Assembly: GCF_003286915.1 (NCBI RefSeq)
Contig: NZ_QMFY01000007.1
Coordinates: forward strand, 248,001-312,000
DNA from: Pseudochryseolinea flava
GTDB lineage: Bacteria; Bacteroidota; Bacteroidia; Cytophagales; Cyclobacteriaceae
Direction of reading: 5' to 3'
Length of the DNA: 64,000 bases
Below are positions 1 through 64,000 of this stretch, piece after piece. A program made the translations under genes and the position numbers. Position 1 is the first letter of the stretch. The number at the start of each line of letters is the position of its first letter. The notes beneath the pieces are model-generated. The model searched no databases, was not told the DNA's origin, and was given only the letters and a program-made list of their open reading frames with translations.

Positions 1-760
1 AATACTCACGAAATGCAGCGACTGTATCTTCTAAGATTGCTGCAGACGAAACTAGATTATTTTTACAAGCTTCTTCGAGCTGTATGTGTAACGCAAAACT
101 ACGATGCTGCCATTTCCTTTCGCGCGTCAAAGCCTCAAGCTTATCGACCATTGGCAACAATAAGCTCACACCGACGGAAGTTAATTTCCCACAGGCGTGA
201 TCATAGTTCATGTCCCAAAACAAACTGTCATAGCCATTAATAGCCAGGTCTTGCAATTCGAGTGTTGACAACGATCCGTTTTTCGTTTTTTCGAAGAGCT
301 CATCGAGTCCATCCACGTCGTAGTTAGCCGCACAATTCATAATTTGCTCGTGGAAAATAGACATCTCGTAGGGCTCATCTAAAACACGATTTGTAACCGT
401 CGTATGCCGCAGGTATTGCATTAAATTCTTTTCTGAATGAATCTGGAAATATGGATTGGCTACATAATAGTATTTAAAATACACATGCGTCTCAGTTTTA
501 ACGCGTTGCTGTCGCGCAGCATGCACACGAGCCTGTAACGCGTCAACACTGCAGTATTCAAAATATTCGTCGGAATCTGTTGCTTTGTTCGTGTGTTCAA
601 TCACAATAAAGGGGAAAACATCAATTTGAATCTGATGTACAGAAGCAAGTCGTCGCATTTCCTCAGAAAGTCCGGTGAGATAATCGACTATTTCGTGTTC
701 CGTTGACGCGATTGCTACAATCCAGGTTTCCGATAACTGCTTAATTCGTGCTATATACAT
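1..760 (-). CDS. Hypothetical protein, 3' end cut by window edge
   Basis: An open frame runs leftward from an ATG at 760 to the window edge with no stop, giving 253 codons. The start reads MYIARIKQLSETW. The product looks soluble: I see no signal peptide or membrane segment, it is rich in charged and aromatic residues, and it includes a tyrosine-rich stretch (YFKYYYVANPY, about residues 98-108). I do not recognise the family. It is divergent from katG with about 295 bp between them. The reading frame is convincing because it stays open for 760 bp while the opposite strand holds only a short frame. Confidence 0.7.
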   Translation of the reverse strand, partial: MYIARIKQLSETWIVAIASTEHEIVDYLTGLSEEMRRLASVHQIQIDVFPFIVIEHTNKATDSDEYFEYCSVDALQARVHAARQQRVKTETHVYFKYYYVANPYFQIHSEKNLMQYLRHTTVTNRVLDEPYEMSIFHEQIMNCAANYDVDGLDELFEKTKNGSLSTLELQDLAINGYDSLFWDMNYDHACGKLTSVGVSLLLPMVDKLEALTRERKWQHRSFALHIQLEEACKNNLVSSAAILEDTVAAFREY

Positions 761-3293
<2,533 letters not shown>

Positions 3294-3313
3294 TCACTTC
3301 AATATTAAATGAG

Positions 3314-3346
3314 AAAAAAAGGCAGCTTGTCAAGGCTGCCTTTTTT
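3314..3346. terminator. Bidirectional intrinsic terminator after katG
   Basis: The arms GGCAGC (3321-3326) and GCTGCC (3335-3340) form a hairpin with an A-run on the left and a T-run on the right. It can therefore stop both katG and the convergent methyltransferase gene. Confidence 0.85.
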
Positions 3347-3422
3347 ATGTGATATCGAACAAGGAATGACGCATCTCCCCCTCCAAGTTTACGCGCCACT
3401 TCCTCGTTCTTCAATCATACCC

Positions 3423-4433
3423 TTAACCTTTTATTTTCAGAAATAAATTGATGCCTAGCGGCTCCTGATCAACAACGATACATTCTTCTTTGGCGCCTGC
3501 CAATAGGGAAAGCCGTATCAATTCTTCTTTACTACGATGAATAAGAATCCAATCTCCAAAAATTTCCATGTACCCCCTATCTGTATTGTCTTCTGAGAAG
3601 TTTCCAATAATGATTTCTCCTCCAGGCTTCAACCAGCTCATAAATCGCTTTAAGGCGAGTACAAAAATCTTATCTTCAAAATAATCAAATAGGCCTGCCG
3701 ACCAAATCACATCGAATTTATCTTGCGTAGAAAATCGGAGCACGTTCTTATTACAAAAAGTAGTTTGTGAAGCGTAATCCCTACAAAGTTCCTGCGCAAA
3801 AGATAGCGCTCTTGCATCCACGTCAATACAGGTTGTTTGCAAACGTTGAGGATCAATTTCCTGGTAAAGCTCAAACAGATCACGTGCAGGTCCACTGGCA
3901 ACATTCAACAGCGTCATTGATGAGCGTTGCGTCTGTAGCGTGGCTAACATTTGCGCTTTAAAATAATCCTTTCGGTTACGAACAGCTTGCGTCGCGCGTA
4001 ACGCATGAAAATATTGATCCCATTTTTTGTAACGTCTGTGCGACGTTTTATAAAATGTGTAGATTTTGTCGATCAACAAATAATCACCCGCGTATCCAAG
4101 TGGTTTTCGATACGCATAACCGTGAACAGTTTCTTCCAAAAATTCCGTATGAAAGCACTTCTTTAATGAATCAAGTTCATGAGGCATCAGATCGCCTTCT
4201 TTCACTGCTTGATGCAAATTTATCATTAGATCATCAAGCACATTGTAGTCAGATCTATCAGGACCACCCTTCGCGATAAGGCGTTGAAGTCTCTCAGTAA
4301 AATCCTCGAGCATTCTGTTCTGCGAAGATGTTTCCGAGAAACCTTCGATGAGCGAGTCATATGAATGAGAAAATTGTTGTAATTCCATGGGTCTTTTATT
4401 TATGTGATACGTTAGTTCATTTTTATTTGACAT
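3423..4433 (-). CDS. SAM-dependent methyltransferase, PhcB-like
   Basis: The product has about 336 residues. A Rossmann-type methyltransferase domain occupies roughly residues 165-330: motif I is LLNVASGPARDLFE, followed by an acidic CIDVD strand and a WLKPGG loop. The N-terminal half is helical and contains a GYAGDY segment, which I recall from proteins annotated as 3-hydroxypalmitate methyl ester (PhcB-type) synthesis methyltransferases; that link is inference. I start it at the ATG at 4433 (MSNKNE) because the upstream extension needs a TTG. It lies about 59 bp downstream of the flavin monooxygenase gene on the same strand, so the two probably form an operon that modifies one small molecule. 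The substrate is unknown. Confidence 0.75.
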   Translation of the reverse strand: MSNKNELTYHINKRPMELQQFSHSYDSLIEGFSETSSQNRMLEDFTERLQRLIAKGGPDRSDYNVLDDLMINLHQAVKEGDLMPHELDSLKKCFHTEFLEETVHGYAYRKPLGYAGDYLLIDKIYTFYKTSHRRYKKWDQYFHALRATQAVRNRKDYFKAQMLATLQTQRSSMTLLNVASGPARDLFELYQEIDPQRLQTTCIDVDARALSFAQELCRDYASQTTFCNKNVLRFSTQDKFDVIWSAGLFDYFEDKIFVLALKRFMSWLKPGGEIIIGNFSEDNTDRGYMEIFGDWILIHRSKEELIRLSLLAGAKEECIVVDQEPLGINLFLKIKG

Positions 4434-4492
4434 GGCGATCCCACGACTGCCCAATGGCAGCCAAAATTTGGATCGCTATAAAATGTTATTTC

Positions 4493-5743
4493 TTAGAGGA
4501 CAGTCTCAACGACTGACTGATGTTTTACAAGATATTTTTTTGCATCCTCGGGATTGTCCAACCAAGGAAAAAGACTCGGAGGATGATTGAATCCATTGAC
4601 GATATCCGAAGCAATCGAAGGATTTTGTGCGGCTGCCCCCAGTAGCTCCACGATATGTGGTTGTGGCGGTGATAAAATAATATCGCAAAATCTGTTCACG
4701 TATTTCGAATACTCCCAGAACGTGTCAAAAGTCTGATTCATCCAAGCAGCATCAAAGGGGCGATTTCCATGAGCGATGATAACATTCGCATAACAGTTGG
4801 CCATCTTTGTAGCATTGTTTCCACCTTGGCCTACAATCGGGTCGTTGAGAATCACGGTATCACCAATGCCGAGCACGCAAGCCGTAGAGTTTAAATGCAC
4901 GACAGGTTTGCGAACCGTAGGAACAAATGAGCCTTTTAGGAATGCATCGTCACTGATGAGCGCGGCATTTTCAAATGCCTGGTAGTGCCATGGCATCAGT
5001 TGTTTCATCATTTTCTTCATTTCAGCGAGCATCTCCGGACCAGTTTCCGCTTGATCAAACACATCCATTGGACCCTGCGGCACGATCTCCATGAGAACCC
5101 AAGCACATTGAATATCATCTTTATGATAAAATGCACTTGTAATAATTTCGCCGGCACCCATGATTTTACACAGTGTAATAGAATCAAAACGAGTTCGTTC
5201 GCGGTCCGCAAAATCATTGATATGCAATTGAACAAGCTTACGCGCAGGCGTTGTCCACGTCGACTTTTCATCGTCGCGCTGAAAGAGTTTCGCCAGCGGA
5301 CCTTTTCCAGACGACACCACAACAAGATCAAACGCTTCTGTGCACGCCAGCAAATCAGATGGGGTCGTTGAACTCACAACAAATTTTCCGCCTTGCTGTT
5401 CGAAATACTTTATCCATTGATAAAATTTAAGTCGCTGGTCAATTGACACACCGGCTTTGTCTAGCTTTGATTGAATGCTAAAAGCGAATTGTCCATCGGG
5501 CGTCCCGAAGTTCATATTGAAACCTGTTGAATGAAATGCGGTTTCACGCCACATGTCGATCCCAAGCTGTTTCTCCAATGTAATGCTGTCGCTAAAGAGG
5601 TACGTTCCACCAGTAGGCGGTCCGTTGAAAATTTCTTCGGCCGTCTTTTCCGATATGATTGTTACCTGGTAGCCGTGTTGCAACAAACTAATGGCGAGAT
5701 GCAAACCTGATTGTCCTGCGCCGATAATTGCGATTTTTCTCAT
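4493..5743 (-). CDS. Styrene-monooxygenase-like FAD-dependent oxygenase (StyA family)
   Basis: This 416-residue flavoprotein begins with a dinucleotide-binding fold (IAIIGAGQSG). It carries the StyA-type C-terminal FAD segment GIGDTVILNDPIVGQGGNN and a late SDIVNGFNHPPS region resembling the end of StyA. Its length matches StyA almost exactly. StyA enzymes epoxidise styrene or indole using FADH2 supplied by a separate reductase, StyB. No StyB-like reductase is visible in this window, so the electron donor must be encoded elsewhere. The gene is followed by the methyltransferase gene and is divergent from the hybrid kinase gene; direct repeats lie between the two. The true substrate cannot be read from the sequence. 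Confidence 0.85.
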   Translation of the reverse strand: MRKIAIIGAGQSGLHLAISLLQHGYQVTIISEKTAEEIFNGPPTGGTYLFSDSITLEKQLGIDMWRETAFHSTGFNMNFGTPDGQFAFSIQSKLDKAGVSIDQRLKFYQWIKYFEQQGGKFVVSSTTPSDLLACTEAFDLVVVSSGKGPLAKLFQRDDEKSTWTTPARKLVQLHINDFADRERTRFDSITLCKIMGAGEIITSAFYHKDDIQCAWVLMEIVPQGPMDVFDQAETGPEMLAEMKKMMKQLMPWHYQAFENAALISDDAFLKGSFVPTVRKPVVHLNSTACVLGIGDTVILNDPIVGQGGNNATKMANCYANVIIAHGNRPFDAAWMNQTFDTFWEYSKYVNRFCDIILSPPQPHIVELLGAAAQNPSIASDIVNGFNHPPSLFPWLDNPEDAKKYLVKHQSVVETVL

Positions 5744-5811
5744 GCGATGTTGGGTATCGTTTAACGTTATGACAGCAAAGCTAGGGCATGGACCCTATGC
5801 CATTCTTTAAG

Positions 5812-5844
5812 GTATTGTAAAAAAGTATTAAAAAGTATTAAAAA
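5812..5844. promoter_or_regulatory. Tandem 10-bp direct repeats, candidate operator
   Basis: Two perfect tandem copies of AAAAGTATTA (5821-5830 and 5831-5840) are preceded by a related GTATTGTAAA at 5812. The repeats lie between the divergent oxygenase and hybrid kinase genes, about 70-80 bp from each start. A near-identical array is found at 12704-12733 upstream of the OmpR-type regulator gene. OmpR-family regulators usually bind direct repeats about one helical turn apart, so this could be that regulator's site. This is inference, and AT-rich chance similarity is possible. Confidence 0.45.
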
Positions 5845-5910
5845 ATTGCCCGTCCTTTAATCATAAACAACGTGTGTGCTAGCTTTACCAATAGCTGTTG
5901 AATATACAAA

Positions 5911-8900
5911 TTGTTGGCCGATAACCACCTAAATCAGTTTACCTTGATCGCAATTCCGGGCTATACCATCATCGATGTTCTATCGACAAATTCATCGATT
6001 GCTCTTCTACGCGCTGAGAAGGCCGCAGATGGAACACGTGTCCTTTTAAAAATACCTTTGGGGGACAGCGTCGAGTCGAAAAACGCTATTGAAATTGAAC
6101 ATCAATATAATGTCCGTTCCAAATTCGAGTTAGACGCCGCCCTGCGAATCACTGATAAACTGTGCATCGATTCAACCTTATTTTTAGTATTTCAGAACGT
6201 AGAGAGCATTCCATTACAAAGTTATCTCGAAAAAAAATTGCCGTCCCTTGCTGAACTCCTTAGCATAGCCATTCAACTCGCATCAATCGTTGAAACTCTT
6301 CACGCCTATGATATCATTCTCCATGATGTTCGTCCTCAAAGTTTTTTAATCGATCCGATTACATCAACCGTCACCTTGTCGGATTGGCGACACGCACAAC
6401 ACACCGGGCTTCCTTATCCGAAAGACTACCGAGAAAAGAAATTGGCTACTGCCGCAGCGTACATTTCTCCAGAACAAACCGGTAGAATGGAGATCGACGT
6501 TGACGAACGATCCGACATCTATTCATTAGGTATCGTACTGTATGAATTGTTCACGGGGCAACCGCCCTTTACGCGAAGCGACACCAATGAATTGGTGCAT
6601 GCCCACCTAGCCATCGAACCGATACCCCCGACGACCATCAATGATTTACTTCCGGAAACACTATCGGAAATCATTTTGACACTCATTCAAAAAAAGCCTG
6701 GCGATCGCTACCAACGCATGCGCGCGGTAAAATCAGATCTTATCAATTGTTATCACCAGCTCATCACGAAAGGCAAAATTGAAAATACTGCTTGTCGCCA
6801 ATATGACGTCTCGTCGACTTTTAAAATTCCATCAGATCTCTATGGTCGTGAAGATGAGCTTGAACACGTGCTTCGCGCGTTCGATAGCATCGCCGTGCAA
6901 TCAGAATTTATTTGCCTGCAGGGAGGTTCCGGGATTGGAAAATCTGCATTTGTCCAGGCGATACAAGCCAAACTGCAAAACAAAAACGTTATATACCTTC
7001 AGGGAAAATGTGATCAGCACAATCAGCGCGTTCCTTACGGCGTATTTGCGCAAGCATTAAATACCTTTGTTCTTCAATGGAAAGACAAAGACAAAAAGCA
7101 ACAAGGTAACACGATAGCAGCACTCCATGCGCAAGGCGAGGCCCTAAGCATTGTCACGAATATTACACCGGATTTACGGCAAATATTAGGTTGCCACGCA
7201 CTGCCACCACTCGCGCCAGTGGAAGCACAGAAAAGACTTGCTCTAGCGCTCACGAACTTCCTACAGACATTAGCAACTGGCGAACATCCGTTGCTGCTAT
7301 TCCTAGACGATTTACAATGGGCCGATGAGGCGAGTCTCGACTTCATCAACACACTGAATGATGCACGAACAAAACATATCATGATCATTGGCGCATCGCG
7401 TGAACTGACAGCACCATTTGGTCGTCCTTCATCATCTTACAAAGGAAAAACGCAAGCGCGAAAAATTTCGCTCACACCTTTAACAGAGCGTCATGTGGCA
7501 GAACTTTTGGCTGATACACTCGGAAGTCATCCAGTCAAAACACAACCATTGGCTGACCACATCATTACGCACACACTCGGCAACCCACTCTTCATTCACG
7601 AGAAGCTTCAGACACTCCACAAAGAAGGTTTTCTATATTTCGATGATACCCGCAGGCAATGGACATGGTCGCTAGAAAAGATCCGGGCGAACAATTGTGC
7701 CGATTCATCGTTGGCTTTGATAACTCAGAAGGTTCAGCGACTATCGAAAACGACGCAGCAAACTTTGATTTATGCGGCATGTATAGGCATGCACTTTGAC
7801 CTCTTCACGCTCGCGGCTTTACTTGACAAACCTGATCACGAAGTAGCCGACGAACTACGAGAAGCCACTCACGAAAACTTAATACATCTCAACCGGAATA
7901 CTCCTGCAACAAAAGCAGGCCTTCCCAGAATATCCTATACGTTTGTGCACGACCAAGTGCAACAAGCAATACGAGCCTGTATAACATTGGTAGAGAAGCA
8001 AGAAATAGAACTCAGCATCGGATACTTTTTACTTGAGCGACTCTCACCAGAAGAATTGCAGAACAGAATATATGTGGTGGTACATTACTTCAACGCCGCG
8101 CAAGCACTACTTGAAACAGAAAATCAACGGCTTGAAGTTGCAAAACTCAATTTCCAAGCTGGAGAAAAAGCAAAAAGTACAACCGCCTACGCCCTCGCTC
8201 ACCAATATTTCGACACCAGTTTAGAAATGATTAGCCAATCGCTGTGGTCAACTGACCATCGCTTTTGCTACAATTTGTATTGTTATACCGCCGAAACAGC
8301 CTACTTAACACGTCAATTTGAAAAAGCTGATTCCTTAATTTCTAAATTGCTAAAAGCTGTTGTTGCAAATCACGAGCATGCTTCGATACAGCTTATCCAA
8401 ATCCAGTCTCTTGTTTACCAACAGCGAAACAAAGAGGCCGTTGAATTGGGAATTGCTGTCTTGAAATCGCTAGGCGTAACGATACCAACACGTCATGCAA
8501 CGGCAAACGTATTGTGGAAATACATCAAAAGTAAGTGGTTGATACGTGGCAAGAAGCCAGAGGACCTTGAGAAGCTTCCGATCATGCAAGACCCAAACGC
8601 AATATTAGCGATGCGTACGATCCAGAGCATCACGGCTTCCGCATACCACGTGATGCCGAACGTATATCCGCTGCTAATTCTGAAAATGTTTGCATTATCC
8701 ATCCACTATGGAAACGCCGTAGAATCACCGCTTGCCTATGCGACCTATGGTGCCATTGTGAACGGCATTGAATTAAATAACAGCGTCTGCCATCGATTCG
8801 GTCGGGTAGCGATTAACATGCTTCACACTGGAAATGACACTGCCATCAAACAACGAACACTATTGATATACAACTTGATCAACAGACCATCAGGTGAAAG

Positions 8901-11544
8901 TATTCATGAATCAATAGATGATCTCCGGCAATGTTACAAAACCGGTATCGAGCAGGGCGATCTGGAATATGCTGTTTACACTTCCAATGCATATTGTATG
9001 ATGCTGTGTTTATCCGGGAAGAATCTATCATGGGCAAAAGATGAGATGATTCGATTGAATACAGCGCCATGGGCGATAAATCCGGGAAATACAACAAACG
9101 ACAACGAAGCACTTATCCAATACATCTCAAACTTACTCGACGAAAATGGCGACACGGTTGACCTTACAGGTGAATATTACGATGAAGAAAAAGGGTTCCC
9201 TACGATCCTAAAAGCAAGTCAGTCTTCAAAACTATTCACCTGCTACATTTTTAAAATGCACTTGTGCCTCGTCCATGGCAATTATGACGCTGGTATCCAA
9301 AACATAAAGCTAGCACAACAATATGAAACCAGTAGCCATGGCGTTGTACTCATGCCAATATTCTACTTCTATGCGTCGTTATTATATTTCGGTGCCTACG
9401 AAAAAACAAGAGGTACGAAACTACTACGTAACGGAAAAGATTTCAAATCAAAGTTAAAACGATGGGCAGATCAGGTCCCCGTCAATTTTCTGCATCGATA
9501 CCAACTTGCACAAGCAGAATTTTATCGTGTTAGTGGAAACCACGAAAGTGCGTTGGCGCACTATGACCTCGCCATTCGGCAAGCACAAGAAAATCATTTT
9601 GTGCAGGATGAAGCGCTTGCACACGAACGCCTTGCGCAATTTTGGACTGACCGAGGACAAAAGAACGCCGCGCGCACCTACATTTCCAGTGCGTTGGATG
9701 CGTATAAGAAATGGGGATGCGAGCTTAAGATTAGGCATATCACTACCCTACTCGGTTCTCAAGACATTAGCCGCGATAACAATACTCCGGTAACACTACA
9801 TGAGCAAAGTAATCCATCTTCTTTAGACCTGGCGACAGTCTTGAAAGCTTCCACAACGCTGTCGAGTGAAGTGGTGTTTGATAAACTACTCGATAAGCTC
9901 ATGAAGTTCGTGATCGAAAACGCGGGAGCGCAAGCCGGATATTTTATTATTGATTGGGGTGGAAAATTATTTATAGAAGCACGACAAAGTGTAAACGACC
10001 ACAAAAGTATCAAGTTAAAACTTGCTATTTCCGAAACGACGCTCGTACCGCGCAGTATCATTGAGCACGTTTTTCAATATCGCGAGGACGTTGTACTTCA
10101 TGATGCACGCGTTAACAATCCATTCTCAGATGACCCATCAATCGTGTCCGGGCAAGTTAAATCGGCACTTTGCATTCCGGCGCTTAATCAAGGTAAATTA
10201 GTTGGCGTGCTCTATTTGGAGAATAACTTAATGAGTGGTGCGTTTACGAAAGACCGTGTAGAACTACTTAAGCTGTTATCTGGCCAGATTGCTGTATCCA
10301 TTGAAAATGCAATTCTGTATGAACAACTCGAGCGAAAAGTTCAGGAACGTACAGCTGAAATTCAGATTCAAAAAGAAGAAATCCAGAAACAGAAACAACT
10401 TGTAGAAGAGAAATCGCAATTCAAAGAGCAATTCTTTGCAAACATGAGTCACGAGATAAGAACACCCATGACTGCGATCATCGGGATGTCGGAACTTATC
10501 TTTGACACGCCGCTATCGGAAAAGCAAACGGAATATGCCAAAGGAATAAAGTACTCTTCAGAAAATCTCCTGGCCATTATCAACGATATTCTAGACTATG
10601 CAAAAATTGAAGCGGGCAAATTCTCTTTCGTGAATAAACCGTTTCAAATACGAGATCGCATTACACGACTACAATACATCGTCAAGCAACTTGCAGAAGA
10701 AAAAGGGATAACACTTCTTATATCGATCGATACAGCCATACCGGACCAACTGATTGGCGATCCGTTACGATTACATCAAATCTTGCTAAATCTTATCAGC
10801 AACGCCATCAAGTTTACAGAAAAAGGAAATGTATCTGTCACCATCACGCAAGTATCCGCAAACGAAACAAGCGTAATACTCTCCTTTAGCGTTAAAGACA
10901 CCGGTGTGGGGATAGCCGAAGAGAAACTCAATTTTATCTTCGAGACATTTTCAAGAATTGAAGACGAACTTAACGTACCTGGAACCGGGCTTGGTCTTTT
11001 CATCGCCAAAAAATTAGTCGAGGAACAAGGTGGCAACATGACCGTTTCCAGTAAACTCAAAGAAGGTACTGCGTTTCAATTCACGCTTCCATTCCAACGA
11101 TCGCGCGCACTCATAAAAGACGACGCCGATATAGACATGACGTCACTATCCGGAACAAAAATTCTACTGGTAGAAGACACACTTTTTAACCAGGTCGTTG
11201 CTGAAGAAATTCTAAAAAAGATTATTCATAATCCACAGGTTATCATTGCAGAAAACGGAAAAGTTGCGTTGGAAAAGCTTGATCAGCACACGGTAGACAT
11301 AATTCTCATGGATATCAAAATGCCGGTGATGGATGGTTACACCGCTAGTCGGGCGATCAGGTCGCGTGATGGTTATGCTTCGTTGCCAATCCTTGCTTTT
11401 ACGAGCAATGCGAGTCCAGGCGAAGCCGAGAAATGCAAAGCTGCCGGCATGAATGATTACATCACAAAGCCAATTGAATCTAACAAGTTGAAGCAAAAAA
11501 TTGCAGCGTTACTCCTGCCCAAAGCCGAAACGTGTAATTTTTAA
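5911..11544 (+). CDS. Giant hybrid sensor kinase: STK-like, AAA ATPase, GAF, HisKA, HATPase, REC
   Basis: This 1877-residue protein has, in order: a Ser/Thr kinase-like domain (about 15-290, ending in the conserved YISPEQTGRM and SDIYSLGIVLYELF segments); an NTPase with Walker A GGSGIGKS (about 338-345) and Walker B LLLFLDDLQWAD (about 463); a long helical TPR-like region (about 660-1280); a GAF domain (about 1306-1465); a coiled coil; HisKA with phosphoacceptor His1514 in SHEIRTP; HATPase with an NAIKF N-box and GTGLGL; and a receiver with acidic D1756 and phosphorylatable D1801. This is the 'trifunctional' kinase architecture. The kinase-like domain is degenerate: HRD is LHD, the Asn position is Ser, and DFG is DWR. 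No membrane segment is seen. The start is a TTG at 5911; a TGA at 5899 and no earlier ATG support this. It converges on the Hpt and regulator genes. Confidence 0.93.
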   Translation: MLADNHLNQFTLIAIPGYTIIDVLSTNSSIALLRAEKAADGTRVLLKIPLGDSVESKNAIEIEHQYNVRSKFELDAALRITDKLCIDSTLFLVFQNVESIPLQSYLEKKLPSLAELLSIAIQLASIVETLHAYDIILHDVRPQSFLIDPITSTVTLSDWRHAQHTGLPYPKDYREKKLATAAAYISPEQTGRMEIDVDERSDIYSLGIVLYELFTGQPPFTRSDTNELVHAHLAIEPIPPTTINDLLPETLSEIILTLIQKKPGDRYQRMRAVKSDLINCYHQLITKGKIENTACRQYDVSSTFKIPSDLYGREDELEHVLRAFDSIAVQSEFICLQGGSGIGKSAFVQAIQAKLQNKNVIYLQGKCDQHNQRVPYGVFAQALNTFVLQWKDKDKKQQGNTIAALHAQGEALSIVTNITPDLRQILGCHALPPLAPVEAQKRLALALTNFLQTLATGEHPLLLFLDDLQWADEASLDFINTLNDARTKHIMIIGASRELTAPFGRPSSSYKGKTQARKISLTPLTERHVAELLADTLGSHPVKTQPLADHIITHTLGNPLFIHEKLQTLHKEGFLYFDDTRRQWTWSLEKIRANNCADSSLALITQKVQRLSKTTQQTLIYAACIGMHFDLFTLAALLDKPDHEVADELREATHENLIHLNRNTPATKAGLPRISYTFVHDQVQQAIRACITLVEKQEIELSIGYFLLERLSPEELQNRIYVVVHYFNAAQALLETENQRLEVAKLNFQAGEKAKSTTAYALAHQYFDTSLEMISQSLWSTDHRFCYNLYCYTAETAYLTRQFEKADSLISKLLKAVVANHEHASIQLIQIQSLVYQQRNKEAVELGIAVLKSLGVTIPTRHATANVLWKYIKSKWLIRGKKPEDLEKLPIMQDPNAILAMRTIQSITASAYHVMPNVYPLLILKMFALSIHYGNAVESPLAYATYGAIVNGIELNNSVCHRFGRVAINMLHTGNDTAIKQRTLLIYNLINRPSGESIHESIDDLRQCYKTGIEQGDLEYAVYTSNAYCMMLCLSGKNLSWAKDEMIRLNTAPWAINPGNTTNDNEALIQYISNLLDENGDTVDLTGEYYDEEKGFPTILKASQSSKLFTCYIFKMHLCLVHGNYDAGIQNIKLAQQYETSSHGVVLMPIFYFYASLLYFGAYEKTRGTKLLRNGKDFKSKLKRWADQVPVNFLHRYQLAQAEFYRVSGNHESALAHYDLAIRQAQENHFVQDEALAHERLAQFWTDRGQKNAARTYISSALDAYKKWGCELKIRHITTLLGSQDISRDNNTPVTLHEQSNPSSLDLATVLKASTTLSSEVVFDKLLDKLMKFVIENAGAQAGYFIIDWGGKLFIEARQSVNDHKSIKLKLAISETTLVPRSIIEHVFQYREDVVLHDARVNNPFSDDPSIVSGQVKSALCIPALNQGKLVGVLYLENNLMSGAFTKDRVELLKLLSGQIAVSIENAILYEQLERKVQERTAEIQIQKEEIQKQKQLVEEKSQFKEQFFANMSHEIRTPMTAIIGMSELIFDTPLSEKQTEYAKGIKYSSENLLAIINDILDYAKIEAGKFSFVNKPFQIRDRITRLQYIVKQLAEEKGITLLISIDTAIPDQLIGDPLRLHQILLNLISNAIKFTEKGNVSVTITQVSANETSVILSFSVKDTGVGIAEEKLNFIFETFSRIEDELNVPGTGLGLFIAKKLVEEQGGNMTVSSKLKEGTAFQFTLPFQRSRALIKDDADIDMTSLSGTKILLVEDTLFNQVVAEEILKKIIHNPQVIIAENGKVALEKLDQHTVDIILMDIKMPVMDGYTASRAIRSRDGYASLPILAFTSNASPGEAEKCKAAGMNDYITKPIESNKLKQKIAALLLPKAETCNF

Positions 11545-11867
11545 GGCACACTTGCCAACAAGCTTCGACATCCTTTTTCAAAGGAAGCAATCTTATCGCT
11601 GATGATGTCTGTGTTACCTTCATCGGCCAAGGTTTCAATTTCTATTGCTTGTGCAGCCAACGACTCAACACTAAGGTAAGTAAACTGAGTTTTCATACTG
11701 TGTGCAACCGTTGAGAGAGAGGCCCAATCCTCATTGAGCAGATGCGTCCGCAATTCTTCAAGCTGCTGCGGACACTGCGTTTTAAAAATAGTAAGGAATC
11801 GATTGACGAGATTTTCATCCTCTGACATTAGAGTCTTCAGGTAGGTAAGATCTAGCGACTGCTGCAT
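11541..11867 (-). CDS. Stand-alone Hpt phosphotransfer protein
   Basis: This small helical protein (108 residues from the ATG at 11867) carries the histidine phosphotransfer motif VAHSMKTQ, with His56 as the likely phosphoacceptor. Hpt proteins shuttle phosphate from the receiver of a hybrid kinase to the receiver of a response regulator. The ATG lies one base after the stop of the OmpR-type regulator gene, so the two are co-transcribed and probably translationally coupled. Its stop overlaps the stop of the hybrid kinase on the other strand (shared TTAA, 11541-11544). The obvious inferred relay is kinase His1514, kinase D1801, Hpt His56, then regulator D54. Confidence 0.88.
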   Translation of the reverse strand: MQQSLDLTYLKTLMSEDENLVNRFLTIFKTQCPQQLEELRTHLLNEDWASLSTVAHSMKTQFTYLSVESLAAQAIEIETLADEGNTDIISDKIASFEKGCRSLLASVP

Positions 11868-11868
11868 C

Positions 11869-12585
11869 TTATTTGATCTGTGGTGATGGCGAATCAACTT
11901 TAACAATCAACTTATATCCTTCGCCATGAAGATTTAGAATTTCGATTGCATCTTCATCGCGCAACAGTTTACGAATCTTACTCACATATACATTCAAACT
12001 GTATCCACGAAATTGCTCGTCGTCGCCCCAGATATTTTTCAACGCTTCATCACGCGTAAGGACTGCATTTTCTCGTTCACACAACAACTTCAACAGCTTC
12101 GATTCGATTGATGTAAGTTTGATATGCTTATCGCCCGAAACTAATTCTCGAAGTCCTGATTGAAACGTTAGTTTCCCTAACTTAAACGTTCCTGGCGACT
12201 TAATTTTTTCTTGCACCTTCACACGTTTTAGAATGGCGTTAATACGAAGATAGAGTTCTTCCATACTAAACGGCTTCGTCAAGTAATCATCGGCGCCCAA
12301 TTTAAGCCCTTTAATTTTATCCTCCTTTGTCGACTGACCGGTAAGAAAAATAATTGGCATGTCCTCATATAATTCTCTGATTTCAGCAGCCAATGTAAAC
12401 CCGTCTTTGCGAGGCATCTTAATATCAACAATACACAGGTCCACTGGTGTGGTTCGGAGAATATCGAGTGCTGCATCAGCGTCGTGCTTAAGCGTAACTT
12501 GATATCCACGCATCTCAAGATATTCTTTTGTCAGTTCACTGTAATGAACTTCATCGTCTATATGCAGTAAGTGCGCAACGGTCAT
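11869..12585 (-). CDS. OmpR/PhoB-family response regulator
   Basis: The 238-residue protein has an N-terminal receiver (HIDDE acidic pair at 10-11, phosphorylatable D54 in CIVDIKMPRKDG, a conserved LTGQ segment and K in LTKPF). A C-terminal winged-helix domain follows (about 140-230; LTSIESKLLKLLCE, then a recognition helix near SLNVYVSKIRKLL). It should bind DNA as a dimer on direct repeats. I use the ATG at 12585 (MTVAHLLHIDDE); an upstream TTG in the same frame is less likely. It is the first gene of a two-gene operon with the Hpt protein. Three tandem 10-bp repeats lie about 120-150 bp upstream of the start and are candidates for autoregulation. Confidence 0.95.
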   Translation of the reverse strand: MTVAHLLHIDDEVHYSELTKEYLEMRGYQVTLKHDADAALDILRTTPVDLCIVDIKMPRKDGFTLAAEIRELYEDMPIIFLTGQSTKEDKIKGLKLGADDYLTKPFSMEELYLRINAILKRVKVQEKIKSPGTFKLGKLTFQSGLRELVSGDKHIKLTSIESKLLKLLCERENAVLTRDEALKNIWGDDEQFRGYSLNVYVSKIRKLLRDEDAIEILNLHGEGYKLIVKVDSPSPQIK

Positions 12586-12703
12586 GAGGGTAGAGTTTTG
12601 TTTCGCCAACTAATTGCGAAGGGAAGTTACGACATTATTTCAATTCAAAATAGTACCCGATTAACCCCGGAACACCGTAAAGCAACGCATAGCCTACTGG
12701 CCA

Positions 12704-12733
12704 TTTTAATATTTTTTTATACTTCTTAATATT
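12704..12733. promoter_or_regulatory. Three tandem 10-bp direct repeats upstream of the response regulator
   Basis: The top strand reads TTTTAATATT (12704), TTTTTATACT (12714) and TCTTAATATT (12724), three imperfect 10-bp units in register. Read on the other strand the units fit RTATTAARAA, the same unit repeated at 5825-5844. The array sits between the regulator gene (leftward) and the serine hydrolase gene (rightward), so it could influence either. Confidence 0.45.
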
Positions 12734-12836
12734 TTCTTCAATCCTCGCCTTAAAGCCGACACTAGTTTTGTCGTGTTAAATCATTGGTTCCCTCGCCAAT
12801 ACAAAAAAATGTCTCACGATTAAACACAAAAAAAAG

Positions 12837-15470
12837 ATGTCCTCTCTAAATTTTAACTTCACAACAAAGGCGACAAGGTTACTATATCTTGTACTCGTTG
12901 CCTTGACATTAACCGGGTTTTTCCCCTCCCATGCACAGGTTGGAAAAGAAGATCTCCCCGACATTGATCCACAAGTTTTTAAAGATTACATGAACAGTAA
13001 ATTGAATGGTCAGGTTCGTGGCTATTCATTCTTCCTAACAAAAGATGGAAACTATGTTACATCTGATGCAAAAGGTGTTGCCAGAACAGCACAAGACAAC
13101 AATGGCATTCAAGCACCTTATAAAGTAACGACGCTGCAAGAAATCGCCAGCGTAAGCAAAATGATTACCGCCGTAGCATTACTCCGTGTGTTGGAGAAAT
13201 CAGCTACTGTAAATGTAAACTCCGCAATTGGGCCGTATCTTCCAAAGGGCTGGAAAGTAAGCCCGAGCTTTGCTGCGCTTACGTTTCGACAATTACTATC
13301 GCACAAAACTGGCTTACGTACGGATACAACCATCGTTGGCATTGGCTATGAACACGTATTGGAACAATATGGTGCAAGACCGATTAATCCTGAACTGCGC
13401 AAACTAAGAAGCTATTGGAATGCCAACTATCAACTCATCCGCATTACCATCCCCAATATCATCGATGCTGCACATCGACAAAAGGATGCTTACTGGGCAG
13501 CCATGAAGAAAGCAGGCTTGATTTCTGCGGATCAATACAACAACCTGATCGCAGAAAGTGGATCCACGATTTATCGAAACTATGTGAAGGCATTTTTATT
13601 TCAACCTGCTGGGGTAACAACTGCTACTTGTAATCCACTTGCCGTCGATGACCTCGCATGGGCTTACGAAACAAAAAACAGCACCAAGGGAACACCTGGA
13701 ATTGACTACAGCTTGTATTGCAGTAGCGGATTCTGGCAAATGTCAGCGAGAGACGTTGCGCTATGGATGACGAAGGTGATGAGTACAGAAACCATTATTA
13801 GCAACGCAACCAAGTTGATCATCAACAACACCACCAATATCGACTCCGTTGGGTGGTCGGATAGGAACAAAAGAGCGAATGGCTATTACTATGGACATGG
13901 CGGTGATATCTATTGGGGAGACTTTAAACCTGAAGTACATTCGTATTTGATGTACATGCCAGGAAATTATGTCGGCTATGTACAGGTGAACTCAAAAGAA
14001 TTTGGTTCCTGGAATCTTAGAAGTCTACTCTTTCAAGCTTATGATGCAGCGCGAAAATTTCCATACAACTGTTACAGCAATGGCGCTACCTACCAATTCC
14101 CCAACAGTTCTACAGCAGGCTACATCTCAAAAGTGTCGCTGGGAAAACTTCAGCAAAGTAGTGGAAAAAGTACTGGCTATACATTCTTCAACAACTTTAC
14201 GACCAGATTCAAGCAAGACAGTAGCTACACGTTGACGCTAAAATCAAGTTACACCAATGTGGCAAGTCCTGTGTATTGGTCAGTGTGGGTCGATTACAAC
14301 CATGATGATGCCTTTCAAGGGAACGAGAAAATCTACGCTGTCAAAAGCACTAGCGGACTTGTCGTAACGACTAAAATTAAAATTCCAATGTCTGCGATGT
14401 TGGGGACTACACGGATGCGCGTTGCCTTAAAAAGACACGATACCGAGATCATCAATAACGCCTGCGATGATTTTCAATTTGGCGAAGTGGAAGATTACAT
14501 GGTCGACGTAACAAAACCGTGCGGACTGATTACAAATCTAAATGCCGTCAATATATCATCGACTGGCGCACGACTTACCTTCAATAAACCTATTGATAAT
14601 GTGAGTAACTACACCTTGCGCTATCAAGAAGTTGGCTCAAATTACTTTCAATACACTGTCGTTGGCGTGTCGAACGATGCAACAATTATTTACCAGGCAT
14701 TGAACTTGAAACCAAACACTAATTATCGTTGGTCGGTAAGATCGAACTGTGGCGACTTTGGCGCGTTTCAATACTTTACCACCCAAGATGTAAATATTTG
14801 TGGAACCGACGTTTTCGAGGCAAATCCCAATAGTGTAAACGCAAAGGCAATCAATTTTGACGAACCAATTACCGCATTGATCTGTAGCAATACAGCAACC
14901 GCCGACCAAGATTGGTTTAAGTTCACTGTTAGCAGCAATACCCTTGCTGGGACCAAGGTACAAATCGATCTCACGTCGCTGCCTGCTGACTATGATCTTT
15001 ACCTTCACGCCGGTGATAACACACCTCACATTGGCGCATCGCTCAAGAGAGGCACGACGAGCGAAGTGATTGAAAAAATCCTTACCGCTGGAACGTATTA
15101 CATTAAAGTAGTTGGATTTGTTGGTGCAGAGCATACACATGACTACTACAGATTAGCACTTACAAAATCCGGCGATATCTCGACTTCCCAATCGCAAGAA
15201 GACAGTTTAGAAACAGAAGAACCGGAAATTGTTATCTATCCCAATCCCGTTGCCGATGGGATCATGTACGCGGAGTTCACAACGGCAGCGCTACAGGAAG
15301 CTCCGGTCGTGCAACTCTTTGAACCGACTGGCAATGAAGTCAAAAATATTCGCTACGATAGTCAGGACGGAAAAATCACCATCGACTTGCACAACGTTAC
15401 ACGAGGAATGTACACGTTACGAATTACGTCTGGCACGCAAATGACAATAAAACGGATAGTCGTAGAATAA
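12837..15470 (+). CDS. Secreted serine hydrolase (beta-lactamase fold) with GEVED, FN3, PPC and T9SS domains
   Basis: The product has 877 residues. A signal peptide ends near SHAQ (about residue 34). The catalytic domain (about 40-390) resembles class C beta-lactamase/DD-peptidase proteins: SxxK is S105-V-S-K108, the Tyr-x-Asn motif is Y193-W-N195, and the KTG-like triad is H354-G-G356. Next come a GEVED-type domain (CDDFQFGEVEDYMVDV, about 545-560), an FN3-like domain, a PPC domain (about 655-780) and a T9SS type A sorting domain with YPNP (about 800-877). It should be exported and anchored or released by T9SS. The target could be an ester, a peptide or cell-wall material; I do not claim antibiotic resistance. 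The ATG at 12837 is well placed for the signal peptide. Confidence 0.88.
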   Translation: MSSLNFNFTTKATRLLYLVLVALTLTGFFPSHAQVGKEDLPDIDPQVFKDYMNSKLNGQVRGYSFFLTKDGNYVTSDAKGVARTAQDNNGIQAPYKVTTLQEIASVSKMITAVALLRVLEKSATVNVNSAIGPYLPKGWKVSPSFAALTFRQLLSHKTGLRTDTTIVGIGYEHVLEQYGARPINPELRKLRSYWNANYQLIRITIPNIIDAAHRQKDAYWAAMKKAGLISADQYNNLIAESGSTIYRNYVKAFLFQPAGVTTATCNPLAVDDLAWAYETKNSTKGTPGIDYSLYCSSGFWQMSARDVALWMTKVMSTETIISNATKLIINNTTNIDSVGWSDRNKRANGYYYGHGGDIYWGDFKPEVHSYLMYMPGNYVGYVQVNSKEFGSWNLRSLLFQAYDAARKFPYNCYSNGATYQFPNSSTAGYISKVSLGKLQQSSGKSTGYTFFNNFTTRFKQDSSYTLTLKSSYTNVASPVYWSVWVDYNHDDAFQGNEKIYAVKSTSGLVVTTKIKIPMSAMLGTTRMRVALKRHDTEIINNACDDFQFGEVEDYMVDVTKPCGLITNLNAVNISSTGARLTFNKPIDNVSNYTLRYQEVGSNYFQYTVVGVSNDATIIYQALNLKPNTNYRWSVRSNCGDFGAFQYFTTQDVNICGTDVFEANPNSVNAKAINFDEPITALICSNTATADQDWFKFTVSSNTLAGTKVQIDLTSLPADYDLYLHAGDNTPHIGASLKRGTTSEVIEKILTAGTYYIKVVGFVGAEHTHDYYRLALTKSGDISTSQSQEDSLETEEPEIVIYPNPVADGIMYAEFTTAALQEAPVVQLFEPTGNEVKNIRYDSQDGKITIDLHNVTRGMYTLRITSGTQMTIKRIVVE

Positions 15471-15495
15471 TAGCAGACTTTGCGGATAAATAAAA

Positions 15496-15546
15496 TGTGC
15501 ATCCTCCATAATTACTAACACGGAGGATGCACACTATTTTTTAGAA
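15496..15546. terminator. Terminator hairpin between convergent genes
   Basis: A perfect 12-bp stem pairs TGTGCATCCTCC (15496-15507) with GGAGGATGCACA (15522-15533) around a 14-base loop and is followed by a T-run. It lies between the serine hydrolase and the convergent GH16 gene and may serve both. Confidence 0.88.
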
Positions 15547-15553
15547 TGCGTGA

Positions 15554-18500
15554 TTACCGTTTGATAAATTTCTTACGGTAAGTTGACTTTGAATTCACGT
15601 TCAAAATGTACAGCGCTGCTGGGAGTCCTTCAATGTTGATCATCGACTTTATAACAACCTTCTCTCCCACCGGACTTCCCATCGTTGACGTAATTTGAAC
15701 AACCGTACCGTCGTTTACACCTTCAATGTAAAGGAAACTGCTCGCAGGATTAGGATAGAGTTTGATGGCTTTGGCCAGATCGCCTTCGACATCCGTGACT
15801 GTTTCAACGACCACTGTTACCTCATCCGAAGCGCTTGTACCTTTCTCGTCTATCACCGTTAACTTGAAGACGTATGTCCCTTCAACAAGTCCAGCGGCGT
15901 GCAACGTAGGGGTATTCACACCCGACAGTACCGGTGTATTCGGACCACTTACCACACTCCAAGCGTATACACTAATCTCCTCGACACTCGTGACATCACT
16001 TTCAAGCGTCACTTCCGTAGTAGGAAGCGCAAGGGATACGTTGTCTCCAGCATTTACAACGGGGGCGCTACCTGCTTTGTGGCCGTAAACTTCTAACTCA
16101 AATATGGAATAACCATATGGCGTTGCCCGTGTTGTTCCATAGATTCTTACGTAACGGCCCTCACCAGAAAGCCCAGTGTGATCATTAACAAGCGTCGAAT
16201 TTCCTGTTACTGTTTTTGCCACGACCCAGACATTGGCATCCTCAGAAAATTCAATTTTATAATCTTTTGCATAGGCCGGTTCCCATGTAATCTTCACACG
16301 ATTAACAACGTATTGATCACCCAAGTCAATCTGAATCCATTGCGGATCAGCAAACAGACTAGACCACCTTGTGTTTACATTTCCGTCCACCGCTGCCGAA
16401 CCTGGCGTTGTCCCATTTTCAATCGACGACACCGTTACTGTTTTCAACAGTGCAAGGTTAACCGCAGCAGGAACAACAACCACCGTCATTTCATCGGTCG
16501 CTGTGAGTCCCCCCAAGTCATGTACACTAAACTTAAAAACATATGTGCCGGCAACCAGGTTAGTCACCGTAACTTCTGCTGAGCCTTGCGTGCTGAAGGT
16601 AGGTTCGTTAGGTCCACTCACCAGCGTCCACTCATACGACTCAATGGTGCCTGTATCTTCTCCTATTCCTTTAAGCAACGCGCTGGAAGTTGGTAATGTA
16701 ATGGTTTGATCATTTCCTGCATTCGCCGTAGGAGCCTCATTCGGCATCACGGTCACCTTCACGATATCGAAAGCTGTCGCACCTTCATTGTCGCCAACCG
16801 TAAGCTTAAATTCATGTACGCCTTCTGCAAGATTATTTACAGATACCCTAGCCTTCCAAGTTTGATCGATCGTTGATGAACCTGGCCCACTTACAACGGA
16901 CCATTCGTAAGACACTATCGTTCCGTCAGCATCTGCGCCAGATCCCTCGAGTCCGACGTAATTCGTGGGCAATGAAATAGAAACATCTTCACCTGCATTT
17001 GCTTGTGGCAATAAATTCGCGCCGACAAACACGCTTACTTCATCAAAACCATCCACACCGCCATCGTCAGTCGCCGTGAGACGAAACACATAAGTACCTT
17101 CGATGAGGTTCGATGCGCTTAGCGTCAACGTTGTACTGCCGGACAATGTCGGCGTATTCGGGCCAGAAACTTTTGTCCAGGCAAAAGCTTCAACCGTCCC
17201 ATCGGTATCTTCTGCAGTACCTGTCAGAGAAACACTTGTACCCGAACGAAGTACTTTATTCTCACCTGCGTTTACGAGGGGAGCTTTGTTCGGACCGAGG
17301 TCCGGATCCGCCGCGAGGCCTCCTTTGAAATAAATATTATCAATGGCAATGTTGGCAATATTACCTGTGCCCAACAGCTGAAAGAGTTGTGTTACTTCCA
17401 TGAAATTAACGGCATCATAAAAATCACTTAATGGAATTTCCACCGTTTGCCATGTTCCATTCCGTTGAAAGCCATAGGGCGTCTTACCGGGTTCGAATGC
17501 AATCCACTTTTGCCCTTCGCCATCGCGTGTACCACTTTTCATACCAATGAAAAACGGCGTCGCTGCATCTGACGTCTTCAAAGAGAAAACGAGTTTAGCA
17601 TTTTCATTCTTGAACGCCGTGAGATTATGCATCGCACTTGCCGTAAAAGCAGCGCCAAACCATCCTTTATTATTGTGCGTAAACGAAAGCACTTCAGTAC
17701 CTTCAGCAGGCGTTGTTACTTGAGGGTTAAGCGTAGTCTCCCACACAAAGAAATCGCCTTCTGTTCCGAGATCAAATTTATCAACACCTACATGTGTATC
17801 ACTGTAGATTACATAGTCACCATTTTCAGGTGTAATTTTCGTTCCATCTGACCAGTAAATGTTGTCAATCGCAAAACTCACCGGCGCAGATGGGCTATCG
17901 CCAACCAAGTAAAACATGTTGTTGATCGATCTAAACTCAATGTTACCAAAAGCTGTAAATGGGATCACTACTTCGTGCCACTCACCGTCGCGAACTAAAC
18001 CATATTGATTACCCGCCGGATCCAACTTCACTGGTTTTGATTGCGTCGAACCTTGTGCATTGCCATTCGCCTTACTAATAAATCCAATTGATATCGGCCA
18101 AGTCGACGTTGTTTTCATATGAAAATGCAATTGGCCGTCAATGAAGTTTTGCATATTCTTCACGTGGTTAATCCCTACTGGGATTCCCATTCCAAACCAA
18201 TTTCCAGGACTGGCGGTATACGACAATACCTTCTCGCCTTCCTGGGCCGTCGATGCCGTAGCTGTCAAGTTGCTCCAAATGTCAACAATGGGCATGGGAC
18301 CAAGTGAGTTTGTTACCGGGGTCGTTTCTGTAAATACGCCGAAGGTGCCCGTCTCGCGTGCATTATTCACCGCTTGAAAAGTCTCCGTGTCTTCGTTCTC
18401 ATACACACGAACATAATCGATCAGCATTTGTGCCGGCATCGGCGCAGTAATCTGATTCGGGTCCGTTATCTGCACAAAATTCTGTCCGCCCACCGCAAGA

Positions 18501-19282
18501 TTAAGAATCACGAAAAATGGACTATTGAATTCTTTGATGTTTGCATCATTCGCCGGTATTGCAAATTCGTAAAACCTCACGCCATCAACATAACCTTCAA
18601 TTTTCGTTGGCGTCCATGTCAACTTGAACAAATGAAATCCATCGTTGAATGTACCTGGGATAGTCGTACTACCAGTAGCCGAAGCGTTGCCCCACCATCC
18701 ATTGCCTGGCGCATTGGGATCTAAGTCACGGAAATTATCTTGAAACCAGTGTACGGTCGTGCTGGCTTTTTTATTAGCAACATTGTTTTGCCAGTCATCT
18801 TTGAAACCAGCTTCCAGAATATCGATCTCACCAGAACTCGGCCATCCTACGTTTGGATAGTTTGCTCCGAGCATCCAAAATGCCGGCCACAATCCATTTT
18901 GTAAATCCGGTAATTTCATACGCGCTACGATCGTTCCATACTTGAAATCGAACTTTCCAGCGGTGTTAATTCTCCCAGATGTAAATTGTTTGTTCTCTGG
19001 TGCTGCACCATAATTTTCGCGGCGTGCTTCAATCACCAGATATCCTGTATCCGCTGGATTGGATTTTGATCCAACGAATACGTTCGACTCACCGGATGTA
19101 TAATACTGCAACTCGCCGTTACCAAATCCGCCGCCACCAACTTCTGTTGTCCATTTTTCCGGGTCGAGTTTGGGCGTTCGAAATTCATCAGACCATACGA
19201 GTGTTTGGGCATTTGTCGTCACCGCAACGGTCAGCAAGAGTAGCAGTATTGCGACACGACACAACTTGTAGAATAGCATCAT
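15554..19282 (-). CDS. Multidomain GH16 endo-beta-glucanase, T9SS cargo
   Basis: The product has about 1242 residues. After a signal peptide (ending VTTNAQ) comes a glycoside hydrolase family 16 domain (about 28-300) with the intact catalytic motif GEIDILEAG (nucleophile and acid/base Glu near 152 and 157). GH16 enzymes of this type cut beta-1,3 or beta-1,3/1,4 glucans such as laminarin. Two tandem, mutually similar carbohydrate-binding-like domains follow (about 305-480 and 490-655, each ending FAIDNIYW or IAIDNIYF). Then come three PKD/REJ-like domains with NAGE(D/N) starts and WxxVSGP motifs, an F5/8 type C/CBM32-like domain (about 938-1063), a fourth PKD-like domain and a T9SS type A tail (YPNP, about 1170-1242). 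I use the ATG at 19282 because the codon before it is TTG. The exact glucan is not determinable. Confidence 0.93.
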   Translation of the reverse strand: MMLFYKLCRVAILLLLLTVAVTTNAQTLVWSDEFRTPKLDPEKWTTEVGGGGFGNGELQYYTSGESNVFVGSKSNPADTGYLVIEARRENYGAAPENKQFTSGRINTAGKFDFKYGTIVARMKLPDLQNGLWPAFWMLGANYPNVGWPSSGEIDILEAGFKDDWQNNVANKKASTTVHWFQDNFRDLDPNAPGNGWWGNASATGSTTIPGTFNDGFHLFKLTWTPTKIEGYVDGVRFYEFAIPANDANIKEFNSPFFVILNLAVGGQNFVQITDPNQITAPMPAQMLIDYVRVYENEDTETFQAVNNARETGTFGVFTETTPVTNSLGPMPIVDIWSNLTATASTAQEGEKVLSYTASPGNWFGMGIPVGINHVKNMQNFIDGQLHFHMKTTSTWPISIGFISKANGNAQGSTQSKPVKLDPAGNQYGLVRDGEWHEVVIPFTAFGNIEFRSINNMFYLVGDSPSAPVSFAIDNIYWSDGTKITPENGDYVIYSDTHVGVDKFDLGTEGDFFVWETTLNPQVTTPAEGTEVLSFTHNNKGWFGAAFTASAMHNLTAFKNENAKLVFSLKTSDAATPFFIGMKSGTRDGEGQKWIAFEPGKTPYGFQRNGTWQTVEIPLSDFYDAVNFMEVTQLFQLLGTGNIANIAIDNIYFKGGLAADPDLGPNKAPLVNAGENKVLRSGTSVSLTGTAEDTDGTVEAFAWTKVSGPNTPTLSGSTTLTLSASNLIEGTYVFRLTATDDGGVDGFDEVSVFVGANLLPQANAGEDVSISLPTNYVGLEGSGADADGTIVSYEWSVVSGPGSSTIDQTWKARVSVNNLAEGVHEFKLTVGDNEGATAFDIVKVTVMPNEAPTANAGNDQTITLPTSSALLKGIGEDTGTIESYEWTLVSGPNEPTFSTQGSAEVTVTNLVAGTYVFKFSVHDLGGLTATDEMTVVVVPAAVNLALLKTVTVSSIENGTTPGSAAVDGNVNTRWSSLFADPQWIQIDLGDQYVVNRVKITWEPAYAKDYKIEFSEDANVWVVAKTVTGNSTLVNDHTGLSGEGRYVRIYGTTRATPYGYSIFELEVYGHKAGSAPVVNAGDNVSLALPTTEVTLESDVTSVEEISVYAWSVVSGPNTPVLSGVNTPTLHAAGLVEGTYVFKLTVIDEKGTSASDEVTVVVETVTDVEGDLAKAIKLYPNPASSFLYIEGVNDGTVVQITSTMGSPVGEKVVIKSMINIEGLPAALYILNVNSKSTYRKKFIKR

Positions 19283-19285
19283 CAA

Positions 19286-19709
19286 AGGGTTTGGGTTGGG
19301 TTAAAAAATATCAGCAATTGGTCTTAAACACCATTCGCATTATCCAAAAATGCTAAGTTTAATCACACAACACATACTAGCGCATACGTTTTCACTACAC
19401 TATGGACTACATCATAACTACTTCAATTGATTTTTACCTGCGTTTCGAATGATAAAACTAGTTTCGATAAAAACTCGATCGTTAGCACCACCGAAATCTA
19501 CACTTCCTAATACCCGGCTTGGAAGTGCCTGTAACCAAACTGGTCAATGAAGCATCTAAGACTGTGAGTGTTCAATTTACTCCATGGCACTGTTCATTTT
19601 TATACAGCAAGATTTCGCTGAAGTGGATTTTCGCTCAAATTTCAGACGAAAGAAACGTGGATTGATTTTTGGCACTGCCAGCAAGTTCCATCACTAAATA
19701 ACGAAGCTC
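19286..19709. other. Intergenic region, no gene seen
   Basis: This is 424 bp between the divergent GH16 and permease genes. It presumably holds both promoters. I found no convincing small gene, hairpin or repeat. Confidence 0.5.
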
Positions 19710-22136
19710 ATGTTCTTCAACTATTTTAAAACCGCTTTTCGAAGCTTGATTCGCCATCGCTTCTTTTCAGCCATCAACATCTTAGGATTGGCCGTGGCTA
19801 TGTCAATATGTATGACCGTGATCATGCTTGTAGCAGATCAAATGAGCTATGACCGATACAACAAAAATGCTGATCGCATCTACCGAATCACGACACTGGA
19901 TGTAGATGACAAAGGTAACGTTATGAAAGAAAACCAATTCAACGCCGCCTCATCGATGCCAATAGGCCCAGAGTTGGTTGAACACTACACTGGCGTAGAA
20001 CAGTCGGTGTGTATACGGCGAGGCTTTGGAAACGGTTGGCTTGAATTCGAAAACCAAAATGTAAACATCCCTCTATCAGGTTTCTTTGCCGATCAAAATG
20101 CGCTTACCTTTTTTGGCTATGAGCTACAATATGGAGATCAGGCAACAGCACTAAAAGATCCTTTTACAGTCGTGCTTACACGTGCTGCCGCAGACAAGCT
20201 CTTTAAAGAAGAAAATCCAGTAGGACAAACACTCAAGGTTGGTGACATCGGTACTTACACCGTCACTGGCGTGTTGAAAGATGATGGAAAAAAATCACAT
20301 ATCGTTTTCGAAGGATTAGCGAGTATGGCCTCTGCAATGAGCCTCGAAGCTTCAGGCAAACTTGGCAAACTTTCTGGCGACTGGACAAACTTTTGGGAAA
20401 GCTGGACATACATTATGGTTGATCGTGACAAATCGCAAGCCGACATCCAAAAACACCTCGACAAGATCTACGCCCAACATATAGGGTCAACGAAGCAAGG
20501 TGTACACAAAATGGTTTTGGGGTTACAACCAATGCTGACCATTACACCCGGAGAGTTATTGAACAACAGCATCGGCCCACAGTTGCCATGGCTATTTGTT
20601 TATTTTCTTGGCGGATTAGGACTCGTTATTCTACTGACATCATGTTTCAATTTTACAAACCTTTCCATCGCGAGGTCGCTTACCCGCGCACGTGAAATCG
20701 GCGTGCGTAAAGTAGCGGGTGCCGCACGCTGGCAAATATTCACACAGTTCATTATAGAATCTATTGTTGTTGCGCTGATGTCTCTAGCGCTCGCCATTGT
20801 GATCGCCTTGTTCATGAAGCCAATTGTATTGCAATTAAACTTTGCGCGCTTTTTCCGCTGGGACTTATACAACGACACGTTCATCTTTGCAATCTTCATT
20901 GTATTTGCCCTCGTTGTAGGTGTACTGGCAGGATTCTTCCCAGCTGTTGTACTTTCTGGTTTCCAGCCCGTGAAAGTTTTAAAGAACCTTAGCAGCATGA
21001 AACTATTTTCAAGGATGGGAATGCGTAAAGCTTTATTGGTATCACAGTTTACGCTGTCGTTGTTTTTTATTCTGACAGTGATCGTGATGTATAATCAATT
21101 GAATCTGTTTATGCATCAGGGACATGGTTTCAATATGAAAAACAATGTTATGGTGAGATTAAACGCCACAGCATATCAACCGCTAAAAACGGAACTACAA
21201 AAATATAATAACATAACATCGGTATCCGCTGCATCCCATGTGCCTGCGGCGGGAGTCTCATTCGGTTGTGGCCTCAAGCGTAAAGCTGACGATCCAGAGC
21301 CAGTTGATGCAGGTTTCTTTCTGGTTGATGAGGACTATCAATCAAACATGGATTTAAAACTCATGGCCGGTAAATTCTTTGACCCGCACCACGGAGAATC
21401 GAATAAAAACTTCATGATCATCAATGAAGCCGCTGTTAAAAAGCTTAACTTCAAATCCAACGAAGAGGCTATCGGCGAGCCAATGATATTCATGAATGAT
21501 TCCACAATGAAAACAATCGTGGGTGTTGTCGGCGACTACAATCACCGTGACCTTACGCGCGCAATTGCTCCAGCTGTACTGCTGTATGACCCTGGTCAAT
21601 TTAGTGTTGTTCAAGTTGCCTATGTTGGCACCTATGAAAAAGCAGCGAAGACGATTGAACAAGCTTGGGCAACTGTCAACCCTGGCATTAAAATCGACTA
21701 CAGCGAAGTTTCGTCAGAGGTAACTAAATTCTATGATATCATCTTTGGTGATTTAGTTAAAGTTTTGGGATTTATATCATTCCTTGCGATTATGATTTCG
21801 TGTCTTGGACTTCTTGGTATGGCAACGTACACTACTGAAACGAGGATCAAAGAAATCTCTATTCGAAAAATTCTAGGATCCAGCGGCAGTGCATTGGTAA
21901 TCCTATTATCAAAAGGTTTCCTGTCAATGCTCGGAATAGCCATTCTCCTTGGTGTACCGCTGTCGTATTTTGTCAACAGCCTCTGGCTCGAACAAATTGC
22001 CTACCGCACAACCTTTGGGCTAGGGGTGATCAGCATTGGCGTGCTTGTCCTTATCGTCTTTGGTGCAATCACCATTGGCTCACAGACATTACGCGCGACG
22101 TTTGTAAATCCAGTCGACAATCTAAAAAATGATTAA
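19710..22136 (+). CDS. FtsX/MacB-type ABC transporter permease
   Basis: The 808-residue membrane protein has the Bacteroidota duplicated-permease layout. There is an N-terminal helix (NILGLAVAMSICMTVIM), a large periplasmic MacB-PCD domain, and a block of three helices from about residue 290, including the TRAREIGVRKVAGAAR coupling motif. A second helix and second periplasmic domain (about 450-670) follow, then a final three-helix block with TRIKEISIRKILGSS. Proteins like this pair with a MacB-type ATPase to move or extract envelope substrates, or to signal in peptide sensing. No ATPase gene is adjacent, so its partner is encoded elsewhere. It is monocistronic and ends at a strong hairpin. 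Confidence 0.92.
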   Translation: MFFNYFKTAFRSLIRHRFFSAINILGLAVAMSICMTVIMLVADQMSYDRYNKNADRIYRITTLDVDDKGNVMKENQFNAASSMPIGPELVEHYTGVEQSVCIRRGFGNGWLEFENQNVNIPLSGFFADQNALTFFGYELQYGDQATALKDPFTVVLTRAAADKLFKEENPVGQTLKVGDIGTYTVTGVLKDDGKKSHIVFEGLASMASAMSLEASGKLGKLSGDWTNFWESWTYIMVDRDKSQADIQKHLDKIYAQHIGSTKQGVHKMVLGLQPMLTITPGELLNNSIGPQLPWLFVYFLGGLGLVILLTSCFNFTNLSIARSLTRAREIGVRKVAGAARWQIFTQFIIESIVVALMSLALAIVIALFMKPIVLQLNFARFFRWDLYNDTFIFAIFIVFALVVGVLAGFFPAVVLSGFQPVKVLKNLSSMKLFSRMGMRKALLVSQFTLSLFFILTVIVMYNQLNLFMHQGHGFNMKNNVMVRLNATAYQPLKTELQKYNNITSVSAASHVPAAGVSFGCGLKRKADDPEPVDAGFFLVDEDYQSNMDLKLMAGKFFDPHHGESNKNFMIINEAAVKKLNFKSNEEAIGEPMIFMNDSTMKTIVGVVGDYNHRDLTRAIAPAVLLYDPGQFSVVQVAYVGTYEKAAKTIEQAWATVNPGIKIDYSEVSSEVTKFYDIIFGDLVKVLGFISFLAIMISCLGLLGMATYTTETRIKEISIRKILGSSGSALVILLSKGFLSMLGIAILLGVPLSYFVNSLWLEQIAYRTTFGLGVISIGVLVLIVFGAITIGSQTLRATFVNPVDNLKND

Positions 22137-22143
22137 AAGTTAC

Positions 22144-22189
22144 ACTAGCTGTTGGTTCCTTGTAGGATTACCAACAGCTAGTACTTTTT
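22144..22189. terminator. Terminator hairpin between permease and S41 genes
   Basis: A perfect 13-bp stem pairs 22144-22156 (ACTAGCTGTTGGT) with 22170-22182 around a 13-base loop and is followed by a T-run. It lies between two convergent genes. Confidence 0.9.
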
Positions 22190-22190
22190 C

Positions 22191-23591
22191 CTATTCAAGA
22201 TACTCCAACGCCTTCAATAACACGGGATCGATTCCATCATCACGATTTGTCTTTGACGGGAAAGGAGCCTCTATGTGCGGTGTGATGCCGCTAACTTCAT
22301 AACACGCATCGCTAGCATCTGCCCAACGCTCATTCGATAAGGTGACTGTCCAACCATTGGGCATTTTCTTATTGAGCATCGTAGAAAAAATTCCATTCGT
22401 GCGTTCACCAATTATTGTTACATTCGGCAGTTGCTTCATTGCCAGCGCGAATGTCTCCGCTGCACTCGCTGTAAAATTGCTGGTGAGTACCACAACATTC
22501 TTGGTAAGTTGTGTATTACCCGTTGGCGCCAGCGTGATTACCTGGGTTGGCGTAAATGACAACACGTCACGCGCAGAAACTTTCCATACCGGTTGCTGTT
22601 TACTCGCAAAGCGTCCTGCCAATGCCAACGACACAATATCTAATCCACCACTATTAAAACGAATGTCGATAATGACATTGGTACAATCCTCAAAATCGTT
22701 TACAACCCGATCCATCACGTGGTGCATAGCAGGAACTTGACTCTTCAAATCGTAAGGTTCTGTTAAGCCGTTCATTTCTGCAATTTGAAGATAGCCCGTT
22801 TCTTCATTTGCCTTTCCCCACAAAACTTTTCCATTTGCACCGACGTGCGCTCCATGCGGAAGGTAGTTTGAAATATTTGAGAGAACCTTCCCATATTCTT
22901 GCTGGATGTATTGCTCGAAATCTCCACCCGGTTCCCCTGCATCTACATACTCTTCATAAAAACGCACGTATAGCCGTTGCTGACCCGCCTGAAAATATCG
23001 GTCCTGGTTGTCGTACAATGTCACATGGTCATCACCGAAAACAGATAGCATCTCCGTTGTGATGTCCCAAAGATTTTCATCGGTTACTTGCTCACGGTAG
23101 TGTTCTCTTATTAAACCCCAATCTATTTCACGCGCTTGAAAAAATGCATAATGCTCGTTGAACAGCGCCCATAGATAATCGAAGTTGGTCAAGGGATCCG
23201 TCGTCTTCAATCCCCCATCGTCGCATATTCCCGGCAGCGCATCTATTTTGTTGAACACATATGTATTTACAGTTGCCTGTGCATGGTACAAAAAGTGATT
23301 CCGATCTTCTGCCACCGTCACATTCCAAACCGAAACATCGTCGCCAGCTACATCGAAAAAGTCACCACGCATCATACAACCCGCGCCAGAAATATCGTAG
23401 GTCTTCGCTTTGCCCTCGCGAATCCATAACAGTCTGCCGTAACCTTCCGACAGCCATATTCCTTCCAAAGATGTAGCCTGATCGACTATGCCTTGATCAT
23501 GATCTGTTTGACAAGCTCCAAAAAACATGATGATGGCACTCATCACGAAACCGAATCGCATCTTAGCGTCCTTTTGCTGATTGATCTTCAT
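22191..23591 (-). CDS. S41 family peptidase, lipoprotein
   Basis: The product has about 466 residues from the ATG at 23591, which has a GGAG nine bases upstream; an ATG at 23561 is an alternative. A short hydrophobic signal ends in the lipobox-like FFGAC, so it is probably lipid-anchored. The C-terminal S41 (C-terminal processing/tricorn-like) domain contains DIRFNSGG, the serine-containing TSNFTASAAE segment with the likely nucleophile, and GERTNG. I see no clear PDZ domain. The substrate is unknown. The membrane LytTR gene lies 125 bp upstream on the same strand, which suggests regulation or co-transcription. The long GTG-initiated frame extending into that gene is not credible. Confidence 0.88.
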   Translation of the reverse strand: MKINQQKDAKMRFGFVMSAIIMFFGACQTDHDQGIVDQATSLEGIWLSEGYGRLLWIREGKAKTYDISGAGCMMRGDFFDVAGDDVSVWNVTVAEDRNHFLYHAQATVNTYVFNKIDALPGICDDGGLKTTDPLTNFDYLWALFNEHYAFFQAREIDWGLIREHYREQVTDENLWDITTEMLSVFGDDHVTLYDNQDRYFQAGQQRLYVRFYEEYVDAGEPGGDFEQYIQQEYGKVLSNISNYLPHGAHVGANGKVLWGKANEETGYLQIAEMNGLTEPYDLKSQVPAMHHVMDRVVNDFEDCTNVIIDIRFNSGGLDIVSLALAGRFASKQQPVWKVSARDVLSFTPTQVITLAPTGNTQLTKNVVVLTSNFTASAAETFALAMKQLPNVTIIGERTNGIFSTMLNKKMPNGWTVTLSNERWADASDACYEVSGITPHIEAPFPSKTNRDDGIDPVLLKALEYLE

Positions 23592-23716
23592 AATTATTTT
23601 TTCTCCAGTGACACAAAAGATCAAAACAGGATGTCGGGAGGTTGGCGAAACACGCGAAATAGCGCGCGACGTATGACAGATAGAACCTAAAGTAGGGCGA
23701 AAAACATTGAAGTACG

Positions 23717-24544
23717 TCACCGATCCAGCCACTTTCGAAATGCAGGCGCACGTTTTTGACTGATGATTAGCGGAACGGCCGGCTCAGGGTTTAAAGCAAC
23801 TCTCATTTTCCCGAATGTTTCCGGCGAAAAAGAGATGCATGCTTTCAATTGAACGATGTACTGACGGTTGGCCCGAAAGAAGTCTCTCTCGCACAATTGA
23901 TTTTCCAACTCCTCAAGTGTTTGATCAACGCGATAAATCTCATCTGCAACGGTACGAACAAAATTGTAATCACCTTCTTTATAAATGTAAGCTACCTGCG
24001 CTACACTCACCGGAATTGTATTATTACCTTTCTTCACATGCAATACTTCACGCCGTTGCGATACAATTGACCTCGGAACTGAAGTCTGACGCGACGTCAA
24101 TTCCAACAGCTCGCGATTGGCACGAGCAAAAAGATAACGGGCAAAATAGATTAGATTAAAAAAAACTATTAGTAGCACTACAAATGGAAACTCATAGTAA
24201 AACCACGTCGTCTGCTCCATGTGCTGATCTAATACAAACGCGAATTGAAGATTGACCAGTACATATGCCAAAATTGCGCACAAAACAATTCCAAAAGAGA
24301 GCTGTAAGAGCATGCGTTTTACGCTAGCCTGAAACCAATCATAACGACGATCCAGACGCTTTCCAATCCACTCGAGATATTCCAACAGTAGCCACGCCAC
24401 AACAGCGCCGGAGAGAACATCTTTGTAGTAGAACGACTGAAGCCACAACTCAAGGGTGCTCTCCCTCCTACCGATCATTTCAATAAAATGTGCACATAAT
24501 AATGCAGCAACGATTTTCCACCAAAGGTATTTAAAACGATGCAT
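23717..24544 (-). CDS. Membrane-bound LytTR-type transcriptional regulator
   Basis: This is a 275-residue protein from the ATG at 24544. The N-terminal half has about four hydrophobic helices (for example LSGAVVAWLLLEYLEW, LLQLSFGIVLCAILAYVLV and FPFVVLLIVFFNLIYFARYLF). The C-terminal half (about 175-275) is a LytTR DNA-binding domain with the typical VAYIYKEGDYNFVRT segment and DFFRANRQYIV. There is no receiver or kinase domain, so it may sense a membrane signal directly. It is divergent from an AraC-type gene and upstream of the S41 gene. Confidence 0.87.
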   Translation of the reverse strand: MHRFKYLWWKIVAALLCAHFIEMIGRRESTLELWLQSFYYKDVLSGAVVAWLLLEYLEWIGKRLDRRYDWFQASVKRMLLQLSFGIVLCAILAYVLVNLQFAFVLDQHMEQTTWFYYEFPFVVLLIVFFNLIYFARYLFARANRELLELTSRQTSVPRSIVSQRREVLHVKKGNNTIPVSVAQVAYIYKEGDYNFVRTVADEIYRVDQTLEELENQLCERDFFRANRQYIVQLKACISFSPETFGKMRVALNPEPAVPLIISQKRAPAFRKWLDR

Positions 24545-24684
24545 TCCTCGATTTTTATACCGAAAGACAGCGCACTTGCCATTAGGTTGCAATCATCCCA
24601 TTTTTTTTGTCAGTATTGACGAATGTCGTTTGCACGAGAAAGTGTTTTGCATCACTATATTTAGGAAAATCAAATTCATTCACC

Positions 24685-25542
24685 ATGAATGATTCGATCA
24701 AGACCATGCGTGTAGCGAAGACCTTTTCCGATGCAGTCAGTCCATTAAGAAACCTCTACCACCCGGTTCAACCTACTATTACAGAAAAAGATAACGACGT
24801 TGTGTATCAAGAATTCCTGCCTGCACAACAATTGCAACCCTTTGTTTACTGTTATTGGGAACTACGAACAATAAAGAAGCTTGAAGTGCCATTTCAGTAT
24901 CGGGTCGTAGCGGACGGTTGCATCGATATCTACTTCGACTTACACAATCCAATAGAAAGTTATGTCATGGGATTTTGTAAAAACTATACAGAATTTCCGC
25001 TTGAACATCAATTTCACTACGTTGGAATCCGCTTTCTACCAACCATGTTTCCACAATTGTTTAAGGTCGACGCATCTATACTAAGCAACCGCTATCAGTA
25101 TTTGCGAGATGTGATTCCGGCACCAGCGCAATTCATTCAAGAAAACATTAACAGCAAACTAACATCTACGAAGATGGTCTCAACAATTGATTCTCTCTTG
25201 CTCAAAGTATTGGCTGCTTCCGATTTCAATAACGATCCCAGGCTATATGGCGCTATTCAAAATATCCTATCTCGATTCGGTGTTGTTAATATTGAAACAG
25301 ATCTTGATACTGGCATCAGTGCGCGACAACTTCGCAGGTTATTCGAATACTACGTTGGCGACAGTGCAAAAACGTTTGCCAAAGTGGTTCGTTTTCAAAA
25401 CATTTTGCGTGCCAAGCCATCCACACAAAGTCTTCAACATAACAAACTTTTTTACGACGCTGGATATTATGATCAGGCCCATTTCATTAAAGAATTCAAA
25501 AATTTTTATGGCGTAACACCGTCAAAAGCGTTTGGGCGGTAG
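24685..25542 (+). CDS. AraC-family transcriptional regulator
   Basis: This is a 285-residue protein. The N-terminal part (YQEFLPAQQLQPFVYCYWEL and a following beta region) resembles the ligand-sensing half of many Bacteroidota AraC proteins. The C-terminal ~90 residues are the two-helix-turn-helix domain (SARQLRRLFEYYVGDSAKTF, then LFYDAGYYDQAHFIKEFKNFYGVTPS). I start it at the ATG at 24685 rather than at an upstream TTG. The two VOC genes and the DoxX-like gene follow on the same strand, so they may be its targets; this is inference. Confidence 0.9.
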   Translation: MNDSIKTMRVAKTFSDAVSPLRNLYHPVQPTITEKDNDVVYQEFLPAQQLQPFVYCYWELRTIKKLEVPFQYRVVADGCIDIYFDLHNPIESYVMGFCKNYTEFPLEHQFHYVGIRFLPTMFPQLFKVDASILSNRYQYLRDVIPAPAQFIQENINSKLTSTKMVSTIDSLLLKVLAASDFNNDPRLYGAIQNILSRFGVVNIETDLDTGISARQLRRLFEYYVGDSAKTFAKVVRFQNILRAKPSTQSLQHNKLFYDAGYYDQAHFIKEFKNFYGVTPSKAFGR

Positions 25543-25637
25543 TAGTGTCTATCACACATCGCAGATTTCAGTTTGTCCGATTTTTACAATTGTACGTTCG
25601 CGCTCAACTGCACATTTGTATCATAAACGACAATAAC

Positions 25638-26105
25638 ATGAAACACATACTTATTCTTCTGATGTTCGTAACCTATCTTATGAATACAGCCTTATCACAA
25701 TCTACCAACCAAACACTCAACAAAATGAAACTTAACGCCGGCGTCATCACCACAAAAATTAAAGAAACCAAAGCATTTTATCAGGACATTCTTGGATTTG
25801 GTGTCACGTTCGAAAATGAATTCTACTTGCTGCTCCATACCCCGGGGAAACAGTCTGAAATTAGTTTTCTACTTCCCAACCATCCGAGTCAACAACCACT
25901 ATTTCAGAAACCGTTTCAAGGGCAAGGCATGTATCTTACCATTGAAGTCGATGATGTCGATAAACTTTACAAAGAGATTCAGAAAAAAGGTATTCCGATT
26001 AAAATAGAAATTCGCAATGAGCCTTGGGGTGATCGTCATTTTGCTATCGAAGATCCCAACGGTGTGGGAATAGACATCGTGAAGTACTCTCCTACGCAAG
26101 AGTAA
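25638..26105 (+). CDS. VOC (glyoxalase-like) protein with apparent signal peptide
   Basis: A VOC-fold domain (about residues 30-155; GVITTKIKETKAFYQDILGF, ending IEDPNGVGIDIVKY) follows a hydrophobic leader (MKHILILLMFVTYLMNTALS) if the ATG at 25638 is used. VOC proteins include glyoxalases, dioxygenases and resistance proteins; metal ligands cannot be assigned confidently here. An internal ATG at 25725 would give a cytoplasmic form without the leader, so location is uncertain. It lies 95 bp after the AraC gene. Confidence 0.75.
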   Translation: MKHILILLMFVTYLMNTALSQSTNQTLNKMKLNAGVITTKIKETKAFYQDILGFGVTFENEFYLLLHTPGKQSEISFLLPNHPSQQPLFQKPFQGQGMYLTIEVDDVDKLYKEIQKKGIPIKIEIRNEPWGDRHFAIEDPNGVGIDIVKYSPTQE

Positions 26106-26136
26106 GAACTCGAATTTGATGCCGATCGTCACAAAC

Positions 26137-26164
26137 CCGAATGTGTCTGTGGCGTTCGGTTTCA
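26137..26164 (+). terminator. Possible weak hairpin after first VOC gene
   Basis: A 7-bp stem with one wobble (CCGAATG with CGTTCGG, 26137-26143 and 26153-26159) is followed by a short T-rich stretch. It is weak. Confidence 0.3.
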
Positions 26165-26342
26165 TTCGTATAGATTTCAACTACCACGTTACAAATTAGA
26201 CGGACACGCATCAGCCGTCGCATGCGTTCTTGAATAACTTGACGGAATTGCCCTCCCTTTTTGTCGCTTTAACACCCGGACTCCAGTCTTTCGGTTCACT
26301 AGGTTTGTATCGTAATCATTCACAAAAAAACATTAACACGAT

Positions 26343-26744
26343 ATGCAAATCGCCATCAACTTACCCGTAACCGACCTGAAACGTTCAATGGATTTTTATG
26401 CACAGTTAGGATTCGTCAACAATCCGAATTTCACCGATCATACTGCAGCCGCCATGACCTTAAGCGAAGAAGTGATTGTCATGCTGTTGACACATTCAAA
26501 ATTTAACGAGTTCACAAAAAAGAAAATCGCGAATACACAGGAAGTGATTGCTGTAATTAATTCCCTGTCAGTAGAAAACAGAGATGCTGTCGATTCACTT
26601 GTCGCAAAAGCACTTAAGGCCGGCGCAACGGAAACTTTATCAAATCAAGATATGGGATTTATGAAGGTACGTGGGTTCGCTGATCCTGATGGTCACCAGT
26701 GGGAAGCATTCTTCATGGATATGACTCAAATGCCAACTGAATAA
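26343..26744 (+). CDS. VOC family protein
   Basis: The 133-residue protein has the single-domain VOC pattern: it starts INLPVTDLKRSMDFYAQLGF and ends FADPDGHQWEAFFMD. This second type is typical of Bacteroidota glyoxalase/bleomycin-resistance-like proteins of unknown substrate. No signal peptide is seen. The DoxX-like gene begins 16 bp downstream, so the two are probably co-transcribed. Confidence 0.88.
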   Translation: MQIAINLPVTDLKRSMDFYAQLGFVNNPNFTDHTAAAMTLSEEVIVMLLTHSKFNEFTKKKIANTQEVIAVINSLSVENRDAVDSLVAKALKAGATETLSNQDMGFMKVRGFADPDGHQWEAFFMDMTQMPTE

Positions 26745-26760
26745 TTAAAAATTACGGGTC

Positions 26761-27141
26761 ATGAAAAACAAGATTCTATTTGTACTATGTCTTCTTGTCG
26801 GCCTTCTATTTCTTAATGGTGGACTGAACAAGTTCTTTAACTACATCCCTGTTCCGCCAGATTTACCCGAGGGGCAAGTAAACATGTTCACAGCCATGAT
26901 GCAGGTCGGATGGTTAATGCCATTGATTGCAGTCGCAGAGATCGTTGGTGGAATTTTATTTATCATTCCACGCTTTCGGCCACTGGGAGCCATCATCTTA
27001 TTTCCAATCCTTATCGGCATTCTACTGACCAACTTAACCGTTGCCCCCGAAGGGATTCCATTGACATCGATCATGTTTGCCATTTGGACATGGGTAATCA
27101 TAGAAAATTTTCCTAAATACAGACCTATGGTCAACAGTTAA
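26761..27141 (+). CDS. DoxX-like small membrane protein
   Basis: The 126-residue protein has four hydrophobic helices (about 5-22, 46-66, 70-92 and 97-115), the size and layout of DoxX-family proteins. An N-terminal GLLFLNGGLNKFF segment matches the family's first helix. DoxX proteins are linked to redox or quinone-related functions but are poorly defined. It sits directly after a VOC gene. Confidence 0.78.
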   Translation: MKNKILFVLCLLVGLLFLNGGLNKFFNYIPVPPDLPEGQVNMFTAMMQVGWLMPLIAVAEIVGGILFIIPRFRPLGAIILFPILIGILLTNLTVAPEGIPLTSIMFAIWTWVIIENFPKYRPMVNS

Positions 27142-27142
27142 T

Positions 27143-27179
27143 TAAAAAAAGAGCCCGGATATTCCAGGCTCCTTTTTTA
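27143..27179. terminator. Bidirectional terminator between convergent operons
   Basis: An A-run, the arms GAGCC (27151-27155) and GGCTC (27167-27171), extended inward with one mismatch, and a T-run form a hairpin usable on both strands. Confidence 0.85.
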
Positions 27180-27201
27180 TGTTCTATTGAGAACGGTTCA
27201 T

Positions 27202-28524
27202 TTATAAAGCGCCGTTTCCGTTTGCTTTCAAGAGTTCAATTGCAAATATTGATCCGCCATCTGTTGGCCTTTCAAACCAAACCTTACCCTTCATCAATTC
27301 CATATAACGTTTTACTAGCGACAGCCCTAAACCATTTGAACTCTCACCTGCAGTCGGTCTAACGCTAAGCCGCGCAAATTTTTTAAAGAGACGATCTTCT
27401 TCTTCTACAGGAACACCGGCACCGTAATCTCGAACGCGGATTTGAATTTGCTCATCGGCATTCGCAACAAACACTTTAATTTGTTTTCCTGACGGCGAGA
27501 ATTTAAGCGCATTAGATACGAGGTTTTCCAATACTAAGCGGAGATAGGTCAAGTCAGCCAATACCATGCAATATTTTTCAACGTCCGCATGAATGGATAT
27601 CCCTTTATTTTCAGACGCTTGTTTAAATGATTGTACCACGTCCATCACCACACCGCGATAATCCGTTGGCTGCAACTTCACGCCGCCGTCGCGATATTCA
27701 AGCGTGGCCATCTCGAGCACGTGCCTGACAAGAACCTCTGCATTGTTTGACGCCATGCCGATCATGTCTACCATTTCCTTTTGCTCCTCAACCGCCACTT
27801 GTTTCTCAAGCATCTTTGTAAGGATGCTGATGTTCGCCAGTGGATTTCTAAGATCGTGTGCAAGGATGCGAATGATATTATCCTTGTCTTCAATTAGTTT
27901 TTCAAGCTCTGCCGATTGTTTTTCGATTGTCACTTTTTGTGCTTCAACGTCGTCCAACGCGCGCTGCATGCTGCTTTCGAACGTAAACGATACGACCATG
28001 ATGATCATCAACAATCCCGGTTGAATACTGAGAAACCAAAGTGTGCGCATCGATACATCATACTCTACTGGGAGTTTAACGCCATTCAACTCAAGAACAC
28101 CAAATGCCCACATGCACGATACTGAAAATATTGTCCAGTAAATTGCCGATGTTTTTCCTGCGATGAGAAGGCCCAAAACCGGGATGGCAATTATCCACGG
28201 ATAAATTGCAGACCACATGCCGCCGGAAAAGTAAGTCAACACCAGCACCGTGATGGATCCTATCGCCGTAAAGAAATTGGTTATAATGACTAGGGGAATT
28301 TTTGTCCGCGTGAGGAACGGTAAAATAAAGTATCCAATCACATTGAACAACGTGAAGTAGATTCCTTTGTCATAACCGAAACTAACACTTAGCACCACGT
28401 AGGAGGTTGAAAAAATACTTGTCAGGAGACAGGCTTTCACCAGCAATCGCGCTTTACGAAGAACTTTTGCATCTTCGTAATGATCCGGGTGGATATACCA
28501 GTCTATTATCTTCGCTACGTTCAT
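27202..28524 (-). CDS. Membrane sensor histidine kinase
   Basis: The 440-residue protein has six predicted membrane helices in the first ~190 residues with short loops, so the signal is probably sensed within the membrane. A coiled coil and a HisKA box follow (LAHDLRNPLANIS, phosphoacceptor His near 222). The HATPase domain has NLVSNALKF, DYGAGVP, FKKFARLS and NGLGLSLVKRY. No receiver is attached and no response regulator is adjacent, so its partner is encoded elsewhere. It is the last gene of a three-gene operon with MpaB-type oxygenase and membrane-protein genes (gap 18 bp). Confidence 0.92.
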   Translation of the reverse strand: MNVAKIIDWYIHPDHYEDAKVLRKARLLVKACLLTSIFSTSYVVLSVSFGYDKGIYFTLFNVIGYFILPFLTRTKIPLVIITNFFTAIGSITVLVLTYFSGGMWSAIYPWIIAIPVLGLLIAGKTSAIYWTIFSVSCMWAFGVLELNGVKLPVEYDVSMRTLWFLSIQPGLLMIIMVVSFTFESSMQRALDDVEAQKVTIEKQSAELEKLIEDKDNIIRILAHDLRNPLANISILTKMLEKQVAVEEQKEMVDMIGMASNNAEVLVRHVLEMATLEYRDGGVKLQPTDYRGVVMDVVQSFKQASENKGISIHADVEKYCMVLADLTYLRLVLENLVSNALKFSPSGKQIKVFVANADEQIQIRVRDYGAGVPVEEEDRLFKKFARLSVRPTAGESSNGLGLSLVKRYMELMKGKVWFERPTDGGSIFAIELLKANGNGAL

Positions 28525-28542
28525 TGTCGAACACTCCCCTTT

Positions 28543-29232
28543 TTAAAACAATTTTATAATGGCATAAGCTAGCCACGTGCCTATGAAAATCCAACAGCCT
28601 TCTATTAAACCGAGGAGAAAAGTACGTCTAATTCTCCTGTGTTCCGAATAATAAATGATTCCCGGTAACGACACGGAAATAAATGCCTCTGCTATAATTA
28701 CATAAATCGGTGCATTGAACAGCATTGGCGTATTGGCATTGTAATACCACCATCCGGCTTCCTTGGCAAAGTGTTCATACGTCGGAATGTACAATCCGCC
28801 CATGATGCATAAAAATATTGACGCTCTTAGCAGCCCGTATCGCGACGTGAGCATCATGCCAAGAAAACTGAGTTGAAGCAATACATTCGACCACGCAAAA
28901 GGCATATACAACGGAGAACTCCAAACCATCGTTTCAGCACCTGGCCCCGGATAAACCAAACTATGGATTACATCAACAAGATAGTAATCGGTGACTAGTT
29001 CAAGTATTCCGGCTACAGTTCCGAAGATCGTGAGTCGCACCAGCAATGGATTGTCTGAATAAAATGCGTAGCCGAGGTAAAATGCGTATAGCCCATACGT
29101 GATGACGCTTGCAGATATTGGACCCCATGCGAAAATCGCGCTCAGCTTCGACCACAACAACAAAGTAAAAATAGTAATGAGAATGACAACGGTCGTGCGT
29201 TTATTCAATCCCGGTATTGAATTTTCTTGCAT
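28543..29232 (-). CDS. Uncharacterised polytopic membrane protein
   Basis: The 229-residue protein has about seven hydrophobic segments and short loops. An aromatic loop (EAGWWYYNANTPML, about residues 153-166) is notable. I do not recognise the family. It is embedded between an MpaB/Lcp-type oxygenase gene (9 bp upstream) and a membrane histidine kinase gene (18 bp downstream), so the three are very likely one transcript. A role in handling or sensing a hydrophobic substrate is only a guess. Confidence 0.8.
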   Translation of the reverse strand: MQENSIPGLNKRTTVVILITIFTLLLWSKLSAIFAWGPISASVITYGLYAFYLGYAFYSDNPLLVRLTIFGTVAGILELVTDYYLVDVIHSLVYPGPGAETMVWSSPLYMPFAWSNVLLQLSFLGMMLTSRYGLLRASIFLCIMGGLYIPTYEHFAKEAGWWYYNANTPMLFNAPIYVIIAEAFISVSLPGIIYYSEHRRIRRTFLLGLIEGCWIFIGTWLAYAIIKLF

Positions 29233-29241
29233 GAATTTGAT

Positions 29242-30534
29242 TTAATTATTAATGATTTCAGATTTTTTCTGTAACGAAATACGGTAGCCAAGAATGCCTG
29301 GTGTCGTGGCTTGATCTTTCCAAGTTTCGACAAGTCCCCAGTTGGCTTGCAGCGATGGCGGTATCACAAACTGTACTCCCTTTCCGCCATTCACATGATA
29401 GATCATACCCTGTAGCAACACTTTATTAAAAGTCGCAATAATCTTGCACACAAAACGATCATGATCGTCTTCCCGACTTATTGCCGTGTTTACAAAGTTT
29501 GCAATAGCGAGTACGAGCTTATCACGAATGTCGGCAGTCTCTTCTATGCCAATCATCGTCGCGAGATCTTTTCCCGACGATTTTGAAAAGTCTTGAAGAA
29601 AATACCACATCAAATAAACTGGAACATCATCAAACGCATTTCCCGGAATCATCCTGTTCATGAATTTCACACACGACGCTGTAAGTGCTCTGCCTGCATC
29701 GGACGTCGCCGCCTGATGCTTCAGAACTTCAGTCGCCAATTGAAATCCTTGCTGATGGGTATCAGGCAACAACGAATCGTCGAGGCCAAGCAATTTGCCA
29801 ACGATACTCCAGGTGTGCATCCACGCGCTTGTTTCTGTATCGTCGAGCTTCACACCGAGACGCTTAAGTCCAGTTAATATCACGGGACCAAACGACATCA
29901 ACGTGCCCGCCAAATCTTCTTGATTGATCGGCTCTCCTAACGTTGTCGCATCCCACACGCGTGGTGATTGCTTCACAAAAAATCGAATAGAGGCGTGAAT
30001 CAGCCTTACTTTCTGAAGCGTTACTACCCCAGTTCCATGCTCCGACAATCCTCCTTTCGACAAAACATTAATGATCATCTGTCCTGTCTCCATCAATCGT
30101 CTCGCGAGTGGATCTACGCTTCCGTCGGGAGACGCTAAAAGTCTCCCCGTATCAAACAAAACTTGCGCGCCATTGCCACAGCAATAACACATTGGCAGTG
30201 AGCTCACATTGAGCAACATAAAGATGTTGGGTCCGTAAAGCTCAAAAAGTCGCTCAGCTTTCTTAATCATCGTTTGATCAGCCCACAGCGGAAGCTTCCC
30301 ACTTTCGGCGATGTAATCATCTAACGATTTCGATATCTCCTCTCCTAACGACGCAAACATTCCAGGTGCGAATGAATTGTTTCGCACCAATGTCATTAAT
30401 ATCTGGTTGATTTGTTTTTCTTGGCCCGAGTCGATGATCGCCTTAACTACTTGATCAGCTAACGGATCGGTTACGGATCTAAATTGCTGCAGCGAAGCTC
30501 CGCTGATCGCAGCAGCATTAAACGAAGGTTTCAA
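29242..30534 (-). CDS. MpaB/latex-clearing-protein-type haem oxygenase (DUF2236)
   Basis: The 430-residue protein resembles the DUF2236/MpaB family, which includes the fungal MpaB oxygenase and bacterial rubber oxygenase Lcp, b-type haem enzymes that cleave isoprenoid double bonds. The key segment is VTLQKVRLIHASIRFF (His near 180 as likely axial haem ligand, with nearby Arg and Lys). The family-typical start (FRSVTDPLADQ) and NQEDLAGTLMSFGPVIL are also visible. No signal peptide is seen. The start is TTG at 30534: an in-frame TAA lies five codons upstream, and the next ATG would remove the conserved N-terminal part. It heads the operon with the membrane protein and kinase genes. The substrate is unknown. 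Confidence 0.82.
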   Translation of the reverse strand: MKPSFNAAAISGASLQQFRSVTDPLADQVVKAIIDSGQEKQINQILMTLVRNNSFAPGMFASLGEEISKSLDDYIAESGKLPLWADQTMIKKAERLFELYGPNIFMLLNVSSLPMCYCCGNGAQVLFDTGRLLASPDGSVDPLARRLMETGQMIINVLSKGGLSEHGTGVVTLQKVRLIHASIRFFVKQSPRVWDATTLGEPINQEDLAGTLMSFGPVILTGLKRLGVKLDDTETSAWMHTWSIVGKLLGLDDSLLPDTHQQGFQLATEVLKHQAATSDAGRALTASCVKFMNRMIPGNAFDDVPVYLMWYFLQDFSKSSGKDLATMIGIEETADIRDKLVLAIANFVNTAISREDDHDRFVCKIIATFNKVLLQGMIYHVNGGKGVQFVIPPSLQANWGLVETWKDQATTPGILGYRISLQKKSEIINN

Positions 30535-30621
30535 ATGACAATGAGGTTAAAAAATGGTTCAACCAAATTTAGTCATTACAAGCGAACAAGCAATACGGCA
30601 TGTATAGATGACCTTCGATAT

Positions 30622-30656
30622 CGTTGGCAGCGACGTTAGAATTATTGCTGCCAACG
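30622..30656 (-). terminator. Hairpin after the giant adhesin gene
   Basis: A perfect 10-bp stem (CGTTGGCAGC, 30622-30631, with 30647-30656) lies just downstream of the adhesin on its strand. There is no clear U-tract, so termination is uncertain; it could also protect the mRNA end. Confidence 0.5.
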
Positions 30657-30672
30657 CTCAACGCTACCTAAT

Positions 30673-33600
30673 TTAGCGCAGCACAATTTTATGAACTTCA
30701 ATGTGCTTCTCTGTAACAAGTTTTATGAAATAGGTTCCGGCACTTAAACTTTCAACGTCTAATCTGAGGGCATCCATCGAGTTCAGATTCTCATAATGAT
30801 TTGTCATCAACAATTTACCGGTCACGTCGGTGATGGACACAGCAACATCCGATGACGTATCCAAACGTTTGACAAAGACCTCATCGACGCTTGGGTTCGG
30901 ATACACCAGAAAGTTTTTCACTTGCTCCCCGCTTTCTATCATCACAGCAATGACGTCGAAGTAGGTTTTTGTACCGTCCAAGTCTACTTGATGAAGCCTG
31001 TAGTACACAATGCCGTTGGCTAATTCATGATCGAGAAATTGATAATATTGCCGCTTTTGTGTGTTCCCTTTCGAGGCAATCTTTCCAAGATCATAGAACG
31101 AAAGACCATCGGTGGACTTTTGGATTACAAAATAATCATTGTCTTTTTCGGTCGCCGTCACCCACGTTAACGAGACATGCGTTCCGCGGAATTGGCCTGC
31201 GAAATCAACCAACTCAATAGGGAGCGGAGTGTCATCACTCCCTGAAAAAATTGCCCAACTTGAAAAATCTGTGATCCCCGTTACGACCACACGCGATGGA
31301 TCTTCATCCGGAGATGCCACACTTTTGAGTCGATACGATTCCCATGCCGATCCTACCGCATCCCACCGCGCAGCAAACGCCTGACTTTGATTAAATGATG
31401 GTTGTCTAACGTTATCGGGATATTGAAAAATGGTTGAGGCTACAGCAGACACAGGGAATGCCGTTGGCTCAATAGACCACATCGCAAGCAAGGGGTTTGT
31501 AACTGTTCCAGGTCCTTTCGCCGTAACGGGATTTACACCTTCTACAAATACCGTTACATCTGTAGATCCTGTACTAAAACTAATGGTGAGTGGCAGATAA
31601 CTTGCCGCCGTGCCCACAGGAAATGTCGTCGATGAAGTGGAAACATTCCGCATGAAATTTCCCACGATGTGTCCGGATGATCGCGTCACAATACTTGACG
31701 CACCACCTATCACTTTAAAACTTCCCGTCACGATGTTTCCTTGAACGAATGTTAATCCATTCGCAACCTGTATGTCCGTATTGAGGGTGACGCTATTCGC
31801 ACTCTTATTGACGGCGAGCGTAGCAAAGTTTGTCTCTGCACTTCCTCCAATGGTCTGCGGAGCCGCTCCAATAAATTCAACGGTACCGCTACCCGCCGCA
31901 TAAGCGCTCGCAGATACATTGTTCGTCCAAATTCCTTGTAAAGATATCTTCCTATTGTTCGCGCTATTGTCCAAAGTACCACTTGCAATCGTCAGATTTC
32001 CACGAAGTGTGATATCGGCATTGGGAAGCATAATTGAACCCGTTGCGTTTACAACCACATTATTGTAAAACAACTGCGTTGACAGCGCATAGCCGGTACC
32101 CGTGTACTCAACCGTTCCGCCTGAGTTATTGACAAATTGATCGTAGGCCCCGCCTGGAAAAATTCCAGATGATAACGACAAGGTACCCGAACCAAGTACG
32201 TTTCCAAAGTTGTGTCCGAAGGTAGCATTTGCAATCAAGAGCTTGGCACCAGATCGAACTTCAAGACTAAATGTATTTTTGGAATTCGGTGCTGCTACAA
32301 ACGCCGTCGATAATGTCACCTGATGAGTCGCATCAATGATCACCGGCGCCCCTGCAGAAGGAACTACACCACCAATCCACGTTGCGCCAACGTCCCAGTT
32401 TCCGCTTTGTGCAGAAACAAATGATTGTACAGATTGAAATGCCGACGGGTTACCAGCGGTATAATCTCCTGAAATATAATTTACGCCCGTGGCACCACCA
32501 TCGATCGTAATTAAATTCGATACAGCCGTGATAGTACCGACGCCAGTACCTTTTGTCCAGTTGCCAAAGAATCGTGCCGCATCATACAAATTCTCGTTAC
32601 CATTAATGTCTTCGTTATTGTAGGTGTAGATGTGCTGAACCGTAAGCCCTGAAAATCCCGTGCTACTCACATTCCAATAGTAGTCAAGCGCATCGAACCC
32701 CACAGTAACTGATGGGTGCTTTCGATTTACTGGCTTCACGGTGATCGTACCTACTGCGCCGTTTGCCGTTGCGGTGTATTGTACAGGTGTATACTTACTC
32801 GATGTGCCCAACGGAAAAGTAAAATTGAACGCACCTGATGCAAAGTTTTTCGTTACACCCTGATCACTTAGCGTACCATTTGTGCGAATCATATTCAACG
32901 CGTTTGGAGATCCTCCTATTGTCGCGCTTTGGCCAAGCGTAAGATGCGTCGATCGAATATCCATGATGCCACTCATAAATGTCAGCGTCCCATTGATTGT
33001 TTGGTTTGTCTCAAGCAACAATCCATTCGCATTGTTAATCTCAACGTTGCCAAAAATACCTTGACCATTGCCGGAGAGAATCTGCTGCGCTGTGCCATTA
33101 AAGATCATCTTCCCTGCGCCTGTACTGGTGTGACTACTGTAATTATTGACACGCTGCTTTACCGTGATCGTTCTGCCGTTGTCAAACAGTGTTCCCGTGT
33201 TAATGTTCAAAGTTTGATTAACAACGACATTCACGCCCGTCACAGACACTATTCCGCTCGATTTCGTATTCGCAATGTTTAAATTATTAAACGTTACAGT
33301 CCCAGATCCGGAAAGTACTTGATCAACCGCAGCACCCGAGAAGTAGGTTGTGTTAGCGCCTGGTGTATACGTACCGTTCACGACAAAATTACCTTGCAAC
33401 AACAAATCAAAATCATTTGCAACAAACGACGATGATGCGCCTATTGTAAAAGTATTTTTTATCGTAAGATCTCCAACAGTAAGGCTAACAATCGGGGCGT
33501 TGGTTGAATTTATTGTGAGATCATACAACGGTATGCTGGAATACATCTGCATGTTTTGACCTACCGGCGTATACAAGGCGCTTCCCATCTGTATAGTTCC

Positions 33601-36600
33601 ACCTGTTGTGTAAGATGTTGAGGGCTGTAAATAAAGTGATGCTATCGTCGGTGTTCCTGATTGCTGACGCGCGATGATCAACGTTCCGCCCGTCATTCCA
33701 AAGAGACTACCATCATTCAAGACCTCAAGTAGTGAACGATTACTATTAGGAGCGGATTGCGTCCCGATTGTCACGGTACCTCCAGTCTGAATATAACTCA
33801 ACGCGCTGATTGTCGAGGTATTGGCCCTCCGCACTTGTGACCCAACACGCAACTCACCTCCGTTGACTTCAATAAACGAGTCTCCACCACCCGCGACTTC
33901 AATGTAGTTATCACTGGTACCACCGCCTTCTATGTAAAAAGTACCTGCGTCAATTTTCAATTTTCCCCCAAGTAAGAGGCCTGCTCCTGTACCCGTAGTC
34001 GTAATTCTCAAGTTTCCGCCATTCAAAAACAGTTGTGCAGTGTAGGGAATAAAGTAATCGCTTCCATTGTTGCCGGAGCTAATCACCAACGTCTGACTAC
34101 TCGACAACTTGAATGTTCCATTTTGAAGATCTAATGCTTTTGCCGCCGATGTTGTGGCTGCAGAAAGTGAAAAATTAGAAAGATTTACTTCAAGCAACGG
34201 CGTTTGTGTTGTTCCCTTGTTAACAATGAGGCGATTGAAATCTGTTGTCGCTCCAGTTCCGGTTATCGTATTGTTTGATGTTCCCAAAAAGGTCACATCG
34301 CAAATTCGCGTCGCATCGTTCATGTTAAATGTACCGTTGTTGATCATGCCACCATTGAGGTTGAGCAGATTGGTCACAACGGTACCGGTAGCCGCTACGC
34401 TAAAACTACCCGCCGATTGAATGTTCAATAAGTTTGTTACATTAATCGTTCTTGCTAAACCATTTTGATACTGCAACGCTCCGGCAATAATCAAATCATG
34501 TAGCACATCAATGTTCCCGATCCCTGTTGCCGTGTTACTAATCGCTGCTTTACCAGTTCCGGTGATCGCAGAAATTGTCAGATCATTGTATACGGTTAAA
34601 TTAATATCAGGAAAGGTTATCGTTCCGCTTCCAGGACTTATAACCAAATTCATATAGGTGGGCAAGGCCAGTAGTGTCGGCGATGCTGACGTGGTCGGCA
34701 ATTTAAAGTCAAGTGCTGTTCTATAGTACTCAACAGTGCCTCCCCCTGTAGCAATGAACTCTCCAAAGTCACCGGCAGGAAATTGCGCCGTAGCACTTGC
34801 TGATGAAATTCTCATTCGCCCATTGCCTTTAATTTTCTCACCCACCGCAGCGCCAAAGTTGTGACCTGTCGTTGTCCCTAGATCCAACGTACTTCCACTA
34901 CTTAACTTCAAATTACCTGCATTTCTTGTGTTCGTCGTCACAGTAACGGTATGGTTGAAAGACGTACCATCACCAATGAATACAGGGTTATTACTGGAGG
35001 GTGTACTTCCGGATGCCGTTCCACCAAATGTTACGTTAGACCATGTCGTCGGCGATTCCCAATTTCCGCTCGCGCGACTGTAGAATACAATGACAGCACT
35101 AAATGCCGTAGAAATGCCTGCCGTATATTCTCCAGCGAGGTAGCTCACGTTGGTGAACGGAATCGTATTGGCGGCGGAATTTACACTAGCAGATGTTGTC
35201 CACGTTGAAGGATTGTTGAGATCATAAAAACCACCGATGTAAGATGTTTCGGTACCAACCACATCACCTTGCACGTATTCGAATGTTGAGCTAATATTTT
35301 TCGCTCCCGTGAATCCTGTATTGCGCACTTCCCAATAATAGTTCAAGGCATTTGTGCCACTCACAAATGGGTGTCTAACATTCACAGGGTTGATCGTGAT
35401 GCTTCCAAAATTAGCAGCCGACACAACGTTCATTACAACCGGCGTGTACTTTGATGTTACCCCTAACGGAAAAGTGAATGTACCCGCTGACGGATAAATC
35501 TTTGTCAGGCCACCATCAGAACGATTCCCGGCAGTCTTAATCATTTTTGTACTCGACGGCGACGACACCGAAATTGACGCGGAACCACCGAGTGTTAAAT
35601 TGAATTGTTTTAAATCAAGTACTCCGGCCGTGAGCGTGAGCACACCATTTACAGTTTGTTTTACCGAAAGTGCCGCGCCGTCCGCATCGTTGAGCTCTAA
35701 GTTTTGAAACACACCATTACCAGATCCTGAAAGTGTCGATATCGTTCCTACACTATTATTCAATCTGATACGCCCCGTACCCGTGTGCGTAGCATTGTTA
35801 ACAATATTACCGCGTACTGTAACCGTTTCCCCTCCATCATTCAGTGTTCCCGTATTCAGCGTGAGATTACCGGCAACAGTTGTCGTAAGATTGCCGGCTA
35901 ATGTGACGACGCCTGTTGCAAATGTATTGGCGATAGTGAGGTTATTAAATGACAATCCTGAAGGGCTGGTTACGGTTTGATTTCCCGTACTGCTATTAAA
36001 GATCGTTGTATTCGTACCTGTCGTATAGGTTCCTTGGTTGTTAAAGTTTCTACCTACTGTTAAGTTCAGGTTGTTGGCATTGAATACGGCTGTAGCACCA
36101 ATCACAAAATCATTGAGTACAACCAGCGGATCATTCGTCAACGCTACATTGCCGATACCTGAACCTTTAATCGAAGTAAAATTATAGAAGGGAACTGTAG
36201 AGCGAACCAAGTGCGAGGTTGCCGAGTTGGTTGTTACTTCCACCAATCCTCCAGTGACATCATAGTTTGCTGCATCTGCACGAATGTCAATCGCTCCCGT
36301 TAGTGTAGCGTTTCTAACACGAATGGTGCCACCCGACATTCTGAAAATCGTCGATGTCTTATCCAAGCTAAATTGTGCAGCAGACGTGTTGTTTTCTCCT
36401 GTACCCGTTACAATGAATTCTCCACCGGATTGAACGTAGGCACTTCGATTATTCGCTGCACCCGTACCCGCAGTAGATGCTCTTAGCTGACTTACCGTAA
36501 CGGTGCCACCTTCGATGATAATTTCAGAAATCGTTCTGTATACAATTCCTGCACTTCCGTTGCCATTCCAATTGCCACTGCTAACACGCAACTTACCATA

Positions 36601-39600
36601 CAACGTGAGCCCTGTATTTCCTGGCGATCCAGAAGCCGCATCATAAGTAGCAACCGTTGCTCCGTTTAACCATATCGCACCACGCTCTGGAATAAAAAAG
36701 TCGTTACCTCCAGTAGACAACCTAGGAATGTTGATACTACTACCGAGCTTGAGCGTTCCATTCTTTACCCATAACGCTTTATTGATTTCTGGATTTTCCG
36801 CACTATAGGGAGCAGTTGTTGAACCATTTGCCAATTGCGTCGGCGCATACAATGCAAAGTTTGTCGCATTCATGTCAAGGATGTACGTCTGATCAACTCC
36901 CTTATCAACGATCAATTTATAGACATCGAATTTAGTTGCTGCTCCAGTAATTGTATTATCTGAAGCTCCTTTCATCGTCAGTATAGCTGCGCCTAAACCT
37001 GTGGCATCAGCATACTGAACTGCGTTTGAAAGATCAATCGATCCGTTGGCAACAAGATTCTGATAAAAGTTCAACTCATGAATCTGGTCGTTCCCAATGG
37101 CCACCATTGCGCCACTTGATATTGTCACGTTGCCAAAAATGTTAACCGTTAATTTATTGCCTGCACCAGAACCGATTGTTGCTGTTCCTCCTGTTACTGA
37201 GAAATTTCCATTCACGACGATTGTGCGCGTAGGACCACCGATAACTTTATTTCCAGTCCCGGACATGATCACGTTGTTGTAATATGGAATGTTGGTCGCT
37301 AGACCTCCGGTGTAGTCGTAGTACTCAACCGTGCCTCCTACCGGGGAAACAAATTCAAGGAAGTTACCAGTCGGAACAGAAGTGGTTGCAATGCGAAGCA
37401 ACCCCGCACCGCGAATCGTACCAAAGTTATGTCCTCCGAAAGTTTTAATATCTAACGTTCCTCCTGATTCAATTTCCAGTGAGGTTAACGTTTTGTTAGC
37501 CGATGCCATGAACATTGTTCTTCCATTGAGAATGATCACACGATCGCCATTGTTCGGGCCACCCGCGCCGGGCTGTCCTTGCAAGATTGTACCGGTAGGA
37601 TCGGTGGTCCAGTTGTTGGGCACATCCCAACTTCCTGACTGATAACTGTAGTATGTCTTCGCAAAATTACTGGCATCCCCCGCGCGCCATTCCGATTCTA
37701 AAAAAGTATTACCTGCGGCATTTACACCAAAAGTCCGCGTGGTTGTATTATCGACAAACGATCCCGTTACATCGTTGTCAACGTTGTCTGCAAAGCGTTT
37801 AACAACCAACGTCGGCGTGCCACTGATGGTAATCTCTGATGCGTCATACTTGAATGTGATCCGCGCGTTCGTGATCGCAGAAATGTTCGTCGTTTTTACA
37901 TACCAATACCGTTTAACGATATTGTCATTGGTCGTCGAAAACGGAATAGCCTTGATTGCAATCGAAGCGGTTCCCGAAATAGAGGCCCCCAGTTGTGTTA
38001 TCTGTGCATAGGAATAAATCGTTCCTGTCCCTATTGGATACAAGCGCTGAAAACCTGTCGCTGTAGTAGACTCGCGTATCAGTACGCCATTGGTGGAATT
38101 GGTACCATCTTGTAAAATCATCCGTGTGCTGCTGAAATCCGTCGGCGCTGTCCCGCCTGCATTTCCGCTAATAATTCCCGACGGCCCAATGGTCAGATTA
38201 TAAACATCTAAGTTCACAACACCTGCATTCGCCAAGGCCAAAGTACCATTAACGCGCGTAGCATTACCCAATATCAATTGAAGTCCACTCGCCTTCGATA
38301 CTGTCAAGTTATTAAAAGTAGTTTGTGACGTTCCGGTGATCGACTGATTCGCCGTAGCGTTGTTGAAGTTCACGGTCCCTGATCCTGCAAGTGTACCATT
38401 GTTGATAAAGTTTCCAGTTAACGCAATTGTATTTGCGCCGGTAGCTAACGTAGCGGTCGACTCGATTGTCAGGTCCTTCGTCACTTGTATCGATGCCGAC
38501 ATTGTCTTGGTACTCGCGCCTTGAATTATTAAGTAAGCATACGGTAAAGGAGACGTACCAATATTGTAGTTAACGGTACCGTTATACGCAACTGTTCCTG
38601 TCCCTGAAGATGTAAGGAATGATGTAAACGTGCCGGCTGGAAACGTCGTCGTTCCACCAACCGTTGCCGACAAGGCGATTGTACCTGCACCTGTTACTGT
38701 CCCTAACGTATGTGTTGTAATCGTTCCTAAGTCTAGCGTACCGTTTACTACCGCTGTTGATGCTGACACTGAAAGCCCCGCGGACACAATTGTGCCTACG
38801 CTAGTCGTCGCCATGGCTATTTCTAAATTTGTAAAGTTAGCGGTCCCTGTGATTGTTTGATTAACGCTGCCCATGAACTTGACCGTGCCCGTACCCGGGG
38901 TGAAGGTTCCGTTGTTCACATAGTTTCCCGAGAGATTGATTTTGAAAGCCCCTGCTTGTAGTGTTACCCCCGATGAGATCGTTAAGTTATTTGCAATCGT
39001 TACATCTGCTGTGAGCGACTTTATGCCTGAACCTGAAAATAACAAATTAGGAAATGTGGCAACTGTGCCTGGCGCTGCTACCGACTGTGCTGCCCCCGCG
39101 TATTCAATTGTACCATCTGCGCCATCAATCGTTGCTAAATATCCTGTGGGGAATGCCGCTGTACCATAAATCCGTAATACGCCGTTGATATCAATGCGCA
39201 TTTCAGAAACACTGGTGGACCCATTGATGGTGTATTGCGTAGTATTGTCGCCAAGCTCTAAATATCCTGCGATGATATAGAGACGGTCGGCGACTGTCCA
39301 ATGGTTCGTTAATTTTATCGAGCGATTGTTTTTGTTTACCGTCAAACTGTTCAGCCTAGAATTTCCCAACGCCGCTGTTCCACCCAATGCCACATTACCG
39401 CCGATCTCGATAATTAAATTCACGACTGTCCATCCACCTCCCGGACGCGCTAAATCTGTAAAATCAATTACACCATTGTTTGTCAAATTTCCGTTGTCGC
39501 CTTGGATAGCCAAAGTATGAATTCCTTCTGTTAAGCCAGTGTTTCTGGTAAGTGTGCCATTAACATCAACGCTCACCGGACCGCGTACATTGAGTCGTCG

Positions 39601-39930
39601 GCCGACGTTGTCGTTTCCAAAAATGAGCGAACCGGTTTGCACCGGCGTCCCAACGGTGAGGCCACTGATCTCGCGGTCAATGTCAAGCACAACATTGTGT
39701 CCGGCGGCAATGATGACAATATCCGTCGAGTTACTTCCCAACACACCACCAGGAATCTGCGGTGCCACAGCGCCAGCATGATTTTCCACCGACCATGTAT
39801 TGACATCATTCCAACTACCGCTGCCACGACTATAATACGTCGTTTGACCTTGCGCACTTGACAACACCACCAACACGAGCGCGACGAGTAATAGAATAGA
39901 TTTTCCCGTTCCAGTAAATAGTTTATACAT
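30673..39930 (-). CDS. Giant repetitive T9SS surface protein/adhesin (3085 aa)
   Basis: A signal peptide (ending SSAQGQ) is followed by about 2950 residues of Thr/Ser/Asn/Gly-rich beta-repeat sequence with recurring N(L/V)T-x-G-(T/S)L patterns, typical of right-handed beta-helix-like adhesins. Four super-repeats can be seen, starting near residues 28, 756, 1612 and 2499 with variants of YYSRGSGSWNDVNTW. Further internal repeats are GHNFGxxxGxGxL...GGTVEYY and PVNxxHPxV...YYWxVxxTGFxG. The tail has a PIELVDF-type domain and a T9SS type A sorting domain with YPNP near 3010. It is probably exported to the surface for adhesion, gliding or a matrix role; no catalytic domain is visible. The frame is unbroken over 9.3 kb. 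Confidence 0.92.
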   Translation of the reverse strand: MYKLFTGTGKSILLLVALVLVVLSSAQGQTTYYSRGSGSWNDVNTWSVENHAGAVAPQIPGGVLGSNSTDIVIIAAGHNVVLDIDREISGLTVGTPVQTGSLIFGNDNVGRRLNVRGPVSVDVNGTLTRNTGLTEGIHTLAIQGDNGNLTNNGVIDFTDLARPGGGWTVVNLIIEIGGNVALGGTAALGNSRLNSLTVNKNNRSIKLTNHWTVADRLYIIAGYLELGDNTTQYTINGSTSVSEMRIDINGVLRIYGTAAFPTGYLATIDGADGTIEYAGAAQSVAAPGTVATFPNLLFSGSGIKSLTADVTIANNLTISSGVTLQAGAFKINLSGNYVNNGTFTPGTGTVKFMGSVNQTITGTANFTNLEIAMATTSVGTIVSAGLSVSASTAVVNGTLDLGTITTHTLGTVTGAGTIALSATVGGTTTFPAGTFTSFLTSSGTGTVAYNGTVNYNIGTSPLPYAYLIIQGASTKTMSASIQVTKDLTIESTATLATGANTIALTGNFINNGTLAGSGTVNFNNATANQSITGTSQTTFNNLTVSKASGLQLILGNATRVNGTLALANAGVVNLDVYNLTIGPSGIISGNAGGTAPTDFSSTRMILQDGTNSTNGVLIRESTTATGFQRLYPIGTGTIYSYAQITQLGASISGTASIAIKAIPFSTTNDNIVKRYWYVKTTNISAITNARITFKYDASEITISGTPTLVVKRFADNVDNDVTGSFVDNTTTRTFGVNAAGNTFLESEWRAGDASNFAKTYYSYQSGSWDVPNNWTTDPTGTILQGQPGAGGPNNGDRVIILNGRTMFMASANKTLTSLEIESGGTLDIKTFGGHNFGTIRGAGLLRIATTSVPTGNFLEFVSPVGGTVEYYDYTGGLATNIPYYNNVIMSGTGNKVIGGPTRTIVVNGNFSVTGGTATIGSGAGNKLTVNIFGNVTISSGAMVAIGNDQIHELNFYQNLVANGSIDLSNAVQYADATGLGAAILTMKGASDNTITGAATKFDVYKLIVDKGVDQTYILDMNATNFALYAPTQLANGSTTAPYSAENPEINKALWVKNGTLKLGSSINIPRLSTGGNDFFIPERGAIWLNGATVATYDAASGSPGNTGLTLYGKLRVSSGNWNGNGSAGIVYRTISEIIIEGGTVTVSQLRASTAGTGAANNRSAYVQSGGEFIVTGTGENNTSAAQFSLDKTSTIFRMSGGTIRVRNATLTGAIDIRADAANYDVTGGLVEVTTNSATSHLVRSTVPFYNFTSIKGSGIGNVALTNDPLVVLNDFVIGATAVFNANNLNLTVGRNFNNQGTYTTGTNTTIFNSSTGNQTVTSPSGLSFNNLTIANTFATGVVTLAGNLTTTVAGNLTLNTGTLNDGGETVTVRGNIVNNATHTGTGRIRLNNSVGTISTLSGSGNGVFQNLELNDADGAALSVKQTVNGVLTLTAGVLDLKQFNLTLGGSASISVSSPSSTKMIKTAGNRSDGGLTKIYPSAGTFTFPLGVTSKYTPVVMNVVSAANFGSITINPVNVRHPFVSGTNALNYYWEVRNTGFTGAKNISSTFEYVQGDVVGTETSYIGGFYDLNNPSTWTTSASVNSAANTIPFTNVSYLAGEYTAGISTAFSAVIVFYSRASGNWESPTTWSNVTFGGTASGSTPSSNNPVFIGDGTSFNHTVTVTTNTRNAGNLKLSSGSTLDLGTTTGHNFGAAVGEKIKGNGRMRISSASATAQFPAGDFGEFIATGGGTVEYYRTALDFKLPTTSASPTLLALPTYMNLVISPGSGTITFPDINLTVYNDLTISAITGTGKAAISNTATGIGNIDVLHDLIIAGALQYQNGLARTINVTNLLNIQSAGSFSVAATGTVVTNLLNLNGGMINNGTFNMNDATRICDVTFLGTSNNTITGTGATTDFNRLIVNKGTTQTPLLEVNLSNFSLSAATTSAAKALDLQNGTFKLSSSQTLVISSGNNGSDYFIPYTAQLFLNGGNLRITTTGTGAGLLLGGKLKIDAGTFYIEGGGTSDNYIEVAGGGDSFIEVNGGELRVGSQVRRANTSTISALSYIQTGGTVTIGTQSAPNSNRSLLEVLNDGSLFGMTGGTLIIARQQSGTPTIASLYLQPSTSYTTGGTIQMGSALYTPVGQNMQMYSSIPLYDLTINSTNAPIVSLTVGDLTIKNTFTIGASSSFVANDFDLLLQGNFVVNGTYTPGANTTYFSGAAVDQVLSGSGTVTFNNLNIANTKSSGIVSVTGVNVVVNQTLNINTGTLFDNGRTITVKQRVNNYSSHTSTGAGKMIFNGTAQQILSGNGQGIFGNVEINNANGLLLETNQTINGTLTFMSGIMDIRSTHLTLGQSATIGGSPNALNMIRTNGTLSDQGVTKNFASGAFNFTFPLGTSSKYTPVQYTATANGAVGTITVKPVNRKHPSVTVGFDALDYYWNVSSTGFSGLTVQHIYTYNNEDINGNENLYDAARFFGNWTKGTGVGTITAVSNLITIDGGATGVNYISGDYTAGNPSAFQSVQSFVSAQSGNWDVGATWIGGVVPSAGAPVIIDATHQVTLSTAFVAAPNSKNTFSLEVRSGAKLLIANATFGHNFGNVLGSGTLSLSSGIFPGGAYDQFVNNSGGTVEYTGTGYALSTQLFYNNVVVNATGSIMLPNADITLRGNLTIASGTLDNSANNRKISLQGIWTNNVSASAYAAGSGTVEFIGAAPQTIGGSAETNFATLAVNKSANSVTLNTDIQVANGLTFVQGNIVTGSFKVIGGASSIVTRSSGHIVGNFMRNVSTSSTTFPVGTAASYLPLTISFSTGSTDVTVFVEGVNPVTAKGPGTVTNPLLAMWSIEPTAFPVSAVASTIFQYPDNVRQPSFNQSQAFAARWDAVGSAWESYRLKSVASPDEDPSRVVVTGITDFSSWAIFSGSDDTPLPIELVDFAGQFRGTHVSLTWVTATEKDNDYFVIQKSTDGLSFYDLGKIASKGNTQKRQYYQFLDHELANGIVYYRLHQVDLDGTKTYFDVIAVMIESGEQVKNFLVYPNPSVDEVFVKRLDTSSDVAVSITDVTGKLLMTNHYENLNSMDALRLDVESLSAGTYFIKLVTEKHIEVHKIVLR

Positions 39931-40249
39931 AACATCTAATTTGATACAACAATCCTCTAAACAAAATGGACGTAAACCAGAAACACTTTATGACAACACC
40001 CGGTATATCGGGGGAATAGCGTAAGTACAGGAAGGGAATTAAATCAATAGCAAGCAAAGTTCCCTTGCCAATGCTATTCACATTGCATGATTAAAATATT
40101 GAATTGAATGAGGATTTCAAAAGTTAAAGCTTCGAAACTCCAACTATGACGCTCGATATCGAAACCATCTTCGAGAGCGAAATTTCAAATTGGGAAGTAG
40201 TTCATTATTTGAAAACTAGCGCGCAGTTATTTTATGCAGCATGGTCGAT
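39931..40249. other. Intergenic region, no gene seen
   Basis: This is 319 bp between two leftward genes. It should carry the adhesin promoter near 39.94-40.0 kb. I see no clear promoter consensus, terminator or gene in it. Confidence 0.45.
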
Positions 40250-42859
40250 TCACATCCCCAATAGGCTTTTCTTTGTCTCTTTCTTTGGCTGTGCTTGTGG
40301 CTGTTCAGCAGGAGTAACTTGATTTTTCTCCATCATGTTATTTGATCCTTGTCCACCAAGCACCACCGCTTCGCCTTCTTGATAAATATCTCGCCAGCTA
40401 CCTGGTCCGGCACAACGACTCTTCGCGGAGTTTGAAAGAATATTATCGACACAATTATAAAACACTTCATCTGGCGCTAGTGAACTAACCGCGGGAGAAT
40501 TATAAAAAAATCCTTCACTTTGCAGGTAACGTTTACGACCATTTGAAAAATTCATTTGTACCGGAACAAGATCTGGCATCGTATACACCTCCGTATAGTT
40601 GTTGTAAAACTTATAGTGTTTATACATTAACTTCTTGGATCCCGGATCCTCGTAACCCAATGCCAAAAGATAGCCCCTGCACGTTGCATCGCTACAAAAA
40701 ACATCGGCTTTGAAGTTTATTCTAAATTGAAGGCGAACGTAACTCACATCCCCGGCAGCCTTCTCGATGCTATAACGGACTTGAAGCGCCTTATCACTCT
40801 GAATAAACAGCCAATCCGAATAATCATTCACACGCTCACCGCTATTTGATTGCGGAGGAGCCGATGGATTTTCAAGTAATTTTTTCTTAGCAAGATTAAA
40901 CTCCTCCTGGGTGATGATTCCTTCATCCAACAATGCTTTTAATTTTCTAATTTCATCTGCTAAGGTACTCCCATTTGCATTCGTGGTATTCGACTGATTA
41001 ATCGGCGTTGCTGTTGTTTTGTTCGTCACGGTTCCTGTCGTCGATGGCAAAGAAACTGTTTTAACATGCTTACGTGTGTCAGCCTCCAAAAGCTTTCTGA
41101 TGTTATACTTTTTAGTGATCGGAAATTTATAATTGTTTAACGCTTGCAAATTGATAACCCAATCGCCAAGTTCTTTTGTAAAGAAAAAGTTATACGGTGA
41201 CGCGCTCAATCCAAATCGTCTAACGTCTTTCAAATTATCCGTATTCACGAGAAACAAACTGTCGTAAATGGTGTACACCAAATACTTCTCGTCGGGTGTT
41301 AATGCTAATCTCGGAATCAACGGGCAATCATTTTCTCGCGCAATATTCCCGTGTACAGTCTCATACTCTTTAGCATCAACAAAATTATACCCTGGCAGTG
41401 ATTGCTCGCCCTTTGCGTTGCGAATTTGAATCGGAAGTGACGAGTCTGTTAGCGCATACGCATCAGCGGAAATTTTTCCAACATATCCCTTTCGTGATGT
41501 GAAATACAACTCGTTGCGCTTCGTTTTGACAATCCCTGTTAATTCATTTGTCATGTAGTCAGTATTGACTGGTCCTTCTGGACGCGTAACAACGAATTTC
41601 GATTCATATTGCTTATTCGTATTCACCCAATGAAGCACAGCGACAGCGTTGTCGCGTTCTACGATAAACTCACTTCGGAAATAAATGTTTTTCGTACTAT
41701 ACACGCGCCTTCCTTCTTTACCGACTTCGTATTCAGCGGAAAACGCCTTCTTTTTATCAGCTCTGAATTCATATTTAAGCAGTTTATTTCCGGACAATCC
41801 CAGGAAGCGATAGTCATACAACAAACCATTTTCATCAAATATGTAAGGGTCTATACCCTTCGGGCGCAGCACGGCGTCATCTGAATGAATAAGATCGCCT
41901 GTTTCTGCATTAAAAATATAACCACCGTCCTTCAAGCAATTTTTACAAGGCACATCATTCACCGCGTCGCCCAACTTATGCAAGTAAAAAAACTTTTCCC
42001 CTGATGCTACGAGTAGCGTCGATGGATACTGTTCCCAGTACGAACCGTATTTATAATTATTACCATCATGGCGTTTATCCACCACCATGAGTTCTTTCGT
42101 GATATTTTTCTTTGGATTGCTGAACACAAGAATGCCTTTCTCAACTCGCAATGACGATCCAAAATCAAAATCGTAACGAAATATTGGTGTAAGCACCTGT
42201 CGTGAACGAATGCCCACATATGCGTCTATCAATGCTGCGTTCAAATGCGCATCGCGTTCAGTGAAAACAATATCGCCACTAAGCTTAGCAAGTTTACGGT
42301 AATCGTCTTTAAATTTCTTCGCCTCTGCCAGCGCTTCTGCAAAAGCTTTGAACAATTCTACACCCATTCCAATAGCCAAAGCATTCTCGTACGAGCCCGA
42401 AATGTCTTTCAATCCAGACATCAACTCTTGATCATTCAGAAACGTACCGAACTCATAGTTACCATTGCTTGATTTCAATTTCCTCGCCAGTAAATGATAT
42501 TGATCAAACATCAAATCAAGCTCTAGCTTCGTTTGTTTAAAACGACTATCGTTGACGAGCCCCGGCGTGTTATCAAAGGCCGTCGAAAGATCAAAGTATA
42601 TTTGACGATAGCTCAGATCCTTATCCGATCCTAGGCTATTGCTGTAATGAAGTAATGTATTTTTAAGTGCACCTTCACTGAGTTGAGATGCTAGGTTCGT
42701 TATGAAACCTTGATCGACTTGCAACGGATTCTCTGGATTATTTTGCAACGATGCAGAAAGTTTTGTCAGCGCACTTTCGATTGCTTTATCGTTCGATGGT
42801 TGGGAAAATACTGTCAATGCAGAAAGAACAAAAACTGCCAGGAGAATATGAACGCGCAT
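40250..42859 (-). CDS. Secreted protein of unknown function with SHOCT domain
   Basis: The product has about 869 residues from the ATG at 42859 (an ATG at 42877 is possible). A signal peptide ends near TVFSQ. The N-terminal region is helical. A long middle section (about 225-600) has WD/propeller-like short strands with repeated YxF and LxLTPDEKYLVYT patterns. A SHOCT-like segment (LADEIRKLKALLDEGIITQEEFNLAKKKLLE-type, about 645-675) is bordered by Thr/Asn-rich linkers. A beta-rich C-terminal domain contains several Cys, and the tail is Gln/Lys-rich. I do not recognise the whole protein. SHOCT modules often mediate oligomerisation or interaction. Confidence 0.75.
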   Translation of the reverse strand: MRVHILLAVFVLSALTVFSQPSNDKAIESALTKLSASLQNNPENPLQVDQGFITNLASQLSEGALKNTLLHYSNSLGSDKDLSYRQIYFDLSTAFDNTPGLVNDSRFKQTKLELDLMFDQYHLLARKLKSSNGNYEFGTFLNDQELMSGLKDISGSYENALAIGMGVELFKAFAEALAEAKKFKDDYRKLAKLSGDIVFTERDAHLNAALIDAYVGIRSRQVLTPIFRYDFDFGSSLRVEKGILVFSNPKKNITKELMVVDKRHDGNNYKYGSYWEQYPSTLLVASGEKFFYLHKLGDAVNDVPCKNCLKDGGYIFNAETGDLIHSDDAVLRPKGIDPYIFDENGLLYDYRFLGLSGNKLLKYEFRADKKKAFSAEYEVGKEGRRVYSTKNIYFRSEFIVERDNAVAVLHWVNTNKQYESKFVVTRPEGPVNTDYMTNELTGIVKTKRNELYFTSRKGYVGKISADAYALTDSSLPIQIRNAKGEQSLPGYNFVDAKEYETVHGNIARENDCPLIPRLALTPDEKYLVYTIYDSLFLVNTDNLKDVRRFGLSASPYNFFFTKELGDWVINLQALNNYKFPITKKYNIRKLLEADTRKHVKTVSLPSTTGTVTNKTTATPINQSNTTNANGSTLADEIRKLKALLDEGIITQEEFNLAKKKLLENPSAPPQSNSGERVNDYSDWLFIQSDKALQVRYSIEKAAGDVSYVRLQFRINFKADVFCSDATCRGYLLALGYEDPGSKKLMYKHYKFYNNYTEVYTMPDLVPVQMNFSNGRKRYLQSEGFFYNSPAVSSLAPDEVFYNCVDNILSNSAKSRCAGPGSWRDIYQEGEAVVLGGQGSNNMMEKNQVTPAEQPQAQPKKETKKSLLGM

Positions 42860-43186
42860 GATGAAGGTGTTAAACATGTTTTGAAACACGGCCACACAGG
42901 TCAAGATCTTCGACCAATAGGGATACCGTTGCGCAGCAAAGATAGAAACTCAAAACGACATTTCTTCTCGTCAATTACTGAACATTATACTGCTGCCGGA
43001 GGTACACGAGGCCCTAGTACCCAATCGGCTTACCTTGCTCCCATTATTGGAAAGTTACGAGCACCTTGCCTGCGCACTTAGCCTAAAACACTCAAATTTG
43101 GGCGTTTTATCTACCTGGCTGCCTGCATTTTAAAATTGGTACATCTTTCGGTATATTCAACCTAGACACCAATTTTTTGCGGCAGT

Positions 43187-43993
43187 ATGGATCGATTTTA
43201 CGCCACCAGAATGCTCCCGATGCGTGGATTTTTCGCGACGCTGATTATCTTATTTTCATCGCTGTTTTCAATCGATTCATTCGCGCAGGATGACTACGCC
43301 AAGCAACGTCAACGACACCAACAAAATCACTATCGTGTACAAGACAATCTGATCTCGCGCGCATGCCATCTCCTTGATAGAAAACGCAGTCATAGTCCGC
43401 GTAAACCAATGTTTGCGAGCAAGAAAACAAGCTCCAGCAACACCGGAAGAGTCTTATCATCGTGCGTCGCGCTAAAGAAGGATCCTGAACCCGAGCCAAG
43501 GCCAGCACCACAAGTAGCGGTCACGGAAGAAAAACTTGAGCAACTTCATAAAAAGGAAGATCAAGTTTTAGCACTGAATAAACTGCCTGTTCCGAATTCA
43601 AAAAAACATGAAGACATTCGCGAAAAGGTTGCTGATGACCTCAAGAAGAATCCCATCACTGGACCACGCCCGCTAGCGCCGTTATACTTTCAATTCAATC
43701 AAGATGAATTCTCCGTCGTTGATATGGAGCCATTTCTCATTGCCGTCGAATATGCATTGCAAGGTCGTCACGTGTTGATCGAAGGACATACGGACAGTCG
43801 TGGTCAAGATGATTTCAATGTCAAACTATCGGTGAAGCGCGTGCAACGTATCCGTCAGTTGATGCTTGACATGGGGGTTCCTGATTCCAATATATCTGTA
43901 GTCGGATACGGTGAAGAACACACAAAAAAGAACGAAGGAAAAAACGAAGATGAACATCAGAACCAGAGACGCGTTGACTTCACGGTGTTTTAA
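43187..43993 (+). CDS. OmpA-family peptidoglycan-associated protein
   Basis: The 268-residue protein has an N-terminal signal-like segment (FFATLIILFSSLFSIDSFAQ), a basic low-complexity linker with a Pro/Glu-rich stretch, and a C-terminal OmpA domain (about 165-268). The peptidoglycan-binding pattern is VLIEGHTDSRGQDDFNVKLS, with later NQRRVDFTV. It should tether the outer membrane to peptidoglycan. The start could be the ATG at 43187 or one of two nearby ATGs; the signal peptide fits all. Its stop overlaps that of the next, convergent gene (shared TTAA, 43990-43993). Confidence 0.88.
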   Translation: MDRFYATRMLPMRGFFATLIILFSSLFSIDSFAQDDYAKQRQRHQQNHYRVQDNLISRACHLLDRKRSHSPRKPMFASKKTSSSNTGRVLSSCVALKKDPEPEPRPAPQVAVTEEKLEQLHKKEDQVLALNKLPVPNSKKHEDIREKVADDLKKNPITGPRPLAPLYFQFNQDEFSVVDMEPFLIAVEYALQGRHVLIEGHTDSRGQDDFNVKLSVKRVQRIRQLMLDMGVPDSNISVVGYGEEHTKKNEGKNEDEHQNQRRVDFTVF

Positions 43994-44889
43994 TTGACAT
44001 CGCCGCGCGGCATTTGCTCTCGTCCGTTTACATATAGCTTACTCGACACAAGAACACCATCAATATAAACCAACCACTCACCTTCTTCCTTTCCGTTAAC
44101 AAACTCACCGATTTTATATGTATCAGAAAATCGTGATTCGTAAGGTCCATGCAACACGCCATTTCGATAACGCGCAATAAGGATGTCTGTACTGTGTGTC
44201 GAATAGAATTTCACAGATTCAATCTTGTCGCCATTGACATAGCTGATACTTCGCTCTTCAATTCTACCATTCCACGAACGATCCAATTGATGCCCGACTT
44301 GTTTTCCATGGTAAAAATTGAACCACGAGAGGGTATCACCATCCACAACACGAAACCATTTGCCATGAGGCTTTCCATTGATAATTTCGCCCACTGCGTC
44401 GTAGGAACCATCGAGACCTTGAATCGTTTCACGAATACGGTGATCGCCATGTGTTAGAATGTCAAAGAAATTTATAGAGGCTGCAATTTGTTTATCCGAT
44501 TCGACCCCACGCTGCTCCATCGACTTGCTACACCGTGTCGATTCCAAGTACATCGTTCCTGATGCAAACATTAACCAAACTGAATTAACTTTAAATGTAA
44601 GGCCGCACTGTTCAGCTTGCACGGGCGTGTACACCGAAACCGTATCGTAGTCAATTTTTGAATGAAACTTCTGTTCGATATGAAATAACGCTTGCGACAA
44701 TAAACGACCATTGACGGAGACTGATTTTACAGACTTGATTGTTCCTTTGAAAATGATATCATTCAGCCAAAGATCCTCAACAGAAACTTTTCTGTTAGTC
44801 CAGCATTGGCATGCTGACGCTGTGAGCACTGCAACGAAAACCAATAGCCACGAGAGACCAATTGATGTATAAAATCTAGATGTCATCAT
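43990..44889 (-). CDS. Lipoprotein with NTR/TIMP-like N-terminus and MORN-like repeats
   Basis: The 299-residue protein has a signal ending LTASAC, a plausible lipobox, followed by CxC. About residues 28-120 have spaced cysteines and a strand pattern like bacterial netrin/TIMP-like domains. The C-terminal half holds several MORN-like repeats (INGKPHGKWFR, RNGVLHGPYES, VNGKEEGEWLVY), as in YwqK-like proteins. Some databases label such repeats antitoxins, but no toxin gene is present, so I do not use that name. Function is unknown. Confidence 0.8.
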   Translation of the reverse strand: MMTSRFYTSIGLSWLLVFVAVLTASACQCWTNRKVSVEDLWLNDIIFKGTIKSVKSVSVNGRLLSQALFHIEQKFHSKIDYDTVSVYTPVQAEQCGLTFKVNSVWLMFASGTMYLESTRCSKSMEQRGVESDKQIAASINFFDILTHGDHRIRETIQGLDGSYDAVGEIINGKPHGKWFRVVDGDTLSWFNFYHGKQVGHQLDRSWNGRIEERSISYVNGDKIESVKFYSTHSTDILIARYRNGVLHGPYESRFSDTYKIGEFVNGKEEGEWLVYIDGVLVSSKLYVNGREQMPRGDVN

Positions 44890-45000
44890 CGAATAAACAG
44901 GGCAAGCTAACGCGAATTACACGCCACAGCAAATCACTGACGTTAACTTGCATTTTCACAGGATCATCCGTCAATTTAGATGACCAAGTGCATCATTCGA

Positions 45001-45966
45001 TCACTGTATCTTAATCACGATTTTTCCTTTAACATCGCCGGCGGCATAATAAGCGAAAGCGTCACAAGTTTGCTCCAATGGAAAAATCGTGTCGATCACT
45101 GCACGTAACTTTCTCTCTTGCATTAACCGCGCCATATAATCCAGATCTTTGTTTATTTCATAGGCCATCATTCCCAGTTTTTGTTCCTTACTTGAAATCC
45201 ATGAGCTCAAGAACATCGCTTGAAAGATCGCCTTCATAGAACCACCAACCATTAAGAACTTACCTGTAGGCGTCAACGATTTCTTGTACGCAGCGAGTGG
45301 TCTATTCGAAACAACATCAACGATTAAGTCGTAACGCAATCCATTCTCGACAAAATCTTGCTGGGTATAATCGATACAATGATCAGCACCTAAACTCTTT
45401 AACAATGGAAACTTATCTGCTTTATCAACGATGGTTACTTCTGCTCCAATTGATTTTGCTAATTGAACCGCAAAGGTTCCAACGCCACCGCCAGCACCAT
45501 TAAACAACATGTGCTGCCCCGTTTGAAGGCGTCCATGATCACGAACACTTTGCAACGCCATCATGCCTGCTTGTGGAATGCAGCAAGCTTCTTCGTACGT
45601 AAGGCCGTGCGGCATCAGCGCTAATGATTTTTCATCGGCACAGGCGTATTCAGCAAAGCTGCCCCAGCCGTCATTGGCAAGATCGCCAAATACAGCGTCG
45701 CCTATTTTAAACTTGGTCACTTTGGCACCGACAGCGTCTACGCGTCCTGCGACGTCAGCGCCTGGAATTTTATATTTCGGACTAAACAGCCCCCACGCCC
45801 GCACAATAAACGGTTTGCCCCGCACCATATCCCAGTCCCACGAATTGATACAAGCTGCCTCAACTTTAATCCGCACCGCGTTCTCGTTGGGCATCGGCAT
45901 GGGAACATCCTCAAACTTTAGAACTTCAGAATTTCCGTAACGGGTGTAGCAAATGGCTTTCATCAT
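45001..45966 (-). CDS. MDR-family NAD(P)-dependent oxidoreductase
   Basis: The 321-residue zinc-independent-looking medium-chain dehydrogenase/reductase resembles quinone oxidoreductases. The N-terminal GroES-like domain (KYKIPGADVAGRVDAVG) is followed by a nucleotide-binding fold with NGAGGGVGTFAVQLAK (about 150-165), and the C-terminus ends GDVKGKIVIKI. The usual catalytic zinc Cys/His pattern is not evident, in keeping with the QOR-like group. It likely reduces an enone, quinone or aldehyde; the substrate is unknown. No operon partner is obvious. Confidence 0.9.
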   Translation of the reverse strand: MMKAICYTRYGNSEVLKFEDVPMPMPNENAVRIKVEAACINSWDWDMVRGKPFIVRAWGLFSPKYKIPGADVAGRVDAVGAKVTKFKIGDAVFGDLANDGWGSFAEYACADEKSLALMPHGLTYEEACCIPQAGMMALQSVRDHGRLQTGQHMLFNGAGGGVGTFAVQLAKSIGAEVTIVDKADKFPLLKSLGADHCIDYTQQDFVENGLRYDLIVDVVSNRPLAAYKKSLTPTGKFLMVGGSMKAIFQAMFLSSWISSKEQKLGMMAYEINKDLDYMARLMQERKLRAVIDTIFPLEQTCDAFAYYAAGDVKGKIVIKIQ

Positions 45967-46107
45967 TCCGACGACGATGACGCGCGAAAAAGGTTACATG
46001 TTGACCATCCATTTCAATGTTTTTTCCCTGAAAACGGCTGTGGCGTTTATTCAAAAAGTTATGTATCTTTAATCACAGTTGAATTGACATAAATCCCTCC
46101 GCCGCCC

Positions 46108-46269
46108 ATGTTCACAAATCCACTCTTAGCGACGATACTACTGACAGTAGTCATTACAGGTCTAATCGTCTGGTTTGTTAGTAAATTCAAAAAAGCGCGT
46201 CAATTAAAGAATCTCGGTGCATTAAACGTATTCTCAGTTTGCTTGGAGTTACTCGCTAAGCTTTTCTAA
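46108..46269 (+). CDS. Small single-pass membrane protein (53 aa)
   Basis: An ATG at 46108 opens a 53-codon frame (MFTNPLLATILLTVVITG...). It has one strong hydrophobic helix (about residues 5-25), a basic KFKKARQLK patch and a second amphipathic segment (NVFSVCLELLAKLF). The positive-inside charge pattern supports a real membrane peptide. A TATCTTTA element about 40 bp upstream loosely resembles a Bacteroidota -7 box. It lies between the oxidoreductase and the lipoprotein genes. Function is unknown. Confidence 0.5.
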   Translation: MFTNPLLATILLTVVITGLIVWFVSKFKKARQLKNLGALNVFSVCLELLAKLF

Positions 46270-46383
46270 AATCAGCTACACCTTCTTCTGCCTCAATCTG
46301 TGGTGCTCATTTTCATGGGGGGCCGTAACAGCGTCTTTGTGTTTCAGATTTAAAATATTTTATTTGCCACAAATACAACCTCG

Positions 46384-47226
46384 TTGAACACCAAATTCAC
46401 TCCATTCTCGTTTCTGTTTATCTTTTTACTATTAATTGCATGTGGCGGCGAAAAGACCGAACATGAACAGTACGAAGATGCAACCTCTGGTATTCGCTAC
46501 AACACCTACAAAACCGCCTCGCGTGTTACCTTGAAAACAAGTGTTGAAGCTTACAATCTCGCCAACGCAGACTCTAATAAAATTCAAGAACCATACCTGC
46601 ATTTGTTGTTAGGCTACGGATGGACTATTTCAGGAAAGCCGACCTTGGCATTCGCTGAAGCTGACATTGTAGAAGAAGATAAAGATGCTAAGCTCGTTTA
46701 CCTGGCCCAATCATTACGATCCATTACGATGTACCAAGCTGGTTGGCCCGGCATCGCCAAAGAAGAGGCGATAAAGGCGAAGGAAAAAGTTGCCAAGACT
46801 CCCAATACAAACGTAACGTATGAAGCCGCTGTGTTCTATTTGTTAATGGGAACAGTGTTCGTGAAAGAAAAAGACTTTGAGCAAGCTAAATTCTTCTGGG
46901 CGGGGTTTGCAACCGAGACCGATATCCATTGGCCTTATCAGTTATGTGACGCCGCAGCCGATCTTAATGCTGGGCGTATTCAACAAGGATTGCAAAAGGT
47001 GAAAGTGATTTCACAAGATCCCGCCGTACCTCCTATTTTACGCGCAGCCCTCGCGGCGGAAATTTCTAAAATTGAAATCCATGCCGGCGGTGACGTCGAT
47101 TCTTCAATGTTCTGGCCCAAACTAATCGCCGGACTGATCTGGGAAGAATTGAAAAATTCATCCGACGCGACCTTACGCAAGATCGCAAACATGGCACGAG
47201 ACCTTCAACAATCTTTGCCTAACTAA
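46384..47226 (+). CDS. Lipoprotein with TPR-like helical repeats
   Basis: The product has 280 residues. A signal peptide with lipobox LLIACGG starts immediately at a TTG (46384); no in-frame ATG precedes it, so TTG initiation is required to keep the signal. The rest is helical with repeated A-x-L-Y and Y-x-A-A-x-F patterns resembling TPR repeats. It is probably an envelope scaffold or sorting factor, but I do not recognise the family. It converges on the condensin-like gene with only 12 bp between the stops. Confidence 0.8.
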   Translation: MNTKFTPFSFLFIFLLLIACGGEKTEHEQYEDATSGIRYNTYKTASRVTLKTSVEAYNLANADSNKIQEPYLHLLLGYGWTISGKPTLAFAEADIVEEDKDAKLVYLAQSLRSITMYQAGWPGIAKEEAIKAKEKVAKTPNTNVTYEAAVFYLLMGTVFVKEKDFEQAKFFWAGFATETDIHWPYQLCDAAADLNAGRIQQGLQKVKVISQDPAVPPILRAALAAEISKIEIHAGGDVDSSMFWPKLIAGLIWEELKNSSDATLRKIANMARDLQQSLPN

Positions 47227-47238
47227 ATTTCAAAATTA

Positions 47239-50200
47239 CTACGGCTCGATACTCATGGTCAGCAACGGAATGACTTTCACGTAACCGTGCTGATCTTTTC
47301 TGAATTTATAAGTGTAGTTGTAGTGCGTTTCTAATTTGCTCTCGTTAGGAAGACCGTTGATCAAACAGATATTTCGCTCACCAGCGAAGTTGATTAGCTC
47401 TTTCAAGTACGGCGCGGAAATCTGTCCTACCTCATCGATGATACAATGAACACTGAAATTGCGCGCCGTCTTCTCTGTTGACTCCTTGATAAACACATTC
47501 AAGAGTGTAATGTAGATCACCGCTTTTACCAGCATGTCGGTTCCGGTCGATCCTACGCGATCGATTTTTTCAATCCACCCTGTATCGTTTTTTCCTTCTT
47601 TAATTCTAAAGCGAAGCTCGAAAAGATCTTGCACTCTGATTTCTTCATACTTCTCCTCGGCAATAGTCTTCTGAAGATCGTTCAACAACTCCACGGAGCG
47701 CCTATCGATCTCTCCCTTTGATTTGTTATTCTGATTGAAAAGGTTCGCTTCACCATACAAGAAAGGATTCTGCTCGCGGAATTCTGAAATCTTCTGCAAC
47801 TTCCGGAGAACCTTATTTTCACTGTCTTCCGACTTGAGCTTAATGTATTCGATCAGCTTTGAACTCTCGAATGAAGCTTTACTAAAGTCGTGCTCCATCT
47901 TATCGATCATTTTATTGATACGACCTTTATGCTCAATCAAAGCCTTCATCTTACTTGAAATGGCGTCAATTAACATACCATGACTTTTCGCCACTTCCGC
48001 TATCGATGTTTGAATTTTATTCTCGTTATAAAACTCTTGAAGGTATGCCGCGAAGCGCTCGTACTCCACTTCACTTGCCTGAGCTCCTATCTTAAAGTTC
48101 AAGTGATTATCCGGACGGAAACGCCCAGCAAACTCCGTGATGTTATTCCGGAATTTCTCAAACTGACTGTGAAACTCGTTGTCATTCGCTTGAAGTTGTG
48201 AGCATAGACCAATGATACCTGTTTCTGCATATTCCGCGGTTGCACCTTCGATCATATGTCGAAGTCTGTCGAATAAAATACGATCGCGGAAATGATTCTC
48301 AAAATGATCTAAGCCGTCCGTAAATTTCTTGAGCGATTCTGCAAGCGCGCGCACATCTTCCTGCAATTGAACTTTCCGTGCCGCGAAGAGCTGTTTCTCC
48401 GTGCCGAAAGCTTTGTCCGATTGCCGGATGCGATCTTCCAAGCGTTCCTTTTCCTTCCGAAATTCTTCAGCCTTATCAAACAACTCTCGCTTATCTTTGC
48501 GATAATCGGCAATCAACTCTGCATTCTCTTCAAGTTCTTTCAACGCTACCTTAATGGAATCAATGTCTGTGCGAAGTTTCTTAATCCGTGTATCGTCAAT
48601 GCCCTTCTTTTTCAGCACTGCTGATTTCTCTTTCTGAAGCTTTTCTTTTCTTTCTCGAAACTCTTCCTCTTTTTCCGCGCGTTGCTCCTTGACATTTGCA
48701 TTCTCGCGCTCGAAACTCTTGCCTAACTTCTCAACCTTTTCAGCAACATCTGCTTTAAGTTTTTGAATATTCTTATTGACTACCGCATCAAGCTCTGTTA
48801 AGTTCTGTTTCAACGACTCAAGTGTCTTCTTCAATGTTTGTTGATGGTTGTACACCTCAAGAAGTTCCTTTTCTCTCAGCGCCTCGCCCTTTCGTTGCCA
48901 CTCATACAGGTCAAGCTCGTACTGCTTCTCCTTCTGCGTATCTTGCTCCGCTTCATATTCAAGTTGCGAAATTTCGTTCTTGATATGCGCCGATTTCTTT
49001 CCAATACCACCAATACGACTCTGTTCTTCCCGGGCTTGTGTTTCGCGGAACTCAAGGAACGCATGGTTTAGCTCAGCGATTTTCTCCAAGTAACCTGCTT
49101 TCTCTTGTTCATATTCTTCGAGCGTCTTTGAGTGAACCTTTACATTACTCAAATCCAACCCAATGCCATAAAGCGTATCGATATTTTTCTTGGTCAACGA
49201 AGGCTTTAGCTCTTTGTTGAACAAAATTTCTTCATTACAAACCTTTCCGATGGTCTCGTACCATGTTGGATAATGCTCTTGAAGGAAACCAAACAACGCA
49301 TCTTGGTGAATTGAAAGCTTGTCGTCGATTACTTTGATCTTCTCTTCAATAACAACAAGCTCTTGCTTATTTTTCTCAACGTACTGTTCTGAAGTAATTC
49401 TAAAACGTTCACGAATGTGATCACCTTCCTTCTTCAAAGAATCGATCATATTATTCTTCACCGTTAACGCAGATGTACGTTCCATGCGTTTCTTCGCGAT
49501 CTCAGCCAAATGATCTTTGAGTAAGGTAACTTCCTTCTCAAAATATTTGCGCTGCTTAATCTCACGCTCTCGGAAACTAACATCCTTCGCTTCAAGTTCC
49601 TTCTCACTCCTCAATTGCTTAAAGCGATCGGACTCTTCCGCGTGCCGTTCCTTAATTTCAGCCTCTTCTTTTCGATATGCGTCTTGAATCTTATTCTTCT
49701 CCTCTGTGAAGCGCTTATCCAATTGCAGCGCTTGTGAACTTAGGACGTGATCAAGTTCACGGCGTTCGTTCTCCAGTGCATCAAACAACGTTTTGAACTG
49801 CTGCTCTGTATCACTAAATCCAGCTGTCAATGTTGCATATTCATTTTCGCGTGCCTGAAGCTCCACCAATAACTGAGGCTTCTCCTCTGCTTCTCGTAAT
49901 AAGTCTACAATTCCTTTCTCCTCGTAGTCGCGTTGTTTTTTATCAGACTCACGGAGTTTAGACTTCAATGCTCCGATCTCCTGGTTTACATCTTTGTTCC
50001 GCTCTTGATGCGCCACTTCCTTCTCTAAATATTCTTGCTCAATACGAGAAAGCTCGTCACGCTTTACCGCAGCCTGAATTCCCACACTTTCTTTCTGTGC
50101 TTGCGCATACTTTAGCGCTCCGCCCAATTCACCCGCAAGCGAGCGTTGCTTCACCTTCAGTTGCTGTAACTGCGAAAAGTTATCACGAATCAGGTCGCTT

Positions 50201-50916
50201 CGTTGGGAATTCTCTTTTCTAAAAAATGTCTCTATATCGTGGTATCGCTCAGCAAACTGGCGGAGTTGACGTTCAATTGTTTTCAACTCAATCGTTGTAT
50301 GCTTTGAACTAATGGAGTTCGCAATACACTCTTTCACGAACTCTGCGCGAATTACCGATTCGGAACTTAAGAAAATCGACGTGATCGCTAACGGAATATT
50401 ATGATAGTTCGCATTCCCTTTCATCAGGGCGAACTTCTTGTACTTCTTATCCGGATCTGCTCCGTAAATGATGTTCCTATAGCGTTCGAACGTTTCAATC
50501 TGATCACTATAGCCTATTTTGTTTTCATTGAATTTTCCAAGTACAGCTTTCGGCAATAAAGCCTCGCTATCGACGATGTAGTGATCTTGGACAAAAGGGC
50601 TCTCTACAAATCGATAAAAGAGTTTATTATTCCGATATACCGCGACATGAAAAACGCCTTCCTCCGTAGCGATTTCGTAGATGATATAGGAATTGGGAAA
50701 TTGAAAATAATAATCTTCAAAAGATTTCTGTGAGGGCGATATACCTAGTCCACGTGTATTCGCACTATAAAAAAACAGGATTGCTCGCTGCAATGTTGTT
50801 TTCCCCATATTGTTGGTTCCAACGAAGCATGTATTCCCCGCAATCTCAATACTTGAATAATCTGTATTCGCAATATTTATAAAAATAATCCTATTGAGGA
50901 TTCGTCTGCTCTCCAT
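47239..50916 (-). CDS. mksB: MksB/MukB-like SMC ATPase
   Basis: The 1225-residue protein has the SMC plan. An N-terminal head has Walker A GTNNMGKTT (33-41). Very long heptad-rich coiled coils (about 230-900) are interrupted by a probable hinge. The C-terminal head has a degenerate signature GSTGTDMLVKA (near 1120) and Walker B HCIIDEVGQIS (near 1155). It should form the ATPase core of a DNA-organising complex. The order MksF-MksE-MksB and the sizes fit MksBEF/MukBEF condensins or the related Wadjet JetABC core. I place the start at the ATG at 50916; it overlaps mksE by 26 bp. No JetD/MksG nuclease gene follows. Confidence 0.85.
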   Translation of the reverse strand: MESRRILNRIIFINIANTDYSSIEIAGNTCFVGTNNMGKTTLQRAILFFYSANTRGLGISPSQKSFEDYYFQFPNSYIIYEIATEEGVFHVAVYRNNKLFYRFVESPFVQDHYIVDSEALLPKAVLGKFNENKIGYSDQIETFERYRNIIYGADPDKKYKKFALMKGNANYHNIPLAITSIFLSSESVIRAEFVKECIANSISSKHTTIELKTIERQLRQFAERYHDIETFFRKENSQRSDLIRDNFSQLQQLKVKQRSLAGELGGALKYAQAQKESVGIQAAVKRDELSRIEQEYLEKEVAHQERNKDVNQEIGALKSKLRESDKKQRDYEEKGIVDLLREAEEKPQLLVELQARENEYATLTAGFSDTEQQFKTLFDALENERRELDHVLSSQALQLDKRFTEEKNKIQDAYRKEEAEIKERHAEESDRFKQLRSEKELEAKDVSFREREIKQRKYFEKEVTLLKDHLAEIAKKRMERTSALTVKNNMIDSLKKEGDHIRERFRITSEQYVEKNKQELVVIEEKIKVIDDKLSIHQDALFGFLQEHYPTWYETIGKVCNEEILFNKELKPSLTKKNIDTLYGIGLDLSNVKVHSKTLEEYEQEKAGYLEKIAELNHAFLEFRETQAREEQSRIGGIGKKSAHIKNEISQLEYEAEQDTQKEKQYELDLYEWQRKGEALREKELLEVYNHQQTLKKTLESLKQNLTELDAVVNKNIQKLKADVAEKVEKLGKSFERENANVKEQRAEKEEEFRERKEKLQKEKSAVLKKKGIDDTRIKKLRTDIDSIKVALKELEENAELIADYRKDKRELFDKAEEFRKEKERLEDRIRQSDKAFGTEKQLFAARKVQLQEDVRALAESLKKFTDGLDHFENHFRDRILFDRLRHMIEGATAEYAETGIIGLCSQLQANDNEFHSQFEKFRNNITEFAGRFRPDNHLNFKIGAQASEVEYERFAAYLQEFYNENKIQTSIAEVAKSHGMLIDAISSKMKALIEHKGRINKMIDKMEHDFSKASFESSKLIEYIKLKSEDSENKVLRKLQKISEFREQNPFLYGEANLFNQNNKSKGEIDRRSVELLNDLQKTIAEEKYEEIRVQDLFELRFRIKEGKNDTGWIEKIDRVGSTGTDMLVKAVIYITLLNVFIKESTEKTARNFSVHCIIDEVGQISAPYLKELINFAGERNICLINGLPNESKLETHYNYTYKFRKDQHGYVKVIPLLTMSIEP

Positions 50917-51445
50917 CGTCTTCAATCGTTATAAGTGAAATAACTTCTTCCAAGTAATGGATAGCGTCCATCACCTTGTATGTATCCTCATCCTCTTGCT
51001 CAAAAAATCCAGCCGCAGTGAGGTCGCCTGCAATCTCCCCGACTTTATCAACCATTTTCTCTCGTCGCGAAAGCGCATATATCTTCTGCTTCAGTCTTTC
51101 GTTAGAAAAACACTCTTCCGCAATTTGCGTTACGCGATATCGGGTGCCAACAACAGGTTTATTATCCATCGATGAAAAGAAGTCCATAACATCGATGTAA
51201 TACGCAAACTGCTCCAACTTCTTTTCGATAATCAAGTTGGGCTCATCCGTTTGACTGAAATAAAAATAATTATGACCGCGCTCGAGGGTATAGCCGGTAT
51301 GACTAAAAAATTCTTTTAGAATAGTATAGTTATCCTCGTAGTTGATAATATCGAAGAGTTTTCCTTTGCTCCCATTTGAGCTAATGAAATTCCCTCTACT
51401 TAAAATCGCAAAAATATCCGGCGTATGTTTGGGGATGTTGTTCAT
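50891..51445 (-). CDS. mksE: MksE/MukE-like condensin subunit
   Basis: The 184-residue acidic protein has winged-helix-like character: an early ILSRGNFISSN segment, several helices, and a late DTYKVMDAIHYLEEVISL segment typical of MksE-like proteins. MksE bridges the kleisin (MksF) and the SMC head. Its ATG overlaps the stop of mksF as ATGA (51442-51445), and its 3' end overlaps mksB, so translation of the three is probably coupled. Sequence similarity within this family is low, so the call leans on gene order and size. Confidence 0.72.
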   Translation of the reverse strand: MNNIPKHTPDIFAILSRGNFISSNGSKGKLFDIINYEDNYTILKEFFSHTGYTLERGHNYFYFSQTDEPNLIIEKKLEQFAYYIDVMDFFSSMDNKPVVGTRYRVTQIAEECFSNERLKQKIYALSRREKMVDKVGEIAGDLTAAGFFEQEDEDTYKVMDAIHYLEEVISLITIEDDGEQTNPQ

Positions 51446-52662
51446 TTAACAGCTTTCTTATTGGGTTTAATGATTGCATAGCCAAGCTGTAGCTTCTGCT
51501 TTTTTTCGTTGATGTATTGCATCTTTCCGAGCTTTCCGGAGATCAACAGTCTGTTGTCATAATCAATAGTAATCCCCACATAAAGTGAAATCCGCTTTTC
51601 TAAACTCAAGGTGCCAACCTTCTCCGGAAAATTGTAGTTCAATACAAATTGAAACAAGTCACTATCCGACTGTAGGAACTTCTCCACAAGGCCTGCTATG
51701 TTCAAGCTTGCCGACTCCTCAAGATTGTTATCATCGAAACCGGCAACCATTTTTCCTGCTGGCTTGCGATGATTGTTACGAAGTAAATGCAACTTCTTCG
51801 CAATCTTCTGTGTGATCGTATAGCCGTGGTCAGTATGCAAAAAGTCCAACGACAACTTTGACTTCAATGGATTTCTCCTTTGGAACATCAATGCCCTTGT
51901 TCCGATCACAACGTCGACGAAATTGGTTTTGTATTTCAATTCTTCGTAGTCCTTCAACTCTTTTAAGCGCTGAATCTTTTTGTAGATCGCTGCTTGATGT
52001 TGAATCTTGTTGATATAGTCAATGATCTGCGCCTGAATTTCATTCAGATAATCTCTATTGCGCACGAGCACGTAACGTAAATCCAACACTATCGAATTTA
52101 ATTCCGCATCAATGATCGTATTAAACAAACCTTGAGCATCCGACACGATCTGCTCTGACTCCATGATCAGATTGATAATATCATCACGCTTGCGCTTGTA
52201 CTTGTCGAGCTCTTGTAGTTTGATCAGATAATTATCCTGATTCTTATAAGTATCATCGATGTTCTTGTGAAGCTTCATAACCTCACGCGATGTAGTCGAA
52301 TTGATCTTTTTAAGTGAGCGCTTGATATTCCGTAAGAACTTCGGATTAACGTCGATGTGATAATACTTGAGATTCTCATTTAACGAACGAATATTGTCCG
52401 TAATGAAGCTCGTCGTTACTTCACCGATCTCAAGGAATTCTTCAATAAAAGTCGTGATGCGGTCGTCGAGACCAATTACGTTGTTGTTCTCGTGGATGAT
52501 TTCGTAGTTGACCAGCTTTTCAAGCTTTTCATCCGACATATCACCACGGGCAAGAATCTCCGACTTGTTGATCGAATCCTTGTTACCAAACAAGATTTCA
52601 ATGACCTCCTTATTTTGATAGAGGAGGTTAACAAGATCCCGTATGGTAAGTGGTGCCTTCAA
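51442..52662 (-). CDS. mksF: MksF/MukF-like kleisin subunit
   Basis: The 406-residue protein has a helical/winged-helix N-terminus (about 1-90), a long helical middle (about 100-260) and a C-terminal beta/helical domain. This is the plan of MksF/MukF kleisins, which close the SMC ring. It is the first gene of a three-gene operon with overlapping stops and starts. The start is TTG at 52662: a TAA lies five codons upstream and the next ATG is at codon 42. The family call is by context as well as layout. Confidence 0.72.
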   Translation of the reverse strand: MKAPLTIRDLVNLLYQNKEVIEILFGNKDSINKSEILARGDMSDEKLEKLVNYEIIHENNNVIGLDDRITTFIEEFLEIGEVTTSFITDNIRSLNENLKYYHIDVNPKFLRNIKRSLKKINSTTSREVMKLHKNIDDTYKNQDNYLIKLQELDKYKRKRDDIINLIMESEQIVSDAQGLFNTIIDAELNSIVLDLRYVLVRNRDYLNEIQAQIIDYINKIQHQAAIYKKIQRLKELKDYEELKYKTNFVDVVIGTRALMFQRRNPLKSKLSLDFLHTDHGYTITQKIAKKLHLLRNNHRKPAGKMVAGFDDNNLEESASLNIAGLVEKFLQSDSDLFQFVLNYNFPEKVGTLSLEKRISLYVGITIDYDNRLLISGKLGKMQYINEKKQKLQLGYAIIKPNKKAVK

Positions 52663-52952
52663 ATCGTCAAACGTTTAGTAGGTATCCGGCATAGCAAGCA
52701 GGAGCCGAATCCAGTCTACTTCAAACCAAATTTGTAGCCCAAATATCTACAGGGGCCACCAAAAACTTAAATCAGGTTAAGAATTAGCAAAAATGGCTGC
52801 TTTTACCCATGTTCGCCATAACCCGACCCCAATGATACTTGATCCCCCGGGTTTCGGCAAGGGAAATCTTTACAAATAAAATATCCCCATAAACCGCCTT
52901 GCTGTCTTCTGTTATCTCTATTTTAGCGACCTGAAGTTAGCACGGAACCCAC

Positions 52953-54443
52953 TTGAAACTCAGACATACGCCCCCATTGTCGCACCGGCGCAGACGTACA
53001 TTTTTCGTCGCGCATAGTCTTCTCATCATACTCATTCTGTTGACCGCTCCGCTTTGTGGCTTTGCTCAGTTCACAACCAATTACCAAGCGCTGCCCATTG
53101 AAGATACTATACCTCCCACTTACTTATCTGCCTTGAATACACGCCTCTCAGGCGCTCAAGCAGCAATCTCTGAATCTAACAAAGCTGTTATCGCTTCCAT
53201 TCGGAAATACTTACAAAACCGCACCGACTATGTTATCAGTAGGTTCAACGACGACTACATCATCAGCGATCCAACGTTAACATCTTCCCTGCAACGCCTC
53301 TTGAAAGATATTTATGATGCTAATCCACAATTTAAACCGGAGACACACGTATTCGTTTATCGCAGCGAGGCGGTTAATGCTGTAAGTTTTGGCGAAGGAA
53401 CTATTGCCCTAACGCTTGGGCTACTCGCGCGCATGGAAACGGAAGGACAGATTGCCTTTGTCCTATGTCACGAGTTAGCACATTACCACTACAAACATTC
53501 CGACAATAAAATAGTCGCGCTTTCAAAATTGTATAACGACAAAGAGTTCAAGAAGGAAGTCCGTTCGATCAAACGAAGCGATTACGAGCAGATCACTAAG
53601 TTTTCCAAGCTCGCAAAATCATTGGAGCTTTCGATCACACATCATGGCCGCGAACATGAGTTCGAAGCGGACTCTCTTGCGCTACGCATGTACCGAAATT
53701 TGACTTCTGATGTACATTCCCCGATTCGTACGCTGGAGATTCTGGATAGCGCCGACCGCGATGAATTCCCTAACAATCTCGATCTAAAGACGGCACTTCA
53801 CACCGACGCATATCCCTTCAAAGACCAGTGGCTTGCGTACACACCATCCAGCACTTGGCACGCAACATCGGAAGATAACGACAGTACGCGTACACACCCC
53901 AGTTGTCAGCGACGCATCAAAGCCTTACAGCGTCAAATGAAAAGTCTACCAGCCTGCATCAATAATAAGTTTAATGCAGACGCGCGGAACACGCTTCGTG
54001 AACATTGTCGATTTGAACAAGTAGCATCGCTGGTACACTATAAGCGCTATGGCCGCGCACTATTCGAGTCACTCAAACTTGCAGCACGATATCCTGACAA
54101 TGCCTATGTTCATGCCATCATTGGACAATGTCTCTACCAGCATTACGCTCATCAGCAAAACCATGAACTCGGCAAGGTGTTGTCGCTCCCTGACCCGCGG
54201 TTTGCTGAAAACTACGATCGGTTCCTCACCTTCATGCATAATCTTCGACTAAGTGAACTTGCGTCGCTCTCCTATCATTACATGGCGTCACGCAAAGATC
54301 GCTACATATCGAATGAAGAATTTCTTTTCGGTTGGTGGATGGCATCTCAAACAGGTGTCGGCAATGTAGCATCCGACGAAATCAAAAAAGCGTACATCAA
54401 AACATTCCCGCACGGGAAGTATATTAAAAAGTTTAACAAGTAA
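52953..54443 (+). CDS. M48 family zinc metallopeptidase, secreted
   Basis: The product has 496 residues. An Arg-rich n-region and hydrophobic signal (ending PLCGFAQ) begin at a TTG (52953) with no better ATG upstream or nearby. The protease core shows HELAH (H173, E174, H177) and the third ligand E238 in EHEFEAD, so the zinc site is intact. The C-terminal half is helical and TPR-like. M48 enzymes of this type, such as BepA-like proteins, act in envelope quality control. The next gene starts 19 bp downstream, which suggests a two-gene operon. Confidence 0.9.
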   Translation: MKLRHTPPLSHRRRRTFFVAHSLLIILILLTAPLCGFAQFTTNYQALPIEDTIPPTYLSALNTRLSGAQAAISESNKAVIASIRKYLQNRTDYVISRFNDDYIISDPTLTSSLQRLLKDIYDANPQFKPETHVFVYRSEAVNAVSFGEGTIALTLGLLARMETEGQIAFVLCHELAHYHYKHSDNKIVALSKLYNDKEFKKEVRSIKRSDYEQITKFSKLAKSLELSITHHGREHEFEADSLALRMYRNLTSDVHSPIRTLEILDSADRDEFPNNLDLKTALHTDAYPFKDQWLAYTPSSTWHATSEDNDSTRTHPSCQRRIKALQRQMKSLPACINNKFNADARNTLREHCRFEQVASLVHYKRYGRALFESLKLAARYPDNAYVHAIIGQCLYQHYAHQQNHELGKVLSLPDPRFAENYDRFLTFMHNLRLSELASLSYHYMASRKDRYISNEEFLFGWWMASQTGVGNVASDEIKKAYIKTFPHGKYIKKFNK

Positions 54444-54462
54444 AATCCCAATAAATAATACA

Positions 54463-55968
54463 ATGAGAAAAATCTATCTATTCATGTGTTGTATGATGAT
54501 CGCCATTCAGATGACGGCACAAACATCAAGCACAGAAAATGTTAAAACCGTTAAGCTTCGAAGTGCAGGATCCATTATTCAAAATGGTACCGTGAAAGGT
54601 TACTTCAATTTTTACAACGTTGAGAAAAAAGATCGCAAAAACAACAACTACCAACTGACGATAACAGACGAGAACCTTCGTGAGATCAATTCCATTACGA
54701 TTACGCGCCCGACTACCTATTTACTCGTAGAAGGGATCTTCAACGGAACGTCATTTGGATTTTTGTTTTTCGATCAACAAAAGAAAAGTCTCGAGCTCAT
54801 CGCTTACGATCAAACGCTAAAAGAACTTGGCAAAGTAACCAAGACCCTAAAGAACAGACAAGGATACGGCACATACATGTACATGGCGCAAGGCAATGAG
54901 ATGATGACCTCGGTTTTCATTGCTGTGCCTAACAAAGGTTTTCTTTTGTATGGTATCGAAGATGAGTCAAAATGCGATTATGAAATAGAATTTTATGACA
55001 ACAGCATGAAAAGAGCGTGGGCTATTTATGGTCCAAAAGATGAATTCGATTTTGAGAACGCCGTGGAGGGTTTCCAAAGCGACCAATATATCGGATCTAT
55101 TGTTATGAGACGCACCGCGCTTCTAGACTTCAATCCAGAAATGGACCTTTTGGTAGTGAACACATCAGACGGTAAACAATTGTTCCGTGTGCCAATGGAA
55201 ACGTCAAAATACAAAGTGGCACTTGCCGACCTATCATTCGATGCTGCTAAACAGCAGTTCACAATGTTTGGTGAGTACTTCAACAAGGAAGACAACTCGC
55301 TGAAAGATCCTAGCCAAGGTTTCATTACCGTAGTGCTTGACATGAAGGGGAAAGTGATTTCTGAAAAAGTTAACAGCTGGAAAAAAGAAATCGCCGCAAA
55401 AGTACCTGCAAAACACAAGGAAGCCTTTGAAGAAAAAAGTATACTCTTCCACGATTTTATCAGAACGGCAGACGGAGATTACTTCGCTATCGGCGAGCAG
55501 TATAAGAAAGGTGGCACACCGATGACCTTAAAACTAAACATCTACGACATGGTCATCCTCCAATTCGATGCGAATTTTGCTATGAAGAACGTTCACGTAT
55601 TCACAAAGGAGAAGAGCGATTTTTCAATCCCTGGAATGGCCGGCATGATCGGTGGATCGAAAATGCTTTCATACTTCGCGAAAGGTTATGGCGGATTTGA
55701 CTATGCTTTCTCTCAGGTAGCTGCAGACAACAACACGTTCATCATCAACTACGTGAACTTTGAACGTGAGAAAGGTCAAAAGGGGAAGAATCAACTCGGT
55801 TCTATTGTCTACACACCGGAAAAAACTTTTACGGTCGACAAAATTGATCTTGTTAGAAAAGGGAGCAAATATTTCGTTTACCGCGCGAAGCCTGGCTACG
55901 TCATGATTAGCGAATATTTCGAAAAAGAAAAACGCATCGACAGACGACTCGAAAAAATAAACTACTAA
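54463..55968 (+). CDS. Secreted protein of unknown function
   Basis: The 501-residue protein has a signal peptide (MRKIYLFMCCMMIAIQMTAQ). The rest is beta-rich with repeated short strands (for example YQLTITDENLREINSITIT, LLVVNTSDGKQLFRV and FITVVLDMKGKVISEKV), consistent with a propeller-like fold. It resembles Bacteroidota conserved proteins of unknown function (possibly DUF6770-like, not verified). It follows the M48 gene by 19 bp and may be its substrate or partner. Confidence 0.75.
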   Translation: MRKIYLFMCCMMIAIQMTAQTSSTENVKTVKLRSAGSIIQNGTVKGYFNFYNVEKKDRKNNNYQLTITDENLREINSITITRPTTYLLVEGIFNGTSFGFLFFDQQKKSLELIAYDQTLKELGKVTKTLKNRQGYGTYMYMAQGNEMMTSVFIAVPNKGFLLYGIEDESKCDYEIEFYDNSMKRAWAIYGPKDEFDFENAVEGFQSDQYIGSIVMRRTALLDFNPEMDLLVVNTSDGKQLFRVPMETSKYKVALADLSFDAAKQQFTMFGEYFNKEDNSLKDPSQGFITVVLDMKGKVISEKVNSWKKEIAAKVPAKHKEAFEEKSILFHDFIRTADGDYFAIGEQYKKGGTPMTLKLNIYDMVILQFDANFAMKNVHVFTKEKSDFSIPGMAGMIGGSKMLSYFAKGYGGFDYAFSQVAADNNTFIINYVNFEREKGQKGKNQLGSIVYTPEKTFTVDKIDLVRKGSKYFVYRAKPGYVMISEYFEKEKRIDRRLEKINY

Positions 55969-55990
55969 GGTTTAAAAACAAAATCATAAG

Positions 55991-56022
55991 AGAGCCACAG
56001 ACAAAATGTTTGTGGCTCTTTT
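55991..56022 (+). terminator. Terminator after the M48 operon
   Basis: A 9-bp stem (AGAGCCACA, 55991-55999, with TGTGGCTCT, 56011-56019) is followed by a T-run. Confidence 0.85.
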
Positions 56023-56066
56023 CGTTAGAGGACATGTAAACTTCCCTTTAAGCTTTCTGCTTTACG

Positions 56067-56423
56067 CTACTAGTGTCCGGGGAATTTTTCGTTTTGAAAA
56101 TAGCCCGCGTTTCTAATCACTAATCTATCGTTTTTGATTGCGTAAAAAAGAAGGCTGTTAAAAAAAACAAATTTAATAGAGCGTGCGTGCGGTGGCCCAA
56201 CTTAAACGCGGGGGAGTTCAGGCATGTGCGATGGGCAGCATGTTTAAGTTTCCCCTTTTTCTTTTGTTACTTTTCTATTTGGGGAAGCAAAAAGAAAAGT
56301 AAGAAGAGGACGATGCTCGAACTTATCAGAGGGACTCAGTAGAACATTCAAAAAGTTGATAAGAGTAAAGTGCGATCCGGTTTTGGGGTCGTTATAAAGA
56401 AGCTTTCTCCGGACAACCAGTAG
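56067..56423. mobile_element. MITE-like non-coding element with terminal inverted repeats
   Basis: The left end CTACTAGTGTCCGGGGAA (56067-56084) and the complement of the right end (56405-56423, CTACTGGTTGTCCGGAGAA) match at most positions, giving imperfect terminal inverted repeats around a ~357-bp segment with no protein gene. Just outside both ends lie copies of CTTTAAGCTTTCT (from 56047 and from 56431). Inside is an imperfect palindrome (56252-56310). The layout fits a miniature transposable element or intergenic repeat unit. No transposase is nearby to confirm mobility. Confidence 0.5.
56252..56310. repeat. Imperfect palindrome, TTACTTTTC-type
   Basis: The left arm is rich in TTTTCTTTTGTTACTTTTC and the right arm in AAAAAGAAAAGTAAGAAG, so the transcript could form a long hairpin. 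I recall similar T-rich/A-rich palindromes between genes in other Bacteroidota genomes, which I cannot check here. Confidence 0.55.
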
Positions 56424-56563
56424 CTTTCCACTTTAAGCTTTCTACTTTCCCCTTTCCAGTACTCCCTTACAAGCTTTCGGGATTGCACTCCAAGTTTTTC
56501 AGCAAAGTGCGCATTAACTATGTCGCTTATTTGACATCTAACTTTTGCCCGTTAAATTCACTT

Positions 56564-59500
56564 ATGCCAAACAAAACCTTGCTGCGTCGGTTATTAGCCT
56601 TCGTTATTACACTCGTGTTCTTAAGCGCCTGCCAACGTTCATCTACGCCGCGAATCTTAGTTTTTGCGAAGACAAAAGGATGGAAACACTATTCAATCCC
56701 TGCTGGACTAAAAGCGCTCCTCAACCTGGGAAACGCTAACAATATCGACGTCGATACGCTGCGTGACGCATCAATTTTCAACGACGATGACTTAAAGGGG
56801 TACAATGCCGTGGTGTTTTTGAATACCACGGGAAATGTGTTGAATGCGGAACAACAAGCAGCCTTTGAGCGATATATACAGGCCGGTGGAGGTTTTGTTG
56901 GTATTCATGCTGCAGCATGTACAGAATATGAATGGCCTTGGTTCGGAAAACTTGTAGGCGCATTTTTCGCCAATCATCCAATGAATCCCGGCGTTCGTAA
57001 AGGTGTGATTGAGGTTATTGACAAGTCTCATCCCGCAACGGCTGGCCTACCCGCAAGATGGGAACGCGAGGAAGAGTGGTACAGCTTTAGAAACTTCTAT
57101 GCCGGAATCAAAGTCCTTGCGACGCTTGATGAAAATAGTTACGAAGGCGGCACGAACGGAAGCTACCACCCCTACAGTTGGTATCACGAATTCGACGGTG
57201 GCCGATCTTTCTACACCGCTGCAGGACACGATGATGCGAGCTATACAGACTCGCTGTTTCTACAACACGTACTCGGAGGCATTCAATATGCCATGAATCA
57301 CGCTCCCCTCGACTATTCTAAGTCGTACGCCGTTCCTGTTCCCGAAGAAAATCGCTTTGTCAAAACAGTGCTCGTCAATGATTTGAATAACCCTATGGAA
57401 CTTGCCGTGAGCGATGATGGAAAAATATTCTTTACAGAATTGCGTAGCGGTAAACTGATGATGTTCAATCAGCAGACATCTCAGCACAGCGTGCTTCATC
57501 GCTTTAACATTTGCACACGTGGCGGCACGGGTGTAATCGGTGTTACGCTAGATCCTCATTTTAAACAGAATCATCATCTCTATGTGTACTATGCTCCCGC
57601 GACAACGGCAGAGCCAATCTATTTTAATCTCTCTCGTTTCACATTAACATCAACATTCACATTCGATTCGTTATCGGAAAAGATACTGCTTAAAGTTCCA
57701 GTTCAAGAAAACAGCGGCGCTCACCATGGCGGTTCTCTTGCGTGGGATAAAGATGGAAATCTTTACCTCTCTACAGGCGACAGCTCCAGTCCATTTCCAT
57801 CGAATGGATACGCGCCTTTAGATGAACGTCCAGGAGCAGAACACTATAGTTTGGATGCACAACGCGGTCCTTCCAATACAAATGATTTAAAAGGAAAAAT
57901 ACTTCGCATCCATCCTACTGCCGACGGGAAGTATACCATCCCGAAAGGAAATCTTTTTCCAGAGGGAACTTTAAAAACACTACCAGAGATCTTTGCGATG
58001 GGATGTCGAAACCCTTATCGTATTGCGGTCAATCCAATTACAAACACAGTCTATTGGGGAGAGATTGGTCCGGATGCAGGAAAAGATAGCTTGCAAGGTC
58101 CTCGTGGTTACGATGAGTTTAATCAAGCAAAACGAGCAGGAAATTTTGGATGGCCTTACTTCATTGGGAACAATCAACCATATAATCACTGGGACTTTGA
58201 GAAGAACATCAAGCGCGAGACTTTTGACGTAGCAAATCCAGTAAACAATTCTCCTAACAATACGGGGCTAACGAAATTGCCGGCGCCTCAACCTGCGATG
58301 GTATGGTATCCTTACATGGCGTCCGACAAATTCCCAACACTCGGCCAAGGTGGACGAAGTGCCATGGCCGGAGACTTCTACTCCTATGACGATCAAAACT
58401 CGTCGCCGACAAAATTTCCCAAGTATTATGATGGCTGTCTTTTTGTTTTCGATTGGATGCGCAATTGGGTAATGACGATGCGATTTGATGACAATGAAAA
58501 CTTAAAACGTATTGAGCCATTCATGAGCGGCAATGGTGATTTTAGAAGACCGATCGACATTGCGTTTGGAAAAGACGGCGTGATGTACATGCTTGAATAC
58601 GGATCTGTTTACGGTATCGACAACGAAGACGCGCGCCTTGTGCGAATCGAATACAACGCAGGGAACCGAGCACCGATTGCTTGCGCTGGAATTCCCGACA
58701 CAACAGCGTCATCTTGGGACAAGAAAGCAAACCTAACATCGGAACGCTCTTTTCCACAACTGAATAAAATTGTTGGCCCTTGCCCCTTGAAAGTACAATT
58801 TAGCAGTAGCCAATCAAAAGATCTAGATGACGACGATGAACTCAGGTTTTCTTGGACAATTCGCGGCGAACAATTTGATGCCGCGAATCCTACATATACG
58901 TTTACAACGCCAGGGGTATACTACGCCATTCTTAATGCTACAGACCAACACAACGCTTCCTCACTTGACACCGTCGTCGTATACGCTGGCAACACAGCGC
59001 CCGCTGTTGATATTCTCACAAAGGACAACAAGTCCTTCTATTTTCCTGGGCAATCGTTTCGTTACAGTGTTCGTCTCTCCGATGCCGAAGATGGTTCTCC
59101 TTTGCCACGCGATGCAGTTGTTAAATTCTCCTATAGCCCGAATAGCATTGCAGCTTCACCTGATCTTATCGCGAAAAATAAATTGACGCAATACCAAGAA
59201 CCAATACATCCTGGGCAACTGAAAATGATGGACAGCGATTGCAAAGCATGCCATACAACGGATAAGGTATCAGTCGGCCCGTCATACATTCGTATCGCCC
59301 AACGTTACCAATCACAACCAGGCGCAATCGACAAACTTGCAAAAAAAATCATCATGGGCGGTGGTGGTAACTGGGGACGTGACCACGTGATGAGCGCACA
59401 TCCACAGATCAACATGGAAGACGCAAAAGAAATTGTGCGATACATCTTATCCATCGGTGACGTCAAGCTGCACGCTCAACACCTTCCGACACAAGGCAGT

Positions 59501-59995
59501 TTAAATTTCAATCACACAAAAGAAAGTGAGCCCTTTGGAACATACACCATCCAAGCAAGTTATACGGATAGAGGGTTCAATAATGTGCCTCCCGCACAAG
59601 CACAAGAAGTTATTCACTTGCGAAAAAATCAATTCCGACCCATTGACGCTGATGTTTATGTTGGTATTGATCGATGGTCACGCGATTACGGCGTTTCGAA
59701 ACATAAGGCATACTTCATGTTAAAAAATATTGACCTCACAACGTTAACGGGTTTTGACTTCGAATACATGGCGCCAAAGTACGACGGCGAAATTGAGGTC
59801 AGAACGGATTCATATGCCGGACCTGTTATTGCTCGCGCCAAATTCAACAAAACCGGTTGGGACACGACATCGACTACATTCGCCACGATAGAAAAACCGC
59901 TACGCGAACGTCATCATCTCTATTTCATTTTTATCAACAGGAACAAACCTAAAGACGAGCTGGTAAAAGTATTGTCAGTCACGGTCAAGAACTAA
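56564..59995 (+). CDS. ThuA-sorbosone dehydrogenase-PKD-cytochrome c lipoprotein
   Basis: The product has 1143 residues from the ATG at 56564, whose signal ends in lipobox FLSAC; upstream TTG starts are not credible. The domains are: ThuA-like (about 28-245, FVGIHAAACTEYEW); a GSDH/PQQ-type propeller (about 265-680, NPMELAVSDDGKIFFTE and PYRIAVNPITN); a PKD domain (about 720-790); a cytochrome c domain with CKACH (C893, C896, H897) and a likely Met ligand in HVMSAHP; and a C-terminal CBM-like beta domain (about 1020-1143). The haem suggests electron transfer from the propeller to the respiratory chain in the periplasm or at the surface. This fusion is typical of Bacteroidota sugar-oxidation proteins; the substrate is unknown. 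Confidence 0.88.
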   Translation: MPNKTLLRRLLAFVITLVFLSACQRSSTPRILVFAKTKGWKHYSIPAGLKALLNLGNANNIDVDTLRDASIFNDDDLKGYNAVVFLNTTGNVLNAEQQAAFERYIQAGGGFVGIHAAACTEYEWPWFGKLVGAFFANHPMNPGVRKGVIEVIDKSHPATAGLPARWEREEEWYSFRNFYAGIKVLATLDENSYEGGTNGSYHPYSWYHEFDGGRSFYTAAGHDDASYTDSLFLQHVLGGIQYAMNHAPLDYSKSYAVPVPEENRFVKTVLVNDLNNPMELAVSDDGKIFFTELRSGKLMMFNQQTSQHSVLHRFNICTRGGTGVIGVTLDPHFKQNHHLYVYYAPATTAEPIYFNLSRFTLTSTFTFDSLSEKILLKVPVQENSGAHHGGSLAWDKDGNLYLSTGDSSSPFPSNGYAPLDERPGAEHYSLDAQRGPSNTNDLKGKILRIHPTADGKYTIPKGNLFPEGTLKTLPEIFAMGCRNPYRIAVNPITNTVYWGEIGPDAGKDSLQGPRGYDEFNQAKRAGNFGWPYFIGNNQPYNHWDFEKNIKRETFDVANPVNNSPNNTGLTKLPAPQPAMVWYPYMASDKFPTLGQGGRSAMAGDFYSYDDQNSSPTKFPKYYDGCLFVFDWMRNWVMTMRFDDNENLKRIEPFMSGNGDFRRPIDIAFGKDGVMYMLEYGSVYGIDNEDARLVRIEYNAGNRAPIACAGIPDTTASSWDKKANLTSERSFPQLNKIVGPCPLKVQFSSSQSKDLDDDDELRFSWTIRGEQFDAANPTYTFTTPGVYYAILNATDQHNASSLDTVVVYAGNTAPAVDILTKDNKSFYFPGQSFRYSVRLSDAEDGSPLPRDAVVKFSYSPNSIAASPDLIAKNKLTQYQEPIHPGQLKMMDSDCKACHTTDKVSVGPSYIRIAQRYQSQPGAIDKLAKKIIMGGGGNWGRDHVMSAHPQINMEDAKEIVRYILSIGDVKLHAQHLPTQGSLNFNHTKESEPFGTYTIQASYTDRGFNNVPPAQAQEVIHLRKNQFRPIDADVYVGIDRWSRDYGVSKHKAYFMLKNIDLTTLTGFDFEYMAPKYDGEIEVRTDSYAGPVIARAKFNKTGWDTTSTTFATIEKPLRERHHLYFIFINRNKPKDELVKVLSVTVKN

Positions 59996-60000
59996 AAGAA

Positions 60001-60037
60001 AAGAGCAACAGGCAAATAGCGCTGTTGCTCTTATTTT
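60001..60037. terminator. Terminator between convergent genes at 60.0 kb
   Basis: A perfect 11-bp stem (AAGAGCAACAG, 60001-60011, with 60022-60032) is followed by a T-rich run. It serves the ThuA fusion gene and possibly the convergent metalloprotease gene. Confidence 0.88.
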
Positions 60038-60054
60038 CTTTAATCGGAACTATA

Positions 60055-62445
60055 TTATTTTTTCTCGAAGCGTGTACTGTGTCTCAGTCTGTCTTTTTGC
60101 ACTACAACCAGGTGAATCCCCGGGCGGAGTGAACTCACATTGATCTGGCCTTCTTTAACCTGACCAAGTAATACTTCCCTTCCGGTAAGATCGTAGATTG
60201 TAACACGACCACCTTCAAGTGATTTCGCGAGTTTGATATTCAAAACATCGTCAGTAGGATTCGGAAACAACGCGATTGGTTCTTCACCAACTTCTTCAAA
60301 CGCCGGTGTTGCTTCACGCGCAGCGTTACCCGTTCTGGTAATGCGAATCCAATTGATGTTCCAGCCACCAGCGGATGCAAATACACCTACGTTGTACGTT
60401 CCTCCTGTTACATTCACGGTATGCGAAACCGTCGTCCAATTTTGCCATCCTCCTGTACCAGGGATGCCAACCTGTCCTAACACAATGGCACCCGCGTTAA
60501 GATCAAGAGACAACGTTCCACCTGTACCACCACTGGCTACGCGATACTCAATGAGATAAGCGCCAGTCGATGGGAAGTTGATGCTGTTGTATGCCATCCA
60601 ATCGTTGGTTTCAATCCAACCCACGTTTGAACCACCACCAGCGTCAGTTGTTACTTCCGTTTGTACACCCAACATCGCACTGTAGTTTTCAGCCTGAATA
60701 GTTTGTGAAGCACTTGCAGCTGATCTTACGCGAATTGAAGAAGCGCGATCATTCCAACCCGCTCCCACTAAACAACTGTTGTCGCCAGTGATCGTAATTG
60801 ACGCGCCACCATAGTTGTCGTGCTCGTAAAGAACAACTTCATAACCAGCATTTACGCGAAGTGAAGAAATATCGTCGTTAACAATGCCACGCGATACAAG
60901 TGCAGACAATGTGTAGTCGCCAGCTGGAACGGAAACTGCTGTACCGGCATAATTACAATCTTTATAGAACGTAGCTACACCGTTAGACGCAACGGGGATG
61001 CTACCGGTCACAAAATAACTACCCAACGAAGCATAGTCCGAGTAACCATCTGTTGCAGGATTGCCAGCGCCTGTATTGTCAACAGAAAGGTAATAAGTGC
61101 CCGCACTAACACTCGCGCTAAGAGACGCATTCAAACCTGCTGGGTTCGACGTCGCGATTACGCCACCAGAACTGTTATATAAACGTGCAATGATATCGAG
61201 ATCGCCATGGCGCGATACGGTATTGATATTTAGATTAATTGTGCCTGACCCACTATTAAAAGAAAAGAAGTCAATATCCGTGTTGCGTTCAATAATACCT
61301 GAACGGTTTACACTACCAGAAGCAATTGCCGTGGCTGATCCTGTGCCATTGCCATAGTCATCATCACGGTAACCAACATTGTACGTGCCGCTCGTAATTT
61401 TTGCAAGATCATCTTCTGTATTGTTTGCAAAATTATACTGGCCTCGACTCCATTGCGTGATCGGTTCGTAATAACCAACGCCCATGATTGGCGCCCAATC
61501 GCCGTGACCAGCGAAATAACCTTCACTAGGATTTGTTCTTCCATCGTGACCAAGTCCGAAGGTGTGACCGATTTCATGAGAAGAAGCCTCACCTGCACCT
61601 TTACCGCTGAGTACGAATGTCCAGCACGGTGTATCGTCATTCCAATTAAATGAACCGATATAGGCAACACCGCCTGCACCAGGCGCTGCTGTGTTTGTCG
61701 GCGTGATAATACAACGCATGCGCATGTTCTTTGGATATGAATTGAACACAGCTTCGTTGGTTGTAATATTCAAATGGAACGGGCGAAAATCTTCCGCTAC
61801 AACTTCCCATGCCTCTTGCACGAGCGCATCGCTCATACCACTTGGTGCCGCGTTAATCGGATTACCATTATTCCAAGGTGTTCCGGAAACGTAGTGGCCA
61901 TCAAAGTCAAGCAACACGCAACCACGTGCCCCCGGGAAACTTTGTAGGTTAGTAAGCGCCATCACAGAAGCGTTCGCATCGACGTGCGATTTCGCTGGCG
62001 TTGGCATTTTTTCATAATTCACGCACAACACTTTGTTGATGTCAACCCGTTCAATAAAGGCATTTCCATTAGCATCCGTAGTGTACTCGTATGCCCGGTT
62101 TTCAGAACGAATAATAATATTTCCTTTGACATCGCTGCCATCCGCATTGATGACAAAACTTGATCCTTTCATTCCAGCAACCTCCCCAACGAGATAAGTT
62201 GAACGCGCATCTTTATCATCCCGATAGGTAACAGACAATTTCAGCGTCTCGTTGTTGCCCACGTTTAGATCAATCATGCTGCGGAATTTTGCATTGGCCG
62301 TAGTGCGCAGTTTTGTTTGGATGTTTTCACGGAAAGTCGAAGCTTTTCCAAGGGGTACTTTCTTAAAACTTTGCTGCGCATAAGTCAGCGTCCCGGCGAA
62401 GAGCGATAGTATGAATGCCATACATATCCTGTAATTGTACTTCAT
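60055..62445 (-). CDS. T9SS metalloprotease with beta-gamma-crystallin and CBM6-like domains
   Basis: The product has 796 residues. A signal peptide ends GTLTYAQ and a propeptide-like region follows. The zinc peptidase domain (about 165-360) has HEIGHTFGLGH (H290, E291, H294, H300), the M12 reprolysin-like pattern. A PPC-like domain (about 370-480) follows. Next is a beta-gamma-crystallin/I36-like module (about 490-575) with two NDxxSS calcium motifs (NDDISS and NDRASS). Then come a CBM6-like domain (about 580-715) and a T9SS type A tail (LFPNPTDD, about 722-796). It should digest protein at the surface or in the medium. The start is the ATG at 62445. Confidence 0.92.
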   Translation of the reverse strand: MKYNYRICMAFILSLFAGTLTYAQQSFKKVPLGKASTFRENIQTKLRTTANAKFRSMIDLNVGNNETLKLSVTYRDDKDARSTYLVGEVAGMKGSSFVINADGSDVKGNIIIRSENRAYEYTTDANGNAFIERVDINKVLCVNYEKMPTPAKSHVDANASVMALTNLQSFPGARGCVLLDFDGHYVSGTPWNNGNPINAAPSGMSDALVQEAWEVVAEDFRPFHLNITTNEAVFNSYPKNMRMRCIITPTNTAAPGAGGVAYIGSFNWNDDTPCWTFVLSGKGAGEASSHEIGHTFGLGHDGRTNPSEGYFAGHGDWAPIMGVGYYEPITQWSRGQYNFANNTEDDLAKITSGTYNVGYRDDDYGNGTGSATAIASGSVNRSGIIERNTDIDFFSFNSGSGTINLNINTVSRHGDLDIIARLYNSSGGVIATSNPAGLNASLSASVSAGTYYLSVDNTGAGNPATDGYSDYASLGSYFVTGSIPVASNGVATFYKDCNYAGTAVSVPAGDYTLSALVSRGIVNDDISSLRVNAGYEVVLYEHDNYGGASITITGDNSCLVGAGWNDRASSIRVRSAASASQTIQAENYSAMLGVQTEVTTDAGGGSNVGWIETNDWMAYNSINFPSTGAYLIEYRVASGGTGGTLSLDLNAGAIVLGQVGIPGTGGWQNWTTVSHTVNVTGGTYNVGVFASAGGWNINWIRITRTGNAAREATPAFEEVGEEPIALFPNPTDDVLNIKLAKSLEGGRVTIYDLTGREVLLGQVKEGQINVSSLRPGIHLVVVQKDRLRHSTRFEKK

Positions 62446-62869
62446 AGTAAGTGGGTTAAGTTAAATATATAGTTTAGGTAAAAGACAATACGTTAACCGT
62501 TCAAGTACACTGGCACTTGATTCAAATTCAATTAGCAATTCGCATGATTGAGGTTACGGCGTGAAAATGACAGACTCACCAGACTGCGCCTAGCGGATGC
62601 GTTGTAAATGTCCGCTCGCACATCCAGCGATGTACTACATTTTCACAGGTGTCGCGATGTTATGGGAAATCGCAACGATTGTGGGAGTGATTGTAAAGAA
62701 AGCATGAGAAAGGCCTGAAGTCAATAAATTCAATACATCAAGAATACATCATATCGACTTTTACGTTACTTCAATCTTTACACTTCTTAATTTATACCTG
62801 GAAAATCCGGTATCCTTTTGATCAAAATGAAAATATAGAGCTTCCCCAGGCCGCATCATAGGCAGTCGT
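62446..62869. other. Intergenic region between protease and LytTR genes
   Basis: This is 424 bp with no gene. It includes an AT-rich stretch TATATTTA at about 62464-62471 on the protease strand, loosely like a -7 box, and no confident terminator. Nothing else stands out. Confidence 0.45.
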
Positions 62870-63550
62870 TTAACGGACCAGTTCGGATGCTTTTTCAGCG
62901 AAGCCGGGACCAATGGGAATTTCGTTCTCTCCTACCCAAACGGTTCGTTTATCCAAACGCGTTACGTGTAATTTCGAAACGATATAGAAACGATGAACAC
63001 GCACAAAAGTCGTAGGAGGAAGTAAATCGGAAGCCTCAGTCATAGTAAGACGTGAGATGATTTTCTTCCCATCAATCACAAATTGCACATAGTTACCATT
63101 ACTTTCTACATATCGAATAGCGGCAAGCGCTACTTTAATCTGTTCATAGCCGCTTTTGATAAATACATGATCTTTTATTGGCTGTTGATATCGAAGTTGA
63201 TGCTGCTCAAATGCTTTGTTGCAGGCTTTCAAAAACCTCGTCAACGCGATAGGCTTTAATAGGTAATCGATGGCGTCAAGTTCAAAACTTTGAACAGCGT
63301 GTTCGCTATACGCAGTCGTAAAAATAACCATGGGCGGTTGGTGAAGTGCTTTCAGAAAATCAATACCAGAAATGTCTGGCATTTTGATGTCGAGAAAAAT
63401 AAGATCAACGGAATGCATCTTCAAGAAGTCCATTGCTTTAAAAGCATCCGTAAACGATCCTATTAAATCGATATGTTCGGTTTTCGACGAAAACGTTTTG
63501 ATCACTTCAAGCGCGATCGGCTCATCATCAATAGCGATTGCTTTTAACAT
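62870..63550 (-). CDS. LytTR-family response regulator
   Basis: The 226-residue protein has an N-terminal receiver (IDDEP, phosphorylatable D54 in LIFLDIKMP, FTTAYSEHAV, LLKPI) and a C-terminal LytTR DNA-binding domain (about 125-226; RYVESNGNYVQF, TTFVRVHRFYIVSK). It pairs with the LytS-like kinase gene immediately upstream (2-bp gap), a typical Bacteroidota LytTR/LytS system. Target genes are unknown. Confidence 0.95.
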   Translation of the reverse strand: MLKAIAIDDEPIALEVIKTFSSKTEHIDLIGSFTDAFKAMDFLKMHSVDLIFLDIKMPDISGIDFLKALHQPPMVIFTTAYSEHAVQSFELDAIDYLLKPIALTRFLKACNKAFEQHQLRYQQPIKDHVFIKSGYEQIKVALAAIRYVESNGNYVQFVIDGKKIISRLTMTEASDLLPPTTFVRVHRFYIVSKLHVTRLDKRTVWVGENEIPIGPGFAEKASELVR

Positions 63551-63552
63551 GT

Positions 63553-64000
63553 CTATCGAAGTTCTAGGGACAGTTTGGCAATGTATTCATTTTCAACCAC
63601 AGATGTCGTCATTTCGTGCTGGTTCGGGTAGAAGAGCACAAGCCGCTGACGAACATTCTCCAACCCTATCCCGCTGCTATGCTTCTCCGGATCATTTGCT
63701 TTCGACGCAGAAATACTGTTTCGCACCGTAAATTCCAATCGTTCATGAGTACAACGAAGCTCAACTTTTATCCATGATGGCATTGTCATACTTATCCCAT
63801 GCTTGAAGGCATTTTCAATAAACGTGATTAACAGCATCGGACTGATCTTTTTTTCGCCGCAATGAAGTTCGTCAATGTCCACGGTAACTTGAACATTCTC
63901 CAGCAATCGAAGTTTTTGCAATGAAACATAATTATCGATGTACGCAATCTCCTTGTCAAGTGCGATAAAATCTTGATGGTTTTCATGTAACATGAAGCGC
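63553..64000 (-). CDS. LytS-like sensor histidine kinase, 5' end outside window
   Basis: The frame continues past the window edge, so only the C-terminal ~149 residues are seen. They contain the end of the His_kinase domain (LDKEIAYIDNYVSLQKLR), the HATPase N-box (LLITFIENAFKHGI) and SSGIGLENVRQRL. The membrane sensor part lies beyond the window. It is the first gene of the LytS-LytTR pair. Confidence 0.92.
   Translation of the reverse strand, partial: RFMLHENHQDFIALDKEIAYIDNYVSLQKLRLLENVQVTVDIDELHCGEKKISPMLLITFIENAFKHGISMTMPSWIKVELRCTHERLEFTVRNSISASKANDPEKHSSGIGLENVRQRLVLFYPNQHEMTTSVVENEYIAKLSLELR

Follow-up and report, generated by a model that had tools for sequence, protein, structure and literature searches.

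A nuclease-free MksFEB/JetABC-type operon in Pseudochryseolinea flava and its relatives among the Bacteroidota

What does an SMC operon of the MksFEB/JetABC type do in a genome without the JetD nuclease: organise the chromosome, or still defend the cell against invading DNA? SMC rings extrude DNA loops, and in Pseudomonas aeruginosa the MksBEF complex works beside SMC-ScpAB. The question is raised here by three genes of Pseudochryseolinea flava, located in a stretch of 64,000 nucleotides (contig NZ_QMFY01000007.1, positions 248,001 to 312,000) that was analysed as a whole and is referred to below as the window. In the review PMC10586767, Wadjet is described as cutting DNA through JetD, and P. 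aeruginosa MksBEF as likely derived from JetABCD by loss of JetD and as contributing to chromosome organisation. No report of a nuclease-free MksFEB condensin of this kind in Bacteroidota was found in the open-licence literature searched.

The three genes and their predicted products

Positions of the genes and their flanks in the window are as follows.

46384-47226, plus strand: lipoprotein-like gene, assigned by reading its start
47227..47238, no strand: 12-base gap 3' of the SMC gene, the position of the putative JetD in many relatives
47239..50925, minus strand: MksB/JetC-type SMC ATPase gene, 1228 aa (PF12128, motifs, fold)
50891..51445, minus strand: MksE/JetB-type KITE subunit gene, 184 aa (PF21980)
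51442..52662, minus strand: MksF/JetA-type kleisin gene, 406 aa, TTG start (fold, conservation in relatives)
52953-54443, plus strand: M48 peptidase gene (Pfam)

The operon (47239-52662) consists of three open minus-strand frames transcribed in the order F-E-B (kleisin, MksE, SMC), with overlaps of 4 bases between F and E and 35 bases between E and SMC. The SMC gene and the convergent lipoprotein-like gene are only 12 bases apart, which leaves no room for another gene at that end. The initial annotation had proposed three overlapping genes on the MksFEB/JetABC plan, flanked by a lipoprotein gene and a protease gene rather than by JetD or MksG; the flanking genes are of these kinds, and family matches, folds, the tree and genome-wide nuclease searches all agree with the plan. 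The GC content of the operon (0.405-0.436) shows no clear break from that around it (0.412-0.465), no tRNA gene was found in the window, and terminator and promoter scans gave results close to chance level. Elsewhere in the window, positions 30673-39930 encode a 3085-aa protein with matches to a Por_Secre_tail sorting domain and a G8 domain.

The second gene product matched the MksE profile PF21980 along the entire profile (E 7.3e-35) and is accordingly predicted to be the KITE subunit. The kleisin candidate had nothing above the cut-off in Pfam, and was modelled with AlphaFold from an alignment with 36 relatives (mean pLDDT 77.8, pTM 0.43). When this model was compared with the PDB by Foldseek, ranks 1-9 were all taken by chains from entries for MukBEF, MukEF and JetABCD, with 9gm7_C (MukBEF, E 2.8e-5) and 8q72_E (JetABCD, 1.4e-4) at the head, and judging from their length these chains are presumably the kleisins. 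VIA-align returned 9gmb_D (MukEF) at Z 12.7 and rmsd 4.0 over 221 residues starting at residue 1, and 9qe1_E (Wadjet-II JetABC) at Z 11.5 on residues 81-232, but unrelated helical bundles (STAT, syntaxin) reached Z 13-14, mostly on residues 81 to about 220. Since such bundles tie on residues 81-218, the case for a kleisin is carried by Foldseek and by the N-terminal domain; with a model pTM of 0.43, the Foldseek result points to a subunit of the MukF/JetA fold. The F gene is conserved among relatives of the operon.

The SMC protein matched PF12128 (DUF3584) from residue 27 to 1209 (E 1.6e-47). The Walker A lysine, the serine and glycine of the signature and the aspartate-glutamate pair of Walker B are kept in all 88 aligned rows that have letters there, one row of the sister family f90 described below being cut off at the motif. 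A model of residues 10-1209 (pLDDT 75.2, pTM 0.39) had chains of MukBEF and Wadjet-II JetABC as its top seven Foldseek matches (E 1.5e-19 to 5e-13), followed by condensin and Smc5/6; in VIA-align, coiled-coil rows came out on top and MukB 7nyx_A scored Z 11.4. By profile, motifs and fold, this is an SMC ATPase of the MukB/JetC lineage in which the Walker A, signature and Walker B motifs are all intact. The initial annotation had recognised the SMC protein and called its signature degenerate. The first part holds, but the signature, VGSTGTD, is fixed within the clade of the window and, read in the alignment, is a clade form rather than decay, with the ATPase residues kept. Structure prediction had been proposed there as a check, and for both kleisin and SMC the nearest folds are MukBEF, MukEF and JetABC(D) chains. 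Placement of the SMC in the RecN/SbcC lineage had been named as the outcome that would speak against a condensin. A repair ATPase of this type, rather than a condensin, could be imagined from the long coiled-coil ABC architecture and from the Rad50 chains at ranks 30 and 31 of the Foldseek list, but these scored 1.5e-4 against 1.5e-19 for the leading MukB/JetC chains, and the operon encodes kleisin-like and MksE partners, making this identity extremely improbable.

Fold comparison was needed here because sequence searches of the PDB, with the three window proteins and with SMC, kleisin, KITE and JetD profiles, found no credible relatives: the matches were mostly coiled-coil and designed proteins, including a piece of archaeal Smc coiled coil at 0.0044. 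NCBIfam returned nothing relevant for the window proteins, and PADLOC gave weak JetC matches (2e-4 and 0.0032), no JetA or JetB match and, for the kleisin, a sole match to Csm3 at chance level. We regard the subunit identities of this MksFEB/JetABC-type operon without nuclease as firm, and its description as a MukBEF/JetABC-type motor that lacks a nuclease as well supported.

Search for the JetD nuclease in this genome and in relatives

The initial annotation had described the operon as nuclease-free and had proposed a genome search for JetD. Neither PF09983 (JetD_C) nor two profiles built on the DUF7281 JetD detected a Toprim nuclease of this kind, whether in the operon or elsewhere in the genome, PF09983 giving no match, profile A1 a best match at E 0.448 over 44 positions of a frame with stops, and profile A5 none at E 0.01. 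The additional profiles were needed because PF09983 misses the DUF7281 form: it stayed under the cut-off in the DUF7281-JetD genomes and proteins tested. In several relatives, a gene of about 280-293 aa lies directly 3' of the SMC gene, and its product matched PF23947 (DUF7281) at 1.3e-11 to 2e-10 in three proteins tested, at 4e-4 (under the cut-off) in the distant L058, and PADLOC JetD1 weakly (3.7e-7) in L054. The protein has an invariant glutamate and an Asp-x-Asp in a setting that we take to be Toprim-like, and these sequence features are best explained by a diverged JetD. Genes of this putative type (PF23947, DUF7281) that follow the SMC gene are listed below by locus.

L048:13123-13995, diverged JetD
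L050:7439-8290, diverged JetD
L052:12454-13311, diverged JetD
L054:5965-6837, diverged JetD
L086:10738-11619, diverged JetD

Such genes also stand behind the SMC gene at further loci of many Bacteroidota, and Wadjet-like systems with a DUF7281 JetD are probably under-annotated in this phylum. Standard models miss parts of these systems, namely the DUF7281 JetD in the case of PF09983 and JetA and JetB of the window in the case of PADLOC.

Relatives of the operon were scored for JetD, SMC, E and F in 101 sources, made up of the best 80 of 181 relatives from the named-genome scan, 20 other stretches and the window. In a careful tree of SMC heads (84 rows, 414 columns), the window falls in a clade of 7 rows (support 99/98), two of which carry JetD: L048 (the same as L066, Chryseolinea lacunae) and L086. 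The window, L065 (Parachryseolinea silvisoli) and L045-L047 do not. This clade is joined at 100/100 with a 24-row sister clade, giving 31 rows, and JetD was found in none of the 24, row L067 having no sequence behind its SMC gene. The two clades share the head motifs GTNN-GKT, GSTGTD, HCIIDEVGQ and NGLPN; most of the main tree group has GTQG-GKST, GSEGTD or GSDGTD, and HCMMDEIG. In that main group (quick tree), JetD directly follows the SMC gene in 44 of 47 rows, the exceptions being L134 and L142, without JetD, and L105, which is cut off. Two more small groups lack JetD (L049/L051/L053 and L057/L127/L129). At L134, genes for an OLD-like ATPase and a UvrD-like helicase (10925-14163), Gabija-like by sequence reading, lie behind the JetD-less operon; at L056 (4992-17727, related to Persicobacter psychrovividus), the SMC gene is split into two parts that lie about 9 kb from each other, the second being followed by an intact JetD; and L051 (3780-8778) has an E-SMC pair with no detectable kleisin gene in front.

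The JetD state requires a minimum of 5 changes on the careful tree. Because so many Bacteroidota relatives carry JetD, the ancestor was probably a four-gene, Wadjet-like operon, and the simplest reading is that a JetD-bearing ancestor lost the gene, the change counts themselves giving no direction. As L048 and L086 keep JetD, the window operon may have become nuclease-free only recently, or this state may have arisen more than once. The JetD proteins of these two loci keep the conserved Toprim-like residues and are 48% identical (their SMC proteins 75%), and in the JetD tree they stand apart from the other 43 non-outgroup JetDs, on long branches that would fit either retention or later gain. 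A tblastn search of the JetD-less window-clade loci with both proteins found no JetD remnant, the best match (E 0.063) lying inside the SMC gene of L045.

The operon in close relatives and in a sister family

F, E and SMC occur together in all six JetD-less window-clade loci examined (the window, L045, L046, L047, L065 and L081), the SMC and F frames of L081 being broken up, that of SMC by runs of N. The JetD-less pair L046-L065 is under strong purifying selection, with dN/dS of 0.026 for SMC, 0.020 for E and 0.051 for F; in most other pairs of the clade dS is saturated, and pN/pS of SMC is 0.13-0.25. Neighbouring genes are the same within the JetD-less pairs L045/L081 and L046/L065, and differ among the other loci of the clade. 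The MksE protein of the window has matches in 11 of 148 genomes of its own family, 5 of them of close type. Given this rarity and the differing neighbourhoods, an accessory or mobile module would also fit.

The 24-row sister clade corresponds to a single Bacteroidia family (f90), in which the E genes of 13 genomes are 79-100% identical to sister-clade E proteins among the best three matches listed, and 81-100% for the best match. With MksE alone as the marker of the operon, profile A6 matched 77 of 87 f90 genomes, in 10 of 10 genera, and 59 of the 62 with a completeness of 90% or more and a contamination of 5% or less; in G915, G932, G935 and G952 the match, and in G926 the core copy, is partial or broken. 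In a class-wide sample searched with profile A3, 32 of 395 genomes matched, 14 of them from f90. The F, E and SMC genes of the sister clade are often spaced apart, by up to 3.3 kb. Upstream of 28 sister-clade loci, glycosyltransferase-like (13) and prolyl-tRNA-synthetase-like (8) genes, named by sequence reading, were seen, and downstream no family recurred in more than 3.

Strong JetD matches were found in 3 of 61 f90 genomes searched. Each of these three has two MksE copies, and JetD belongs to the operon of the other type; where the core operon is present in full (L189 and L192), it has no JetD. The second, JetD-bearing operons are at L188, L190 and L191, the JetC frame of L188 being split in two. 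Five of the 61 genomes gave weak JetD-profile matches (E 2.7e-4 to 0.008), which span 54-78 of 286 positions; the frames that contain them measure about 980 aa in four genomes and 304 aa in the fifth (G933:C47:1503-1736, E 0.0033).

Searches for SMC (TIGR02168, E cut-off 1e-30) and ScpA (PF02616, E cut-off 0.001) detected both in all nine genomes that represent the window's family together with P. silvisoli, one of them being the genome of the window, and neither in any of 28 f90 sister-clade genomes or of 6 other Bacteroidia tested; of these 43 genomes, 34 lack a completeness figure. Because the six other Bacteroidia also have no detectable SMC and ScpA, the absence is not special to f90, and its value as proof that the operon has replaced SMC-ScpAB there is weakened. 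A Hi-C study (PMC10197239) describes Bacteroides caecimuris and Muribaculum intestinale as having no known condensin homologue. The f90 version may be the main condensin of that family.

Proposed role and comparison with known systems

The reading that we favour, with a probability of about 0.6, is that the operon encodes a JetABC-type motor that no longer has its nuclease and has been retained to help organise the chromosome, as an accessory beside SMC-ScpAB. The products of the three genes would form a MukBEF/JetABC-type SMC ring driven by ATP, in which the SMC dimer would bind and hydrolyse ATP, the kleisin and the KITE dimer would close the ring, and the complex would pull DNA into loops. 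A four-part, Wadjet-like ancestor (JetABCD with a DUF7281 JetD) would have lost the nuclease gene, and as looping would then no longer end in the cutting of circular plasmids, the complex would most likely aid chromosome compaction or segregation beside SMC-ScpAB, in the manner reported for P. aeruginosa MksBEF. Loop extrusion by the window complex, loss of JetD in preference to its primary absence, and the chromosomal role are what we infer from general knowledge of the family. Of the two possibilities raised in the initial annotation, a housekeeping condensin suits the relatives better than a nuclease-free relative of plasmid or phage defence. A wider version, in which a plasmid-restriction machine of Wadjet type shed its nuclease and then became a fixed chromosomal condensin in f90, with the window operon as its accessory sister, is tentative and somewhat short of even odds.

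A continued role in defence is the rival that deserves most weight, even if we consider it unlikely. JetABC would still recognise circular or invading DNA, and would either use a nuclease encoded elsewhere, possibly an unrelated one, or silence its target by compaction without cutting. The nearest relatives outside the clade are indeed mostly JetD-bearing, Wadjet-like operons, JetD persists in 2 of 7 window-clade rows, and the operon is patchy in its own family. However, the genome has no JetD homologue that we could find, no fourth gene recurs (no downstream family is shared by more than 3 of 28 sister-clade loci, and window-clade loci share one only if they form a syntenic pair), and a distribution across nearly all of f90 does not resemble that of a defence system. 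Decay of a former Wadjet operon would explain the missing partner gene, but is hard to reconcile with three open frames, intact motifs, the joint retention of F, E and SMC in the JetD-less loci and the purifying selection measured for L046-L065, and is given very little credence.

Differing neighbourhoods across the window clade would also be expected of a replicon-maintenance or horizontally moving module that serves large plasmids or islands rather than the chromosome, and distant relatives (26-28% identity) do occur on plasmid records, 4 from Persicobacter and 4 from gut Bacteroidales among the 21 with a match. The relatives on gut Bacteroidales records labelled as plasmids are L185-L187 (OY725996, NZ_OY725754, NZ_OY725907). 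Among the three gut records inspected, H2 (NZ_OY725754) has pepT, gcvT and glutamine synthetase genes, chromosomal-type genes that make its plasmid label doubtful, H8 (NZ_OY725907) has peptidase, acetyltransferase and class A beta-lactamase genes, and H1 carries no annotation; from these contents, little weight was given to plasmid records as evidence for a plasmid role. Against such a module also stand the lack of any SMC match in phage records, the window's lack of tRNA genes and of a clear GC break, and the nearly universal MksE of f90, and a scan of viral contigs with the window MksE found no relative. We consider it a distinctly improbable explanation, below defence.

If the f90 version is indeed a housekeeping condensin, it would be one born from a defence system, in parallel to MukBEF, and f90 would provide one Bacteroidota family with a nearly universal condensin candidate. 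The close relatives of the window operon include JetD-bearing and JetD-less states beside SMC and ScpA, and with this mix a passage from DNA defence to organising the chromosome could be tested directly.

Wadjet (JetABCD, or MksBEFG) has the same three-subunit core, recognised in the window by Pfam and fold comparison, and the same F-E-B gene order, and its JetABC chains are among the fold matches of the window kleisin and SMC, but it has the JetD that the window operon lacks. P. aeruginosa MksBEF is, like the window operon, a set of kleisin, KITE and SMC without a nuclease; it belongs to a different lineage, the window's relatives being paired with a DUF7281 JetD, and the likeness is one of subunit make-up. 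MukBEF, also nuclease-free, provides the best fold matches of the window SMC and kleisin, at a distance too great for phmmer or profile matches in the PDB, and in contrast to the situation with MukBEF, the genome of the window still has SMC and ScpA.
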